NCBI GenBank assembly: GCA_947489705.1
Contig: CANLEQ010000011.1
Location: 1-64,000 of the forward strand
DNA length: 64,000 bases
Source: an uncultured Paracoccaceae bacterium
GTDB lineage: Bacteria > Pseudomonadota > Alphaproteobacteria > Rhodobacterales > Rhodobacteraceae
Reading direction: 5' to 3'
The notes under the pieces were generated by a model, which saw nothing but the letters and a program-made list of their open reading frames with translations, was not told the DNA's origin and searched no databases. Positions 1 to 64,000 of this stretch are shown here, piece by piece; positions within the stretch are counted from its first letter, which is position 1, and every line of letters begins with the position of its first letter. The translations under genes and the position numbers were made by a program.

Positions 1-356
1 GCTAACGACGCCAATAACGACGGAGGTTAAGATCTGCAGATCAGCTCAAGAAGGCGGTCCCAACCGGGCGGTTACGAATGAGCCTTCCAAGCCGTACTAG
101 AAAACCATGCATCGTAACCTCGATCTAATTTACAGTATCGCTCCAGCCACTTTGCAGCCGTCCGCTGCGCAGAACAAGTTCAAGAGGCTTGGGTCAGTCG
201 TTTGAGCATTTATATGGGCCGCTCGAAAATCGATGAAGGTTTGTCGAACGGTCTCACCGAAGTCGACATTGGCGCGATGGCAGCGAAAGTTCACTTCGTC
301 CGCGTTGCAGCCGCTCGGGTGGGCCGCGGCGGACGGCCGAAAGGAGCCTGCACCGG

Positions 357-1376
357 TCATGTTGATGCGCCTACACCCGTGGGCAGGAACCGCAGTCGGT
401 AGGACGAGGGAGCCAATCCAGTCCGACTGCGGAAGTGGTGGCGCAACGCGTGCGCGGAGCCAAAGCCAACGGCTTGCGAGACCCCCTCGATACTAAGGCG
501 ACCCTCGCACAATAGCGCCTTGGCAGCCTCTACGCGCTCCGCGATCAGCCAGTCGCCCGGCGTAGTGCCGGTTGCGTCGCGGAATCGGCGCAGAAAGGTG
601 CGCAAGCTCATTCGTCCGTCCCGAGCCATGCGTTCGACCGGCCAATCCTGATCCAGGGTCTCGCGCATCCGGTCGAGAAGCGGAGCGATCGCGCCAGTTG
701 GGTGGATCGGCACCGGGCGCTCCAGGAATTGCGCTTGGCCGCCCGTCCGGTGGGCCGGCACGACCATGCGGCGCGCGACCGAGTTGGCCGCTTCGGGGCC
801 AAAGTCCTGTCGGACGATCTCGATCAGGAGATCGATGCCGGCGGCGCTTCCGGCCGAGGTGTAGACACGGTCATGGCCGCGATAGAGCGACGCTGCATCG
901 ACGCGGACTTCGGGGAACCGGGCCTGCAACGCGGCGGCATAGCGCCAGTGCGTCGCAGCGGCCGCCCCGTCGAGCAGGCCGGTCGCGGCCAGCACGAATG
1001 CACCAGAGCAAATCGACACCAGTCGAGCCCCACGAGCGTGTGCCGCGCACAGCCGGTCGGCCAGTACCTGCGGTACGTCCGCCTCCGCACCTTTCCATCC
1101 CGGAACAACAATGATGTCTGCCTCGTCCAGCAGATCCGGTCCCCGGTCGGGAGTAATGCTGAAGCCGCCATGGGCCCGCAGCGGCCCCGGCTCGATTGCG
1201 CAGCTGGCAAAGCGATACCAACCCGGCCCCATCTCGGGCCGGTCCAGCCCGAACACCTCGGCGACAATCCCGAACTCGAAGGTGCAGAGACCATCATAGA
1301 GGAGGGCCGTCACCAACGGACCGGTGGCGTTCGGATGAGCGGATCGGTTTGGCACAATATTTACGAAGGATGTCAT
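357..1376 (-). CDS. GlxA/FtrA-type transcriptional regulator (DJ-1/PfpI-like N-terminus, AraC HTH C-terminus)
   Basis: ORF; DJ-1-like nucleophile region 'LVSICSGAFVLAATGLLDG' and AraC HTH 'FLRRFRDATGTTPGDWLIAERVEAAKALL…HALRHHFRSRTGLAPSSYR'; start chosen at MTSFVN. Confidence 0.85.
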   Translation of the reverse strand: MTSFVNIVPNRSAHPNATGPLVTALLYDGLCTFEFGIVAEVFGLDRPEMGPGWYRFASCAIEPGPLRAHGGFSITPDRGPDLLDEADIIVVPGWKGAEADVPQVLADRLCAAHARGARLVSICSGAFVLAATGLLDGAAAATHWRYAAALQARFPEVRVDAASLYRGHDRVYTSAGSAAGIDLLIEIVRQDFGPEAANSVARRMVVPAHRTGGQAQFLERPVPIHPTGAIAPLLDRMRETLDQDWPVERMARDGRMSLRTFLRRFRDATGTTPGDWLIAERVEAAKALLCEGRLSIEGVSQAVGFGSAHALRHHFRSRTGLAPSSYRLRFLPTGVGAST

Positions 1377-1444
1377 TTTCGCCAATTGCCATGAACGGCC
1401 GCACTTCGCCATATCCTCCTGACACCTTGAAAGGATATTCCATC

Positions 1445-1837
1445 ATGTCCGCCGTAACAGAGATCCCCGCCGCTCCCAGCGACGCCGCGCGCCAGCATTT
1501 TGCCGCTGAGTTCATGTTCGAGACCGACTGCTGGGACGTTCATGACGCTTTGACCAAGGGGGCGGATTTCGTCTTGCTGGATGTGCGCAGTCCCTCGCTC
1601 TACACCGCCGGACATATCTCCGGCGCCGTCCTTCTGCCGCACGGCAAGATCACCCGTTCGAAGATGAGCGCGTGGCCGGAGGACACCATGTTCGTCACCT
1701 ACTGCGCCGGGCCGCATTGCAACGGGGCCGCCCGCGGCGCGCTGCGCCTGGCCGAGCTTGGGCGGCCGGTCAAGATCATGGCCGGAGGCATCACGGGGTG
1801 GATCGAAGAAGGGTTTGAATTGGTCACGGACGCATGA
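1445..1837 (+). CDS. rhodanese-like domain protein
   Basis: 'FVLLDVRSPSLYTAGHISGAVLLPHGKI…FVTYCAGPHCNGAARGALRLAELGRPVKIMAGGITGW'. Confidence 0.85.
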   Translation: MSAVTEIPAAPSDAARQHFAAEFMFETDCWDVHDALTKGADFVLLDVRSPSLYTAGHISGAVLLPHGKITRSKMSAWPEDTMFVTYCAGPHCNGAARGALRLAELGRPVKIMAGGITGWIEEGFELVTDA

Positions 1838-2268
1838 TCCTTCGGTGTGCTCAGCCAGACGATGGTGGCCAGCTTCTACCCCTTATCCGGGACCACGCTG
1901 CGTTCGAACGGGGCGCGGCGACATTAACGGCAGATGTTCTGAACGACGTGCTGCTACGTCCCGATCCGCCGGTTCACCTGTTCGTGGACGAAATGAAGGG
2001 ATTGGTCGGTTATGCCGCGCTGACGTTCGACTACGCACTCTGGCACGGTGCGCGGACTGGCCATCTGGACTCCCTGTTCGTCGCCCAGCCATGCCGTGGG
2101 CTCGGGATCGGCGGCAGGCTTCTCGCCAAGGTCGTTCAGTCGACCCGCGAGGCCGGAGCCATCTGGCTGGAATGGCAAACGCCGCGATGGAGCACGGCGG
2201 CCACGAACTTCTACCTGCGGAATGGCGCGGAAATACTGGAGAAAGAGCGTTTCCGCTTTTTCTTCTAA
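1834..2268 (+). CDS. GNAT family N-acetyltransferase
   Basis: 'GHLDSLFVAQPCRGLGIGGRLLAKVVQSTREAGAIWLEWQTPRWSTAATNFYLRNGAE'; overlaps stop of preceding gene. Confidence 0.85.
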   Translation: MILRCAQPDDGGQLLPLIRDHAAFERGAATLTADVLNDVLLRPDPPVHLFVDEMKGLVGYAALTFDYALWHGARTGHLDSLFVAQPCRGLGIGGRLLAKVVQSTREAGAIWLEWQTPRWSTAATNFYLRNGAEILEKERFRFFF

Positions 2269-2469
2269 GTGTCGGCATTGTCCCGCGGTGCCGCCGCTGG
2301 AGCAGACCGCGTCGAACAACTGAATCGACTCTTCAATCCACCTTGCAAACGAGCTTATCGCCTGTAGCGGCGATGAAACTGCCGCCGCTGAGGTTCGGCC
2401 AGTAGGCCCCCTCGGTTCCGGAAATTCCGGCCTACGATGACCTCTCCATCAACCTGGAGGGACCATCCC

Positions 2470-3708
2470 GTGAAAACCTCATCGAACCAAACGCACACGC
2501 CCGCGAAGCTGCCCGCTGTCGCTTCCGCCTTTGCCGAGTTCATCGCTGGGCAGGGCTACAGCGCCGAGTTCATCCAGAAGTATGACGATAGCGCTCACGC
2601 CTTCTGCCAGTACCTCGAACGAGAACGTCTAGGGGTTTGTGATCTAGACGATCCCACGGCCACGCAGATCATATCAGGATGCATCGCCAAGGTTCGTTCC
2701 GGCGACCGCACGCACGCCAAATACAGACTCGAACGATTCCGCGATTACTTGATCGAGAATGCCGGCGCACCCGGACGGGATCCCTCTTCTCTCGACACAT
2801 CGCCCCGAGCTCGTCTTAGGAGGGAATACGAGGCCTATCTTCACGAGGAGCGCGGTCTCGCCGACAGCACGATCTACCACTGCATGCGGTACTACGACCT
2901 GTTCGTTACCCACATGTTCGGGTCGGCCCTCGGGGATCTGGACAAGATCGGCCCCGACGACGTCGTGACCTTCATCCTAGAGCGCCGGAAGGCCGGGGCG
3001 GCACCGCGGGACAAGACGATCCCGGCGCACCTGCGCAACCTGTTCGTGTTCCTGTTTTGGAGCGGTCGAACCAAGCGCAATCTCGGGCGAAGCATACCGC
3101 CCAGCCGGCAACCCAAGCCGACCGCAATTCCGAGGTATTTGCCGCCGGAGGATATTCAGCGCCTTATCGAGGCCGCTAGGGTCACACCGAACACCGGGCG
3201 GCGGAACTACGCGATGCTGCTCCTCCTCTCTCGTCTCGGCCTGCGGTCCCCGGAAGTGGTCGCGGTCCAGCTCAATGATATCGACTGGCGGCGCGGTGAA
3301 ATCCTGATCCGTGGAAAGCGTCAACTTCATGATCGCATGCCCCTCCCCGACGAGGTGGGCAGAGCGATCGTCGACTACATCCAGAACGAGCGGCGCGGGT
3401 CCGACCGTGCCCTGTTCGTTCTGTCCCGGGCCCCGTACAGCCGCTTCAAGGACGGGCAGATCGTAAATTTGATCCTCAAGGATGTCTACGACGCCACCGG
3501 CATCGCTCCCCCGCAATCCTATATCGGCTCTCACATCCTTCGACACAGCTTGGCGACGGACCTGCTTCGCAAGGGGGCGTCTCTGGAAGAGATCGGGGAT
3601 GTCCTCCGCCACAGGTCACAGATGACCACCACCATCTACGCTCAGCACGATGTCGAGGCGCTTCGCGGGCTCGCTCAACCATGGCCGGTCGAGGGGGATG
3701 TACGATGA
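2470..3708 (+). CDS. tyrosine recombinase, first of a recombinase-in-trio (RIT) cassette
   Basis: GTG start after GGAGG; catalytic pattern R…'HILRHSLATDLLRKGASLEEIGDVLRHRSQMTTTIYAQHD'. Confidence 0.85.
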   Translation: MKTSSNQTHTPAKLPAVASAFAEFIAGQGYSAEFIQKYDDSAHAFCQYLERERLGVCDLDDPTATQIISGCIAKVRSGDRTHAKYRLERFRDYLIENAGAPGRDPSSLDTSPRARLRREYEAYLHEERGLADSTIYHCMRYYDLFVTHMFGSALGDLDKIGPDDVVTFILERRKAGAAPRDKTIPAHLRNLFVFLFWSGRTKRNLGRSIPPSRQPKPTAIPRYLPPEDIQRLIEAARVTPNTGRRNYAMLLLLSRLGLRSPEVVAVQLNDIDWRRGEILIRGKRQLHDRMPLPDEVGRAIVDYIQNERRGSDRALFVLSRAPYSRFKDGQIVNLILKDVYDATGIAPPQSYIGSHILRHSLATDLLRKGASLEEIGDVLRHRSQMTTTIYAQHDVEALRGLAQPWPVEGDVR

Positions 3709-4652
3709 TCTCCTTGTCCCAGAGGCTCGATCAATACCTCGCCCTGCGCCGGAGCTTCGGGTTCGACCTAGCGTTTGCGGAACGCGTGTTGCGCAAGTTT
3801 ACAGCCTTCGCCGACGCCCGCGGTGATTGCCACATCACCACGGACCTCTTCCTGGCGTGGAAGGCAGCCTATGGTTCCGCCAGCAATGCCACTTGGGCCA
3901 ACAGGCTCGGCATGGTTCGCGGGTTCTCCCGGTGGCTGGCGGAGCGCGACGGGCTCACGCACGTTCCTCCCGCCGGACTGATCCCGGCTCGCAGGTACGC
4001 TCGAAAGGCCCCCTATATTTACACCAGGAAAGAGATTGGATCTTTGGTAGCGGCGGCGGCGACCTTGCCGTCGGTCTATGGTCTGCGCTCGGCAGTCTGG
4101 CAGACCGTGTTCGGCCTGGTTGCCGTCACGGGGCTACGTATCAACGAAGCCTTGAACCTCGACCGGAAGTACGTCGACCTCGATCATGGCTTCCTTCAGA
4201 TCGAAAAGAGCAAGAACGGAACCGGGCGGCTCATCCCGATCCATGAGAGTACGACCGAACGTCTCACCAGCTATGCGGCGGTCCGGGATCGCATCCTCGG
4301 TCCGACCGAAGGCCGGTTCTTCCTGAAGGAGGACGGAACGCCTGCAGGAGATTGCGGAGCGAGGTACAACTTCGCGGAAATCAGCCGGGTGGTCGGATTG
4401 AGAGGCCCGCAACTCTATCACCGTCACGGGACGGGACCCCGCATCCATGATCTCCGGCACACATTCGCGGTCCGGACGATCCTCGGGTGGTTCCGCGAGG
4501 GGCACGAGATCGACCGCGAGATGTACAAATTGAGCGCCTATCTCGGGCATGTCCAACCGGAACATACCTACTGGTATATCGAGGCCGTTCCGGAACTGAT
4601 GCAGCTCGCCGCGGACCGTGCGGAACGGCGTTACCGGGAGGATGCGTCATGA
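3705..4652 (+). CDS. tyrosine recombinase, second of RIT cassette
   Basis: ATGA overlap with previous ORF; 'TGLRINEALNL…HDLRHTFAVRTILGWFREGHEIDREMYKLSAYLGHVQPEHTYWYI'. Confidence 0.88.
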   Translation: MISLSQRLDQYLALRRSFGFDLAFAERVLRKFTAFADARGDCHITTDLFLAWKAAYGSASNATWANRLGMVRGFSRWLAERDGLTHVPPAGLIPARRYARKAPYIYTRKEIGSLVAAAATLPSVYGLRSAVWQTVFGLVAVTGLRINEALNLDRKYVDLDHGFLQIEKSKNGTGRLIPIHESTTERLTSYAAVRDRILGPTEGRFFLKEDGTPAGDCGARYNFAEISRVVGLRGPQLYHRHGTGPRIHDLRHTFAVRTILGWFREGHEIDREMYKLSAYLGHVQPEHTYWYIEAVPELMQLAADRAERRYREDAS

Positions 4653-5647
4653 TCGCCGCGTATCCCCTGCCGGTCTATGTCCAGCGGTTCTTCACGGAGC
4701 GGCTGCTCGGCCAGCTCGACGCCAGCCCGAACACCGTCGCCAGCTACCGGGATACGTTCCGGCTTTTGTTGCGGTTCGCCACGAGCGAACTGGGCCGCCT
4801 GCCGACCGACCTGCGGGTGGGCGATCTCGACGCCGCGTTGATCGGCCGCTTCCTGACATCCTGCGAAAAGGAGCGCGGGAACTCGGCGCGGAGCCGCAAT
4901 ACCCGCCTCGCGGCGATCCGGTCGTTCTTCAAGTACGTCGCCGTCAACGAACCCCAGCTGCTCTTTCATTGTCAGAAGATCTTGGCGATGCCCTCCAAAC
5001 GCTACGAGAAGCGTGTCGTCGATTTCCTTCTCCGTGACGAAATCGATGCGCTTCTCGGCGCCCCCGATCCGACCCTGTGGTTCGGCCGGCGCGACCGGAC
5101 CATCCTGACCGTGATGCTGCAAACCGGCCTACGGGTGTCCGAAGTGATCTCGCTGAGGATCAGGGATGTCGAGCTCGGAACCGGTGCCCATGTTCGATGC
5201 AAGGGCAAGGGGCGAAAGGCTCGCGTCACCCCGCTTCGCTCCGACAGTCGTTCCGAGTTGTCAGGCTGGCTGGACGAACGGCAAGCGGACGACGACGACT
5301 GGCTGTTCGTGGGAAAGGCGGGTCGACCGCTGAGCCGGGACGCCGTGGAGCAACTGGTTCGCAGGCATGTCACTACGGCTGCGTCGACCTGTCCATCCCT
5401 TCGAGCCAAACGCGTATCGCCGCATGTGCTTCGGCACACCGCGGCCATGCAGCTTCTCCAGAGCGGCGTCGACCGAACCGTCATCGCGCTGTGGCTGGGT
5501 CACGAGTCCACGGAAACGACCCAGATGTACATCCACGCCGACATCGAGTTGAAGGAACGCGCCATGGCGAGAACTAAGGCGATCGACCAAATCGCGGGAA
5601 AATACCAGCCACCTGACGACCTGCTGGGCTTCCTCGAGAACCTCTGA
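4649..5647 (+). CDS. tyrosine recombinase, third of RIT cassette
   Basis: ATGA overlap with previous ORF; 'TGLRVSEVISLRIRDVELG…SPHVLRHTAAMQLLQSGVDRTVIALWLGHESTETTQMYIHAD'. Confidence 0.88.
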   Translation: MIAAYPLPVYVQRFFTERLLGQLDASPNTVASYRDTFRLLLRFATSELGRLPTDLRVGDLDAALIGRFLTSCEKERGNSARSRNTRLAAIRSFFKYVAVNEPQLLFHCQKILAMPSKRYEKRVVDFLLRDEIDALLGAPDPTLWFGRRDRTILTVMLQTGLRVSEVISLRIRDVELGTGAHVRCKGKGRKARVTPLRSDSRSELSGWLDERQADDDDWLFVGKAGRPLSRDAVEQLVRRHVTTAASTCPSLRAKRVSPHVLRHTAAMQLLQSGVDRTVIALWLGHESTETTQMYIHADIELKERAMARTKAIDQIAGKYQPPDDLLGFLENL

Positions 5648-5668
5648 CTATGCCGCCTTGCCGCGCGG

Positions 5669-6373
5669 TCAACCCTGACGGATCACAGTGTTACGCTGTC
5701 CGCGCGGCATAATCCAAAACGCGGCATTATGTCCAAGCTCATGAAAAAGCGTAGAATAATACGCGCCGGCACTCTCGAACCGGTCTATCGGCGGCATGTG
5801 GATGCGGTCGAGCGAGGGGATGAAGCAGGCTTGGTCGCCGCCGATGACGACATCCGCCGCGATCGCGTCGAAGAACGCCTGCGCCTCGGGGATCGGCTGC
5901 GGACCGTCGCTCGGATCGCCTTCGGGCTCGGGATGGTAGGAGGCGTCGAGACCCTCGATCTGGCTGACATGGAAGACGCGGTAAGATTTCAGGAAGCGGT
6001 AGCTACCCCCGCCTTCCCGGCCTTCCTCCTCGCCAACGGCGTCGCCGGCCGCATTTTTCGTCTCCCCACCGGGCTTCTTGGCTGTCCCGTAATAGACGAC
6101 GAGAGAAGACCTCTCTCCGCGGCGGACACTCGCGTTCAGGGCCTTCGATTGCGCGAACGTCATCCAGTAGGGCGAGCTGTAGCCCATCATCGCCGCGCGC
6201 AGGCCAAGCAGGAACGCATTGATGGCTTGGTAGCGTTCGCCGTTGTGGCGCAGTGGAACGCCGCCGCCCGCAATCTTCCACGGCCGCCGCCAGGGCATCG
6301 TGCCCTTTTCGAGAAGGGCGATGATCTCGTTCGTCACGTCCGCCGCGACATCCATCTTTTGCTTGGTGGCCAT
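5669..6373 (-). pseudogene. ArdC-like antirestriction protein, truncated directly after the HELGH zincin motif
   Basis: 'VTNEIIALLEKGTMPWRRPW…NGERYQAINAFLLGLRAAMMGYSSPYWMTFAQSKALNASVRRGERSSLVVYYG…YYSTLFHELGH' then unrelated residues and a stop at the RIT edge. Confidence 0.75.
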
Positions 6374-6413
6374 CGGTCCGGGTCCTTTTCCGAGGTGAAA
6401 ATCCACCACGAAA

Positions 6414-6448
6414 AAAGCCCCCTCTTCCCTTTGGAAGCCGGGGGCTTT
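6414..6448 (-). terminator. rho-independent terminator-like hairpin upstream of ardC (minus strand)
   Basis: AAAGCCCCC…CTTCC/GGAAG…GGGGGCTTT stem followed by a T run on the minus strand. Confidence 0.6.
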
Positions 6449-6906
6449 CGGATCGGATACCCGAACCCGGAGATCAGAGGCATCGGTCTGTCAGCGGTGG
6501 ACGGCACCGCATAGCTCTGCCCCTTCCGTTAAAGGCATTGCCTCTGACCGGGCGGTCTACGCCGAAGCGGCCTTTCGCTGCAAGTGCGCCAATGGCAGCA
6601 AAGCGCGCATTGCAACGTTGCCAATACATTGGTGGAGCATGTTCCACCGCGGCGCGCTAGTTGCGCGGCAGCGGTTTTGGAAACGCCCATCACCACCGCC
6701 TTTCCGCCCGTAGCGGAGTACACCAGCGAGGTCGGCGAGCGCGGCCGAAGAACTAGGGATGCTCTCGGATGGGTCTAGTATCCCCGAGATGCTGGCCGAC
6801 CATTTCACGCGAGAACAGGCGCGGGCCTGTCAGATGTTACAATCACGTGCCTTCGGTTCTTTATGCGTGGAAACTTACAAGCCTCTAAGCGGCTTAGACG
6901 CATCTT

Positions 6907-7803
6907 TCACGGATGCGCATAACGAAGCGCGTCGACAATGACCCTGAAGGCTGGCAGGTTTTGTCGCCGACTGGGGTAGTAGATGTAGTACCCTGAGAAG
7001 AACGGCGACCAGTCATCCAGAACCTGCACCAGGTCTCCGGCTGCAATGTGTTGCACGACCGTATCCTCCGGGATGTAAGCGATGCCGTAGCCGTTCAGCG
7101 CCGCATCGATCATCGCGTGCGAGGAATTGAAGGCGAGCTGGCCATCGACCCGAACGCGAAGGTCCTGCCCATCCTTCTCGAACTCCCAGGCGTAGAGCCC
7201 GCCGGCCCTGAGATGCCTGTGGTTGATGCAGTTGTGCCCAATCAGCTCTTCCGGGTGGACCGGTGCGGGATGCGTCTTCAGGTACCCGGGTGACGCGACG
7301 GCCACCAATCTCCAATCCGGACTAATCCTGACGGCGATCATGTCCTTCTCGACGCTTTCGCCCAAGCGGATGCCCGCGTCGAAACCCTCCTCGACGATGT
7401 TGCGAAAGCCGTTGTCGATGTTCAGCTCGAGCTTGATGTCCGGATAGTCGACAAGCACGGGCCGCAGCTTCGGCCAAACCACGCTGTTGTGCGCGTGATC
7501 GGACAACGTGATCCTGATAGTCCCCCCAGGCTTGTCGCGAAACTCCGTCAGTGACGCGATTTCCGCCTCGATCTCTTCCACGCGCGGCGCCAATGCCTGT
7601 CGCAGGCGCTCTCCTGCCTCAGTCGGCGCGACGTTACGCGTCGTGCGCGTCAGGAGCCGGATGCCCATTTGCGTCTCGAGGCGCTTGATGGTGTGGCTGA
7701 GCGTGGACTGGGCGATGCCGAGCTTGGCAGCGGCGCGCGTGAAGCTTCGCTCCTCGGCAACGGCCAGGAACCACAACAGGTCGTTGAACTGTCCCCGCGC
7801 CAT
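6907..7803 (-). CDS. LysR family transcriptional regulator
   Basis: 'NDLLWFLAVAEERSFTRAAAKLGIAQSTLSHTIKRLETQMGIRLLTRTTRNVAPTEAGE'. Confidence 0.92.
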   Translation of the reverse strand: MARGQFNDLLWFLAVAEERSFTRAAAKLGIAQSTLSHTIKRLETQMGIRLLTRTTRNVAPTEAGERLRQALAPRVEEIEAEIASLTEFRDKPGGTIRITLSDHAHNSVVWPKLRPVLVDYPDIKLELNIDNGFRNIVEEGFDAGIRLGESVEKDMIAVRISPDWRLVAVASPGYLKTHPAPVHPEELIGHNCINHRHLRAGGLYAWEFEKDGQDLRVRVDGQLAFNSSHAMIDAALNGYGIAYIPEDTVVQHIAAGDLVQVLDDWSPFFSGYYIYYPSRRQNLPAFRVIVDALRYAHP

Positions 7804-7942
7804 GCTCTGCTCCCATCATGCTGAACCACTTATGCCCCCCATCGATTAATGCAATCGTATTTGCACGTCTAATACATTTATCCGGTTGCTGCTATTTCAG
7901 CGTCATCGAAAGCCGGCTCTGCAGCCGGAAGCGAGGCGCAGA

Positions 7943-9127
7943 ATGTCCACGACACTCACAGCAGAACCAGCCGATACGCGCTCCGCCTGGGGCGCGGTCA
8001 TGTCGATGGCGCTCTGCGTCGCCGTTCTCATCGCCTCGGAGTTTATGCCCGTCAGCCTGCTGACCCCGATCGCGGGCGAGCTTGGCGTCAGCGAGGGACA
8101 GGCCGGTCAGGCGATTTCGATCTCCGGTCTCTTCGCCGTCATCACCAGCCTCACGATTGCCGGACTGACCCGAAGCGTGGACCGCAAGCAGGTGCAGTCC
8201 GCCTTCGCAGTCCTCCTGATCGTCTCGGCCCTGATTGTCGCCTCTGCGCCGACCTATCCCGTGCTGATGATCGGTCGCGCGTTGCTGGGCATCGCCATCG
8301 GCGGGTTCTGGTCGATGTCGACCGCCATTGTGATGCGGCTTCTCCCGGCGGAACAGGTGCCGCAAGGCTTGGCTGCGCTTAACGCGGGCAACGCAATCGC
8401 GGCCACCATATCGGCGCCGCTCGGTGCCTGGCTCGGCGACCTCATCGGCTGGCGCGGAGCGTTCGCACTGATCGTTCCGGTCGCAGTGCTCGCGCTGGTC
8501 TGGCAACGCATCCACATGCCGCCTCTGCCGCCCCGCGGCATCCGGCGCACCAATCCTCTCGGACTGCTTTTCCAGCCTCAGGTAGCGCTCGGCATGGCGT
8601 CGATCTTCCTGCTGTTCATGGGCCAGTTCGCGCTGTTCACTTATCTGCGGCCGTATCTCGAGGGAGTGGCGGGCTTCTCCGTTCCCATGCTCTCCGGGGG
8701 CTTCCTGGCCCTCGGGCTTGCGGGCCTCGCCGGCACCTGGGCGATCAGCCACCTGCTGCGAACCCGCCTCTATGGTCTGCTGGTCGCGATTCCAGCGGTC
8801 ATGGCGGCGCTTGCGGTCCTGATGATCGCGTCGGCACAACTGCCGGCCGGTGTCGGCGCACTGATTGTCCTTTGGGGGTTCTTCGGAACGGCGGCCCCTG
8901 TCGGCTGGGGCACCTGGCTTGCCCGGACGCTCGGCCCCGAAGCCGAGGCCGGCGGCGGGCTCCAGGTGGCGACCATCCAGCTTGCGATCATGGGCGGCGC
9001 AGCCACCGGCGGACTGCTCTTCGATGCACTCGGCTGGCAGTTTACCTTCGCCCTCTCGGCCACGCTTCTCGGTGGTTCGGCCCTTTGCGCCTTGCTCGCC
9101 TGGCTCCACCAGAGGAGTTCGAAATGA
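7943..9127 (+). CDS. MFS transporter
   Basis: 12-TM hydrophobic pattern; 'ASEFMPVSLLTPIAGELGVSEGQAGQAISISGLFAVITSL…GRALLGIAIGGFW'. Confidence 0.88.
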   Translation: MSTTLTAEPADTRSAWGAVMSMALCVAVLIASEFMPVSLLTPIAGELGVSEGQAGQAISISGLFAVITSLTIAGLTRSVDRKQVQSAFAVLLIVSALIVASAPTYPVLMIGRALLGIAIGGFWSMSTAIVMRLLPAEQVPQGLAALNAGNAIAATISAPLGAWLGDLIGWRGAFALIVPVAVLALVWQRIHMPPLPPRGIRRTNPLGLLFQPQVALGMASIFLLFMGQFALFTYLRPYLEGVAGFSVPMLSGGFLALGLAGLAGTWAISHLLRTRLYGLLVAIPAVMAALAVLMIASAQLPAGVGALIVLWGFFGTAAPVGWGTWLARTLGPEAEAGGGLQVATIQLAIMGGAATGGLLFDALGWQFTFALSATLLGGSALCALLAWLHQRSSK

Positions 9128-9247
9128 GACTTTCCGGCTTCTCGCCGCTCTGGCCTTTCCCGCCATCGCTCACCCCTAGAAGCGCGGACTGCCGCTCGTC
9201 CGACCAACACCACCAAATGAAATCACCCGCTTGAAGGAGCAAACGAC

Positions 9248-10339
9248 ATGACCGAAGGAACTGTTCACACACCGAAAGACCTGCCTGACGTGAGCCGCCG
9301 GACCCTGCTGATGATGACCGGTGCGAGTCTCGCAACCGCAGGTCTTGTCTCACTGGGCACCTCGCCCGCTTGGGCGCAGGCCAGCGGCGAATGGGACAAG
9401 ACGTTCCCCCGCAGCGAGGCCGTGACCCATGAGAAGGTCACCTTCACGAACCGCTACGGCATCACCCTGACCGGCGATCTTTACATGCCGGCCGACCGCG
9501 GGGACGCCGCGCTGCCGGGCCTGGCCGTCGCCGGGCCGTTCGGCGCCGTCAAGGAGCAGTCGGCCGGTCTCTATGCCCAGACTATGGCCGAGCGCGGCTT
9601 CATCACGCTCGCATTCGATCCCTCCTTCGTGGGTGAAAGCGGCGGCGAGGCGCGCGACGTGGCATCCCCCGACATCAACACCGAGGATTTCATGGCTGCG
9701 GTCGATTACCTCGGCCTGCACGACGCCGTGGACCGCGAGCGGCTCGGTGTCATCGGAATCTGCGGCTTCGGCGGCATGGCGCTGAACGCAGTGGCGGCCG
9801 ACAAGCGCGTCAAGGCGGTGGCCACGACCAGCATGTACGACATGTCGCGCGTCATGGCGCGGGGCTATTATGACAGCCTGACGGACGCGCAGCGGGCCGA
9901 GAGCCTTGAGCAGATGAGCCGGCAGCGCTGGACGGATGCCGAGACCGGCGACCCCGCGATGGCCGGCGGTCTTCCCGACAGCCTCGACGGCATCGATGAT
10001 CCCGTCATCCGCATGTACCATGCCTACTACAAGACGGATCGGGGCTATCACCCGCGCTCGGTCAACTCGAACGGCGGCTGGACGGTGACCAATCCGCTGT
10101 CCTTCATGAACATGCCGCTGCTGACCTATATCGCGGAAATCTCGCCGCGGCCCATGCTGGTGATCGCCGGCTCCGAGGCGCATTCGCGCTATTTCACCGA
10201 AGAAGCCTATGCAGCCGCGGCCGAGCCGAAAGAGCTGATGATCATCGATGGCGCCGACCACGTCGATCTCTACGATCAGCTGGACGTGATCCCCTTCGAC
10301 CGACTGGCCGAGTTCTTTGGCGAGCATCTCGCGGCCTGA
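9248..10339 (+). CDS. Tat-exported alpha/beta hydrolase
   Basis: twin-arginine signal 'SRRTLLMMTGASLATAGLVSLGTSPAWAQ'; hydrolase motif 'VIGICGFGGMAL'. Confidence 0.8.
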   Translation: MTEGTVHTPKDLPDVSRRTLLMMTGASLATAGLVSLGTSPAWAQASGEWDKTFPRSEAVTHEKVTFTNRYGITLTGDLYMPADRGDAALPGLAVAGPFGAVKEQSAGLYAQTMAERGFITLAFDPSFVGESGGEARDVASPDINTEDFMAAVDYLGLHDAVDRERLGVIGICGFGGMALNAVAADKRVKAVATTSMYDMSRVMARGYYDSLTDAQRAESLEQMSRQRWTDAETGDPAMAGGLPDSLDGIDDPVIRMYHAYYKTDRGYHPRSVNSNGGWTVTNPLSFMNMPLLTYIAEISPRPMLVIAGSEAHSRYFTEEAYAAAAEPKELMIIDGADHVDLYDQLDVIPFDRLAEFFGEHLAA

Positions 10340-10386
10340 GCACGCGGGGCCCTGCCCGCCAAATCCGCTGAACGGAGGATCGTCGC

Positions 10387-10797
10387 ATGTGGAAATCAAC
10401 ATTGGGCGCTGCCGCTGTCGCGCTGGGATTGTCTGGAGCTGCCATGGCACAGGAAAAGATTAGTATTTCGTCAGACTGGGGCGACGTGACCGCGACGCTC
10501 GCGGATAACGAAGCCGCCGAGGCCTTGCTGGAGATGCTGCCGCTGACCATCGACATGCGCGACCATCTTCGCCAGGAAAAGACAGGCTACCTGCCATCCG
10601 ACTTGCCCGAACTGGCGCGCCAGCGCGACTTCTCGACGGGCACGCTTGGTCTGTGGAGCTCCAATCACTTCGTGATCTACTACAGCTCCGGCAGCGTCCC
10701 CGCTCCAGGCATCATCATTCTCGGACAGGTCACGGGCGATGTGTCGATCTTCGATCGCCCGGGCAACCTCACCGTCGAACTGACGCGCCTCGAATGA
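10387..10797 (+). CDS. secreted cyclophilin-like protein
   Basis: signal peptide plus 'LLEMLPLTIDMRDH…PGIIILGQVTGDVSIF'. Confidence 0.6.
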   Translation: MWKSTLGAAAVALGLSGAAMAQEKISISSDWGDVTATLADNEAAEALLEMLPLTIDMRDHLRQEKTGYLPSDLPELARQRDFSTGTLGLWSSNHFVIYYSSGSVPAPGIIILGQVTGDVSIFDRPGNLTVELTRLE

Positions 10798-11085
10798 ACC
10801 AGCGGCGACGCTGACCGCTCCACGATTACGCTGCAGTCCCGAACGGCGGTCTGCCGTCCCATGCCAAGCGCGGGTGCGCCTGTTCGGGCAAGACGGAAGT
10901 CGAGTTCAGCGGAGCGGAGTAGTCCGTACGATCCGGGCTTCGCAGTGCCAGTCCCGTGCGCGGGAGATGGCAGCTCTCGCTGCGAGCGCAACTGCATACA
11001 ACTTCAACAACGGCGCGCTGCGAGCCTCTCATTCCCTTGGTGGGGCCAGGAGTCAGCGCGCCATCCATCCTCGAAGGAGAAATCA

Positions 11086-11832
11086 ATGACAGACAACATC
11101 ACCGGAAAAGTCATCGTCATCACAGGCGCCTCGAGCGGCATGGGTGAAGCCGCGGCTCGGCATCTGGCGTCGAAGGGCGCGAGCGTCGTACTTGGCGCGC
11201 GGCGCGCAGATCGTCTTGAGGCGCTGGCGGCCGATATCGTCGCCGCCAGCGGTAAGGCAACGGCCGTCGTGAGCGACGTGACGAATCGGGCGGACGTGCA
11301 AAAGCTGGTCGATACGGCCGTCGAGACCTATGGACGGATCGACGTGCTCATCAACAATGCCGGCGTGATGCCGCTGTTCCCGCTCGAGCGCCTTAAGGTC
11401 GACGAATGGGACCAGATGATCGACGTCAACCTGAAGGGCGTGCTCTACGGCATCGCGGCCGCGCTCCCCTATATGAAGGAGCAAAAGGCGGGCCACATCA
11501 TCAGCCTGTCGTCAGTCGCGGGACATAAGATCTTTGGCGGTTCTGCAGTCTATTCCGCGACGAAGTTCGGCGTGCGGGCCATCAGCGAGGGACTCCGTCA
11601 GGAGGTGAAACCCTACAACATCCGCACCACAATCATCTCACCTGGTGCGGTGAAGACCGAATTGCTGGACCACATCACCGAGCAGGATGTTCAGAAGGCC
11701 AACCAAGACTATGTCGGCCAAGTTGGCGTTCCGGCCGAGACGTTCGCTCGCTTGGTGGACTTCGCCATTAGCCAGCCGGAGGACGTTGACATCAACGAGA
11801 TCCTCTTCCGGCCAACGGCTCAGGAACTCTGA
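11086..11832 (+). CDS. SDR family oxidoreductase
   Basis: '[19 protein letters not shown]…INNAGVM…[32 protein letters not shown]'. Confidence 0.92.
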
Positions 11833-11881
11833 GTAGCGGTTAAGCCAAAACGCCGGCGGATGCTCAGCTTTCTTATTTGGA

Positions 11882-11907
11882 ATGGCCCCTCGGGGGCCAT
11901 TTCTTTT
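11882..11907 (+). terminator. rho-independent terminator after the SDR gene
   Basis: ATGGCCCC-TCG-GGGGCCAT followed by a T-rich tract. Confidence 0.85.
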
Positions 11908-12390
11908 CGTGATGTTCACTAGCCCCAGAAACAAGCTCGAGGTACCTCCCAACAATTCCCCCGAAGTCGCGTCTCAGAAGGTTCGACGTCAGGACTGGAG
12001 TGCCCCCGTTTCACCAAACCCTCCGCATGAGGGTTGGCACTTAAACTAGTGATGATTTTAGTCGGATATCGCCGCCGAGTATCTTGACACGAAGCTACCC
12101 TGCTGCGGCGTCAGTGACCGGGTTCCGGATGGACCTTCGCAAGCAATGGCAGCATTGGGCGCTTCGCACACAATCAGGCGCCGCCGCAGCATCCCTCGGA
12201 GAGGGCTCCTTCCGGACCTTCGCCGCGCGCTACCTAAACGGCAGCTTCGGGCGCTTGCGAGCGCCGCTCGCCCCCTGAGAAAAACCCTTCTGACGAGAAA
12301 GGCAATCTCAGTTACGCGCCGTATTTGCCGCCCCCTACTTCCAAACGATATTTTTCCGACCCAGAGGCAGAACTGTGTGACCGCTGCCAG

Positions 12391-12652
12391 TCAGGTGTTC
12401 TCGAACACCACTGTGTTGAACGATCCTTCCGCCAGTTTCACCGTGCTGGACCATGCGCCGACATCGACGGAATGGACCACATAGACTTGCCCCAGTTCGA
12501 AGGACCTCGCAGGCATCTTCAATGTCGCTTCTGGACCCGCCGACGCCACTGAACCGGACTACAGCTCCAGGCTTCGTCTCGATGCTCATGGATCGACGCA
12601 ATCCGTCGATCTGCGTCCCGATACTCTCGGCGTCTCGTTGTTCGTTGTTCAT
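12391..12652 (-). pseudogene. small conserved orf, frameshifted in copy A (intact in copy B at 47726-47986)
   Basis: same N-terminus 'MNNEQRDAESIGTQIDGLRRSMSIETKPGAVVRFSGVGG'; one extra A near 12500 (GTTCGAAGGACC vs GTTCGAGGACC) shifts frame. Confidence 0.7.
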
Positions 12653-12682
12653 CTCGAAGTTCCTCTTGCTCGATTGAAGTGC

Positions 12683-13006
12683 TCAGGGGGTGCCCTGGGG
12701 ACCGGAATTGCCGCCGACGCCGGTCGCGCGAAGGTGCGTTTCGCGGTTTGCCAGTGCCATGATGATCGGGGTCTGCGGAGCGTCGCCGCGATGACCGCGC
12801 AGCGGTCTTTCAAATCCTGTCCGGTAATGGTGTGGCGGCCCCTTCAGGAGCGCGGCGATCTTCTGAAGGAGTTGCACGTCCAGTTCCACCCCGATCTCGT
12901 CGACCGGGAAGGCCCGCATGTGCCGGGCTTCGGCGGCATACTTCACGGCCGACGAGCGGCGGCGGTCGATCGCGTAGGCCATCGTCAGCCAATCCCCGAG
13001 GGTCAT
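12683..13006 (-). CDS. conserved hypothetical protein (module copy A)
   Basis: 'MTLGDWLTMAYAIDRRRSSAVKYAAEARHMRAFPVDEIGVELDVQLLQKIAALLKG'; conserved in copy B. Confidence 0.6.
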   Translation of the reverse strand: MTLGDWLTMAYAIDRRRSSAVKYAAEARHMRAFPVDEIGVELDVQLLQKIAALLKGPPHHYRTGFERPLRGHRGDAPQTPIIMALANRETHLRATGVGGNSGPQGTP

Positions 13007-13251
13007 GGTTCGACAGCAGCGCAGGCGTCGGCGGTCTCGATCTGCCAGCAGTCGAAGTCGTCGTCGAAGCGGATCGTCGCGTCGGAGCCGTGCTGTTCGA
13101 CGAAGAGGCGATCCGCTGCCGTGCGTCGGGAGAGGTGCAGCTCGGCCGCGCGATGGCCGCTCGGGCGTTTGCACCACGCGCCCGCGGCTGCCCGGCAATC
13201 TCCGCAGGGAACGGCAAGAACGGGATGCTTGTGTCGGGTGAAATCAGGCAT
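13003..13251 (-). CDS. small CxxC…C…H zinc-finger-like protein (module copy A)
   Basis: 'CGDCRAAAGAWCKRPSGHRAAELHLSRR'; conserved in copy B. Confidence 0.65.
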   Translation of the reverse strand: MPDFTRHKHPVLAVPCGDCRAAAGAWCKRPSGHRAAELHLSRRTAADRLFVEQHGSDATIRFDDDFDCWQIETADACAAVEP

Positions 13252-13338
13252 GGACTGCCTCCATATCTCTTGGCGCGACAGCGCCGGATGCGGTATGGGT
13301 GCCGCAGCCCCCGAATGGGGCTGCGGCTGGGCTCATCG

Positions 13339-13458
13339 TCAGACGGAGCCGTGCTGGACGAGGAAGGCGCGGGCGATCTTGGTCGAGAGGCCGCCCTTCC
13401 TCAGCAGCGCCCAGGCTTCAGCCCGGCGTGCTTGCCAGTAGGTTTCCAGTGTTCTCAC
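13339..13458 (-). CDS. 39-aa small protein (module copy A)
   Basis: GTG start behind GAGGAGG; MRTLETYWQARRAEAWALLRKGGLSTKIARAFLVQHGSV; identical protein in copy B. Confidence 0.5.
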   Translation of the reverse strand: MRTLETYWQARRAEAWALLRKGGLSTKIARAFLVQHGSV

Positions 13459-13729
13459 CTCCTCTCAGGTTGCTGGTGGATGTCCCGTGGGTCGTCTTGA
13501 TGCGCCCTTGAGCCTGCGCGGGCACGGCTCGGCCTCGGCCGGGGCTGGGACGCTGCCCGGCCGGTCTCGCGTATCGCGGTTCGGACCTCCCCGATCCCCG
13601 ACACTCACCTGGAAAGAAGCCCTCTTTCCCTCTCGAAGCGTGACGCGGCGTCCGGGGATGACGGTGGTGCAGGGACGGTCCCGGTGGGTCAGGTTCCGGT
13701 TGACAGGTGGCCCCGCGCCCGCAGATTAG

Positions 13730-13744
13730 GAACAAAGCAAGAAC
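13730..13744 (+). promoter_or_regulatory. LexA/SOS box upstream of umuD-like gene (copy A)
   Basis: GAAC-N7-GAAC (reverse complement of alphaproteobacterial GTTC-N7-GTTC). Confidence 0.75.
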
Positions 13745-13759
13745 GCAGGAAAGACGCCC

Positions 13760-14194
13760 ATGCCGCTGCACCTCATCGACCCGGCCTCCTCGGCGAAAGG
13801 ACGGACCATGCGGCTGGTCGCGATCCCGGTCAGCGCGGGCTTCCCAAGCCCGGCGGCCGACGATCTGGAAGACGAGATCGACCCAATCGCGTGGATCGTC
13901 CGCCATCCTGCCTCGACCTTCTGGTGGCGGGTGGAAGGGGATTGCCTGCTCGATGCGGGCATCCTCGATGGCGACTTGATCGCGGTCGATCGGGCCGGCG
14001 TCGGACGCAATGGACGCGCGGTTCTCGCGGTGGTCGAGGGCGCGGTGACGGCGAAGATCCTCCGCCGGGAAGGCAATCGCATCTGGCTCGCGCCGGCCAA
14101 CAGCCGGGAGGATTATCCCCCGATCCCGTTCACCGAGGAGACCGAGGTCTGGGGCGTGATCGCGGGTGTCGCGCGGCGCTACGAACTGGAATGA
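13760..14194 (+). CDS. UmuD/S24-like protein (module copy A)
   Basis: 'HPASTFWWRVEGDCLLDAGILDGDLIAVDRAGVGRNGRAVLAVVEGAVTAKIL' S24 peptidase-like. Confidence 0.85.
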   Translation: MPLHLIDPASSAKGRTMRLVAIPVSAGFPSPAADDLEDEIDPIAWIVRHPASTFWWRVEGDCLLDAGILDGDLIAVDRAGVGRNGRAVLAVVEGAVTAKILRREGNRIWLAPANSREDYPPIPFTEETEVWGVIAGVARRYELE

Positions 14195-14437
14195 CGCGCA
14201 AGCCGATCGCCATCTCCGACAGCGCGAATTTCTACGTCTCCTGCGAGCGGCTCTTCGACCCGACGCTGAAAGACGCGCCGGTTATCGTGCTCTCAAATAA
14301 CGATGGATGCGCCGTGGCGCGGAGCGATGCCGCCAAGGCCCTTGGCGTGAAAATGGGTGAGCCTCTGCACCTGATCCGCGACAAGGTGGAGGCCCACGGC
14401 ATCCGCGTTTTCAGCTCGAATTACACGCTCTACGGTG
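14191..14437 (+). pseudogene. umuC: umuC 5' fragment (copy A), interrupted by element
   Basis: 'MTRKPIAISDSANFYVSCERLFDPTLKDAPVIVLSNNDGCAVARSDAAKALGVKMGEPLHLIRDKVEAHGIRVFSSNYTLYG' then abrupt divergence from copy B. Confidence 0.93.
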
Positions 14438-14450
14438 TTATGTGGAATAG
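14438..14450 (+). repeat. left inverted repeat of element
   Basis: TTATGTGGAATAG. Confidence 0.75.
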
Positions 14451-14653
14451 AATGAAACACCGCGCCGTCTGCTGAAATCATCGAACGTACAACGGTAGAT
14501 GGCATGAACCGCCGAAGCTTTCAGTGGGGAAGGCGATTCAGGCCATCGACTTCAACGTGCCTAATCTCCCGTTCAAAGCTTGATTGTATTGCTGCTGGCA
14601 AACTTTGGGGCGCTCAGTTTCGGTACTCGCGTAGCTTCGCAGCAGAGCGCACT

Positions 14654-15508
14654 TTAGTGCACAAGCAGGACGGGCATTCCCGTCTGCTCGATCAGCGTTC
14701 GCGTTGTACCGCCGAATACGGCCTGACGCAGGCGGGAATGTCCGTAGGCTCCCATGACCACGAGATCGGCACCGGTTTCGGCGGCGCGTCCGAGAATGCA
14801 CTTGCCGATCTCCTCTCCGCCGGTTGGATATTGCTGCACGGTCACCTTGCAACCATGATGGCTGAGCCACCGTGCGATGTCGGATCCCGGATTTTCGCCG
14901 TTCTGCTCCGGAGACATGATGGGATCGAAGAGGCCGATCGTTATATCAGCTGCCTCTTTCAAAAGGGGGAGAGATGCATGGACAGCCCGCGCCGCTGGAA
15001 GGCCAGTATCCCATGCAACGAAAATTTGAGCAGGTTCCAGCGTCTTATCTGCACCGATTCCGTTCAGAATGACGCCGGCGGGTGACGAAAAGAGAGTCCC
15101 GTGGACAGCAGCGTGAAACAGCGCCTCATTGTCGCGCAGATCGTTCGACATCACGACGCCGTCGCAGGTCGTCGCCCGGCGGGCGATGGCTGCGGGCAAG
15201 GCGGCGGGTTCGCAACTGAGGACGCCGACGTCCCCGCTTGTGTCAGAACCGCGGAGGTACGCCTCGATCGCCTTGGCAGTGGTGGTCAGTTCGGTCTGCG
15301 CCGTCTCGATCTCTTCCTGCCAATTGTCGGGAACCGCGGGAAGGCCATAGGGCTCGATCCCGTAGGCGAAGACCGGCGCGCGCGGCATGGTGCCCAGAAC
15401 GAGGAACGACAGATGCGCCCGCGCGGAACTGGCCGATTGCAAAAGCAGCTCCAGATCAGGGGCCTTGGTCGATCCGGCAACGAGAACCAGAAGGCTGGCG
15501 TTCTTCAT
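14654..15508 (-). CDS. universal stress protein (UspA family, tandem domain)
   Basis: 'AAETGADLVVMGAYGHSRLRQAVFGGTTRTLIEQTGMPVLLVH'. Confidence 0.9.
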   Translation of the reverse strand: MKNASLLVLVAGSTKAPDLELLLQSASSARAHLSFLVLGTMPRAPVFAYGIEPYGLPAVPDNWQEEIETAQTELTTTAKAIEAYLRGSDTSGDVGVLSCEPAALPAAIARRATTCDGVVMSNDLRDNEALFHAAVHGTLFSSPAGVILNGIGADKTLEPAQIFVAWDTGLPAARAVHASLPLLKEAADITIGLFDPIMSPEQNGENPGSDIARWLSHHGCKVTVQQYPTGGEEIGKCILGRAAETGADLVVMGAYGHSRLRQAVFGGTTRTLIEQTGMPVLLVH

Positions 15509-15518
15509 GGCGTTCTCC

Positions 15519-16400
15519 TCAAGCGGGACGGATGAACATGGACTCGGTTTCGCCGTCCTGCCGGTCGTCGATGCGGATGGCGCGGTAAGCGTGCCAGGTG
15601 GCGTGGCCGAGAACGGGGAAGACGAGGATCAGGCCTAGGAACGCGGTCGCGACCGAGACCAGGAACAGGCCCAGCACGATGGTGCCCCAGGCGAGCATCA
15701 CGGGCAGGTTGGCCCAGACCATCGCCATGCTGATCCCGAGCGCCGACAGGGCATCGGTCCGCTCGGTGAGCAGCATCGGCACGGCGAAGACGCTGATGGC
15801 GAAGGCGAAGGCCGCGAAGAGCGCGCCGACCGCGCTGCCCGTCGTCAGCAGCGCCCAGCCCGTGGGCGTCAGAACCAGCATCGCGACCAGCTCTTCGGTT
15901 CCCGGAAAGGGAACGATGCCGAAGAAGAGCGCATAGATCAGCACGGCCGCGCGCAGCCAGAGCAGCAGGAGCCCCAGCAGCATGACCCCCATGAAGAGTG
16001 CCTGATAGCCCGACCGCGGCTTTACGAAGATCATTCGACCAAGGCCGATGCGCTCGCCCGCCTCGAGCCGGCGGCTTTTTTCGTAGAGACCGTTGGCGAT
16101 CAACGGACCGACCACCATGAACCCGGCCAGCGCCGGAAAGAGCGCGTATTCGTATTTGAACCGGAAGAGCGCCCAGACGATGAGGGTAGAGACCGCGGAC
16201 ACGCCCAGCCCGTAGAGCAGGCTGGGTACCGGGTTCGTCCAGACGTCCCACCAACCCGCGCGCAACCAGTGAAGGGCTGTGCGCCAAGGCAGGTTGCGGG
16301 CGCGGCGGTTCTCGCGCGGTAGCGGCGGAACGACCTTGGGGATGGCGCCTGCGGCGTGCGGGTTGTCGGGGGGCGGGGGATCGGTGCGGTCGCTCAACAT
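15519..16400 (-). CDS. DUF2189-type integral membrane protein
   Basis: multi-TM; 'GLGVSAVSTLIVWALFRFKYEYALFPALAGFMVVGPLIANGLYEKSRRLEAGE'. Confidence 0.75.
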   Translation of the reverse strand: MLSDRTDPPPPDNPHAAGAIPKVVPPLPRENRRARNLPWRTALHWLRAGWWDVWTNPVPSLLYGLGVSAVSTLIVWALFRFKYEYALFPALAGFMVVGPLIANGLYEKSRRLEAGERIGLGRMIFVKPRSGYQALFMGVMLLGLLLLWLRAAVLIYALFFGIVPFPGTEELVAMLVLTPTGWALLTTGSAVGALFAAFAFAISVFAVPMLLTERTDALSALGISMAMVWANLPVMLAWGTIVLGLFLVSVATAFLGLILVFPVLGHATWHAYRAIRIDDRQDGETESMFIRPA

Positions 16401-16588
16401 GACGGTTTCGCCGCGCGGTACTCGGCGCCTTCTTTGCTGGAGGTCAGGACGCAGTCGGGTTGCGACGTGAAGGAGACGAAGATCAGATGCGCGTTGGCCG
16501 CGACGAAGACGACGAGCACGGACAGGGCCACGGCAGCCCCGAAAAGTCGCGGGCGCGTCCAGAAAGTCGGTCGGGATGCGATGGTCAT
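16394..16588 (-). CDS. small single-TM protein in cbb3 operon
   Basis: ATGA overlap with ccoP stop; 'VVFVAANAHLIFVSFTSQPDC'. Confidence 0.6.
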   Translation of the reverse strand: MTIASRPTFWTRPRLFGAAVALSVLVVFVAANAHLIFVSFTSQPDCVLTSSKEGAEYRAAKPSC

Positions 16589-17457
16589 TGGGCGGTCTCC
16601 TTCGCCCGGTCCTGAAGATAGATCGTCAGGATCTTGCGATCCGCTACGGTGAGACGATCCTCCCAGGCGGGCATCCAGCCCTGGCGGCCGCCCCAGATCG
16701 TCTCGAACATCGCCTCGTCGCCACCGCCGTAGATCCAGAAATCGTCCCTCAGGTTCGGGGCGCCAATCTCGGCCATTCCCGTCCCGTCCTCGCCGTGGCA
16801 GCTAGCGCAGTTGGTCGCGTAGATCTCGGCACCTGCCGCGATCCTGTCGGCCGGGGCCCCGGTGCCCGAGAGCGACTGCACATAGTCCACGACGGTGCGG
16901 ATATCGTCCCGCGGCAGAATACCCTGCTCACCGAAGGCGAGCATCTGGGCGTAGCGGGTCTCGGGATGGGTCGCATTTATCCCGACGCGGAGGGTTTCCA
17001 TGATCGTGTCGGCATCACCGCCCCAGAGCCAGGCATCATCGACCAGGCTGGGGAAACCGGGACCGCCGGCGGCGTCCGACCCGTGGCAGCCGGCGCAATT
17101 GTCGCCGAAAAGCGCGTGGGCCGTATCGTTCACCGGCGCCATCAGGGCCGGGTCGGCGCGGATCTCGTCGACCGGCAGGTCGGCTATGAGGCTCGACCAA
17201 TCGTCTCGGATTGCGTTCGCGACGGCGATACTTTCCTGCACTTCCTCGCGCTGATCGGTGCCGAGAAGGCCCTTGGTGTAGGTCGTCACCAGCGGCCAGG
17301 CAGGCATCAGGACCCAGACGACCAGCGCCCAGACATGGGTGACGATGACGAAGAACCAGACCGCGCGCGGGACGCGCGTATTGAGTTCCGTAATGCCGTT
17401 CCATTCGTGGCCGGTGGTCTGGTGACCCGTCAGCGGGTCGCGATCCTTCACCGACAT
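16585..17457 (-). CDS. ccoP: cbb3-type cytochrome c oxidase subunit III
   Basis: two CxxCH haem motifs 'CAGCHGSD', 'CASCHGED'; N-terminal TM. Confidence 0.95.
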   Translation of the reverse strand: MSVKDRDPLTGHQTTGHEWNGITELNTRVPRAVWFFVIVTHVWALVVWVLMPAWPLVTTYTKGLLGTDQREEVQESIAVANAIRDDWSSLIADLPVDEIRADPALMAPVNDTAHALFGDNCAGCHGSDAAGGPGFPSLVDDAWLWGGDADTIMETLRVGINATHPETRYAQMLAFGEQGILPRDDIRTVVDYVQSLSGTGAPADRIAAGAEIYATNCASCHGEDGTGMAEIGAPNLRDDFWIYGGGDEAMFETIWGGRQGWMPAWEDRLTVADRKILTIYLQDRAKETAQ

Positions 17458-17663
17458 GGCTCATCCTCCGGGTCGGACCCGTCGTCGCCCCGGGCGGGCC
17501 CGTCCTCGTCGTCCAGGATGCTCTTGGCGGCCTTGTCGAAGCGGTTTCCCAGCGACGGCCAGAACGCATAGGCCGTGATGCCGACCGACAGGGCGATCAG
17601 ATAGAACAGGCCGAAGGATTTCGAGAACCCGACGAACCATTCATGGGGGATGTCCATGCTCAT
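17448..17663 (-). CDS. ccoQ: cbb3-type cytochrome oxidase CcoQ subunit
   Basis: small single-TM protein between ccoO and ccoP. Confidence 0.85.
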   Translation of the reverse strand: MSMDIPHEWFVGFSKSFGLFYLIALSVGITAYAFWPSLGNRFDKAAKSILDDEDGPARGDDGSDPEDEPCR

Positions 17664-18445
17664 TCCTCCGGCAGGATTTGGGTCTGTTCGGGCAGGTCGG
17701 TGAGCTGCCCGAGGATCTGCAGATAGGCCACCAGCGCGTCCATCTCGGTCAGCCGCCCGGGGCGGTCGTCGAAGTTGCGCACCGCCGTCTCGTCGCCGTA
17801 TCGCTCGAACACGCCGTCCGATCGCTCGGTGTCGGGCATGGCCTGGCCAAGCGCATCGCTATCGGCGTTGGCGATCATCTCGTCGGTGTAGGGCACGCCC
17901 ACCGCGCGCAGGGCCGCGAGGCGATCCGGCAGGCTGTCGGTGTCGAGCCCCGCCTCCAGCAGGAAGGCGTATTGCGGCATCACCGATTCCGGCACCAGGT
18001 CGCGCGGGTTCACCAGGTGCCGGACGTGCCAGTCGTCGGAATATTTCTCGCCCAGCCGCGCCAGGTCCGGACCGGTCCGCTTCGAGCCCCAGAGCATCGG
18101 ATGGTCGTATTGGGACTCCACGGCCAACGAATAGGGCCCGTAGCGCTCGACCTCGTCGCGTAGGGTGCGGATCATCTGGGAGTGGCAGGCATAGCAGCCC
18201 TCGCGGATGTAGATGTCGCGCCCGGCCTGCTCCAGCGGCGTGTAGAGGCGCATGTCGGGCGCGGCCTCGACGGTGTCGTCGATGGTGAAAAGCGGCGCGA
18301 TCTCGATGAAACCGCCCACACCCGCCGCGATGATGATCCCCACGGTCAGGCCCATCGAGTGCCGCTCAAGCCGGTAATGCGTCTTGGCGTGAGCCTCGAA
18401 AAAGGCCGCGAAGGGTTTCAGCAGAGTTCGGATAAACTTCATCAT
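17660..18445 (-). CDS. ccoO: cbb3-type cytochrome c oxidase subunit II
   Basis: 'GRDIYIREGCYACHSQMIRTLRDEVERYGPYSLAVESQYDHPMLWGSKRTGPDLARLG'. Confidence 0.97.
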   Translation of the reverse strand: MMKFIRTLLKPFAAFFEAHAKTHYRLERHSMGLTVGIIIAAGVGGFIEIAPLFTIDDTVEAAPDMRLYTPLEQAGRDIYIREGCYACHSQMIRTLRDEVERYGPYSLAVESQYDHPMLWGSKRTGPDLARLGEKYSDDWHVRHLVNPRDLVPESVMPQYAFLLEAGLDTDSLPDRLAALRAVGVPYTDEMIANADSDALGQAMPDTERSDGVFERYGDETAVRNFDDRPGRLTEMDALVAYLQILGQLTDLPEQTQILPEE

Positions 18446-18449
18446 CGGA

Positions 18450-20102
18450 TCACTCCGCGGCCGGCAGGGCCGGCTCCCTGGATTCAGAGGAGGTCGGATA
18501 GTCGCGCTCGGGTGTCTCGGACGGCATCCGCCGGATCGTCATCACGACGTTCCAGGCCCCGATGCAGGCTCCGATGAGGAACAGCAGTCCGCCGAAGGTG
18601 CGCGCGACATAATAGGGATGCATCGCGACGAGTGTGTCGGTGAAGGAATAGGCGAGCGTCCCGCTCTCGGTATAGGTTCGCCACATCAGCCCCTGGGTGA
18701 TGCCGCTGTTCCACATTGCGAAGACGTAGATGACGGTCCCGGCCAGAGCCAACCAGAAGTGCCATTCGACCGCCTTCCACGAATAGATCGTCTCGCGCCG
18801 CCAGAGCACTGGCGCCAGCGCATAAATCGACCCGAACGAGATCAGCGCGACCCATCCCATCGCGCCGGCATGCACGTGCCCCACCGTCCAGTCGGTATAG
18901 TGCGACAGGCCGTTGACGGGGCGGATCGCCATGAACGAGCCCTCGAAGGTCGAGAGGCCGTAGAACACGGCCGCCACCATCATGAAGCGTAGCGTGGCGT
19001 CGTCGCGGACCTTGTGCCAGGCGCCGTTGAGCGTCATCAGCGCGTTGCCCGCCGACGCCCAGGAGGGTACCAGCAGCATAACCGAGAAGGTCATTCCCAG
19101 CGTCTGCACCCAATGCGGCAGCGCCGTGTAATGCAGGTGGTGGGAGCCCGCCCAGATGTAGAAGAAGGTGATCCCCCAGAAGCTCAGGATAGAGAGGCGG
19201 TAGGAATAGATCGGCCGTTCGGCGCGCTTGGGCAGGAAGTAGTAGAGCATCCCGAGGAAGCCGGAGGTCAGGAAGAACGCCACCGCGTTGTGCCCGTACC
19301 ACCACTGGGTCATCGCGTCCTGCACCCCGGCGAAGGCCGAATAGCTCTTGGCGCCGGTCAGGCTCGCGGGCACGGCGAGGTTGTTGACGATGTGCAGCAC
19401 CGCCACGACCAGGATGAAGGCCAGGTAGTACCAGTTGGCGACGTAGATATGCGGCTCGTTGCGGCGCGCGAGCGTACGGATGTACAGGACGAAGTAGACG
19501 ACCCAGACGACGACCAGCCAGAGATCGGCATACCATTCCGGCTCGGCGTATTCCTTGGACTGGGTGACCCCCATGAGATAGCCGCTGGACGCGACGATGC
19601 AGAAGAGGTTGAAACCGAGAAGCACGAACCACGGCGTAACCTGATCAGGCATTCGGGCGCGGCACGTGCGCTGCATGATGTGAAACGACGTGGCGATCAG
19701 GGCGTTGCCGCCGAACCCGAAGATCACACCGGAGGTATGGACCGGGCGAATGCGGCCGAAGCTGGACCAGGCCGCGTCGAACCTGAGGTCTGGCCAGGCC
19801 AGCTGCGAAGCGACCCAGACGCCCATGCCCATGCCGACAACAGCCCAGAACAGCGCGATGAGAATCCCGACCTTGGTGGGGTCGTCGTAGTAGGACGCAG
19901 TGCGGTCTTGGGTCGGTTCCGGATCCTCGTAGGCGCTGCCGACGACGAAGAACAGCGCGCCGCAGAAAGCCAGTACGATCCAGCCATGCGCGCCCATCGG
20001 GTCTCCCCGTCCGGCCGCGGCCATCACGAGGCCGATGAATGCCCCGGTGCCTGCGATCACCATCGCGTTGGCCCGTTCGGCCCGGGTGAGATTCGACATC
20101 AT
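18450..20102 (-). CDS. ccoN: cbb3-type cytochrome c oxidase subunit I
   Basis: haem-copper oxidase signature 'QWWYGHNAVAFFLTSGFLGMLYYFLPK', 'SHHLHYTALPHWVQ'. Confidence 0.97.
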   Translation of the reverse strand: MMSNLTRAERANAMVIAGTGAFIGLVMAAAGRGDPMGAHGWIVLAFCGALFFVVGSAYEDPEPTQDRTASYYDDPTKVGILIALFWAVVGMGMGVWVASQLAWPDLRFDAAWSSFGRIRPVHTSGVIFGFGGNALIATSFHIMQRTCRARMPDQVTPWFVLLGFNLFCIVASSGYLMGVTQSKEYAEPEWYADLWLVVVWVVYFVLYIRTLARRNEPHIYVANWYYLAFILVVAVLHIVNNLAVPASLTGAKSYSAFAGVQDAMTQWWYGHNAVAFFLTSGFLGMLYYFLPKRAERPIYSYRLSILSFWGITFFYIWAGSHHLHYTALPHWVQTLGMTFSVMLLVPSWASAGNALMTLNGAWHKVRDDATLRFMMVAAVFYGLSTFEGSFMAIRPVNGLSHYTDWTVGHVHAGAMGWVALISFGSIYALAPVLWRRETIYSWKAVEWHFWLALAGTVIYVFAMWNSGITQGLMWRTYTESGTLAYSFTDTLVAMHPYYVARTFGGLLFLIGACIGAWNVVMTIRRMPSETPERDYPTSSESREPALPAAE

Positions 20103-20299
20103 GGCGTTTTCTCCTTGGTCGTCCCGGAATGCCCAGGCGGGTAGGCTGCGAGGGGCTTGTCGTCCTCGTCGAAGAGGATGCGTTCGGCATCGCCCGAGAG
20201 ATCCTCGTACTGGCCGCTGTGCAGGCTCCAGAAAAAGGCGCCGAGCCCGACCGCGCCCATGACCAGGGTCACCGGGATGAGAAGCGTGAGAATCGTCAT
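20099..20299 (-). CDS. ccoS: cbb3-type oxidase assembly protein CcoS
   Basis: 'GAFFWSLHSGQYEDLSGDAERILFDED'. Confidence 0.93.
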   Translation of the reverse strand: MTILTLLIPVTLVMGAVGLGAFFWSLHSGQYEDLSGDAERILFDEDDKPLAAYPPGHSGTTKEKTP

Positions 20300-22566
20300 G
20301 CCGGAATAGCCACCGGCCCGCGTTCCACGCTCTGCAATGGCGCGGCCGCGCGTTTGCCGTTCAGCCGAAGCGAATTGCCGATGACGAGGATCGATGACGC
20401 GGACATCGCCAGAGCGGCGATCAGAGGTGTGACAAGCCCGGCGACGGCCAACGGTATCGCGATGCAGTTATAGGCGATAGCCAGCCCGAAGTTCTGACGG
20501 ACCACACGTGCGGTTGCGCGTGCAACGTCTTGCGCCGTGGCCACCGCGTCCAGCCCATCGCGCAGGAACACGAAATCAGCGGCGGTCCGGCCGGCATCGG
20601 CCGCGGTGGACGGTGCCATCGACACGTGCGCCGCCGCCAGAGCAGCGGTATCGTTCAGCCCGTCGCCCACCATCAGCGCGCGGTGCCCCCGGTCGCGAAG
20701 ATCTTCGAGAACGCCCACCTTCCGCGCCGGGGTCATGCCGTGATGCGCCTCGGCGATCCCAAGCGTCTCTGCAACCTGCGCCACCCGGGCTGCGTCGTCG
20801 CCCGACAGCATCGTGACCGGGATACCGGACGACTGCATGTCCGAAATGGTGTCGACCGCGCCGGGGCGCAGGGTCTCGGACAGATCGAACGATAAAGCGG
20901 GGGCGCCTTCGAAGGCGAAGGCGGGGCCGGTAGCCGCCTGTGGATCCGCTGCGATCTCGGCCACCCAGCGGGCGCGGCCGAGCCGTGCGCGACGACCGTG
21001 GACGCGGCCCTCGACCCCGAAACCCGGCACTTCAACCGCATCCGCCACCTCGCATGCCACCTCGGGCAGATGTGCCGCGATGGCCTGCGCGGCCGGATGA
21101 CGCGACTGCATCGCCAGCGCCTTCGACGCTTCCCGTTGTTCGGCTTCGCCCTCGAAGCATGAGGTGACCATTGGCGTCCCTGTGGTCAGCGTTCCGGTCT
21201 TGTCGAAGACGGCGCGGTCGATCTGGGCCAGACGCTCCAGTGCGCTGCCGTCTTTCATCAGGATGCCGCTCCGCATCAGCCGCCCGGCGGCGACGACCTG
21301 GGCCACCGGCACCGCAAGCCCGAGCGCGCAGGGACAGGTGATGATCAGCACGCTGATCGCGACGAAGGCCGAGACCTGCCAATCCCCCGTAACCAGAAGC
21401 CAGCCCGCGAAGGTCGCCACCGCCAGAAGGTGCACGACCGGGGCGTAGAGCCGCGCCGCCCGGTCTGCGATTCGCACATAGGTGCTGCGGCTCGTTTCAG
21501 CCGCGCTCAGCATCCGCATCATTTCGGCCAGGAAGGATTCGGCGACCGGGCGCAATACCTCGACCTCGATTCCGCCGGTGAGGTTCAGCGTTCCGGCCTC
21601 CAGTTCTGTCCCGGGGCTTGCAGCCACCGGCATCGCCTCGCCGGTGACGAGCGAGCGGTCGAGATCGGTGTCGCCATGCAGGATCCGCACGTCGACCGGC
21701 ACCCTTTCGCCAGCGTCGATGTGCAGGATCATGCCCTTCGCGACGGCGTGGAGTGCTATCCATTCGAGCGATCCGTCAGGCCCCCGCGCCATCGCGCCCT
21801 TCGGCGACAGCCGCGCGAGACCGGTCACCGCACTCCGCGCCCTGTCGCGCATGAGCTGATCGAGATACCGACCTGTCAACAGGAAGAAGAGCAGCGTCAC
21901 GGCGGCGTCGAAGAAGACGTGATCGCCGCCCTGCAACAGCTCCGAGAGGCTCAGCGCCAGCGCCAAGAGAACTGCCAGCGCGATCGGCACGTCCATGTTC
22001 AGCCGGCCACCCCTGAGCACGACGAGGGCAGAGCGGAAGAACGGCTGCCCGGCATAGGCCACCACCGGCACGGCGATCAGCGCCGAGATCAGGTGGAATG
22101 TATCGCGCGTGGTCGCCTCCGCCCCCGACCAGACGGCGACCGACAGGAGCATCACGTTCATCGCGCCGAAGCCCGCAACGGCGATGCACCTCAGAAGATC
22201 CGGACCGTCCTGCTGTGCCGATGCCGGCTCGGTGTCGGAGGGATCGAGCGGCCGCGCGGTGTACCCGAGGGCGGCCAGCGCTTCATAGCCCGGCGACGGG
22301 TCGGTGTTGGCGTCCGTCAACGTCACGCGGACCTGCCGCAGCGTCAGGTTGGCCCGTGCGGCAACGACGCCGGGACAATCGATGAGCGCACGTTCGATCC
22401 GGGCGACGCAGGCGCCGCAGGAGATATTCGGGACCGAAATCAGGCAGACTCCATGACCATTGGCGGCAGGTCGCACACTCGCGCTTCGCTCGGCGCGCGT
22501 CACCGGGCCGGACGGCGCCGGTCGTACCTTGCGGTCGTGCTTTTCCGAGATCACGCGCATTGGCAC
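20296..22566 (-). CDS. ccoI: P1B-type copper-translocating ATPase CcoI/FixI
   Basis: HMA 'CGACVARIE', 'TCPCALGLAVP', 'DKTGTLTTG', 'GDGLNDTAALAAA'. Confidence 0.93.
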   Translation of the reverse strand: MPMRVISEKHDRKVRPAPSGPVTRAERSASVRPAANGHGVCLISVPNISCGACVARIERALIDCPGVVAARANLTLRQVRVTLTDANTDPSPGYEALAALGYTARPLDPSDTEPASAQQDGPDLLRCIAVAGFGAMNVMLLSVAVWSGAEATTRDTFHLISALIAVPVVAYAGQPFFRSALVVLRGGRLNMDVPIALAVLLALALSLSELLQGGDHVFFDAAVTLLFFLLTGRYLDQLMRDRARSAVTGLARLSPKGAMARGPDGSLEWIALHAVAKGMILHIDAGERVPVDVRILHGDTDLDRSLVTGEAMPVAASPGTELEAGTLNLTGGIEVEVLRPVAESFLAEMMRMLSAAETSRSTYVRIADRAARLYAPVVHLLAVATFAGWLLVTGDWQVSAFVAISVLIITCPCALGLAVPVAQVVAAGRLMRSGILMKDGSALERLAQIDRAVFDKTGTLTTGTPMVTSCFEGEAEQREASKALAMQSRHPAAQAIAAHLPEVACEVADAVEVPGFGVEGRVHGRRARLGRARWVAEIAADPQAATGPAFAFEGAPALSFDLSETLRPGAVDTISDMQSSGIPVTMLSGDDAARVAQVAETLGIAEAHHGMTPARKVGVLEDLRDRGHRALMVGDGLNDTAALAAAHVSMAPSTAADAGRTAADFVFLRDGLDAVATAQDVARATARVVRQNFGLAIAYNCIAIPLAVAGLVTPLIAALAMSASSILVIGNSLRLNGKRAAAPLQSVERGPVAIPA

Positions 22567-22689
22567 TCTACCCTTTCCACCAACCCCGATCCGGTGTTCG
22601 TCGTGCGGGAACGAGCAGACAGCGCGTTACCTGAATTTGCCAATTCCGCCGTACATGCGGGTCACTGGCATGGAACGCGGATTGCCTTT

Positions 22690-22703
22690 TTGATCGAAAT
22701 CAA
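22690..22703. promoter_or_regulatory. FNR/CRP-type box between ccoI operon and hemerythrin-like gene
   Basis: TTGAT-CGAA-ATCAA perfect inverted half-sites. Confidence 0.8.
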
Positions 22704-22768
22704 AGATTCCAACGGTTTTTCATGCCAGCTCTCTTTCCATGCATCTGAGACGACAGGACCGTTAATTC

Positions 22769-23230
22769 ATGCATCCGTCAGGGGCTGACCTCCCGGATAG
22801 TTTAGGTGTCGCAAAACGGTTCGACGCCTGTATCGATCGGCAGATTGAACTCAGCCTGGCGCTTGAGGCGCTTGCCGACAGCCTCCCGTCCCGCGTTGAC
22901 ACCTATGCCGCGATGATCCTCATGGATCGGCTGACGACCACCCTGAAACGCTGCCACCGGCTGGAGGAGACGATGGTGTTCCCCGTCCTGAGAATTTCAT
23001 GCGTCGATGTCGGCCCGATCCTGGAGCGGCTGCGCATCGAACATGTCGAGGATGAGGATCACGCCGCGGACCTTCGGGATGCCCTGGAGGCCTTCGCGAC
23101 GCACCATCGGACCGCGGCGGCCGACGAGCTCGGCTACATGCTGCGTGGTCTATTCACGGCGCTGCGGCGGCACGCCGCCTTCGACAAGGACCATGTCCTG
23201 CCGCTCTACCGCCGCAGCTGCGGTCCCTGA
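22769..23230 (+). CDS. hemerythrin (HHE)-like domain protein
   Basis: conserved His/Glu spacing 'CHRLEETMVFPVL…LRIEHVEDEDHAADL…ALRRHAAFDKDHVLPLYRR'. Confidence 0.65.
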   Translation: MHPSGADLPDSLGVAKRFDACIDRQIELSLALEALADSLPSRVDTYAAMILMDRLTTTLKRCHRLEETMVFPVLRISCVDVGPILERLRIEHVEDEDHAADLRDALEAFATHHRTAAADELGYMLRGLFTALRRHAAFDKDHVLPLYRRSCGP

Positions 23231-23234
23231 GCCG

Positions 23235-23951
23235 TCAGAGACCCGACGCGGCCATCAGCGCGCCATGGTCGGTGATCGTGACATGGCGGTTCGTCTCGAT
23301 GGCGACGATGCCGGCCTTTCGCAGACGGGTGAAGTGGCGGCTGACCGTCTCGATCGTCAGCCCAAGGAAATCGGCGATGTCGGCCCGCTTCAGGGGAATG
23401 TCGAATTCCTGCGAATATCCCTCCTTCAGTGGATCGACGTGCCGGCTGAGAAGAAGAAGGAACGACGCCACCTTCTCGGCGGCGGACTTCTGGCCCAGCG
23501 TCATCATCCAGTCGCGCGCATCGTCAAGCTCGCGCAGGGCCTGCCGGTGCAGCCGATGTTCGAGCGCCGGAGAGCACCGCACGATGTCCTCAAGCGCGGA
23601 TCTCGGGAACGTGCACAGGCGCACGGTGCTGGCCGCCTCGGCGCCGACCTCGCTGCTTTCCGAGAACGGGCGGCCGAGAAAGTCAGGTGCGAATTGCAGT
23701 CCGACGATCTGCTGGCGCCCGTCGGGCATGAGCTTGGTCAGTTTCACCACGCCGCTGAGGATATTGGCGTAGCTTTCGGCTGGGATTCCGGCTGCGATCA
23801 GTTCCGTTCCGGGCTCCACCTCGCGCCGTCCCGTTCTGCGGCCGAGCCGAACGAGCTGACCTGGATCCAGTGCGCCGCATATCCCCTTGTGGCGCGCCTC
23901 GCATGCGCGGCAGAGCACGGGGATGTCCGAGTTGTGAATGTCCAGTCGCAT
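23235..23951 (-). CDS. FNR-type (FnrL-like) oxygen-responsive regulator
   Basis: N-terminal 'CRACEARHKGIC' cysteines plus 'RLCTFPR'; HTH 'KRADIADFLGLTIETVSRHFTRLRKAGIV'. Confidence 0.9.
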   Translation of the reverse strand: MRLDIHNSDIPVLCRACEARHKGICGALDPGQLVRLGRRTGRREVEPGTELIAAGIPAESYANILSGVVKLTKLMPDGRQQIVGLQFAPDFLGRPFSESSEVGAEAASTVRLCTFPRSALEDIVRCSPALEHRLHRQALRELDDARDWMMTLGQKSAAEKVASFLLLLSRHVDPLKEGYSQEFDIPLKRADIADFLGLTIETVSRHFTRLRKAGIVAIETNRHVTITDHGALMAASGL

Positions 23952-24013
23952 AGTCTCGGCCCTCTCGCCGATCGGTCTTGCGGTTGCCGGGCCCCTCCGG
24001 TCCCAAAGCCCCT

Positions 24014-24502
24014 CTACATGGCGTTGGACTGCCAATCCTGATCGAGAGGCCCTGGTGTCGGCTCGCACTCCGGTTCACGCTTCGGAAAACCGAGCAGAAA
24101 CAGCCCGAGCGCCTTCGCTACTTCTATGGCCGCATAGAGAAGATGATGAAAGGAGGCTTCCGGCATCTCGCCGGACATGATCGTCTCGACGCGCGCCGTC
24201 AGCGCCGGAAGCAGCCAGACCACTTGCACCGCGAGACCGATGATTACCGCCGCCGTCACGATCCGGCGCCAGCGCGACGGCCGCGATACCCAAACCGTCA
24301 CGGCGAGAGCGACGGCGAGTATCCATTCGACCCGCGAGAAAGCCCCGAAGGTCAGCTGTCCCACGTCCAGCGCCGTCGGCAAGTCAAGCCCTGCCGCCTG
24401 GAACTTGACGGGTGTCGCGATGAAGGAGACGCCGATCAACATGCCGAGCCAGATCGCGGCGATCATCGGGCGCAATCTGGCGACGTCAACCAATGGCGGC
24501 AT
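24014..24502 (-). CDS. membrane protein of unknown function
   Basis: multi-TM ORF in operon with fdxA and trHb genes. Confidence 0.55.
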   Translation of the reverse strand: MPPLVDVARLRPMIAAIWLGMLIGVSFIATPVKFQAAGLDLPTALDVGQLTFGAFSRVEWILAVALAVTVWVSRPSRWRRIVTAAVIIGLAVQVVWLLPALTARVETIMSGEMPEASFHHLLYAAIEVAKALGLFLLGFPKREPECEPTPGPLDQDWQSNAM

Positions 24503-24511
24503 GGCGGTCTC

Positions 24512-24847
24512 CTATCCAGGGTTCGAACTGAAATGGTCCGCGAACTTGTTGGCTACGCCGTCCCACTCGGCAGCGTCGTCCGGCGGTGGCTTCGCGGTAA
24601 CGATGTTGGGCCAAATCGCGGAATGTTCCGCATTGAGCACCAGCCATCCGGCCAGATCCGGAACCGTATCGGTGTCGGCAAAGATCGCTTCGGCCGGGCA
24701 TTCGGGCACGCAGACGCCGCAATCGATGCACTCGTCCGGGTGGATCACCAGCATGTTCTCGCCCTCGTAGAAACAATCGACGGGGCAGACCTCGACGCAG
24801 TCGGTGTATTTGCAGCGGATGCAGTTGTCGGTGACGACATAGGTCAT
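24512..24847 (-). CDS. fdxA: ferredoxin (FdxA-type 7Fe)
   Basis: '[47 protein letters not shown]'. Confidence 0.95.
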
Positions 24848-25278
24848 CCGGTCACCATCGGCGCATGCAGGTCATCGAGAGCGGGAAAGACGGCCATGCG
24901 CAGGCTGCGGGCGATCTTTTCGGCCCGCTCCACGAACAGGGCGGCCACGTCGGGCTCGCAGGTCTCGCGCGCGGTCTCGGCAAAGAGGCCCAGCCAGATC
25001 GCGAAGTGCTCGGGCCGGAGGTCTGACAACCCCTGATGCGCGGGAACCGGCCTGCCGTGATAGCGCCCGGTCATGCATGTGACCGATGACCAGAAGGCGA
25101 ACATCTTCTGCAGATGCGGCTCCCAGTCATCGCCGATCCTGGCGGCGACGATCGGGCCGAGTTGCGGATCCCGGCGCGCGCGCCCGTAGAACCGCCGCAC
25201 GAGACGTTCGATCAGGACGTCGTTGATTGACGGGTTCAGGGGCTGTCGCCGCGGGTTCGAAGGCTCGGACATCATCAC
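24844..25278 (-). CDS. truncated haemoglobin (group III-like)
   Basis: '[59 protein letters not shown]'. Confidence 0.88.
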
Positions 25279-25286
25279 CTCCTAAG

Positions 25287-25303
25287 AAGTATTCTCAGTG
25301 CAT
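25287..25303. promoter_or_regulatory. candidate NsrR operator upstream of trHb-fdxA
   Basis: AAGTAT-TCTCA-GTGCAT, 2 mismatches to ATGYAT-N5-ATRCAT. Confidence 0.5.
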
Positions 25304-25440
25304 TTTATAAGACCACCTTCCATGAACATCAAGGCGTAGTCGAGTTTCCGTCTGCACAGATTTGCTGCAAGTTCAGAAAAACACCCGGGCGGCGCCTGGC
25401 CACCCGGATGTCGTCCGTCCCGCCTTCCCTGGGAGCCGGA

Positions 25441-25893
25441 TCAGTTGGTCATCGCGCCAGCCTGCTCGAGCAGGTCGTCGAACCGCTTCGCGGCTCGGCC
25501 GCGCTGCCGTACATCGCGGACCACGTCAAAGTTGCGTTCGAAGTCGCCGACGAGGATCAGGCCGACCATACCCAGTCCGTAATGCGGCTCGCAGATATAG
25601 CCATACGTGCCCTCGACCGCGAATGTGAAGGTCACCGGCTCGCTGATCGCGCCGTCCCATCCCGCAGCTCCGGCCGGGATCATCGCCTCCATGCTGGTCG
25701 AGTTGTGGCCGCGGTCGGTCGGCACAAAGGTCACCGTGTCGCCCGGTGCGATTTTCAGCAGCGCCGGCTCGAACACCATCGTCTTCTCTCCCCCGGAGCT
25801 CACGTTCAGCATCCGGACCTCGAAGTCGTCGGCTGACGCGGCGAAAGGAGCGAGTGCCAGCGTCAGGCCGAGGATCGTGTATCTGATGGTCAT
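25441..25893 (-). CDS. pseudoazurin
   Basis: type-1 copper motif 'YGYICEPHYGLGMVGLI', 'DRGHNSTSMEAMIP'. Confidence 0.9.
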   Translation of the reverse strand: MTIRYTILGLTLALAPFAASADDFEVRMLNVSSGGEKTMVFEPALLKIAPGDTVTFVPTDRGHNSTSMEAMIPAGAAGWDGAISEPVTFTFAVEGTYGYICEPHYGLGMVGLILVGDFERNFDVVRDVRQRGRAAKRFDDLLEQAGAMTN

Positions 25894-25904
25894 GTGATTT
25901 CTCC

Positions 25905-26981
25905 TCAGTAGGATCCCGACCCCTCGCCGATCTCTTCGCCGCCGCTGTCGAAGAGGCCCTCCTGGACCGGCTCTCCGTCGACGAGGACGTGGCCGACGAG
26001 ACCTTTCTCCAGCCGCGAGAGCGCGTGGTCGACCAGGTTGAACGTCCCCGGCACCTCGAACTCGAAATCGAGCATGGTGGCGCCGCCGGGTGGCACGGTG
26101 ACCGTCTGCACGTCGCGGATGGGCTCGGACACGGCGCTGCCGAACACGTAGGCTTCGTCGATGATCTCGCCGATCAGATGGATCGACGAGGTCAGGTTCG
26201 GCCCTCCGACGCCGAAATAGATGCGCGCCGTCTCGCCGGTCAGGGCCACCATCGGGAATCCGCCCTCAGTCAGCGCGCCGACGGCACCGTTGAACACGGC
26301 GTAGGTCGGGCGCTCGTCGATCAGCCGCTCCCAGCTTTCGGTGACCTGACCGCGGGTACCGAACGGCTCCGTGGTATAGATTTCACCCTGCATCACGTAC
26401 CATTCATGATCGACCGGCGGCAGACCGCCTTCGGGTTCGACCAGGATCAGGCCGTACATGCCGTTGGCGATGTGCAGCGCCACGGGTGGCGTGGCGCAAT
26501 GGTAGACATACAGTCCCGGCTTCAACGCCTTGAAGGAGAACGTGTTGGTCTCGCCCGGTGCGGCAAAGGACACGTCGCCGCCTCCACCCGGTCCGGTCGC
26601 CGCATGGAAATCGATGTTGTGGACCATCTGGCTGTCGATCGGGTTGCGCAGCGTCACGTTTACCGTGTCGCCGACCCGGGCGCGGATCATCGGACCCGGC
26701 ACCGTCCCGTTGAACGTCCAATAGCGGAAGGTCGTGCCCTGATCGAGATGCGCTATCCGCTCCTCGGTCACCAACTCGAGCTCGTGCGTCTTGGGCGCCC
26801 GCTCGCCGATCGGCTCGGGCACGTCCGTCGGCGCCCGCACGATCTCGCCGGTGCGCACATCGACTTGACCCATGGCCGGAAGTGCTGTCGTCGCGAATGC
26901 GGCGGCGACGATCGTGGCAACGGACCGCTTTGCAAAGCTCCCCGGAGATTTCATCCTCTTACTCCTTTTCAAGAGGGACAC
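25905..26981 (-). CDS. nirK: copper-containing nitrite reductase
   Basis: 'HNIDFHAATGPGGGGDVSFAAPGE', 'GLYVYHCATPPVALHIANGMYGLILVEPEGGLPPVDHEWYVMQGEIYT'. Confidence 0.96.
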   Translation of the reverse strand: MSLLKRSKRMKSPGSFAKRSVATIVAAAFATTALPAMGQVDVRTGEIVRAPTDVPEPIGERAPKTHELELVTEERIAHLDQGTTFRYWTFNGTVPGPMIRARVGDTVNVTLRNPIDSQMVHNIDFHAATGPGGGGDVSFAAPGETNTFSFKALKPGLYVYHCATPPVALHIANGMYGLILVEPEGGLPPVDHEWYVMQGEIYTTEPFGTRGQVTESWERLIDERPTYAVFNGAVGALTEGGFPMVALTGETARIYFGVGGPNLTSSIHLIGEIIDEAYVFGSAVSEPIRDVQTVTVPPGGATMLDFEFEVPGTFNLVDHALSRLEKGLVGHVLVDGEPVQEGLFDSGGEEIGEGSGSY

Positions 26982-26990
26982 GGTGCGGGG

Positions 26991-27443
26991 CTATTGCGTG
27001 GCGCCTGCGCCCCCGCTCACCTGTTCGAACAGCTCCGCCATGCGCTGTGCCGCGCGACCGGGATGCTTGACCGTCTGTGCATCCGCGAGGTTCGGTGTCT
27101 CGTCGCCCACCTGGATCAGACCCACCATCCCGAGCGGATAATGCGGCAGGCACTTGTAGCCGTAGAGGCCGGGAACATCGAAGGTGACGGTGATCTCTTC
27201 GTTAATGCGGCCCTTCCAGGCTTCGGCGCCCTCGGGGATCATTCCCAGGACGGCTTCGCTGTTATGGGTGCGGTCCGTCGCGACGAAGGTGACCGTGTCG
27301 CCCGGCTCGATCGCGAGAAAGGCGGGCTCGAACACCATCGCCTGGCCGTCCGGACCCTTGTTGAGCATCTGCACTTCGTAGTCGGTTGCCAACGCCGGCG
27401 TGGCCATGACACTGGCGATCAGCATGAGGGTCGTCGTTCTCAT
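26991..27443 (-). CDS. pseudoazurin (second paralogue)
   Basis: 'DRTHNSEAVLGMIPEGAEAWKG…GLYGYKCLPHYPLGMVGLIQVGD'. Confidence 0.9.
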   Translation of the reverse strand: MRTTTLMLIASVMATPALATDYEVQMLNKGPDGQAMVFEPAFLAIEPGDTVTFVATDRTHNSEAVLGMIPEGAEAWKGRINEEITVTFDVPGLYGYKCLPHYPLGMVGLIQVGDETPNLADAQTVKHPGRAAQRMAELFEQVSGGAGATQ

Positions 27444-27535
27444 TGGGTGGCTCCTTCTGCTGTCCGGTCAGCCGCCTATTGGACCGCGCGGAACGCTTCG
27501 CTACGGGCTGGCTAGCGTCGTCAGAGTGGAGAAAT

Positions 27536-27549
27536 TTGATTTATATCAA
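27536..27549. promoter_or_regulatory. FNR/NNR-type box in pseudoazurin-nirK / nsrR intergenic region
   Basis: TTGAT-TTAT-ATCAA. Confidence 0.8.
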
Positions 27550-27594
27550 TGATTTGCAAAGAATACCGCGCGGCATTGCCAAGTAATTGAAAAC

Positions 27595-27611
27595 AAGTAT
27601 ATTTAATGCAT
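27595..27611. promoter_or_regulatory. candidate NsrR operator upstream of nsrR-like gene 1
   Basis: AAGTAT-ATTTA-ATGCAT, 1 mismatch to ATGYAT-N5-ATRCAT. Confidence 0.6.
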
Positions 27612-27635
27612 CAAGTAGGTGGAGGAGAGTCTCGG

Positions 27636-28073
27636 GTGCAGCTCAGCAGCTTTTCGGACTATGCCCTGCGCTTGCTGATGAAGCTGGCGCTCGACCCCGA
27701 ACGTTGGAAGACGATCCGCGAAATCGCCGACGCCTACGGCATATCCCGCAACCACATGATGAAGATCGCGCAGGAACTGGGGCAGTTCGGCTACATCGAG
27801 ACGCTCCGCGGGCGCGGTGGCGGACTGCGTCTGAAACGGCCCGCGCATGAGATCAACATCGGCGAGGTCGTGCGTCGGACCGAAGGCAATCTCGCGCTTG
27901 TCGAATGCTTCGATCCGGCGACCAACCAGTGCGTCATCACTGATGCATGTCGGTTGAAAGGGGTCTTGGGCGAAGCACTCGAGGCCTTCTTTCGCGTGCT
28001 CGACGGATACACGCTGTCGGACCTCCTGCAAGAGCGTGGGGCGCTTGTTGCGATCTTGGAGAAAGCGGACTGA
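27636..28073 (+). CDS. Rrf2 family NsrR-like regulator (paralogue 1)
   Basis: 'QLSSFSDYALRLLMKLAL…CFDPATNQCVITDACRLKGVL' three-Cys cluster; GTG start behind GGAGGAGAG. Confidence 0.88.
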   Translation: MQLSSFSDYALRLLMKLALDPERWKTIREIADAYGISRNHMMKIAQELGQFGYIETLRGRGGGLRLKRPAHEINIGEVVRRTEGNLALVECFDPATNQCVITDACRLKGVLGEALEAFFRVLDGYTLSDLLQERGALVAILEKAD

Positions 28074-28089
28074 ACGACAAGGAACGATC

Positions 28090-28347
28090 ATGACGATGAA
28101 ACTCGAGCTTGCGGAGGGTCGGATCACCGTTCCGGCGGAGCTTCTTGCGACGTCCTTCGGGATCGAGCCTGCCGAGGTGTCGGAGATGATGAGATCCGGC
28201 GACATCACCAGCCGGTCCGAGACCGGCGAGGGCGAGCATGCCGGCCGGTTTCGCGTGACCTTCTGGTACGGTGCCCGACAGGTGCGGCTCACTTGCGCCG
28301 AGGATGGAACGGTTCTGACCCGCGTCGCCAGCGTGGCGCGGCGGTGA
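28090..28347 (+). CDS. small protein (DUF6522-like) upstream of nnrS
   Basis: ORF between nsrR and nnrS; stop overlaps nnrS start. Confidence 0.6.
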   Translation: MTMKLELAEGRITVPAELLATSFGIEPAEVSEMMRSGDITSRSETGEGEHAGRFRVTFWYGARQVRLTCAEDGTVLTRVASVARR

Positions 28348-29549
28348 TGGCGCAGACGTCTGCCGAACGAATGCGGGCATGGACCGGCCCCGCGATCCTG
28401 TCCTTCGGCTTCCGGCCGTTCTTTTTGCTGGGGTCGCTCTGGGCGGCTCTGGCCATGATGCTGTGGATGCTGATGCTGACCGGTGGGGTGGTGCTGCCGA
28501 TCGCGTGGGATCCGGTGACCTGGCATGCCCATGCCTTCCTGATCGGCTATCTGGGCGCGATCGTCGCGGGATTCCTGCTGACCGCGGTGCCGAACTGGAC
28601 CGGACGCCTGCCGGTGCTGGGATGGCGATTGGGCGCACTTGCCCTGCTCTGGGTCTTGGAGCGGATCGCCGTACTGGCCTCGGCCATGTTGCCCTGGCCT
28701 GTGGTGATGGCGGCCGATCTTGCGTTCCTAGTCGCCTTGGCCGTTCTGCTTGGAAGAGAGATCGTCGCGGGGCACAACTGGCAAAACCTTATCGTGCTGG
28801 CGCTGCTGGTTCTGCTGATCCTCGGCGGCAGCCTGTCCCATTGGCAGGCCGCGCGGGACGGGACCGCGGCGCATGGTTCGGGCCTGCGGCTGCTGCTGGG
28901 AACAGCGATCATGATGATCGGCGTCATCGGCGGGCGGATTGTGCCGTCGTTCACGCGCAACTGGCTGGTGCGCCAGGGATCGCAAGCGCGCCCCGCGCCG
29001 CCGATGCAAGACTACGACAAGGCAACGCTGCTGGTCATGCTGGCCGCCATCTTGGTCTGGGTTGTCTGGCCGGACACGATCCTGACGGCGCTGCTGTTGC
29101 TCGGGGCGGGCGGGATGCAGGCGCTTCGGCTGACCCGCTGGCGCGGCGACCGCACGGCGGCCGAACCGCTGGTCTGGGTGCTGCATCTAGCCTATTCCTT
29201 CGTGCCGCTGGGCGCACTGGCCTTGGGTGCGTCGATCCTGTGGCCCGGCATGCTGAACCCCGCCGCCGCGCAGCATCTCTGGATGGCCGGCGCCATCGGG
29301 CTGATGACGATGGCCGTGATGACCCGCGCAACGCTGGGGCACACCGGGCGCGACCTGCATGCGGGAGCGGGAACGACTGCGCTCTATCTCGCGCTCGTCG
29401 GAGCAGTCCTGTTGCGGATAGTGGCAAGTATAGGGGCTGCACAGGTGACGACGCTCTATGCCGTGTCGGGTTTCTTATGGAGCGCGGCCTTTCTAGGGTT
29501 CGCTGGGCTCTACGGTCGATTGCTGCTGTATCCAAAGCCCGCAGGCTGA
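28347..29549 (+). CDS. nnrS: NnrS family membrane protein
   Basis: 'GFRPFFLLGSLWAALAMMLW…DPVTWHAHAFLIGYLGAIVAGFLLTAVPNWTG'. Confidence 0.93.
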   Translation: MAQTSAERMRAWTGPAILSFGFRPFFLLGSLWAALAMMLWMLMLTGGVVLPIAWDPVTWHAHAFLIGYLGAIVAGFLLTAVPNWTGRLPVLGWRLGALALLWVLERIAVLASAMLPWPVVMAADLAFLVALAVLLGREIVAGHNWQNLIVLALLVLLILGGSLSHWQAARDGTAAHGSGLRLLLGTAIMMIGVIGGRIVPSFTRNWLVRQGSQARPAPPMQDYDKATLLVMLAAILVWVVWPDTILTALLLLGAGGMQALRLTRWRGDRTAAEPLVWVLHLAYSFVPLGALALGASILWPGMLNPAAAQHLWMAGAIGLMTMAVMTRATLGHTGRDLHAGAGTTALYLALVGAVLLRIVASIGAAQVTTLYAVSGFLWSAAFLGFAGLYGRLLLYPKPAG

Positions 29550-29644
29550 GTTGGCTGGAGTGAAATCGGCGGCGGCCAGCGACGCTGTCTTACTGAACCA
29601 GACGCTCTGGGCGACGATCAGGTTTCAAAGGTGAGGCATCACGG

Positions 29645-30010
29645 CTATATGGGACGGCGCGCTTGTCGCTCGAGATAGACCTTCAGCGCCGCGGCATTGT
29701 GATGCGTCTCGTCCTTCGCGCCATAGATCAGCGTCAGGTCCCCTTCCGCAGCAAGATCGAGAAGCCGCGACACTGCGTCCTCCTTGTCGGCCATTTCGTC
29801 GAAATAGGCCTCCCTGAACGCTTCGCATTTCTGCGGATCATGGCCGAACCAGCGCCGCAGTTCGTCGCTGGGCGCCACATCCTTCATCCAATCCGTCAGG
29901 CGCAGGCGGTCCTTCGCCACTCCGCGCGGCCAGACGCGGTCCACCAAGACGCGCGCGCCGTCTGAGGCGCGCGCGGCGCGATAGGCGCGCTTGATGCGGA
30001 CGTCGCTCAT
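29645..30010 (-). CDS. DUF488 family protein (short)
   Basis: 'IKRAYRAARASDGARVLVDRVWPRGVAKDRLRLTDWMKDVAPSDELRRWFGHDP'. Confidence 0.88.
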   Translation of the reverse strand: MSDVRIKRAYRAARASDGARVLVDRVWPRGVAKDRLRLTDWMKDVAPSDELRRWFGHDPQKCEAFREAYFDEMADKEDAVSRLLDLAAEGDLTLIYGAKDETHHNAAALKVYLERQARRPI

Positions 30011-30693
30011 CGCGGCCGCCGCCAAGTCTCATCACCGAGCACGACCACGTCCATCGGTACGTCGTACGGCTGCGGATAGATTGTCGCGATGCGCGCCGAG
30101 GGATGCCCGATGCCGATCACCAGATGATCCTGCTCCATCGCCGCCAGCGTTTGGTCGTAGAAACCGCCGCCATGCCCCAGTCGGAAGCCGGCCGCATCGA
30201 TCCCGACCACGGGCGAGATTACCACGTTCGGCACTTGCACCTCCCTCTCGGCAGGAACGGGGATGTTCCAGACGCCGCGTTCCATCCGGCAGCGGGGGCG
30301 CCACTCGCGAAAGACGAGCGGCGCGTCCTTGGCGACGACCACGGGCAGAACCACACGCGCGCCTTCGTTCGTCAGCCGTGTCATCCAGGGCCGCAGGTCG
30401 AGCTCGCCCCGGAACGGCCAATAGGTGCTCACCACCGGCGTCTCGATTTCCCTTATCAGGACGTCAAGCTTGGCCATCACGCGCTCGGCTGTCCTGACCC
30501 TCTCGTCGGCCGACACGGCAAGACGCATGCCGATCAAACGCGCTCGCTCGGCCTTGCGCCACCGCGCGACGTCACGCGCCGTCTGCGGATCGACAACCTC
30601 GGCGCCGTCGGCCCCTTCGGAAAGTTCATGTGAAAAGCAAGGCGGCGATGCATAGGATCGGCTCATCATCTCTCCTCTTTCAACTAAGGACAA
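30007..30693 (-). CDS. 5-formyltetrahydrofolate cyclo-ligase family protein
   Basis: 'VISPVVGIDAAGFRLGHGGGFYDQTLA', 'YWPFRGELDLRPWM'. Confidence 0.9.
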   Translation of the reverse strand: MSLVERGEMMSRSYASPPCFSHELSEGADGAEVVDPQTARDVARWRKAERARLIGMRLAVSADERVRTAERVMAKLDVLIREIETPVVSTYWPFRGELDLRPWMTRLTNEGARVVLPVVVAKDAPLVFREWRPRCRMERGVWNIPVPAEREVQVPNVVISPVVGIDAAGFRLGHGGGFYDQTLAAMEQDHLVIGIGHPSARIATIYPQPYDVPMDVVVLGDETWRRPR

Positions 30694-30769
30694 CTTGTTG
30701 AAGATTGTTGGAACGCAACGTGTATCGGGGTCGCGACTGGTGATCGGGAATTGCGGATGACAGCCTTCT

Positions 30770-31369
30770 TCAGGCGGCTGGATAGATCACCTTCCTTTCA
30801 TCGGTGATGCGTGCGCCGTCGTTCAAGCGGGCAGCGTATATCCGACCGTTACCCATCAGATGATCGACCGCGTGACTGTTTGCCAGCAGATGGTCGGTGA
30901 TGATACGCCGATGACACCGCCACCAGACGGCCTCCGAGCACATCATGGCCAGCCGTGTTTCGCGGCCCATCTCGACGAGATCGTCGAATGCCTCTGCGAA
31001 CTCGTCACCCAGAGCATAATCGGCGTAGTTCTGGAAGCTTTTTATCCGCCACATGGCGTTCAGTGTCTCGGCGACCTGCGGCTGTTTGCGACGACGGCCA
31101 CCCAAGGCCGGGATATGGCAATAATCGATCCGCATGCGAGTCAAATCCCCGGGGAGCCTATCGATGTTGAAGGCTGGATTGCTCCGCGAACGCGGGAAAG
31201 ACCGGACATCTACGACAAGGCCGATATCGGCGTGACGAAGGATGTCCAGAAAGTCCGAAAGTGATCGATTGGAATGGCCAAAGCTCGCGTAGCGCGCACT
31301 CTCGGATAGAGCCGCGTTGGTATGGTCTTTCGTCACGAGGGCGATCGGGGCGCTGCGGGGTGGCTCCAA
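30770..31369 (-). CDS. DUF488 domain protein (long)
   Basis: 'SFGHSNRSLSDFLDILRHADIGLVVDVRSFPRSRSNPAFN…AMMCSEAVWWRCHRRIIT'. Confidence 0.88.
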   Translation of the reverse strand: MEPPRSAPIALVTKDHTNAALSESARYASFGHSNRSLSDFLDILRHADIGLVVDVRSFPRSRSNPAFNIDRLPGDLTRMRIDYCHIPALGGRRRKQPQVAETLNAMWRIKSFQNYADYALGDEFAEAFDDLVEMGRETRLAMMCSEAVWWRCHRRIITDHLLANSHAVDHLMGNGRIYAARLNDGARITDERKVIYPAA

Positions 31370-31433
31370 GCCATCCTGAACGCCTGTCGAGTAAAATTGC
31401 GGGGGTGAGAAACGCCGGCCAAAGGTACGATCA

Positions 31434-31889
31434 TTAATGGTTCATCCCGCGCAATCTCTCCCCGTCTTCCTGCGGCGCGGGAAACAGCGCCATGAAATCT
31501 GCCTCGCCATGGGGCAGGTCCGCTAAAGTGTAGCGATCGAGTACCGCAAGGAAGGCATTCGACGCTTCGGCCATGACAGAACTCAGTCCGCAGCCTGGCG
31601 CGACGATGCAGGTGTCGCAATCGACAACCTGAAAGCTGTCTTCGGTCATGCGCACCACCTCACCGACATTGATATCGGCAGCAGGTCGGGCCAGCGTAAT
31701 GCCGCCGTTGCGCCCGCGCGCTGCCCTGACAAGACCCGAACGCCCCAGATCATGCACGACCTTCGTCAGGTGATTGTGCGAGATCCGGTAGTTGCCCGAA
31801 ATTTCCGAAATGGCGCAATGCCGCTCCGGGCGGGCTGAAAGGTACATCAGGACGCGCAAGGCGTAGTCAGTGTATCGTGTCAAACGCAT
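31434..31889 (-). CDS. nsrR: Rrf2 family NsrR-like regulator (paralogue 2)
   Basis: 'MRLTRYTDYALRVLMYLSARPE…GNYRISHNHLTKVVHDLGRSGLV…CDTCIVAPGCGL'. Confidence 0.92.
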   Translation of the reverse strand: MRLTRYTDYALRVLMYLSARPERHCAISEISGNYRISHNHLTKVVHDLGRSGLVRAARGRNGGITLARPAADINVGEVVRMTEDSFQVVDCDTCIVAPGCGLSSVMAEASNAFLAVLDRYTLADLPHGEADFMALFPAPQEDGERLRGMNH

Positions 31890-31918
31890 AGGCCATCCAG
31901 TCGACTAGGCTTCAATAC

Positions 31919-31935
31919 ATGTATTTCACTTGCAT
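31919..31935. promoter_or_regulatory. candidate NsrR operator 1 in nsrR/hmp intergenic region
   Basis: ATGTAT-TTCAC-TTGCAT, 1 mismatch to ATGYAT-N5-ATRCAT; within duplicated composite ATACATGTAT-N7-GCATGTATT (31915-31940). Confidence 0.7.
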
Positions 31936-31971
31936 GTATTTTTCAAGCGACTACATAACCCCGCACGATAC

Positions 31972-31988
31972 ATGTATAGTGGATGCAT
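31972..31988. promoter_or_regulatory. candidate NsrR operator 2 in nsrR/hmp intergenic region
   Basis: ATGTAT-AGTGG-ATGCAT, perfect half-sites; within second composite ATACATGTAT-N7-GCATGTATT (31968-31993). Confidence 0.75.
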
Positions 31989-32055
31989 GTATTGCAGGCT
32001 CGCGGCGACTTACGTCCGTGGTGCAGGACAGATTAGCAGGCGAAGGAACATCAGG

Positions 32056-33255
32056 ATGGCCACGACACTCAGGCCGAACACAATCGAAACAGTAAAGGCG
32101 ACCGTTCCGGCACTGGAGGCACACGGGCTGGAAATCACGCGGCGCATGTATGACCGGCTTTTTGAAGATGACGAAATCCGGGCTCTATTCAATCAATCCC
32201 ATCACGGCGAGACCGGATCGCAACCAAAGGCCCTGGCTGGCGCGGTGCTCGCCTATGCGCGCAACATCGAGACCCTGGGCGCGCTCGGCCCGGCAGTCGA
32301 GCGGATCGCCCAGAAGCATGTAGGGCTTCAGATCCTGCCAGAACATTATCCCTACGTCGGCGAAGCTCTCTTGGGGGCGATCGGAGACGTGTTGGGCGAC
32401 GCGGCCACGGATGAGGTCATGACCGCCTGGGAGGAGGCGTACTGGGCGCTTGCCGATATCCTCATGGCCAGGGAGAAAACACTCTACGACCGCAGCGCCG
32501 CAGCTCCCGGCGGTTGGACAGGATGGCGCGAGTTCGTTGTCGCGGATCGGAAAACGGAAAGCGACGTCATCACCTCGTTCCTCCTGCGCCCCGCAGATGA
32601 CAAGCCGGTCGTGCCCCATCGGCCCGGCCAGTATCTGACTTTTCTGATCGAACGGCCTGGAGAGGTTCCCCAACGACGCAACTACAGTATTTCGGCGGCG
32701 CCAAACGGGGAAAGCTATCGGATCTCGGTCAAGCGGGAGCCGGGCGGCGTCGCCTCGGGATGGCTGCACGACAGCGCCGTGCCCGGAACGATCCTGAGAG
32801 TCGCGCCACCCGCGGGCGAGTTCGTCCTCCCCGACCGACCGTCGCGCCCGGTCGTCCTGCTAAGCGGCGGTGTCGGTCTGACCCCCATGGTGGCCATGTT
32901 CGAGACGCTCGCAACCCGACCCTCGGCGACGGCCATCCACTACATCCACGGCGCGCTCGATGGTTCGGCTCACGCCATGAGTGGCCACGTCCGCGAGCTG
33001 GCCGAACGAACCGGCGCGAATGTGAACGTGTTTTATGAGTGCCCCAAGCCTCAGGATCAAGGCTACGACGCCGCCGGCCGAATACCGCTCGACTGGCTGA
33101 TTCAGAACACGCCGATAGGTGAGGCCGATTACTTCATCTGCGGACCAGCGGCGTTTCTGAGGACGTTCGTGACCGGCTTGGAGCACGCCGGCGTCGCTCG
33201 GGATCGAATCCATTACGAATACTTCGGACCGGCGGACGATCTGATGGCTGCCTGA
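32056..33255 (+). CDS. hmp: flavohaemoprotein / nitric oxide dioxygenase
   Basis: globin 'FNQSHHGETGSQPKALAGAVLAYARNIE', FAD 'RRNYSISAAPNGESYRISVKRE', NAD 'LLSGGVGLTPMVAMFE', 'YFICGPAAFL'. Confidence 0.95.
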   Translation: MATTLRPNTIETVKATVPALEAHGLEITRRMYDRLFEDDEIRALFNQSHHGETGSQPKALAGAVLAYARNIETLGALGPAVERIAQKHVGLQILPEHYPYVGEALLGAIGDVLGDAATDEVMTAWEEAYWALADILMAREKTLYDRSAAAPGGWTGWREFVVADRKTESDVITSFLLRPADDKPVVPHRPGQYLTFLIERPGEVPQRRNYSISAAPNGESYRISVKREPGGVASGWLHDSAVPGTILRVAPPAGEFVLPDRPSRPVVLLSGGVGLTPMVAMFETLATRPSATAIHYIHGALDGSAHAMSGHVRELAERTGANVNVFYECPKPQDQGYDAAGRIPLDWLIQNTPIGEADYFICGPAAFLRTFVTGLEHAGVARDRIHYEYFGPADDLMAA

Positions 33256-33432
33256 GGCTAAACCAACCCGGTGGCCCGAGCGGCATCGGACCGTCGGGGA
33301 ATCCTGACCGTCAGCTGATTTACGCAAAAAAGCCCCGGGCATCGACCAAGAAACCGACGCACGCATGGCAAATGAGGTCGAGAAATTCGTAGAGAGAGCA
33401 ATTGGAATGCCCGACGCTCGTATATCACGCGT

Positions 33433-33645
33433 TCACCCGTCAACCTTCGTAAGGATGTCCTCCTTGTGCGCGGCGACATGGTCGGTCTTGTCGCTCTCGA
33501 TCTCGTATTGCGGCTCCTCCATCGAGGCGCGGCGGGTGTGGCCCTTGTATTCAAAATCCTGCTCGTGGACCTTTGATACGCGGCCGCTGACCTGACCGGC
33601 TTCGGAGTTCCAGCTTACATGATCGCCTTTGGAGAATTTTGGCAT
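33433..33645 (-). CDS. hypervirulence-associated/DUF2945-type small protein
   Basis: 'MPKFSKGDHVSWNSEAGQVSGRVSKVHEQDFEYKGHTRRASMEEPQYEIESDKTDHVAAHKEDIL'. Confidence 0.88.
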   Translation of the reverse strand: MPKFSKGDHVSWNSEAGQVSGRVSKVHEQDFEYKGHTRRASMEEPQYEIESDKTDHVAAHKEDILTKVDG

Positions 33646-33794
33646 GTCCGCCTCCTTTTGCGAAGAGAACCCCGATCCCACTCGTACGTTCCGATGGTTG
33701 AGCGGACGCGCCCCAGGCCACCCCCTCGCCTGTTCATTTGAGGGCGCCCTACCGACTCCCTGGCGGGAGTCTTCTGCGCGGTGCAAAGTGGGTG

Positions 33795-34553
33795 ATGACC
33801 TACGCTGATATTCTGCTGCTTCTTGGCTCCGGTCTCCTGGCTGGCGCAATCAACGCGCTGGCTGGCGGCGGGACGATCTTCACGTTTTCCGCACTTGTCG
33901 CGGTCGGGCTACCGGCTGTAATCGCCAACGCGACAAGCGCTGTCTCCGTTCTGCCCGGCCAGATCGCATCGACTACCGCCTACCGGCGCGAGATCGCAGC
34001 CGCGTTCCGCCGGCTTCTGCCGTTCTCCATCGTCTCCGCATTCGGTGGCATCCTGGGCGGCCTGCTTCTGCTGAACACCGACGAGGACGCGTTCCGCGCG
34101 CTCGTGCCGTTCCTGATCCTGTTCGCCACCATCCTGTTCATGCTTGCGCCGCGCATCGCGACTCTAGGCGAGCGCATGGCGGTTCGTCGCAAGAGCGGTG
34201 CGCCGGGCCCGCTTGCCACGGGCTTGCAAGGTCTGGTCGCGATCTACGGAGGCTATTTCGGCGCCGGCATGGGGATCATGATGCTGGCCTCCCTTTCGCT
34301 CACCGAAGGTCGCGACTTCCATGCCCTCAACGCCGCCAAGAACTGGCTCGCCTGTATTATGCAGGGCCTGGCAGTCGTCGTGTTCATCGTGTCAGGGGCG
34401 ATCGACTATCGTGCGGCCGTGATCGTCGCGACGGCGAGCATTCTGGGAGGCTGGGGCAGCGTGGTCGTCGGGCGTCTTGTGCCACAGCGCTTCATCCGCT
34501 GGTTGGTCATCACCACCGGACTGGCGTTGAGCACTTGGTACTTCGTTCGGTAG
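33795..34553 (+). CDS. TauE/SafE (TSUP) family permease
   Basis: 'LAGAINALAGGGTIFTFSALVAVGLPAVIANATSAVSVLPGQIAST…GGYFGAGMGIMML'. Confidence 0.9.
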   Translation: MTYADILLLLGSGLLAGAINALAGGGTIFTFSALVAVGLPAVIANATSAVSVLPGQIASTTAYRREIAAAFRRLLPFSIVSAFGGILGGLLLLNTDEDAFRALVPFLILFATILFMLAPRIATLGERMAVRRKSGAPGPLATGLQGLVAIYGGYFGAGMGIMMLASLSLTEGRDFHALNAAKNWLACIMQGLAVVVFIVSGAIDYRAAVIVATASILGGWGSVVVGRLVPQRFIRWLVITTGLALSTWYFVR

Positions 34554-34875
34554 GACATCGTTCCAGATGGCCGGTTCAGCAAGCACGCTTATCCGCAACA
34601 TACATTGGTGAAGCCGACATTTTGGTCGGCGCCGTGAACCCCAGGACCGTCCGCACTGCTGCCGCTCGATTGCAGTTGCAGCGAAGAGTAGCTTCCAGAG
34701 AAGGCTTCGTTCGGCGCGACCAGCAACCTACGGGCGGAACATGGTCAGCGTATCCGTACGGGCATACCCTAGTTGACACCATGCCGATGGTCGCGGAGAC
34801 TGTCCATAAGGTTCCGTTGTGTTCAACGGTCACTTATATCAGATGACATTACCCTAACGGACAAAATCGGCGATA

Positions 34876-35517
34876 GTGCAGACCGTTCTCTACGCCCGGG
34901 TTTCAACGGCCGACCAGACCTCCGCCCATCAAGAGACGCAGGCGCGCGCGGCAGGTTTCGAGGTCGACCGTGTGATCGTCGACGAAGGCGTTAGCGGCGT
35001 CTCGGTCGCCTTCGCCGAGCGACCGCAAGCACGGCGTCTCTTCGACGTTCTAAGGCGGGGCGATGTGCTCGTTGTCCGATGGGTGGACCGCCTCGGGCGG
35101 GATTACGATGACGTCACCCATACGATCCGGACCTTCATGGAGGCGGGGGTGGTGATCCGGACCCTGATCAACGATTTCACCTTCGACGGGGCGACCCGGG
35201 ACCCGGTACAGAAAGCGGTGCGCGACAGTCTGATCGCGTTCATGGCCGCTACGGCGCAGGCCCAGGCCGAAGCCACGCGGATTGCCCAGAAAGCGGGGAT
35301 CGAGCACGCCCGCAGCGGTGCGGGGGCGGGGCGCAAGTATCCGGGCCGCAAACCCTCCTTCGACCGTATCGCCTTCGAGGAGGTTCGAGCTGCCTTGGCG
35401 CAAAGGCGCAGCGTGAGCGTGATCGCCCGCGAGGCCGGACTGTCGCGTCAGGCCGTTCTGCGCATCCGCGACGATCCGGCAAACGCGGAAGCGGCGCTTC
35501 GGAAATGGGGGCTTTGA
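34876..35517 (+). CDS. serine recombinase (Tn3-type resolvase), no cognate transposase seen
   Basis: 'TVLYARVSTADQTSAHQETQARAAGF…VVRWVDRLGRDYDDVTHTIRTFMEAGV'. Confidence 0.93.
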   Translation: MQTVLYARVSTADQTSAHQETQARAAGFEVDRVIVDEGVSGVSVAFAERPQARRLFDVLRRGDVLVVRWVDRLGRDYDDVTHTIRTFMEAGVVIRTLINDFTFDGATRDPVQKAVRDSLIAFMAATAQAQAEATRIAQKAGIEHARSGAGAGRKYPGRKPSFDRIAFEEVRAALAQRRSVSVIAREAGLSRQAVLRIRDDPANAEAALRKWGL

Positions 35518-35649
35518 GGTGGGATGCGCGGACAGTTCGGCCGGGGCCGAACACGACAGGCAAGCGCGGGCGGGTTGATCGTACCGCGCCGTCGTTACTT
35601 CACAAAGCACTGACTTCCCAAAGGGCGTTCCCTGTTCATCCGGACCGGA

Positions 35650-36102
35650 TCACTGGCGAGGGGGTTCCCGCGTTGAGATCTCCGATGGCTCTTCTGACCA
35701 AAAGCGCCCCTTCCATCCGGGCACACCATCGAGACCGTCGAAGGCCGTATCCTTCGAGATCAGTGGGCAAACCATCTCGAGAGCCGTTGCCGCGATCATC
35801 CGGTCAAACGGATCGCGGTGGCTCCACGCCATTCCGCCCGAGAGCATTGCCATTTCGGCCGTGTAGGGAGCGACAATACCACCTTGCGCTCGCAGGAGGG
35901 CCGGGAGCCGCGGTACGATGACGCTGACTTCCGGCCACTTTCCTGACCGATGCTTCTGGGTGATTTCGTGGAAGCTGCAGGGCGCCACATACACCGCCTG
36001 CGCGTCTGCGATCAGGGACCTCGCGACAGGATTGAGGTCCGGCATGTCGAGCAGGCTCCAGACCCAGGTATGCGTGTCCAGCAGGACGGCCGTCATTCCC
36101 AC
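35650..36102 (-). CDS. PIN-domain toxin (VapC-like)
   Basis: 'AVLLDTHTWVWSLLDMPDLNPVARSLIADAQAVYVAPCSFHEITQKHRSGKWP…RDPFDRMIAATA'. Confidence 0.9.
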   Translation of the reverse strand: MGMTAVLLDTHTWVWSLLDMPDLNPVARSLIADAQAVYVAPCSFHEITQKHRSGKWPEVSVIVPRLPALLRAQGGIVAPYTAEMAMLSGGMAWSHRDPFDRMIAATALEMVCPLISKDTAFDGLDGVPGWKGRFWSEEPSEISTREPPRQ

Positions 36103-36344
36103 GCCGCGAGTTCGTCCTCGGGCATCGGCGCCAGAAAGTCTGGAACGCGATCTACCTCACCGGCGGCGACGCCGAAGCGGAAGGCCGGCCTGAACGAGGC
36201 CGCCGCGACCATGCGGACGACCGGATGTCCCCCACGTGCCAACACCACCTCTTCGCCGCGCTCCACGGCGGCGATCAGTTCCGACAGCTTCGCTTTCGCT
36301 TCGGCAATGTTCATCTGCATGCGCCGTCTCCCTTTTGGCCGCAT
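36093..36344 (-). CDS. Phd/YefM-type antitoxin
   Basis: 'MNIAEAKAKLSELIAAVERGEEVVLARGGHPVVRMV', overlaps toxin ORF. Confidence 0.9.
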   Translation of the reverse strand: MRPKGRRRMQMNIAEAKAKLSELIAAVERGEEVVLARGGHPVVRMVAAASFRPAFRFGVAAGEVDRVPDFLAPMPEDELAAWE

Positions 36345-36418
36345 AAACCTAGTCCAAGTCTTGGACCAAGTTAGGCTGCAGGGAGTGGAGGTGCAAGCGT
36401 GACCGCGGACTTTTCTTG

Positions 36419-38671
36419 CTATCTTCCTCGTGTCGCTTCGACCGCCGCTCCTCCTACCGCGCCGATGGCCTCGATCTCCCGACGCGTCCGACCGTCCAGG
36501 GTCACTTGATCCTCGAGCTTGCCGATGAGCCGATCGACTGCGTCGCGATCCCCTTCCGCAGCCGTGCGCTCGTCGTCACTCAAGGGAACCTCTTCCAGCA
36601 GCCTCTGGACAGAGGTGCGGGCTTCGAGCGCCTGAGCGCGGGACGACTCCTTGGGCAGGTTGAAATCGCACCGCGCGCAGGCCATGCGGTGCGGGCAGGT
36701 GCTCCAAAAGGGGTTCGTACAGAACGAGTCGCCCAGGTCGTAGAACTTGTAGGGCTGCCCGGTCGCCGCGTCGCCATTCACTACCGCCTCGTGATCGAGA
36801 AGCACCTCGATCATGTGCGCCATGCGATCGGCCTGCGCGAAGGTCGCCGCGAGCCGCGTCGGACGGATCGCGAGGTAGTGCATCGTGGAACGCGAGCAGC
36901 TGTGCCCCACCCACTTCATCAGCTCCGGCAGCGATAGACCCTGGGGAGAGTTAGCGAGCGCCGTGACGATCGATGCGCGGGCGCGATGACTGGTGATGTT
37001 ACCGCGACTGTCTTCCCGAGGAACGCCCGCCTTCTCACACAGCGCCGGGATCACTGTCTCGTCGATGAACGATTGACCGACCATCTTGCCACGATGCGCG
37101 AAGAGGTATTGCACCCGCTCCCCCGTCTTGGCGTCGAGGAGGTCGGGTTGGACGGAGCGCTCTTCCATCCAAGCTTTGATCGCCACGTGGACAGCGATGC
37201 TGACCGGCTTGACGAATTCCCTCGCGGTCTTGCCCGGCGGCACCGTGAGGTAAGTGAGCGTGCCCGCGGGAACGGGCTCGCCGTGTTCGGTCTCGATCGC
37301 CTCGGTCTGCGGTACGGAGCACCCGACGCGCAGGCGCCTGATCTCGTTCTCCCGCAACCCTGCATGCGTCCAGACCACCCCCACGGCACGCACGAGCGCG
37401 AACGGGTAGTGCCGCTTGCTCTTTACGTCCTCGGGTTGGAGATTGAGGCTCGCCCAGATCAGCTTGGTCCACACTCGCTCGTCCACGATACGGGGGTTCA
37501 CCCCACGCTGACGCAGGATCCGAGTGGGCGTGGTCAGATGATAACGCGGATTGAAGCGAAGCTTTTCCCACTCCCATATCTCGACATCCATGAAGAACCG
37601 CCGGAGGTGCATGATGACGGCGCATTGCGAGTTGTAGGATAGTGGCTTGCCAAGACGGTGCGCAGGGACCGGCGGCGCGGAGGGCAGCGCGTAGTCACCC
37701 ACCTTCATGTTGCTCACAAGCGCAATCGCTTCGGCCGCGATCTCCGGCGTCCAGTCGCGTGGCCGCCGGATTTTCGGATGTTTGTCGGCAAGCCAGAGCC
37801 CGATGCGCAGGACAAACCCATGGCCCGATTGCCGCGTCGCCGCTCCGATCGTCGACGTGTCCCGCCACCGGTGCGCGAGCGCGACCCAATCCGGTGCGAT
37901 GCCACGGGTGTCGCGATCCTTGAAGCGCTTGTAGTACCGCATGCGGATCGGTTCGGGCAGATACCCCAGGAGCGACAGCGCACGCGAGACCTTCCCGCAG
38001 TTCAGACGCACGATATTACCGTATCCGCCTGCCTCCAAATCCCGAAGGGTCTCCTCGGTATAGGCCGCAAGATCGCTCGTTCGCGTGGTCAACATCAGCG
38101 TTGCGAGCGTCGTCGGCAGCGCCTGGCGCAGACTCGGAGGGTGGTATCCAAGGCTGAGAAGCGCGTCCTCTATCTGCGCGTAGACCGCATCGAATGTCGC
38201 GCTGCCAAAAATCAGTCGCGCCGATATCTTCGCGGAGACGTGGCGCACGAGCGCTGGAGAGAAGGGATAATTTCGCAGGACGTAAGCGTAGCAGAACACG
38301 TAAGGACGGGCCTGCGACGCAGAATAATTGGTAGTAAAGTCCGGGAGCCAGCTTTCATCGGGCACGCCCCAGATCGTGCAATCCTCGCGATAGAGATGCC
38401 TCAGGATCCACTGCCATCCCTTTTTCGTGCCATTTTTTTCGGGCGGCTGACGATCATGGATTGCTGCAAGCGGCGCCCAGACCCGGGGTATTGCATCGCG
38501 AATTTCGGCGAAGTGAGTAGGCTGATCGATCCACGCCCGCAGCGCCTGCCGCTCATCGCGCTGCAGCTCGGGATCGCGATCAATTCCCGAGAGGTCGATG
38601 TCCTCCATGCCGGGCGTCACCCATCCCCCGTGGAACTCTGCCTTGCTCTTATACCCAGAAGAGCGTGTCAT
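36419..38671 (-). CDS. large tyrosine recombinase, Tn554 TnpB-like, with C-terminal Cys cluster
   Basis: 'THAGLRENEIRRLRVG…SHRARASIVTALANSPQGLSLPELMKWVGHSCSRSTMHYLAI', 'CTNPFWSTCPHRMACARCDF'. Confidence 0.8.
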   Translation of the reverse strand: MTRSSGYKSKAEFHGGWVTPGMEDIDLSGIDRDPELQRDERQALRAWIDQPTHFAEIRDAIPRVWAPLAAIHDRQPPEKNGTKKGWQWILRHLYREDCTIWGVPDESWLPDFTTNYSASQARPYVFCYAYVLRNYPFSPALVRHVSAKISARLIFGSATFDAVYAQIEDALLSLGYHPPSLRQALPTTLATLMLTTRTSDLAAYTEETLRDLEAGGYGNIVRLNCGKVSRALSLLGYLPEPIRMRYYKRFKDRDTRGIAPDWVALAHRWRDTSTIGAATRQSGHGFVLRIGLWLADKHPKIRRPRDWTPEIAAEAIALVSNMKVGDYALPSAPPVPAHRLGKPLSYNSQCAVIMHLRRFFMDVEIWEWEKLRFNPRYHLTTPTRILRQRGVNPRIVDERVWTKLIWASLNLQPEDVKSKRHYPFALVRAVGVVWTHAGLRENEIRRLRVGCSVPQTEAIETEHGEPVPAGTLTYLTVPPGKTAREFVKPVSIAVHVAIKAWMEERSVQPDLLDAKTGERVQYLFAHRGKMVGQSFIDETVIPALCEKAGVPREDSRGNITSHRARASIVTALANSPQGLSLPELMKWVGHSCSRSTMHYLAIRPTRLAATFAQADRMAHMIEVLLDHEAVVNGDAATGQPYKFYDLGDSFCTNPFWSTCPHRMACARCDFNLPKESSRAQALEARTSVQRLLEEVPLSDDERTAAEGDRDAVDRLIGKLEDQVTLDGRTRREIEAIGAVGGAAVEATRGR

Positions 38672-39677
38672 CGATGATCTGGTCCCTTGGCTGAATGGTT
38701 TGCGCGAGCCGTGCTGCAAGATCCGACCCCGACAGATGGAGATAGGTCATCGTCGTTTGCGGATTGCGGTGGCCGGCATAGGTCGCAATCTCGTGCACCC
38801 GCCACCCGGCGCGCGCGAGGTGGGTTAGTCGGAGGTGGCGGAGAGAGTGGGTCGAGAAGCCAGGAACGTCCGCACGCCGGGCAATTCCGAGGACGGTCTT
38901 GCTCCACTGCCACTTGCTGAGCGGTGATCCATGGTTGCGGTTGGAGACCGACAGAAACAGCGGTCCGGGGGCAGTGTCGAGCGCACGCCGCTGCAACATA
39001 TACTCCATCAACGACCTTCCGGCGCAGGCCGGGTAGCTCACCACCCGTCCAGACGCGGTCTTCGACGTCTCGGCGCGAACAGTGACCAGCCGGTGGGCTG
39101 GATCGATGTCCGGTACCCGCAATGAAACCAGCTCCTCGCGTCTTAACGCTCCGAAATAGGCAAGTGCGAACATCAGCCGGTTGCGAAGATCCTCTCGCGC
39201 CGCCTCAGTGACGATCCGCATCCACCCCGCCTGATCGGGAATTCGAGGGAGAAGCTCTATCTTCCGCACCAGCGCTCGACCAACGCCAGGCCGAATTCGA
39301 TCTGACGTCATGCCGCGCAGATGCGCGCTCCGGGGGACCGGGTTCCGCTCGCGCAAACCGCTGTAGACGAGGTGGTCGTACCAGAGCCGGATTGCCGTGA
39401 TCCGCTGGAGCAAGGTGCTGTTCGCCACCGGCGCGCGCCTGATATCGTCCTCACCGCGCTGCCAGCGCACGAAGAGCGAGACGTCCGCCAAGGTCGCATG
39501 GATCGGTTCGATGCCGTTCGTAGCGCAGAACCCGAAATACTGGTCAAGACCGCGCCCGTAGGCATCGATGGTCCGCTCGGCACGTCCGAGATTCGCGAGG
39601 AGGCGAAGCCACTCCTGCGCCGTCGGCTGGTTGCCGACGCATCGTAATCGCGCCCCCGGGGGAAGATCATTCCCCAT
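38649..39677 (-). CDS. tyrosine recombinase, Tn554 TnpA-like
   Basis: 'ALAYFGALRREELVSLRVPDI…STHSLRHLRLTHLARAGWRVHEIATYAGHRNPQTTMTYLHL'; overlaps next recombinase. Confidence 0.85.
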   Translation of the reverse strand: MGNDLPPGARLRCVGNQPTAQEWLRLLANLGRAERTIDAYGRGLDQYFGFCATNGIEPIHATLADVSLFVRWQRGEDDIRRAPVANSTLLQRITAIRLWYDHLVYSGLRERNPVPRSAHLRGMTSDRIRPGVGRALVRKIELLPRIPDQAGWMRIVTEAAREDLRNRLMFALAYFGALRREELVSLRVPDIDPAHRLVTVRAETSKTASGRVVSYPACAGRSLMEYMLQRRALDTAPGPLFLSVSNRNHGSPLSKWQWSKTVLGIARRADVPGFSTHSLRHLRLTHLARAGWRVHEIATYAGHRNPQTTMTYLHLSGSDLAARLAQTIQPRDQIIDDTLFWV

Positions 39678-39863
39678 CGTTTACATCCTCGAACCGCTCC
39701 AATCGAGCGTAGCCGCTTCGGTCGTCTCCGGTAAGCTGCCTCATCGAGATCGGCGGTGCATAGCCAACGGCGCGCCCGGCCGCGCGCTGCGCTACGCCAA
39801 AGGCTCCGCGCGCGGCCTCCCAAGCCACGGCGAGGACACTATCACATTCCCAGCATGAACGTC

Positions 39864-39876
39864 CTATTCCACGTAA
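39864..39876 (-). repeat. right inverted repeat of element
   Basis: CTATTCCACGTAA = reverse complement TTACGTGGAATAG. Confidence 0.75.
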
Positions 39877-39882
39877 CTACAT

Positions 39883-40910
39883 ACGTCAGTGCCCGCGTCG
39901 TGGCTGTCTACGAGGACTTCACGCCATCGGTGGAGATTTACTCCATCGACGAGGCATTCCTTTGCTTCCAAGGGGTTGAAGATCGAACCGAACATTCTCG
40001 CGAGATGCGTGCGGCGGTCCTGCGGCGCGTCGGCATTCCGGTCCGGGTCGGCATCGCCTCGTCGAAGACGCTTGCCAAATGCGCCAACGAGATTGCCAAG
40101 AAGAACCCGATCTTCGGCGGCGTCCTCGACATGATGGACGAGACGCTGGCCCGCTGGCTGCTGCCCAAAGTGCCAGTGGGGGACATCTGGGGGATCGGTC
40201 GGCAGACGCAAGCCAAGCTCGCGGGCGTCGGGATCACCAACGCGGCCGAGCTGCGCGACATGCCGCTGCGCCAGGCGCGCAAGGTCGGCACCGTCGTTCT
40301 CGAACGGACCGTGCTGGAATTACAGGGGGAACCGTGCCTGTCGTTCGACGAGGTGGAACCGCAGCGCAAGGGCATGGCCGTGACGCGCTCGGCCGGAACA
40401 CCGATGACGGGTTTCGACACGCTGTTCGAGGCGATCTCGGCGCACGCGACGCGGGCCGCCGAGAAGCTGCGCAAGCACGGCCTCGTCGCAGGCACGTTGA
40501 CGGTCTTCTTCCACACCAACCGCCACCGCGCCGATCGTCCGCAATATGCAGGATCGCGTTCGGCACGGCTCATGCCGATGTCGTCGGACACGTTCGATCT
40601 CGTTCACGCCGCCCGACGCTGTGCCGAGGCCGCCTGGCCGAAGGACGCGGGCAAGGGGTACGGGTTCACCAAGGCGGGCGTGATGCTCGACGACCTGCTG
40701 CCAATCGAGGACCGGCCGCGCACGCTCTTCGATGCACCGCAGCCGAAATCGGCGGCGCTCATGGGCGCGCTCGATGCGGTGAACGACCGCTTTGGCAGGA
40801 AGACCATGGTTCTGGCAAGTGAGGGGACGGAACGGGCTTGGAAGCTGCGGGCCGATCACCGCAGCCCGCGCTACACGACGCGGCTGTCGGATTTGCCGGT
40901 CGTGCGGTGA
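39883..40910 (+). pseudogene. umuC: umuC 3' fragment (copy A)
   Basis: 'SARVVAVYEDFTPSVEIYSIDEAFLCFQGVEDRT…' collinear with residues after LYGD in copy B umuC. Confidence 0.93.
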
Positions 40911-40914
40911 CCGA

Positions 40915-41262
40915 TCAGCCCGGTGCGTCGGACTTCAGAGCGGCGCCCTCGCCGAAATACTGAATGTAGCGGTTGAGGATCTGTTGAAACTCCGACCGCA
41001 CCCGCGTCGATTCCGCATTGAGACAGTTGAGATAGGATTCCGCGCCGAGGATGTAGTCCTGGTACTGCTCGTCGATCAGCTCCCTCAGCTCTGGGTCATT
41101 TGTGGGCGGCTCGTAGGCGAACGGTTCCTCGGGAGGTAAGCATCCGACCTGGGCAGGAGCCCAAGTCGGAACCGCCATCATCGCCAGCGTGATCGCGGTG
41201 CGGATCACGGCGTGTATTGCACCAGGGCGGAAGAACGCATGCCGGTATCGAACTTCTGCCAT
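40915..41262 (-). CDS. secreted hypothetical protein (module copy A)
   Basis: signal-like N-terminus; near-identical in copy B. Confidence 0.6.
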   Translation of the reverse strand: MAEVRYRHAFFRPGAIHAVIRTAITLAMMAVPTWAPAQVGCLPPEEPFAYEPPTNDPELRELIDEQYQDYILGAESYLNCLNAESTRVRSEFQQILNRYIQYFGEGAALKSDAPG

Positions 41263-41798
41263 CCCCGCGTGATCGGCTCAGCGGCATCGGGCTCAAGTGT
41301 CAGATTAACCCAGAAGTTCTTATGCTCTGGCGGGCTCATGTTGGTGTAGTGCAGCGTGGTCTGGTATCCGTCAGGGCCGGTCCAGGTCCGACGCTCATAG
41401 GCGGTATCGTAACAGAACGTGGTCACGGATCGGTTGAAGAACCCCTCCCCGTCGCTGGTCACTTCGTGGAACAGGGTCTTGCCCGGCGGGCATTGCCACG
41501 CCTCGCGGGAGGTCGGCTGTCTCCACACATAGTCGATGTCGTAATCGTCGTATTCCGCCCCGTTCGACATGCCGCAGAAGCCGATGGGCGACTTACCATC
41601 GCGCAGGCGGTCGACCATGTGATCGAAGGCGTCGCCGCATCCGCCGGGGAAGCCCGCAGGCATGCAGAGGATCAGCTTGCAATCCATGTCGTAGTCAGCA
41701 GCCGAGGCCGTCGAGGGTGTGAAGCTGGCAAGGGCGGCGATCGCCGCCGTGCCGACAAGCGCGATCGAGGCGGAGCGGGTTCGGTCCATTCTGGTCAT
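41205..41798 (-). CDS. secreted Cys-containing hypothetical protein (module copy A)
   Basis: 'SIALVGTAAIAALASFTPSTASAADYDMDCKLILCMPAGFPGGCGDAFDHMVDRLRDGKSP'; near-identical in copy B. Confidence 0.65.
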   Translation of the reverse strand: MTRMDRTRSASIALVGTAAIAALASFTPSTASAADYDMDCKLILCMPAGFPGGCGDAFDHMVDRLRDGKSPIGFCGMSNGAEYDDYDIDYVWRQPTSREAWQCPPGKTLFHEVTSDGEGFFNRSVTTFCYDTAYERRTWTGPDGYQTTLHYTNMSPPEHKNFWVNLTLEPDAAEPITRGWQKFDTGMRSSALVQYTP

Positions 41799-42366
41799 GT
41801 CGTCTCCTGAGAAGGTGCGAGGCGAGGGGAACTGTCCGGATTCTACCACACGGAAACGAACCGTGAATCCCGAAACTGCGTCGTGATCCAACGCTGCCTC
41901 TGTTGAGTTGCAAGCGAAGCAGGAGCGCGAGAGCCGACATTCGCTGCGTCGCGCTCGAACTCACGCAGTGCGGGACTATCCGGTCATCCGGCGATCAACC
42001 GATGCAGTTGCAGCATGAAGATCGAGGGGCTCGCAGATGCAGCGACAGAGGTTCTGCGCCGCCGCGCAGATCGCGAAAGCGGTCTTTCAAGGCTGCGCCA
42101 GACCGGGGAATCTAAACCCAACATTCGCTGCGGCTCGACGCAGCGCCGCCGATGCGGACTTTTCTGCCGTTCAGCCTACTGTCGGTTTAGAACCACTTGG
42201 CGGTTGGTCGGTTGACGTGGCGGCATTCGCCATGCACCTTATTGAACGAGAGCTTCGTCGTGGAAAATTGCGCATTAGTAGAAAAGCGCGCGCTCGATGA
42301 AATTCTCGGACGGTCCGGTCGGGTGAAACCGATTTTGAAGCTGTCCGAAGAACAGGGAGGAGCGTG

Positions 42367-42609
42367 ATGCAGGGACAGTTCGAAGTCTCCGCAATCGATC
42401 TGTCGATTCTGATCGGCTACCTTATTCTGAGTCGGGTTCTAGCGCTCTGGCTCACCCGCGGCGGCGCCAAGGACACCGATGGCTTCTTCCTCGGCGGACG
42501 CAATTTCATCTGGCCGATGATCGGCTTCTCGCTCTTCGCGACCAACATGTCGGGGCCGCTGCCCAATTCGAGGTTGACGCAATTCCGGCGCGCGCCTCGC
42601 GCCCGATGA
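42367..42609 (+). pseudogene. 5' fragment of a sodium:solute symporter
   Basis: '[50 protein letters not shown]' SSS N-terminus, then divergence. Confidence 0.65.
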
Positions 42610-42620
42610 GGGAGGAAGAC

Positions 42621-44408
42621 ATGCCAGGCCCAATCACGTTCCTGCTTGCGCTGCTGCCTATCGCGACGGTGTTCGTACTGTTGGTCGTGCTCGCGCGATC
42701 GGCCAAGTTCTCGATGCTCGTTGCCTATGTCGTCACCGCACTGACCGCGCTCCTCATCTGGGGTACGGAGCCGGCGAAGGTGCTGGGTGCAACGGTCAAC
42801 GGCGTGGTCACGGCCGCCAGCCTGCTATATATCGTCTTCGGTGCGATCTTGATGCTTTACACGCTAGAGGAAAGCGGCGGCATCCGGTCCATTCGCAGCG
42901 GATTCACCCGCATTTCCCCCGACCGCCGCGTTCAGGCGATCATCATCGCCTGGCTCTTCGGCTCGCTGATCGAGGGCGCGTCCGGTTTCGGCACCCCGGC
43001 GGCGATCGCGGCGCCGCTGTTGGTGGCGATCGGCTTTCCCGCGATGGCCGCCGTCATGGTGTCGCTGATCATCCAGAGCACGCCGGTATCCTTCGGCGCG
43101 GTGGGCACACCGATCCTCGTCGGCGTCCAGACCGGGCTGTCGGGCCAGGAACTGGTCGCGGGCACGATCGACACGCCCTTCGCGGAATACCTGCTGGGCA
43201 TAGCGACCAAGGTCGCCATGATCCACGGTCTGATCGGGTTCCTGATCCCGCTCATCATGGTCGGCATGCTGACCCGCTTCTTCGGCGCGAACCGGTCCTT
43301 CGCGGAGGGTTTCAAGGTGTGGAAGTTCGCGCTTTTCGCCGGCCTCGCCTTCACCGTCCCCTATTACGTCATCGCCTGGCTCCTGGGTCCGGAATTTCCC
43401 TCGCTCGTCGGCGGGATCATCGGCCTGCTCATCGTCGTGCCGGCGACGCAGCGCGGTTTTCTTCTTCCGAAAGAATCCTTCGCCTTTCCGGCCCGCGGAC
43501 AATGGGATTCGAGCTGGATCGGCAAGCTCGACGATCTCGAGGACCACCGTGGCGATACGCCCACCATGTCGCTGCTCAGGGCCTGGGCGCCCTATGTCTT
43601 CGTGGTCCTGCTGCTTGTCCTCACGCGGACGGTCGGGCCGGTGAAGGACTGGCTTACCTCGCCCGCAACCACCCTTGCCCTCGAGAATTTGTTCGCATCG
43701 GGCATCACGACGCGGATCCAGATCCTCTATCTGCCGGGCACGGTGTTGATCCTCGCCTCGCTCTTCACCTTCCTTCTACACAGGATGTCGATGCGGGATT
43801 ACGGGCGCGCGCTGAAATCTTCTGGTTCGACGATGATCGCGGCGGCGCCGGCGCTTCTGCTTGCGGTCCCGATGGTTCAGGTTTTCCTGAACTCCGCATC
43901 GGACCGGCTTGCCAGCATGCCGATCGTCCTCGCAGAGGGCATGTCGGCGGCCGCCGGGGAGGCGTGGCCGCTCTTCGCGCCGCTGATCGGGGCTATGGGG
44001 GCGTTCATCGCCGGGTCGAACACGATCTCGAACATGATGTTCTCGCTGTTCCAGTTCTCCACGGCCGAGCAGATCGGGCTGGGATCGGCGGGCGCGGCGG
44101 TCGTCGTCGCCGCGCAGGCCGTCGGCGGCGCTGCCGGCAACATGATCTGCGTCCACAATGTCGTCGCGGCATCGGCCACTGTCGGCCTTGTGGACCGTGA
44201 AGGCGAGATCATACGCAAAGTCCTGATCCCGCTCGGCTATTACGTCGTTCAGGGCGGTCTGATCGCGACGGCGCTGATCGCCGGCGGGTTCAATCTGTGG
44301 TGGATCGCAGCGATCGTCTGGGCGGCCGGCGTGCTCACCGTCATGGCGATGAACCGCGGCCGGCCTGTCGGCGCGGCTGCAACCGGAGAACAGGCGGCGC
44401 GGCCGTGA
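42621..44408 (+). CDS. lctP: L-lactate permease family transporter
   Basis: multi-TM; '[37 protein letters not shown]…[23 protein letters not shown]'. Confidence 0.93.
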
Positions 44409-45172
44409 CGGACGCATCCCGCCCCCGCGTCGGCCTCTTCGTCACCTGCCTGGTCGATGCGATCCGGCCCGAGATCGGCTTTGCCGCCATACGGCTTCTG
44501 GAAGATGCCGGGTGCGATGTGGAGGTGCCAACCCGGCAGACATGCTGCGGGCAGCCCGCCTATAACAGCGGCGACGACGCGAGCACTGCGGCGGTGGCCC
44601 GGCAAGTGATCGCCGCGTTCGAGCCGTTCGACCATCTGATCGTGCCCTCGGGATCCTGCGCCGGAACGATCCGGCACGGTTACCCCACCCTGCTCGCTTC
44701 GGATTCCGAGTGGGGGCCACGCGCTGCGCGCCTTGCCGAAAAGACGCACGAGATCATGAGCTATCTGGTCGACATTCGCGATTATACACCGGACGGGCTG
44801 CGGCTGGAGGGGAGCGCCACGTATCACGACAGTTGCGCCGGTCTGCGAGAGCTTGGCATCCACGACCAGCCCCGCCGCCTTCTGGCGGCGGTCGACAGCC
44901 TGGAGATGCGACCGCTTGACGGAGAAAATGTCTGCTGCGGCTTCGGCGGGACGTTCTGCGTCAAGTATCCGGCGATCTCGAACGCGATCGTGGACGAGAA
45001 GGCCGATGCCATCGAACGGAGCGGCGCCGACATGCTGCTTGCGGGCGATCTCGGATGCCTGATGAACATGGCGGGCAAGCTCAACCGGCGTGGATCGAAG
45101 GTGCGCTGTTTCCACACTATCGAAATCCTTGCGGGTGGCGGCGACGGACCGGCCATCGGAGAAAAACCGTGA
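44405..45172 (+). CDS. lutA: lactate utilisation protein A (CCG-domain (Fe-S) oxidoreductase)
   Basis: GTG start overlapping lctP stop; '[16 protein letters not shown]', '[12 protein letters not shown]', '[12 protein letters not shown]'. Confidence 0.93.
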
Positions 45173-46596
45173 CTGCCACGACCCGGCCCGGCTTCAAGGC
45201 CCGCAGCGACGCTGCCCTTGCGAACCCCACGTTGAAGACCGCCATCGACCGCACCACAGGCACCGCCGAGCGCAAGCGCGCCGCTGCGCTGGCCCGGTTT
45301 GCCGAATATGAAGCGGCGCGATCCCGCGGCAGCGCGATCAAGGACCATGTGATTGCCAATCTCGATCACTACCTGGAGATGTTCGAGCGCAACGCCACCG
45401 CATCGGGCGCCAAGGTCCATTGGGCCGCTACCGAGTCCGAGGCCTGCGACATCGTCATCCGCCTCTGCCGGGAGGCGGGTGCGAAGCGCGTCACCCGCTC
45501 GAAATCCATGCTGGGCGAGGAGATCGGCCTGCCCGACGCGCTCGGCTCGGCCGGGATCGAGCGGGTCGAGACCGACCTTGCCGAACACATCATCCAGCTC
45601 GCGGGCGAGCATCCCTCGCATATCATCTGGCCGGCGATGCACCGCACTCGCGAACAGGTGGCCGAACTCTTCAACGCCGACCACAAGCCGCCCCCGGCCG
45701 ATGACGAGGCGGCCTCCATGGTCCAGAGCGCGCGCCATGTTCTGCGCGAGAAGTTCCTGAGCGCGGATGTCGGTATTTCCGGGGCCAATTTCCTGATCGC
45801 CGACACGGGCGCAACCTGCACCGTCACCAACGAAGGCAATGCCGAGCTGACGACGACACCCCCGCGCGTCCATATCGTGACCGCGGGCATCGAGAAGCTG
45901 GTCCCAAGCACGTCGCACGCCATGGCGCTGCTCCGGCTTCTGGTGCGCTCCGCCACCGGGGGCGAGTTGACCCAATACACCACGTTTCACTGCGGCCCGA
46001 AGCGTCCCGGCGACGCCGACGGCCCCGAGAAGATGCATATCGTCCTGGTGGATAACGGCCGATCGGAGATGATCGCAAACGAGTTCCGCGACATGCTGCG
46101 CTGCATCCGGTGCGGCGCCTGCATGAACCACTGCGTTGTCTACCGGCAGATCGGCGGCCACGCCTACGGCGGCACCTATCCGGGCCCGATGGGCGCCGTA
46201 CTCACCCCGGTCCTCGACGGGCTGGCACAGTCTCGCGACCTGCCCTTCGCCTGCACCATGAACGGGCGCTGCGCCGAGGTCTGTCCGGTCGAGATCCCGC
46301 TTCCCACGCTGCTGCGTGCCTGGCGGGGCCGAAGCTGGCGCGCGGGGCTGGAGGGCGCGACGATGCGTGCCGGCCTCGGGGCCTGGGCGGGCCTTGCCCG
46401 TCGGCCGGGCCTCTACCGAATGGCCAGCGGGATCGGCGTGCGCGCACTGCGCCTGCTCGGTCGCAGCGGGTGGATCGGATCTCTGCCTTTCGCCGGTGGC
46501 TGGACCCGGCACCGCGACCTGCCCGGTCCTACCGGGGGCACCTTCATGGAGCGCTACAAGGCCGAACGCGGCAAGCGACCGGAGGATCGACGATGA
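45169..46596 (+). CDS. lutB: lactate utilisation iron-sulfur protein B
   Basis: GTG start overlap; 'CIRCGACMNHCVVYRQIGGHAYGGTYPGPMGAVL', 'CTMNGRCAEVCPVEIPL'. Confidence 0.95.
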   Translation: MTATTRPGFKARSDAALANPTLKTAIDRTTGTAERKRAAALARFAEYEAARSRGSAIKDHVIANLDHYLEMFERNATASGAKVHWAATESEACDIVIRLCREAGAKRVTRSKSMLGEEIGLPDALGSAGIERVETDLAEHIIQLAGEHPSHIIWPAMHRTREQVAELFNADHKPPPADDEAASMVQSARHVLREKFLSADVGISGANFLIADTGATCTVTNEGNAELTTTPPRVHIVTAGIEKLVPSTSHAMALLRLLVRSATGGELTQYTTFHCGPKRPGDADGPEKMHIVLVDNGRSEMIANEFRDMLRCIRCGACMNHCVVYRQIGGHAYGGTYPGPMGAVLTPVLDGLAQSRDLPFACTMNGRCAEVCPVEIPLPTLLRAWRGRSWRAGLEGATMRAGLGAWAGLARRPGLYRMASGIGVRALRLLGRSGWIGSLPFAGGWTRHRDLPGPTGGTFMERYKAERGKRPEDRR

Positions 46597-47240
46597 GCGC
46601 GCGCGACAGCATTCTGTCGGCCATACGCACGGGCCTTGGCGGAAGTCGAAACGACCCGGCCGCGATCGCCGCGGAGGCTGCGGATCTTCTTGCCGCGCCC
46701 GAGACGATCCGCCCGCCTCTGGTTGCCGCGACGCCGGTCGACGCGTTCTGCGAGAAGTCCGAGGCGCTCGGGGCCACGGTGGACCGGATCGGGAGCATCG
46801 ATGAGGTTCCCGCTTCGGTCGGACGCTATCTCGAGGGCCAGGGGCTGTCGGCGGAGATCGCCGTCGAGTCCGCCGCGCTTTTCCGCGATCTGGACTGGGG
46901 GGATCTCCGACCGCGCCTTGCCGTGGCGCCGGATGCGCCCGCCGCCGTCGGGCTCGCCCGCCACGGTATCGCCGAGAGCGGATCGCTCGTCATTCACTCC
47001 GGCAAGGAGACGCGGATCCTGCTCGCATTCCTGCCATTGCATCACATTGTGGTCCTGCGCGCGGCCAGCATCGTTTCCCATCTGGAAGATTACGCCGCCC
47101 TGCTTGTCGGACACGAAACCTCGCCCCGCAATGCCGTCCTTATCACCGGCCCCAGCGGGACGACCGACATCGAGGGAAGCTACGTCCGCGGGGCGCATGG
47201 TCCCGGGTTCGTGCACGTGATTCTTGTCTTTGATGCATGA
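46593..47240 (+). CDS. lutC: lactate utilisation protein C
   Basis: ATGA overlap with lutB; 'ITGPSGTTDIEGSYVRGAHGPGFVHVILV'. Confidence 0.93.
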   Translation: MSARDSILSAIRTGLGGSRNDPAAIAAEAADLLAAPETIRPPLVAATPVDAFCEKSEALGATVDRIGSIDEVPASVGRYLEGQGLSAEIAVESAALFRDLDWGDLRPRLAVAPDAPAAVGLARHGIAESGSLVIHSGKETRILLAFLPLHHIVVLRAASIVSHLEDYAALLVGHETSPRNAVLITGPSGTTDIEGSYVRGAHGPGFVHVILVFDA

Positions 47241-47656
47241 AACGTTGGTCGGCCACTGAACGCAGATACTACCGGCCAGCAGTGGCAAGCGAGCGGAGAT
47301 CGGGAGCGCGGTTTGCATGAAATTGAAACCGGTCGCTTGCCAATACCGACCGAACGCCCGGTTCGTCCCGCGGTGCAGTCGCTGCTCCTGAGGAATTCGC
47401 TGCGCGGCGCTCGAACGACCGGATTTACAGCTGCGATGCGGCATGAAGATCTGCCGCACCGCGACAGGTGTTCTTCTGCGAGCGCGCGCAGCGAGCATTT
47501 GACACTTCTGCAATGGGCTCGGAGCCGCCATTCGCCGATCGCTGCTCGAACGGCCGCTCTGGCTTGGACGCTGCCTGACCGGACCTCCGATAGTTAGAGA
47601 TCTCCGGTCCGGTCAGGCTCGTCGCGACATTTCGGGGCTTGCGCTCAAGACAGATG

Positions 47657-47729
47657 CTCTTCCCTTTGGAAGCCGGGGGCTTTCGGATCGGATACGCGGA
47701 CCCGAAGATCGGGGGCATCGGTCTGTCAG
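47657..47729. repeat. relict of ardC leader region (matches 6422-6494)
   Basis: CTCTTCCCTTTGGAAGCCGGGGGCTTTCGGATCGGATAC…GGCATCGGTCTGTCAG shared at both loci. Confidence 0.85.
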
Positions 47730-47986
47730 GTGTTCTCGAACATCACTGTGTTGAACGATCCTTCCGCCAGTTTCACCGTGCTGGACCATGCGCCGACATC
47801 GACGGAATGGACCACATAGACTTGCCCCAGTTCGAGGACCTCGCAGGCATCTTCGATGTCGCTTCTGAACCCGCCGACGCCACTGAACCGGACTACGGCT
47901 CCAGGCTTCGTCTCGATGCTCATGGATTGACGCAATCCGTCGATCTGCGACCCGATACTCTCGGCGTCTCGTTGTTCGTCGTTCAT
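47726..47986 (-). CDS. small conserved hypothetical protein (module copy B, intact)
   Basis: MNDEQRDAESIGSQIDGLRQSMSIETKPGAVVRFSGVGGFRSDIEDACEVLELGQVYVVHSVDVGAWSSTVKLAEGSFNTVMFENT. Confidence 0.65.
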   Translation of the reverse strand: MNDEQRDAESIGSQIDGLRQSMSIETKPGAVVRFSGVGGFRSDIEDACEVLELGQVYVVHSVDVGAWSSTVKLAEGSFNTVMFENT

Positions 47987-48016
47987 CTCGAAGTTTCTCT
48001 TGCTCGATTGAAGTGC

Positions 48017-48340
48017 TCAGGGGGTGCCTTGGGGACCGGAATTGCCATCGACGCCGGCCGCGCGGAGGTGCGTTTCGCGGTTTGCCAGCGCCATGATGAT
48101 CGGGGTTTGCGGAGCGTCGCAGCGATGACCGCGCAGCGGTCTTTCAAATCCTGTCCGGTAATGATGTGGCGGCCCCTTCAGGAGCGCGGCGATCTTCTGA
48201 AGGAGTTGCACGTCCAGTTCCACCCCGATCTCGTCGACCGGAAAGGCCCGCATGTGCCGGGCTTCGGCGGCATACTTCACAGCCGACGTGCGGCGGCGGT
48301 CGATCGTGTAGGCCATCGTCAGCCAATCCCCAAGGGTCAT
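48017..48340 (-). CDS. conserved hypothetical protein (module copy B)
   Basis: paralogue of 12683-13006. Confidence 0.6.
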   Translation of the reverse strand: MTLGDWLTMAYTIDRRRTSAVKYAAEARHMRAFPVDEIGVELDVQLLQKIAALLKGPPHHYRTGFERPLRGHRCDAPQTPIIMALANRETHLRAAGVDGNSGPQGTP

Positions 48341-48585
48341 GGTTCGACAGCAGCGCAGGCGTCGGCGTTCTCGATCTGCCAGCAGTCGAGGTCGTTGTCG
48401 AAGCGGATCGTCGCGTCGGAGCCGTGCTGTTCGACGAAGAGGCGATCCGCTGCCGTGCGTCGGGAGAGGTGCAGCTCGGCCGCGCGATGGCCGCTCGGGC
48501 GTTTGCACCACGCGCCCGCGGCTGCCCGGCAATCTCCGCAGGGAACGGCGAGGACGGGGTGCTTGTGTCGGGTGAAATCAGGCAT
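48337..48585 (-). CDS. zinc-finger-like small protein (module copy B)
   Basis: paralogue of 13003-13251. Confidence 0.65.
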   Translation of the reverse strand: MPDFTRHKHPVLAVPCGDCRAAAGAWCKRPSGHRAAELHLSRRTAADRLFVEQHGSDATIRFDNDLDCWQIENADACAAVEP

Positions 48586-48672
48586 GGACTGCCTCCATAT
48601 CTCTTGGCGCGACAGCGCCGGATGCGGTATGGGTGCCGCAGCCCCCGAATGGGGCTGCGGCTGGGCTCGTCG

Positions 48673-48792
48673 TCAGACGGACCCGTGCTGGACGAGGAAG
48701 GCGCGGGCGATCTTGGTGGAGAGGCCGCCCTTCCTCAGCAGCGCCCAGGCTTCAGCCCGGCGTGCTTGCCAGTAGGTTTCCAGTGTTCTCAC
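48673..48792 (-). CDS. 39-aa small protein (module copy B)
   Basis: identical protein to 13339-13458; GAGGAGG-GTG start. Confidence 0.5.
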   Translation of the reverse strand: MRTLETYWQARRAEAWALLRKGGLSTKIARAFLVQHGSV

Positions 48793-49061
48793 CTCCTCTC
48801 AGGTTGCTGGTGGGTGTCCCGTGGGGCGTCTTGATGCGCCCTTGAGCCTGCTCGACAGGCTCGGCCTCGGCCGAGGCTGGGACGCTGCCCGGCCGGTCTC
48901 GCGTATCGCGGTTCGGATCTCCCCGATCCCCGACACTCATTCAAAAAGAAGCCCTCTTTCTCTCTCGAAGCGTGACGCGGCGTCCGGGGATGACAGTGGT
49001 GCAGGGACGGTCCCGGCGGGTCAGGTTCCGGTTGACAGGTGGCCCCGCGCCCGCAGATTAG

Positions 49062-49076
49062 GAACAAAGCAAGAAC
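49062..49076 (+). promoter_or_regulatory. LexA/SOS box upstream of umuD-like gene (copy B)
   Basis: GAAC-AAAGCAA-GAAC. Confidence 0.75.
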
Positions 49077-49091
49077 TCCGGAAAGACGCCC

Positions 49092-49526
49092 ATGCCGCTG
49101 CACCTCATCGACCCAGCCTCCTCGGCGAAAGGACGGACCATGCGGCTGGTCTCGATCCCGGTCAGCGCGGGGTTTCCAAGCCCGGCGGCCGACGATCTCG
49201 AAGACGAGATCGACCCAATCGCGTGGATCGTCCGCCATCCTGCCTCGACCTTCTGGTGGCGGGTGGAAGGGGATTGCCTGCTCGATGCGGGCATCCTCGA
49301 TGGCGACTTGATCGCGGTCGACCGGGCCGGGGTCGGACGGAACGGGCGTGCAGTCCTGGCGGTGGTCGAAGGCGCGGTGACGGCGAAGATCCTGCGCCGT
49401 GAAGGCAATCGCATCTGGCTCGCGCCGGCCAACAGCCGGGAGGATTACCCCCTGATCCCGTTCACCGAAGAGACCGAGGTCTGGGGCGTGATCGCGGGTG
49501 TCGCGCGGCGCTACGAACTGGAATGA
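49092..49526 (+). CDS. UmuD/S24-like protein (copy B)
   Basis: paralogue of 13760-14194. Confidence 0.85.
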   Translation: MPLHLIDPASSAKGRTMRLVSIPVSAGFPSPAADDLEDEIDPIAWIVRHPASTFWWRVEGDCLLDAGILDGDLIAVDRAGVGRNGRAVLAVVEGAVTAKILRREGNRIWLAPANSREDYPLIPFTEETEVWGVIAGVARRYELE

Positions 49527-50797
49527 CGCGCAAGCCGATCGCCATCTCCGACAGCGCGAATTTCTACGTCTCCTGCGAGCGGCTCTTCGATCCTACGCTG
49601 AAGGACGCGCCAGTGATCGTGCTCTCAAATAACGATGGATGCGCCGTGGCGCGGAGCGATTCCGCCAAGGCCCTTGGCGTGAAAATGGCCGCCCCTCTGC
49701 ACCTCATCCGCGACAAGGTAGAGGCCCACGGCATCCGGGTTTTCAGCTCGAATTACACGCTTTACGGCGACGTGAGCGCCCGCGTGGTATCGGTCTATGA
49801 GGACTTCACGCCCTCCGTCGAAATCTACTCGATCGACGAAGCATTCCTTTGCTTTCAGGGTGTTGAAGATCGAACCGCATATGCCCGCGAGATGCGTTCG
49901 GCCGTTCTGCGGCGCGTGGGCATTCCGGTGCGCGTCGGTATCGCCTCATCGAAGACGCTGGCGAAGTGCGCCAACGAGATCGCCAAGAAGAACCCCATCT
50001 TCGGCGGCGTCCTCGACATGATGGACGAGACCTTGGCGAACTGGCTGCTACCGATGGTTCCGGTCGGAGACATCTGGGGGATCGGGCGTCAGACCGAGAA
50101 AAAGCTGCGTGAGCTCGGGATTGCCACCGCGGCCGAGCTGCGCGACATGCCGCTGCGCCAGGCGCGCAAGGTCGGCACCGTCGTTCTCGAACGGACCGTG
50201 CTGGAATTGCAGGGAGAACCGTGCCTGTCGTTCGACGAGGTGGAGCCGCAGCGCAAGGGCATGGCCGTGACCCGCTCGTCCGGGACACCGATGACGGGTT
50301 TCGACACGCTGTTCGAGGCAATCTCGGCGCACGCGACGCGGGCCGCCGAGAAGCTGCGTCAGCACGGCCTCGTCGCAGGCACGTTGACGGTCTTCTTCCA
50401 CACCAACCGCCATCGCGCCGATCGCCCGCAATATGCAGGATCGCGTTCGGCACGGCTTATGCCGATGTCGTCGGACACGTTCGATCTCGTTCACGCCGCC
50501 CGACGCTGCGCCGAGGCCGCCTGGCCGAAGGATGCGAGCAAGGGGTACGGGTTCACCAAGGCCGGCGTGATGCTGGACGATCTGCTGCCGATCGAGGACC
50601 GGCCGATCACGCTCTTCGATGCGCCGCAGCCGAAATCGGCGGCGCTCATGGGCGCGCTCGATGCGGTGAACGACCGCTTTGGCAGGAAGACCATGGTTCT
50701 GGCAAGTGAGGGGACGGAACGGGCCTGGAAGCTACGGGCCGATCACCGCAGCCCTCGATACACCACGCGGCTGTCGGATTTGCCGGTCGTGCGCTGA
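49523..50797 (+). CDS. umuC: DNA polymerase V subunit UmuC (Y-family), intact
   Basis: 'IAISDSANFYVSCERLFDPTL…VYEDFTPSVEIYSIDEAFLCF…WGIGRQTEKKLRELGI'. Confidence 0.95.
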   Translation: MTRKPIAISDSANFYVSCERLFDPTLKDAPVIVLSNNDGCAVARSDSAKALGVKMAAPLHLIRDKVEAHGIRVFSSNYTLYGDVSARVVSVYEDFTPSVEIYSIDEAFLCFQGVEDRTAYAREMRSAVLRRVGIPVRVGIASSKTLAKCANEIAKKNPIFGGVLDMMDETLANWLLPMVPVGDIWGIGRQTEKKLRELGIATAAELRDMPLRQARKVGTVVLERTVLELQGEPCLSFDEVEPQRKGMAVTRSSGTPMTGFDTLFEAISAHATRAAEKLRQHGLVAGTLTVFFHTNRHRADRPQYAGSRSARLMPMSSDTFDLVHAARRCAEAAWPKDASKGYGFTKAGVMLDDLLPIEDRPITLFDAPQPKSAALMGALDAVNDRFGRKTMVLASEGTERAWKLRADHRSPRYTTRLSDLPVVR

Positions 50798-50801
50798 CCG
50801 A

Positions 50802-51149
50802 TCAGCCCGGTGCGTCGGACTTCAGGGCGGCGCCCTCGCCGAAATACTGAATGTAGCGGTTGAGGATCTGTTGGAACTCCGACCGCACCCGCGTCGATTC
50901 CGCATTAAGGCAGTTGAGATAGGATTCCGTACCGCGGATGTAGTCCTGGTACTGCTCGTCGATCAGCGCCCTCAGCTCTGGGTCATTTGTGGGCGGCTCG
51001 TAGGCGAACGGTTCCTCGGGAGGTAGGCAACCGACCTGGGCAGGAGCCCAAGTCGGAACCGCCATCATCGCCAGAACGATCGCAGTGCGGATCACGGCGT
51101 GTATTGCACGAGGACGGGAGAACGCATGCCGGTATCGAATTTCTGCCAT
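50802..51149 (-). CDS. secreted hypothetical protein (module copy B)
   Basis: paralogue of 40915-41262. Confidence 0.6.
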   Translation of the reverse strand: MAEIRYRHAFSRPRAIHAVIRTAIVLAMMAVPTWAPAQVGCLPPEEPFAYEPPTNDPELRALIDEQYQDYIRGTESYLNCLNAESTRVRSEFQQILNRYIQYFGEGAALKSDAPG

Positions 51150-51685
51150 CCCCGAGTGAACGGCTCAGCGGCATCGGGCTCAAGTGTCAGGTTGACCCAG
51201 AAGTTCTTATGCTCTGGCGGGCTCATGTTGGTGTAGTGCAGCGTGGTCTGGTATCCATCAGGGCCGGTCCAGGTCCGACGCTCATAGGCAGTATCGTAAC
51301 AGAATGTGGTCACGGATCGGTTGAAGAACCCCTCTCCGTCGCTGGTCACTTCGTGGAACAGGGTCTTGCCCGGGGGGCATTGCCATGCCTCGCGGGAGGT
51401 CGGCTGTCTCCACACGTAGTCGATGTCGTAATCGTCGTATTCCGCCCCGTTCGACATGCCGCAGAAGCCGATGGGCGACTTACCATCGCGCAGGCGGTCG
51501 ATCATGTGATCGAAAGCGTCGCTGCACCCGCCGGGGAAGCCCGCAGGCATGCAGAGGATCAGCTTGCAATCCATGTCGTAGTCGGCAGCCGAGGCCGTCG
51601 AAGGTGTGAGGCTGGCGAGGGCGGCGATCGCCGCCGTGCCGGCAAGCGCGATCGAGGCGGAGCGGGTTCGGTCCATTCTGGTCAT
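51092..51685 (-). CDS. secreted Cys-containing hypothetical protein (module copy B)
   Basis: paralogue of 41205-41798. Confidence 0.65.
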   Translation of the reverse strand: MTRMDRTRSASIALAGTAAIAALASLTPSTASAADYDMDCKLILCMPAGFPGGCSDAFDHMIDRLRDGKSPIGFCGMSNGAEYDDYDIDYVWRQPTSREAWQCPPGKTLFHEVTSDGEGFFNRSVTTFCYDTAYERRTWTGPDGYQTTLHYTNMSPPEHKNFWVNLTLEPDAAEPFTRGWQKFDTGMRSPVLVQYTP

Positions 51686-51995
51686 GTCGCCTCCTGAGAA
51701 GGTGCGAGGCGAGGGGAACTATCAGGATTCTACCACAGGGAAACGAACCGTGAATCCCGAAACTGCGTCGTGATCCAACGCGGCCTCCTTTGGGTCGCAA
51801 GCCATGCAGGTTGGGCGAGAGCCGACATTCGCTGCGTCGCGCTCGAACTCACGCAGTGCGGACGAGGACGAAACCGCTCTCGCGGTATGGGCTCTTGTGG
51901 CGAGTGATGCGCGCTGATCAGAGCGGTGCGATTTGGTGGATAGGCATGCCTGTCGGACGATTGGGACCTTCTTAATCCGATGACAGGAGGCTTCC

Positions 51996-52110
51996 ATGTC
52001 CGATCAACACGTTCCCGCTTTGCGCCGGCGGTTTCTAGAGGATATGCGCATCAAGGGTCTGCAGCCGAAGACGCAGACCATGTACCTGCGGGCGATGCGC
52101 GACTTCAAGA
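51996..52110 (+). pseudogene. 5' fragment of a tyrosine integrase (SAM-like N-terminal domain)
   Basis: 'MSDQHVPALRRRFLEDMRIKGLQPKTQTMYLRAMRDF' then frame disruption. Confidence 0.6.
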
Positions 52111-52619
52111 CTTCGAACCGGCGCACATGCTTGACCAGAGCCACAATGTCACCGATCCGATCGAGAGCCTGATGAACTCCGCCATGGAGGTACAGCGTGC
52201 CTATGCGCAAGCGTTGCTGGTCGATCGCATCGCGCTGGCGGGCCACCAGGCGGAGAATGATGCGTTGATGGCGTCTGAGACATTAAAGACGGCCTTCCGC
52301 ACGGACGTGACTCCGATCCTGCAGATGGCCCGGCTGGAAAACAGCGCCGCAATCGACCCTGTCGCGGCCTACCGGCGCTCGGGATACCGCACCAAGGTCG
52401 CGGAAACGCGCCCCGTCGCGGATGGGAGCGGTGGCGGAATAGTCTGAAAGTTATGAAGAGCCGCGCTGCTGTAGAGTTCCGACCCTCAAGGCCCGTCTGT
52501 CACAACGGGTCCAGATCCCGCACAAGGCTGCAAACGCTCGAGCCGTAATCATGCTCCGCTACCGCAGCACAGGTCGAGCGGCGGTCACCACACAAGCGCT
52601 CAAGCGCGGGACCTCCAAT

Positions 52620-52806
52620 GGTGAAAACAAGGGTACAGCATGACGCGCGAGATCGGCCGCCGTCGCTTAGCGGGCGACGGGCCAGCGATCGAAAGAGATA
52701 CCTGCGCGCTACCCTCAAGGCGATCGCCGCAGGCTATCCCAACGCCGACCTCGACGACCTCCTGCCATGGGTTTTCCCCAAGACCGCAGTCAAAGCCGCA
52801 GCTTAA
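52620..52806 (+). pseudogene. possible IS66-type transposase C-terminal fragment
   Basis: 'RYLRATLKAIAAGYPNADLDDLLPWVF'. Confidence 0.35.
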
Positions 52807-52839
52807 ACTGCAAACGACCGGATAGCCTCGACAGAGGCT

Positions 52840-53090
52840 ATGGGGGCGACAGCGGCAGCTTGGGTCGATGGCCACATCCACGCCTTTGCCTTCTTCGGCA
52901 AGGTGCCCGCGTCGGTCCTCCACGACAGTGAGGAGGATCAGAAACCCATCCGGGAGATCGATTTCCCGGCGAACCGTTGCCTGGTCGCGAAGATCCTGCC
53001 GGACGCATCACGTCAACATCCTCGAGATGAACGGCGACAGCTATCGGCTCGGCCAAAGCCGCGCGCTCAAACCCGCAAAACTACTCTGAT
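52840..53090 (+). pseudogene. IS transposase/helper fragments (C-terminus reads like IS21 IstB)
   Basis: 'HHVNILEMNGDSYRLGQSRALK' in one frame; several frames open only briefly. Confidence 0.4.
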
Positions 53091-53214
53091 CCCACCCACG
53101 AGGCCTTGGCCCTGAAGGACCAAGGCGGCCGGGAAGCCGCCAGCTATCTGGAGAGCGCGGCTGCCTGGCCGCAGCCCACTGGCGCGCGTCACGCCCAAAT
53201 CCGAAGTGGCCGAC

Positions 53215-53520
53215 TTTTACGCCGCCCCGTGGCCGGGTTTTGTCCGCCGTTGACATTCGTGCCGCGGTCGACGATCCGGCCCGGTTCAAGCGCTCTCGAA
53301 CGGTCGCCGCCCATTTCGGTCTGACACCGCGACGCTACCAGTCGGGCGAAACGGGCTGCGACCGAGGGGATCGCGAGACAAAGCAAGGCGATCCGCAACC
53401 ATCGTGCCTTCGACGGTGCTTCGTCTTGCAATGGACCCGGCGGGGCGGCTTGCCAAGCCATGCCTGCATCGAACCAGACCGTCAGCGATCCGCGCTCACT
53501 CATCGACGTGTTTTAGGCGG
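53215..53520 (+). pseudogene. IS110-family transposase C-terminal remnant
   Basis: 'IRAAVDDPARFKRSRTVAAHFGLTPRRYQSGE' with frameshifts on both sides. Confidence 0.75.
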
Positions 53521-53633
53521 ACCAGTTCAAGGGGCGGTCACGAATGGGCACGGGCTCGGACATGCTGCCCAGCTATGCGGCTGGACTTGCGATGTGAATC
53601 CCAAGCCGACTTTGCAGGTAGTCGGTATGCGCC

Positions 53634-54359
53634 TCAACGGCGGGCTGGGGTGAGTTCGAGGTACTCCGGGTCGAACCCGACGAGGGCGGCCAGCCTGTCA
53701 GGGTCCAGCAGGCGAACGCGGCCGCGGGACCATTCCAGGAGATGGCAAGCCCGGAACTTCTGAACGGCTCGATTCATGTGAACCGTGGAATAGCCCAGTA
53801 TTCCGCCCAGCTTGCGCTGGTCGAAGGGGCAGGAGAACGCATCATTCTCGACCAGTCCGACCACGGAGAGGCGGGCGTGCAACTCGCACATCAGGTGGCC
53901 GATCCGCTCGAAGGCATTGAGCCGAGCCCGTGTCGCGATCCAGACTCGGTGCAGCTTGGCGTCGATTAGGGTATGGAGCCAAAGGAGCCGGATCAGGTGC
54001 GGGTTCTCCCGCGAGATCTGTTCCAGAACGGCCCGGTCGACGAACTCCACGTTGCAGTCCCCCAGCGCCATCACGTCATGGTCGATCTCGGTCAGCAAGA
54101 AGGCGTGGAGATCCACGAAATCGCCGGGAATATGCAGAGCACTCGTGATCCTGGCCCGATCCTTAAACCGATGTTCCCGCGTCGCCATGCCCTTGACCAG
54201 CAGGCAACTCTGCTCGGGAGCCGCCCCCTGGCGAATAATGACGTCCCCATCCCGATAGCTGGCGGGATGGACAGGGATGTCCCGCAGGATCGCCCGTTCC
54301 AGCTCGGAGAGCGTATCCCGACGGCAAAGCGCGTATTCCAGATAGCGTGAGATCGTCAT
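53634..54359 (-). CDS. Crp/Fnr family transcriptional regulator (no N-terminal Cys cluster)
   Basis: cNMP-like N-terminus 'DGDVIIRQGAAPEQSCLLVKGMATREH', HTH 'FDQRKLGGILGYSTVHMNRAVQKFRACHLLEW'. Confidence 0.85.
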   Translation of the reverse strand: MTISRYLEYALCRRDTLSELERAILRDIPVHPASYRDGDVIIRQGAAPEQSCLLVKGMATREHRFKDRARITSALHIPGDFVDLHAFLLTEIDHDVMALGDCNVEFVDRAVLEQISRENPHLIRLLWLHTLIDAKLHRVWIATRARLNAFERIGHLMCELHARLSVVGLVENDAFSCPFDQRKLGGILGYSTVHMNRAVQKFRACHLLEWSRGRVRLLDPDRLAALVGFDPEYLELTPARR

Positions 54360-54517
54360 CCCGCGTTCCTCCAGTGACATCGCGGAGCGCACAATCAAGC
54401 CACGGCGCGATTAACAAATGTTAATCAAAACCCGCTTCCTTACTCCAGAAGGAACTCACGTCGCCGTGATACGCTAAGTTGTTTTCCAAAACGCGACCAA
54501 AATGGAGAACAGTTTTC

Positions 54518-55861
54518 ATGCGCCGAACACTCAAACCTGCCAACCTCCTTCTCGGGACGGCACTCTGCCTACCTCTCTCCGGCCCGGCCTTCGGTCAAGC
54601 GCTCGTCGACATCAACGAGGAAGAGCTCGCCGGCAAGACCTCGGAATGCCAAGCCTTGGCGCAGGACTACGAGGGCGCGGACGATCCCACGATCGTGCCC
54701 CAGGACGATGTCATCTCGGCGATCAACGACGACGCTGCGGACCAGTGCTCGGATCTGCAGGAACAGATTGCTTCGGCCACGAGCGAGATCGAGACCGAGA
54801 CCACCGAGCAGGTCGATCTGTCGGAGGAGACCACGATCGAAGGGGAGGCCGAGGTCATGGTTCCCGATCCGGATGTCGATGTCGAGGTGCCGCCTGCCAA
54901 CGTTCAGGTGACCCCGCAGAATCCGAAGGTCACCGTGACCCAGCAGCCCACGGATCTGCAGGTGCAGCAGGAGCGTCCGACGATTGCCGTCGAGATCCCC
55001 GAGATCATCGTGCGCGTCGAGATCCCCGCGCCTCAGTTCTATGCGCTGCGCACCGACCCGAATGTCGATGTCGTCTCGCAGGACCCCCAGGTCCAGGTTG
55101 AGCAGGGGGATCCGACAGTCAATGTCACGCAGGGAGATCCGCAACTGGATCTCAACCTCGGCCAGGAGGGCACGGCAGGAGATGAAAGCACCTCGGGCGA
55201 GGGACAGGCCGCGTCTACGCAGAGCGGGGGCGACAGCGGGTCCGGGCAACCAACCGAAGCCGACGTGAACGCCGCCAGCGGCGATGCACAGGTAGAGATC
55301 GTGGGTTCCGAGGGTCAGCCGCAGGTGTCGGTCGAGAGCGGCGGCGAGCCGTCGGTGTCCTTCGAGAGCCCCGAGCCGGAAGTCACCGTCATGATGGCCG
55401 AGCAGCCGACGGTCGAGGTGCAGCAGTCCGGCGAGCCGACCCTAACCCTCGAGACCCAGGAAGAGCGCGAACAGAGGTTGCAGCAGCAGAGCGAGCAACA
55501 AGCGGAAGCCGAGCGGCAGGAGCAAGCAGCCCAGAACGCGGAAGACCCGTCGAGCGGTGGCGGCATGACCGTGAGCGAGCTCATGGACATGACAGTCGTC
55601 TCCGCCGATGGCGAAGATCTCGGCTCGCCCGATGCCTTCGTCGACATCAACGGTGAGACGAACATGGTGGTTAGCAGTGGCGGTTTCCTCGGCCTGGGGG
55701 CAACGCAGGTGCCCGTTCCGATGTCGCGCGTTTCAATGCAGAATGGCGAGCTCTCTGTCGAGTCCATGACCGAAGAGGAAATCGAGGCGGCCAGCGACTT
55801 CGAATATGACAGCAGCGCGGAGCTTCCTGAGGATCAGCAGATCTCCGTCAACGGGGGCTAA
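54518..55861 (+). CDS. secreted acidic protein with repetitive beta-strand region and C-terminal PRC-barrel
   Basis: signal peptide; repeats 'PQVQVEQGDPTVNVTQGDPQLDLNLGQ'; 'VSELMDMTVVSADGEDLGSPDAFVDINGETNMVVSSGGFLGLG'. Confidence 0.8.
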   Translation: MRRTLKPANLLLGTALCLPLSGPAFGQALVDINEEELAGKTSECQALAQDYEGADDPTIVPQDDVISAINDDAADQCSDLQEQIASATSEIETETTEQVDLSEETTIEGEAEVMVPDPDVDVEVPPANVQVTPQNPKVTVTQQPTDLQVQQERPTIAVEIPEIIVRVEIPAPQFYALRTDPNVDVVSQDPQVQVEQGDPTVNVTQGDPQLDLNLGQEGTAGDESTSGEGQAASTQSGGDSGSGQPTEADVNAASGDAQVEIVGSEGQPQVSVESGGEPSVSFESPEPEVTVMMAEQPTVEVQQSGEPTLTLETQEEREQRLQQQSEQQAEAERQEQAAQNAEDPSSGGGMTVSELMDMTVVSADGEDLGSPDAFVDINGETNMVVSSGGFLGLGATQVPVPMSRVSMQNGELSVESMTEEEIEAASDFEYDSSAELPEDQQISVNGG

Positions 55862-55960
55862 AGCATCCGATCTTGGCAGGCCCCTTCCGGAACCGGGAGG
55901 GGCCTACGGTCAAGGGCATTCATTGGCATTCAAGGGCATACGCAATGAAATGGGACATAC

Positions 55961-56029
55961 ATAAACAACCTCATCTACCTGGTCGGCCTGGTGGTCGTCA
56001 TCCTCGTCGTCATCAACGTGGTCGCGTGA
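55961..56029 (+). CDS. possible 22-aa membrane peptide with non-canonical ATA start
   Basis: (I/M)NNLIYLVGLVVVILVVINVVA*; no in-frame ATG/GTG/TTG between upstream TGA and hydrophobic stretch. Confidence 0.3.
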   Translation: MNNLIYLVGLVVVILVVINVVA

Positions 56030-56042
56030 GGGAGATCCAGAC

Positions 56043-56675
56043 ATGAGCGATCCGAACTCGAACCGGTCCCATACCGGCCGGGAAGCCGGCAAGGACGCGA
56101 AGCAAGCAGGCGAGCGCTTGGCCGAGGATGCCCGCTCTACCGTCGAGGAGTTGAGCGGTCGGGCGCGAGATGAAGCTTGGTCGCAGGCCGAACGGGCGCG
56201 AAGCGGCGTGGCCGGCGAGGTGTCCGGTATCGCTGACGCCCTGCGCCGCGCGGCCGAGGAGATGCGCTACGGCTCGCTCCAGGAGCGGACCTTCGGGCAG
56301 ATCGCCGAAGGCATCGCCGACATGTCCGAGACGATCCGGGACCGTGACGTGGGCCAGCTGGCCGGAGACGTGAGCGACTTTGCTCGCCGCAACCCGGTCG
56401 CGTTCCTGGGCGGTGCCGCGCTTGCCGGCTTCGCGGCGACCCGCTTCGCCAAGGCCTCGGTCCGCAGCCCGCGCGAGGGTACCGGCGTCAGTTCCCCGTC
56501 TGCGGATGCGGCACCCCAGAGGGGCGCCGCTGGCGCGGGGCCGGGCAGTACGACTGCCGGCGGCCGGATCCCGGGTCCCATGACCAGTCCGACCAACATC
56601 GACGCGCCTGGAACGGGATCCACCCCGACGCCCTCGCCGTCGGCCACCACCACCAAGACGCCGGGAGACGACTGA
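56043..56675 (+). CDS. stress/nutrient-deprivation-type membrane-associated protein
   Basis: Ala/Arg-rich helical N-terminus; 'FARRNPVAFLGGAALAGFAATRFAKAS'. Confidence 0.7.
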   Translation: MSDPNSNRSHTGREAGKDAKQAGERLAEDARSTVEELSGRARDEAWSQAERARSGVAGEVSGIADALRRAAEEMRYGSLQERTFGQIAEGIADMSETIRDRDVGQLAGDVSDFARRNPVAFLGGAALAGFAATRFAKASVRSPREGTGVSSPSADAAPQRGAAGAGPGSTTAGGRIPGPMTSPTNIDAPGTGSTPTPSPSATTTKTPGDD

Positions 56676-57118
56676 TGTCCCAGACCGAAATGAAGACCGA
56701 GGAGACCCGGACGACGTCCGGCTCGAACGGTGCCCGCCGCACCATCCGCGACACTGGCAGCCTGGTGGGCGACGCGCTGCAGCAGGTGGTGGCCCTCCTG
56801 CGCGGAGAGTTCGACCTCTTCCGCGCCGAGATGGACCAGAACGTCAAGCGTGCCGTCGCTGCGATCGGCATGATCGTGGTGGGCATCGTCTTGATTCTGG
56901 TAGCCCTGAACGTCCTCGCCAGCGCCTTGGTCGCCGCGATCTCCGAACTGGGTCTGGAGCTCGGCTGGTCGGCGCTGATCGTGGGCGTCGCTTTTGCCGT
57001 GATCGCCGCGATCCTGGCCATCAAGGGCACCAACGATCTAAAATTGACGTCCCTCGCGCCGACGCGCACCATGACGAACGTGGAACGCGACAGCGAGGCC
57101 GTAAAGAAGGCATTGTGA
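56675..57118 (+). CDS. phage holin family (holin-X-like) membrane protein
   Basis: 'LVGDALQQVVALLRGEFDLFRAEMDQNVKRAVAAIGMIVVGIVLILVALNVLASALVAAI'. Confidence 0.8.
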   Translation: MSQTEMKTEETRTTSGSNGARRTIRDTGSLVGDALQQVVALLRGEFDLFRAEMDQNVKRAVAAIGMIVVGIVLILVALNVLASALVAAISELGLELGWSALIVGVAFAVIAAILAIKGTNDLKLTSLAPTRTMTNVERDSEAVKKAL

Positions 57119-57119
57119 G

Positions 57120-58202
57120 ATGAGTGACACAAGGACACCCGGCGAGATCGAACGCGATCTCGAACAGAATCGCGAGGGCTTCCAGAACACCCTTGCCGCC
57201 CTGCAGGAGACGTTTACGCCGGACGCGATCTTCCGCAGCATCACCGACAATGTCGGTCGCCACGGCGGCGATTTCGGCAAGTCCGTCGCGGACGCGGCCA
57301 AGGGCAACCCGCTGGCGCTTGCCGTGACCGGGATCGGTCTCGGCTGGCTGATGTTCGGCCGCGGTCCCAGCGCCAGCCAGATCGAGGATGGCGCCCGCCG
57401 GACCGGCGATTCTGGAGGCAGCATGTTCGGCGGCGGACAGAGGGACGGCATCCGGATGTTCGGTGGCGGTCGCTCGATCGATTACGGCGAGGATGCCGAT
57501 GCTCATATCGGCCCCCGCGGGCCGGTCCCGGAAGACAGCGGCCCGAACTGGTTCTCGGGCAATCAAGGCCCGAGCGCCGGCCAGCGCATGCGGGCCGGGT
57601 TGCACAACTCTCAGCGACATGCGTCGAAGGCCGGCGGCCGGGTACGCGAGCGCTCCTCCGACATGGGGCGGCGGCTTTCCGAGGGCACCGAACACATGAA
57701 CGAACAGGCGCGAGAGCGGATCATCACGGCCCGTGAGCAGGCTATCCTCGCCCGCGAGCAGGTCGGCCGCGGGGTGCAGCAAGGGGCGAACCGCGCCACG
57801 GGCTTCTTCGACGAGCACCCGATCGTAGCCGGTGCGCTTGCCTTCGCCGTGGGGGCCACGATTGCGGGCAGCCTGCCACGATCACGCACCGAGGACGAGT
57901 ACTTCGGCGCCGAGAGCGACCGTCTCTACGACGAGGCAGAGCGCGTCTTCGAGGAAGAACGGGCCAAGGTCGAGCGGGTCGGAAGCGCCGCAATGGAAGA
58001 GGCCAGGACCGTTGGCAAGGAAGTCCAGAAGGACGCGGATGCCGCGGTTCGCGAGGCAAAGGACAAGGCCGATCGCGATACCCAAGGCGAAGGCTCCGCC
58101 GCTGACGCTGTGGTGGAGAAAACGGAAGACTCCGCTCGCCGGGTCGCTCAAGCGGCTGAAAAGCAGGCGAAGAAGGAGGATCTCGGTTCATCCCGCGGCT
58201 GA
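57120..58202 (+). CDS. DUF3618 domain protein
   Basis: 'TRTPGEIERDLEQNREGFQNTLAALQETFTPDAIF'. Confidence 0.85.
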   Translation: MSDTRTPGEIERDLEQNREGFQNTLAALQETFTPDAIFRSITDNVGRHGGDFGKSVADAAKGNPLALAVTGIGLGWLMFGRGPSASQIEDGARRTGDSGGSMFGGGQRDGIRMFGGGRSIDYGEDADAHIGPRGPVPEDSGPNWFSGNQGPSAGQRMRAGLHNSQRHASKAGGRVRERSSDMGRRLSEGTEHMNEQARERIITAREQAILAREQVGRGVQQGANRATGFFDEHPIVAGALAFAVGATIAGSLPRSRTEDEYFGAESDRLYDEAERVFEEERAKVERVGSAAMEEARTVGKEVQKDADAAVREAKDKADRDTQGEGSAADAVVEKTEDSARRVAQAAEKQAKKEDLGSSRG

Positions 58203-58225
58203 CCCTCAACGCCTTGGCCCTGAAA

Positions 58226-58255
58226 CGCCCGCGCCGACAAGCGCGGGCGTTTTTC
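58226..58255 (+). terminator. rho-independent terminator
   Basis: ACGCCCGCGC-CGACAA-GCGCGGGCGT followed by TTTT. Confidence 0.9.
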
Positions 58256-58675
58256 GTGTCCTAGCTCGGCGGCAAGACTCAGGGAGAGCGGCCGACCTCT
58301 TCCGCCTTCACGGCCCCGCGTTCTCCCTTGGCGAGGTTTCGCCCTGTCGTTGTGTCGCGCTCCGTCTGGTGCTCCATTTTTAGAATTGATCTCCGCGCCG
58401 AGCAGGATGATGTAGGCCGAGAGCTACAGCCGGGTCAGCAGACTGAACTTTTCCCAGAAGTGCCGAAGTAAAATTCCCCACTTTTGCGGGCCCGGTAATC
58501 AGCCGGGTTCAGAGATTGGCGGCTCCGTTTTTGGGCGGCCCGCCGCGGCGTTTTGGGGGCGGCGGCGGCGCGATCGGGGCATTGGTGCGTATTCCACGGA
58601 AGATGGGCATCGATTCCACGGCATCGTGGGCAGCCATTCCACGCCTCGGGCAGTCTGGCCGACTGGTTCATGGAG

Positions 58676-59440
58676 TCAGGCTCGGCCCGTCGGGTCAAGC
58701 GGTTTCAATGTGGCCGCGCGCTTGCGCATGCTCTCGCCGGCAAGGGGCAGCCGGTGAGCGTTATGGACGAGGCGGTCCAGGATGGCATCGGCCAAGGTCG
58801 GATCGCCGATGGCCTCGTGCCAGTGCTCTACCGGGAGTTGGCTGGTGACAATCGTGGAGCCGCGGCCGTGGCGGTCTTCGAGGATTTCCAGCAGGTCGCG
58901 CCGTTCGGCTGAAGTCGGAACCGAGAGCCCCCAATCGTCGAGGATGAGCAACTCGGTCCGCTCGAGGCCTTTCAGCATCCTGGCGTGCCGGCCGTCTCCG
59001 CGGGCGATGGCGAGAGCCTCGAACAGCTTCGGCATCCGGTGATAAACGACGCGTCGGCCGTCCCGGCAAGCCTTGTGGCCGAGGGCGCAAGCGATCCAGC
59101 TTTTTCCGAGGCCGGTGGGGCCGGTGATGAGCAGGTTCTCGTGTCGGTCGATCCAGGCGCCGTCGATGAGGTGAGCCATCACGGCGCGGTCGATGCCGCG
59201 TGGGGCGCGCAGGTCGAGATCTTCCACACAGGCGGCCTGGCGGAGAGCGGCAAACTTGAGGCGGGTGGTCAGCCGCTTGGTGTCCCGTTCAGCGGCCTCT
59301 CGATCGACCAGTAGGCCCAGGCGTTCTTCGAAGCCGAGGCTGTCGAAGGTGGCTCCGGCCTGGCGCTGCTCGTCCAGTGCCTTGACCATGCCGGTGAGGC
59401 CGAGGGCGATGAGCCGCTCAGAGGTGGGATGGATCAGCAA
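58676..59440 (-). CDS. istB: IS21-family helper ATPase
   Basis: Walker A 'LLITGPTGLGKSWIACALGHKA', 'LLILDDWGLSVPTSAERRDLLEILEDRHGRGSTIVTSQLPVEHW'; TTG start likely. Confidence 0.93.
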   Translation of the reverse strand: MLIHPTSERLIALGLTGMVKALDEQRQAGATFDSLGFEERLGLLVDREAAERDTKRLTTRLKFAALRQAACVEDLDLRAPRGIDRAVMAHLIDGAWIDRHENLLITGPTGLGKSWIACALGHKACRDGRRVVYHRMPKLFEALAIARGDGRHARMLKGLERTELLILDDWGLSVPTSAERRDLLEILEDRHGRGSTIVTSQLPVEHWHEAIGDPTLADAILDRLVHNAHRLPLAGESMRKRAATLKPLDPTGRA

Positions 59441-59454
59441 GGTGGGGTCTCCTT

Positions 59455-61011
59455 TCAATGGTAATAGCCCTGTCCGCGGATGTTGGGGTGCTGAAGCGGA
59501 CGCTCGTCGGGGGCGTCTTCGAGGAAGGCGCTGTCGAGCCCGTTCTTCAGGATCGATCTGATCGACGCGACGGAGCGGGCCCGGATGGATATTCCACGCC
59601 GGCAGGCGGCATCGAGGCGGGCAGGCTCGTAGCTCTTGGCCAGTGCGAGAACGCCAAGGCAGCTTCGAAAGCCCTGCTCGGGATGTGGGCGGTCGGCCAT
59701 CACGGCCTCGCAGAATGCCGTCACCGATGGGCCGAGCTTCTCGGCCTGCGCCAACACCCGCGCCGGCGTCCACTCCGCATGGCGACGGTGGGACGAGGGC
59801 ATATGCTCCGGGACCGTCACATGGCTGCGTCGGCCGGGGCAGCGCGGATGGCTGGCGACCCGTTGTCCCTTGTGGAAGATCTCGACGACGGCTCCGCAAA
59901 CCCGAACATCGACCTCTTGTCGGATCAGGCCGAACGGCACGGAATACCACGAGCTGTCGACCTCGACGTGATAGTCGGGTGCGACGCGGGCCCGCTTCCA
60001 GCGGGCGAACTTGTAGGGCTCCGGCGGCAGCGGCTCGAGGTTCGGCCGGTCGATCGTGGCAAAGAGATCAGCGCGGCTGGCGCCGTAGCCGCGCATCACG
60101 CGCATGTTCAACTCGTCCACCAGCCGCCGGATCGCGGCGTTCAGATCGGCCAGGGAGAAGAAGCGCAGATTGCGCAGCCGCGCCAAAATCCAGCGCTGCG
60201 CGACTTGCACAGCGACTTCCACCTTCGCCTTGTCGCGGGGCTTGTAAGGACGCGCCGGCAGGATCGCCGTGCCATAGTGGCTGGCCATCTCCGCATAGGT
60301 CCGGTTCAGGCCCGGATCGAAGCGGTCGGCCTTGAACACCGCCGACTTCAGATTGTCCGGTACCACGACCTTCGGCACGCCGCCGAGGAACGTGAACATC
60401 CGGACATGCGCCTCAATCCAGTCCTCGAGCCCCTCGGACGCCACGGCCTCGGCGTAGGTATAGTTCGATGCCCCCATCGCCGCGACGAACAGCTTCATGG
60501 CCCGGGCTAACCCGGTCGCAGGATCGATCACGTCGATCATGTCGCCCGCGAAGTCGACGAAGACCTTCTCGCCGCCAATATGTGTCTGCCGCATCGTCGG
60601 CCGGACCCGGCCCTTCCAGGCCTCGTAATGCTCGCAAAACCAGGCGTAGCCGAAGCCAAGGGGGTGGGCCGCGCGATACTCGTCCCAGAGCAGAGCGCGC
60701 GTGACGCCCGGACGCCGCAGCTCCCGATCCACGAGGGACCAGTCGGGCACGGGCCGCTCCCCGTCCGGCACCGACGGCGTTGCCGGGAACAACAGCAACT
60801 CGAGGTCGTCGTCGGACAGCGCGTCGGGAAGTGGCCAGGTCAGACCGGCCGTCCGCGCCCGCCCGAGATACGCTCCGACAGTTCCCTTACCCAGCCCAAG
60901 CGAGGCGGCGATCGCCCTCTCGCTCATCCCCTGCGCATACTTCAACCGTAGCACATCTCGTATCCGGCGCATCGACAGTCGTCCCGTTGGCATCACGGCC
61001 CCCTCGTTCAA
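59455..61011 (-). CDS. istA: IS21-family transposase
   Basis: HTH 'RRIRDVLRLKYAQGMSERAIAASLGLGKGTV', DDE domain 'EKVFVDFAGDMIDVID…VVVPDNLKSAVFKADRFDPGLNRTYAEMASHYGTAILPARPYKPRDKAKVE'. Confidence 0.95.
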   Translation of the reverse strand: MNEGAVMPTGRLSMRRIRDVLRLKYAQGMSERAIAASLGLGKGTVGAYLGRARTAGLTWPLPDALSDDDLELLLFPATPSVPDGERPVPDWSLVDRELRRPGVTRALLWDEYRAAHPLGFGYAWFCEHYEAWKGRVRPTMRQTHIGGEKVFVDFAGDMIDVIDPATGLARAMKLFVAAMGASNYTYAEAVASEGLEDWIEAHVRMFTFLGGVPKVVVPDNLKSAVFKADRFDPGLNRTYAEMASHYGTAILPARPYKPRDKAKVEVAVQVAQRWILARLRNLRFFSLADLNAAIRRLVDELNMRVMRGYGASRADLFATIDRPNLEPLPPEPYKFARWKRARVAPDYHVEVDSSWYSVPFGLIRQEVDVRVCGAVVEIFHKGQRVASHPRCPGRRSHVTVPEHMPSSHRRHAEWTPARVLAQAEKLGPSVTAFCEAVMADRPHPEQGFRSCLGVLALAKSYEPARLDAACRRGISIRARSVASIRSILKNGLDSAFLEDAPDERPLQHPNIRGQGYYH

Positions 61012-61353
61012 AAACGAAGGTCACCGTAGCTTCAGACTGTCGGCCAAACCCGCCCACGATCGCGTGGAACGGCTGCCCCTCATCGCGTGGAACCGCTGCC
61101 CACGATCATCTGGAATGGGCACCCATCATCCCGTGGAACACGCAGGCATTGGCGCGGACGTGTTCGGGTATGAGGTCAGCGTGGCCGCGTAGCTGGTAGC
61201 TGGCACCCTCGATGTGGACGACGAGGGCGTGGTGGAGAAGCCGGTCGAGGAGCGCAGTGGCAACGACGGGATCGCTGAAGACCTCCCGCCGTTCGGCAAA
61301 GCCGCGGTTCGACATGTGCTTGTCTTAGTCTTACTCGCAACTCGTCCGTGAGG

Positions 61354-63300
61354 CTAACCGCCCGATGTCTTCAGCCGTCCTTCGATGGTGAACACCGCGC
61401 CGTCCGGCTCCAGTCGCAGGGCGGATTTCCCGCCGAAGTAGCTGCCGGTAATGCGGTCGAGGATTGTGGAGCCGAAGCCGGTCGCGTCTGTCGCCTCGGG
61501 GGCAGGGCCGGCCAACTCACGCCATGTCAGGTGGAAGGCATGATCGGTGCTCAACGTCCACCGGATCTCGACCCAGCCCTCTGGGACGGACAGCGCGCCG
61601 TATTTTACCGCATTCGTTGCCAGCTCGTGGATTGCCAGCGACAGGCCCAGCACCTGCTGTTCGTCGAGCTCGATATGGGGCCCGTCCACGACCAGGCGCT
61701 CCGGTATGGAGAGGTGGGGCTCCATCGAGTCCAAGATCACGGACCGGATGTTCGTCCGATAGGACCCCTCATCTGTGAGCATGTCCTGGGCGCGTCCCAA
61801 GGCGTTCAGCCGGGCCACGACCTGCGTGCGGCCAGCCTCCAGCGTCGTGGCATGGCGCAGCGACTGACCGGCGACGACCTGCGCGATGGTCAGCACGTTC
61901 TTCATCCGGTGTGCCAGTTCGCGGTTCATCAACTTCCGCTCCTCGACCGCGCGCACGCGCTCGATGGCCGCGCAGGTGCGATCGAAAACTCCGCGGACGA
62001 AGTCGAGTTCGGGCTGCGTCCAATCTCGTGGACGGTCGTCGTTGACGAAGAGCACGGCCTTCAGTTGCCCCTGTTCTATCAGAGGCACGTTCACCAGAGC
62101 GCACGCCTTGATGCCCTCAAGCGGGGCAGGGTCAGCGACACGCGGATCGTCGCGCACATCCGTGATCACCACCGTCTGGCCCCGCTGCAGGGGTTCATTG
62201 AACGAACCGAAGTCGGTGTAGCGCAGGACACCCACGATGCTAGCCGCGCCATCTGCCGTCCAGTCGACTCGGATGTCGATCGCGTCGCCGTCGGGGTCGA
62301 CCTCGCCGAATCCGGCCCGCGACAGATCGAGCGTCCGGCCCATCACCTCGGCGGCGAGCTGGGCCATCCGGTCGGGATCGTGAAGCTCGCGCAGCCTGTC
62401 ACTCACTTCCAGCACGGCGGTGCGCATCCGTTCCTCGCGGTGGCGCTCCGTGACGTCGATCATGACGCCCGATCGGATGCGCATGCAGGAGGCGGATATG
62501 CCCCTCGCTTCGGCGCTCCCGCCCTCCTGTCCGAGGTCGGACAGCGTGTTGAGCCAGCGCACACTGCCGCCAGTGTGCACCACACGAAAGGTCACGTCGA
62601 GATGGCCGCCGGCTTCGGATGTGCGGCGCTGTTCATCGGCGACGCGGTCCACATCGTTTGGGTGGATACGCGCGAAGAACGTCTCCGCCTCCGCTCCCTT
62701 GCGCAGCATGGCCGGATCAAGGTCGAACATGCACGCGCAGCTGGCATCGGCCAAGACGATTCCCGCCACCGGATCGAACCGGTAGAGCCCGATCGTGCCA
62801 GACGCCCGCAGCACGGTGGCGACGCTGTCCTCCAGCTCCCTGACGCGCAGTTCGGCCTCGTGCTTCTGCGTCTGGTCACGAAAGATCTTGAGGAATCCCG
62901 TGGGTGCCGGAGCTCCGTGCCGTGTCGCATCTTCGACCCGCAAGGGCATCATCAGACCTTGCGCGTAGAAGCGCGTGCCGTCGCGACGCATGTGATAACG
63001 CTCGTCTGTCGCCCGCCCCGTCTCGGCGGCCTCGCGCATTTCCTCCCTCATGCGGTCCTGGGTATTATCCTCGGGGGTGAAGAACGCCTCGGAGGAACGG
63101 CCCGTGATCTCCTCCTCGGTCCACCTCAGGATGCGCTCGGCTCCCTCGTTCCAAGACGTTACATCGCCCTCCGCAGAAAGCGTTACGATGGCATAGTCGA
63201 TCGCACTGTCGAGAATGAGCCGCCCGAGCTCGGCGTCGCTGAGGGGTACGGCGCGTGCATCGCCTACAACCACCCCGCCACTTTTGTTCCCGTCGGCCAT
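61354..63300 (-). CDS. HWE/HisKA_2-type sensor histidine kinase with PAS and GAF domains
   Basis: PAS 'DYAIVTLSAEGDVTSWNEGAERILRWTEEEITGR', kinase 'LMNRELAHRMKNVLTIAQVVAGQSLR', 'LAIHELATNAVKYGALSVPEGWV'. Confidence 0.93.
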   Translation of the reverse strand: MADGNKSGGVVVGDARAVPLSDAELGRLILDSAIDYAIVTLSAEGDVTSWNEGAERILRWTEEEITGRSSEAFFTPEDNTQDRMREEMREAAETGRATDERYHMRRDGTRFYAQGLMMPLRVEDATRHGAPAPTGFLKIFRDQTQKHEAELRVRELEDSVATVLRASGTIGLYRFDPVAGIVLADASCACMFDLDPAMLRKGAEAETFFARIHPNDVDRVADEQRRTSEAGGHLDVTFRVVHTGGSVRWLNTLSDLGQEGGSAEARGISASCMRIRSGVMIDVTERHREERMRTAVLEVSDRLRELHDPDRMAQLAAEVMGRTLDLSRAGFGEVDPDGDAIDIRVDWTADGAASIVGVLRYTDFGSFNEPLQRGQTVVITDVRDDPRVADPAPLEGIKACALVNVPLIEQGQLKAVLFVNDDRPRDWTQPELDFVRGVFDRTCAAIERVRAVEERKLMNRELAHRMKNVLTIAQVVAGQSLRHATTLEAGRTQVVARLNALGRAQDMLTDEGSYRTNIRSVILDSMEPHLSIPERLVVDGPHIELDEQQVLGLSLAIHELATNAVKYGALSVPEGWVEIRWTLSTDHAFHLTWRELAGPAPEATDATGFGSTILDRITGSYFGGKSALRLEPDGAVFTIEGRLKTSGG

Positions 63301-63484
63301 TTCATCGCTCCCGACCCAATTGTTCGAAAGTCGGCCGACGCGCGACCGACTTTTTCTTTTTCTAAACAACCAAACGAAGGGTGACAAACAAGGCGCAACT
63401 GCTGATTTTGCCGAACTTGGAAGGGCTGCGCGTGTTGAAATGTCGTTCAAATGCACGATCGAAACACCCGGAGGAACGGCGGCA

Positions 63485-63871
63485 ATGAAATTAACCCTGG
63501 AAGGTTGCAGGATCCTTATCGTAGAGGACGAGCCGCTTATCGCGCTCGACATCGAGGCGACGCTCGCGGATGCGGGTGCCCGGATTCTCGGCCCGGTTCA
63601 TTCGGAAGCGGCGGCCATGGCCTTGGTCGACGCAGCCGTCTCCGACGCAGACGGGGCGCTGAAGATTGACAGGGCCGTACTCGATGTCCATCTCGGTGAC
63701 AATACATGCGAGGCGGTGGCCGCGCGCCTCACATCACTCAAGGTACCGTTCGTGTTCCATAGCGGCTTTGCGCGAGACACGGAACCTTTCGTTGCCCGAT
63801 CGGCCGCGCCCCACCTACGCAAGCCCGCATCAGCCGAAGCCCTGATCGCAGCGCTCGACAACGAGACCTAG
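63485..63871 (+). CDS. single-domain response regulator, divergent from the HWE kinase
   Basis: 'RILIVEDEPLIALDIEATLADAGARILGPVHSEAAA…DRAVLDVHLGDNTCEAVAARL…PFVFHSGF'. Confidence 0.92.
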   Translation: MKLTLEGCRILIVEDEPLIALDIEATLADAGARILGPVHSEAAAMALVDAAVSDADGALKIDRAVLDVHLGDNTCEAVAARLTSLKVPFVFHSGFARDTEPFVARSAAPHLRKPASAEALIAALDNET

Positions 63872-64000
63872 AAGCAGTTTCGTTCGCATGCCCAAGGGAA
63901 ACGGACCTTCGTGCGTCGCGTAGCGAAAGCTCAGTTTGTCCTGCGCTCTGGCTGCCCAAGCTCCGCGCGGCGAATGACCGCCTCGAGGTAGTCACCCCTC

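Follow-up and report, generated by a model that had tools for sequence, protein, structure and literature searches.

Truncated genotypes carrying nirK are well known (PMC4770552, PMC10999283). Genome surveys commonly find nirK without nor, in cells that have to survive the NO that they produce. The closest described arrangement occurs in SAR11 genomes devoid of NOR, where an accessory region combines nirK, a pseudoazurin gene and a cbb3 oxidase with a Crp/Fnr regulator; the authors raise the possibility that NO is reduced by the cbb3 enzyme (Morris et al. 2026, PMC12816887). On the side of mobility, umuC-family genes are hotspots for recombinase-driven islands (PMC4542609), and three tyrosine recombinases together with GinD are the hallmark of the GInt elements (PMC5385486). 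Nitrite-induced CcoN isoforms also exist in Pseudomonas (PMC5697931).

The locus analysed here lies in a stretch of 64,000 nucleotides, called the window throughout. By gene content it resembles the SAR11 region: NirK, Paz, a cbb3 oxidase and a Crp/Fnr regulator are encoded together, and no NOR was found in the genome. Unlike in SAR11, NirK is of class II and its gene is flanked by a paz gene on either side, genes for NsrR-like regulators, NnrS, globin, Hmp and hemerythrin are present, and the whole module occupies an island inserted in umuC whose ends are defined. The cbb3 oxidase of the window is of the CcoN2 clade described below. In our reading, the Paz1-NirK-Paz2 operon is probably the nitrite-reducing part of a mobile island for microoxic respiration, inserted in umuC, in an alphaproteobacterium of marine type. 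The operon and the associated boxes are:

26991-27443, minus strand: Paz1 pseudoazurin, first gene of the operon (TIGR02375, 161.5 bits; cut-off 109.85)
25905-26981, minus strand: NirK, two-domain class II copper nitrite reductase (TIGR02376, 328.3 bits; cut-off 296.3)
25441-25893, minus strand: Paz2 pseudoazurin, end of the operon (TIGR02375, 131.6 bits; cut-off 109.85)
27536-27549: FNR/NNR-type box TTGATTTATATCAA, exact match, between paz1 and a divergent Rrf2 gene
22690-22703: second exact FNR-type box TTGATCGAAATCAA

The three genes are co-directional and separated by 9 and 11 bp, a layout from which the operon is predicted, orientation alone not being equivalent to a single transcript. 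Two exact TTGATNNNNATCAA sites were found in the window, compared to 0.00 expected from shuffled sequences, and the box at 27536-27549 is retained in the sister locus (L044). NNR and FNR boxes are indistinguishable by sequence. Boxes of the strict pattern were found 5′ of only a few related nirK clusters. The coordinates, the TIGR scores and the exact TTGATTTATATCAA match agree with the preliminary description of this DNA, which had proposed a Paz-NirK-Paz operon on the minus strand behind an FNR/NNR box.

In an alignment of 63 NirK sequences, the window protein keeps all type-1 and type-2 Cu ligands as well as the catalytic Asp and His, and shows the motifs HNIDFH, YHC, ALHIANGM, SSIHLIGE and DHALSR. 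Its best PDB relatives are 6tfd, 2dv6 and 6the, in each case the core of a Hyphomicrobium-type enzyme, and the core is closest in sequence to NirK of Hyphomicrobium denitrificans (2dv6, 6tfd) and to NirK ‘clade 1e’ (Pold et al. 2024, PMC10999283). The Hyphomicrobium enzyme carries an additional fused N-terminal cupredoxin domain, whereas the window NirK (358 aa) does not and is matched by 6tfd and 2dv6 over the core only; its cupredoxin counterparts are two separate pseudoazurins. By sequence, NirK is Hyphomicrobium-like and has an intact active site.

Both pseudoazurins carry the HN...C..H....M copper motif and they are 54% identical to each other. In the tree, Paz1 lies among pseudoazurins adjoining class II nirK in Rhizobiales, a grouping that is not resolved, and Paz2 clusters with pseudoazurins of the congeners G596 and G598 (support 96/88), next to which the sequence read showed no nirK. 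An origin of the two flanking paz genes by tandem duplication was ruled out, since Paz2 joins the G596 and G598 proteins and Paz1 does not. A paz gene beside nirK is ordinary, class I nirK in the host family often having one adjacent; a nirK flanked in addition by a second paz of different derivation was observed only in the window genome and its sister. Paz1 probably arrived together with NirK, and Paz2, which resembles the congener pseudoazurins, is probably an addition serving as a second donor. Other arrangements were observed elsewhere. At one locus (L042, G090:C2:60335-63068), a gene for a divergent NirK (45% identical) occurs in tandem with genes for a pseudoazurin and for a second multicopper protein resembling NirK. 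The mobilizable plasmid pHL2708X3 of Maritalea myrionectae (L210) carries an Rrf2 gene with pseudoazurin-nirK, surrounded by genes for DUF2249 and DUF1858 proteins.

Several genes related to NO or to regulation lie on both sides of the operon:

22769-23230, plus strand: hemerythrin HHE protein (PF01814, 1.5e-9)
23235-24068, minus strand: Crp/Fnr regulator, FnrL-like, with N-terminal cysteines (NF045989 FnrL, 199 bits, below the cut-off of 300)
24014-24502, minus strand: DUF4149 membrane protein
24512-24847, minus strand: ferredoxin (Fer4 and DUF3470)
24844-25278, minus strand: group III truncated globin (match to 2ig3, E 2.5e-15)
27606-28073, plus strand: NsrR-like Rrf2 regulator (PF02082, 1.9e-36; NsrR model NF008240, 142.8 bits, below the cut-off of 182)
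28036-28347, plus strand: DUF6522 protein (PF20132, 9.5e-29)
28293-29549, plus strand: NnrS membrane protein (PF05940, 3e-103)
31434-31889, minus strand: second NsrR-like Rrf2 regulator (NF008240, 128.7 bits, below the cut-off of 182)
31930-33255, plus strand: flavohemoglobin Hmp (NF009805, 515.2 bits; cut-off 432)

The Hmp, truncated globin, NnrS and hemerythrin-like proteins named in the preliminary description were all recovered by their models or structural matches (NF009805, 2ig3, PF05940 and PF01814). NsrR is the best-matching model for both Rrf2 proteins, yet both score below its cut-off, so ‘NsrR-like’, as first proposed, is kept and NsrR proper is not reached. The idea of a nitrite-to-NO module bundled with scavenging stood as far as Hmp, globin, NnrS and hemerythrin share the island with nirK, and scavenging of the NO made by NirK would be their putative role. 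The real start of Hmp is probably an internal ATG giving MATTLRPN. In several genera, the DUF6522 gene recurs near genes for NsrR-like Rrf2, NnrS and CcoN2, and its product is a candidate small NO-related protein. A 5-formyltetrahydrofolate cyclo-ligase-like gene between two genes for DUF488 proteins (29645-31369) is also on the island; the same trio adjoins a second CcoN2 operon in the congener G602 (L140).

The preliminary description had overlooked both the boundaries of the island and a cbb3 operon at 15519-22566, described below. The features defining the island are:

14438-39876: integrative island of ~25.4 kb within umuC, bounded by 13-bp inverted repeats TTATGTGGAATAG / TTACGTGGAATAG
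12390-14435, plus strand: left flank, umuD and the 5′ part of umuC (2,046 bp, 95.9% identical to 47725-49767)
39883-41973, plus strand: right flank, the 3′ part of umuC and downstream sequence (2,093-bp stretch, 93.2% identical to 49770-51861)
34876-35517, plus strand: small serine resolvase (PF00239, 6.5e-24)
35650-36344, minus strand: Phd-like antitoxin and PIN-domain toxin pair (PF02604, PF01850)
36419-38719, minus strand: large tyrosine recombinase, 766 aa (PF00589, 4.6e-10)
38649-39677, minus strand: tyrosine recombinase, 342 aa, ~200 bp from the umuC junction (PF00589, 4.3e-25)

At its left end (14438) the island reads TTATGTGGAATAG; its right end (39876) is the reverse complement of TTACGTGGAATAG. 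The end motif has exactly two copies, found nowhere else in the window, compared to 0.02 expected. The interrupted umuC is broken after UmuC ...SSNYTLYG. An intact second umuDC lies at 47725-51861, ~8 kb from the split copy, the two copies being 93-96% identical. A Mu/IS21-type transposase is encoded at 59455-61011, outside the island.

A 15.7 kb part of the island is 99.89% identical in a different congener species (G199/G603, contig CANMTR010000034), whereas the core oxidase loci ctaD, cyoB-like and coxA-like are only 73-81% identical between the window genome and that species. A third species, G602, likewise carries part of the island, at the identical umuC codon. In G602 as in G199/G603, this codon marks the junction of the same island end with the 3′ part of a diverged umuC, in the opposite orientation. 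These comparisons show a recent horizontal transfer of the island between species, with umuC as its preferred target. The mobility proposed in the preliminary description is thus borne out by the inverted repeats, the recombinases, the insertion in umuC beside an intact umuDC, and the 99.9% identity set against 73-81%.

Insertion into a umuC-family gene, at the same codon in three species, is shared with the rulB/umuC integron-like elements (ILEs); the likeness to ILEs and GInts extends to site-specific insertion by tyrosine recombinases, recombinases near the junction and variable cargo. In contrast to these elements, the window island has two PF00589 recombinases at its right end rather than three, and it differs in host group and cargo; no gene for the TetR-like/GinD partner was identified at the island.

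The congener G602 carries the region corresponding to window 14598-25200 at 85.6% identity, without nirK. In this genome (L138, 2769-7476 and 9401-20000), the window blocks 42551-47267 (94.5%) and 14598-25200 lie <2 kb apart, and a globin gene truncated at its 5′ end is close to an apparent transposase gene, which gives the impression that part of the island was deleted. G602 had suggested that nirK entered a pre-existing cbb3 block, an idea that was withdrawn: synteny ends inside the truncated globin gene near the putative transposase gene, which makes loss as likely as insertion.

We then considered the rest of the denitrification pathway. The absence of norCB and nosZ from the window, reported in the preliminary description, holds for NorB and NosZ in the rest of the assembly as well; the whole-assembly search that it had called for found neither of them, hence no norCB co-inherited with the island. 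A COX1-family search of the whole genome returned five proteins, assigned by NCBIfam classes to CtaD, a CyoB-like and a CoxA-like protein and two CcoN, which rules out a NorB hidden among them. The same search detects cNorB-range proteins at ~240-263 bits in other genomes, so this negative result is informative; the NosZ search was likewise positive in other genomes. No Nar, Nap or Nas was found: the only PF00384 proteins of the genome are NuoG and a YdeP-like oxidoreductase, which rules out NapA or NarG among them. With norCB and nosZ lacking genome-wide, there is no complete denitrification cluster and, nitrate reductases being missing too, the proposal of nitrite-to-NO conversion rather than complete denitrification is upheld. 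By annotation, the organism is predicted to be a nitrite-to-NO-only cell (no recognisable Nar/Nap/Nas, NorB or NosZ). It is not alone in this respect: among 24 genomes with this NirK type, a NorB-range match is absent in 13, present in 10 and ambiguous in 1, NorB being assigned by score range outside the window genome.

The assembly is a draft of 156 contigs (completeness 100, contamination 2.4), and a nor cluster could fall in a gap of this genome, which is not closed. The completeness estimate argues against such a gap, as does the sister G199, a different species assembled separately in which NorB is likewise absent; we consider a missed cluster very unlikely.

As nitrate reductase is missing, nitrite must come from the surroundings. 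This dependence on external nitrite would also suit a NirK that detoxifies nitrite, or that sends NO as a signal to algae or other neighbours, without respiratory gain. The roseobacter Phaeobacter inhibens does make extracellular NO from nitrite under oxic conditions (PMC10356946). Its plasmid-borne denitrification locus is comparable to ours as another nirK of the roseobacter group on a mobile replicon, but it includes a nor operon, whereas NorB was not found in the window genome. The FNR box, the FnrL-like regulator and the linkage to a high-affinity oxidase argue instead for respiration at low oxygen, and we regard a role restricted to detoxification or signalling as improbable.

The oxidase in question is the second cbb3 enzyme of the genome:

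15519-16400, minus strand: DUF2189/BPSS1780-like membrane protein, a companion of CcoN2
16585-17457, minus strand: CcoP (TIGR00782, 281.7 bits)
17660-18445, minus strand: CcoO (TIGR00781, 299.3 bits)
18450-20102, minus strand: CcoN of the second cbb3 oxidase, CcoN2 (TIGR00780, 635.9 bits)
20296-22566, minus strand: copper P-type ATPase, CcoI/CtpA-like (TIGR01511, 470 bits)

CcoN, CcoO and CcoP all exceed their TIGR cut-offs, as expected for a cbb3-type oxidase. A tree of 42 CcoN places the window protein in a CcoN2 clade (n = 21) that is split from 18 housekeeping CcoN with a support of 100/100. Twenty positions differ almost without exception between the two groups. Among the CcoN2 substitutions, P320S lies before the CuB His-His pair, S412A after the heme b3/b histidines and H307S in the segment that precedes the cross-linked Tyr; G275A is a further substitution next to the conserved residues. 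We found no literature placing CcoN position 307 (approximately His243 of P. stutzeri CcoN, given the alignment offset) in a proton channel. The six histidines, the cross-linked tyrosine (Tyr315, in 21/21) and the conserved glutamate are all retained.

The CcoN2 clade is associated both with this NirK type and with NO-related genes. Among 385 alphaproteobacterial genomes sampled, the NirK type occurred in 12, CcoN2 in 14 and both in 5 (p = 2e-5, or 2e-4 without the window genome, kinship being ignored in both values). A gene for Rrf2, truncated globin, NnrS or DUF6522 was found nearby in 11/21 CcoN2 neighbourhoods as compared to 0/20 for CcoN1 (p = 1.6e-4), a figure somewhat biased by the use of queries from the window and by the finding of several CcoN2 loci via NirK. 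NO-related genes are also present near the NirK-free CcoN2 loci L163, L167, L168 and L176. A DUF2189/BPSS1780-like gene accompanies 18 of the 21 CcoN2 and one of the 20 CcoN1; the literature search returned no paper linking DUF2189 to cbb3. The same oxidase operon is linked to homologous Paz-NirK loci in Tianweitania, Aquamicrobium, Aminobacter, Pararhizobium and a Rhizobiaceae MAG, where the assortment of NnrS, globin and Rrf2 genes varies. CcoN2-like operons were also observed on plasmids of Limimaricola variabilis (L209) and Paracoccus (H32, H33), that of L. variabilis having genes for FnrL and Rrf2 in its vicinity and no nirK within the sequence read. With a distinctive second cbb3 among its cargo, the island looks like a microoxic-respiration island, beyond nitrite reduction and scavenging.

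Two functions can be envisaged for this oxidase. CcoN2 could be the missing NO reductase, in which case the island would be a complete nitrite-to-N2O module with the second cbb3 in place of NorCB. Such a function would fit the linkage of CcoN2 to NirK and NO-response genes, the lack of a NorB-range protein in 13 of the 24 genomes mentioned above, and the fixed changes P320S, S412A and H307S around the active site. NO reductase activity is known for canonical cbb3 (reviewed in PMC8780969), and the same idea was put forward for SAR11 (PMC12816887). Nevertheless, the protein lacks the characteristics of NorB: TIGR00780 (ccoN) is its top model, and the oxidase tyrosine is kept along with the six histidines. 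CcoN2 also occurs without this NirK (in G274, G382, G410 and others) and coexists with a NorB-range protein in some genomes (G203, G047). We therefore consider replacement of NorCB unlikely. Alternatively, CcoN2 may be an oxygen reductase tolerant to NO or nitrite, NO being released or consumed by Hmp. Its association with NsrR-like regulators, globin and NnrS and its intact oxidase ligands are consistent with such tolerance. A role of the P. aeruginosa CcoN3 isoforms in nitrite resistance is reported as well (PMC5697931, which cites Hirai 2016). P. aeruginosa CcoN3 and CcoN4 are comparable as alternative CcoN for nitrite or cyanide conditions (PMC5697931), but they are orphan subunits, whereas CcoN2 comes with a complete ccoNOP, DUF2189 and Cu-ATPase set. 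A NO- or nitrite-tolerant oxidase is the function that we favour, with about an even chance of being correct, a role as NO reductase appearing less likely.

Taken together, a mechanism can be proposed for the island. Falling oxygen would lead an FNR-type regulator, perhaps the FnrL-like protein of the island itself, to activate the operon. Electrons would pass from the quinol pool and bc1 to pseudoazurin or cytochrome c, then to periplasmic NirK, which would reduce external nitrite to NO. The NsrR-like Rrf2 regulators would sense NO, leading to derepression, and Hmp and globin would remove it. Meanwhile the CcoN2-type cbb3 would respire scarce oxygen despite NO or nitrite, and may turn some NO into N2O.

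The kind of arrangement is already known, nirK-paz-cbb3 without Nor having been described in SAR11 in 2026. What is new is the umuC island with its defined ends and its recent transfer between species, the bundle of NO-defence genes, a pair of paz genes that differ in origin, and a CcoN2 clade statistically tied to NirK and NO genes. Since the unit is physically defined by its ends, its target and its recent transfer, one may regard the capacity to convert nitrite to NO as something that a mobile island carries. The repeated association of this NirK type with NO-response genes and a separate CcoN clade provides a testable candidate for the missing NO-handling step. Extended to a general proposal, a distinct, horizontally spread cbb3 clade (CcoN2, CcoO, CcoP, DUF2189, Cu-ATPase) would act as terminal enzyme for NO, reducing it to N2O in NorB-less nirK bacteria; we consider this unlikely. 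A CcoN2 that handles NO would alter the genome-based prediction of N2O potential and, if the clade does convert NO to N2O, many denitrifiers now regarded as ‘NO-releasing, truncated’ would make N2O with an oxidase.
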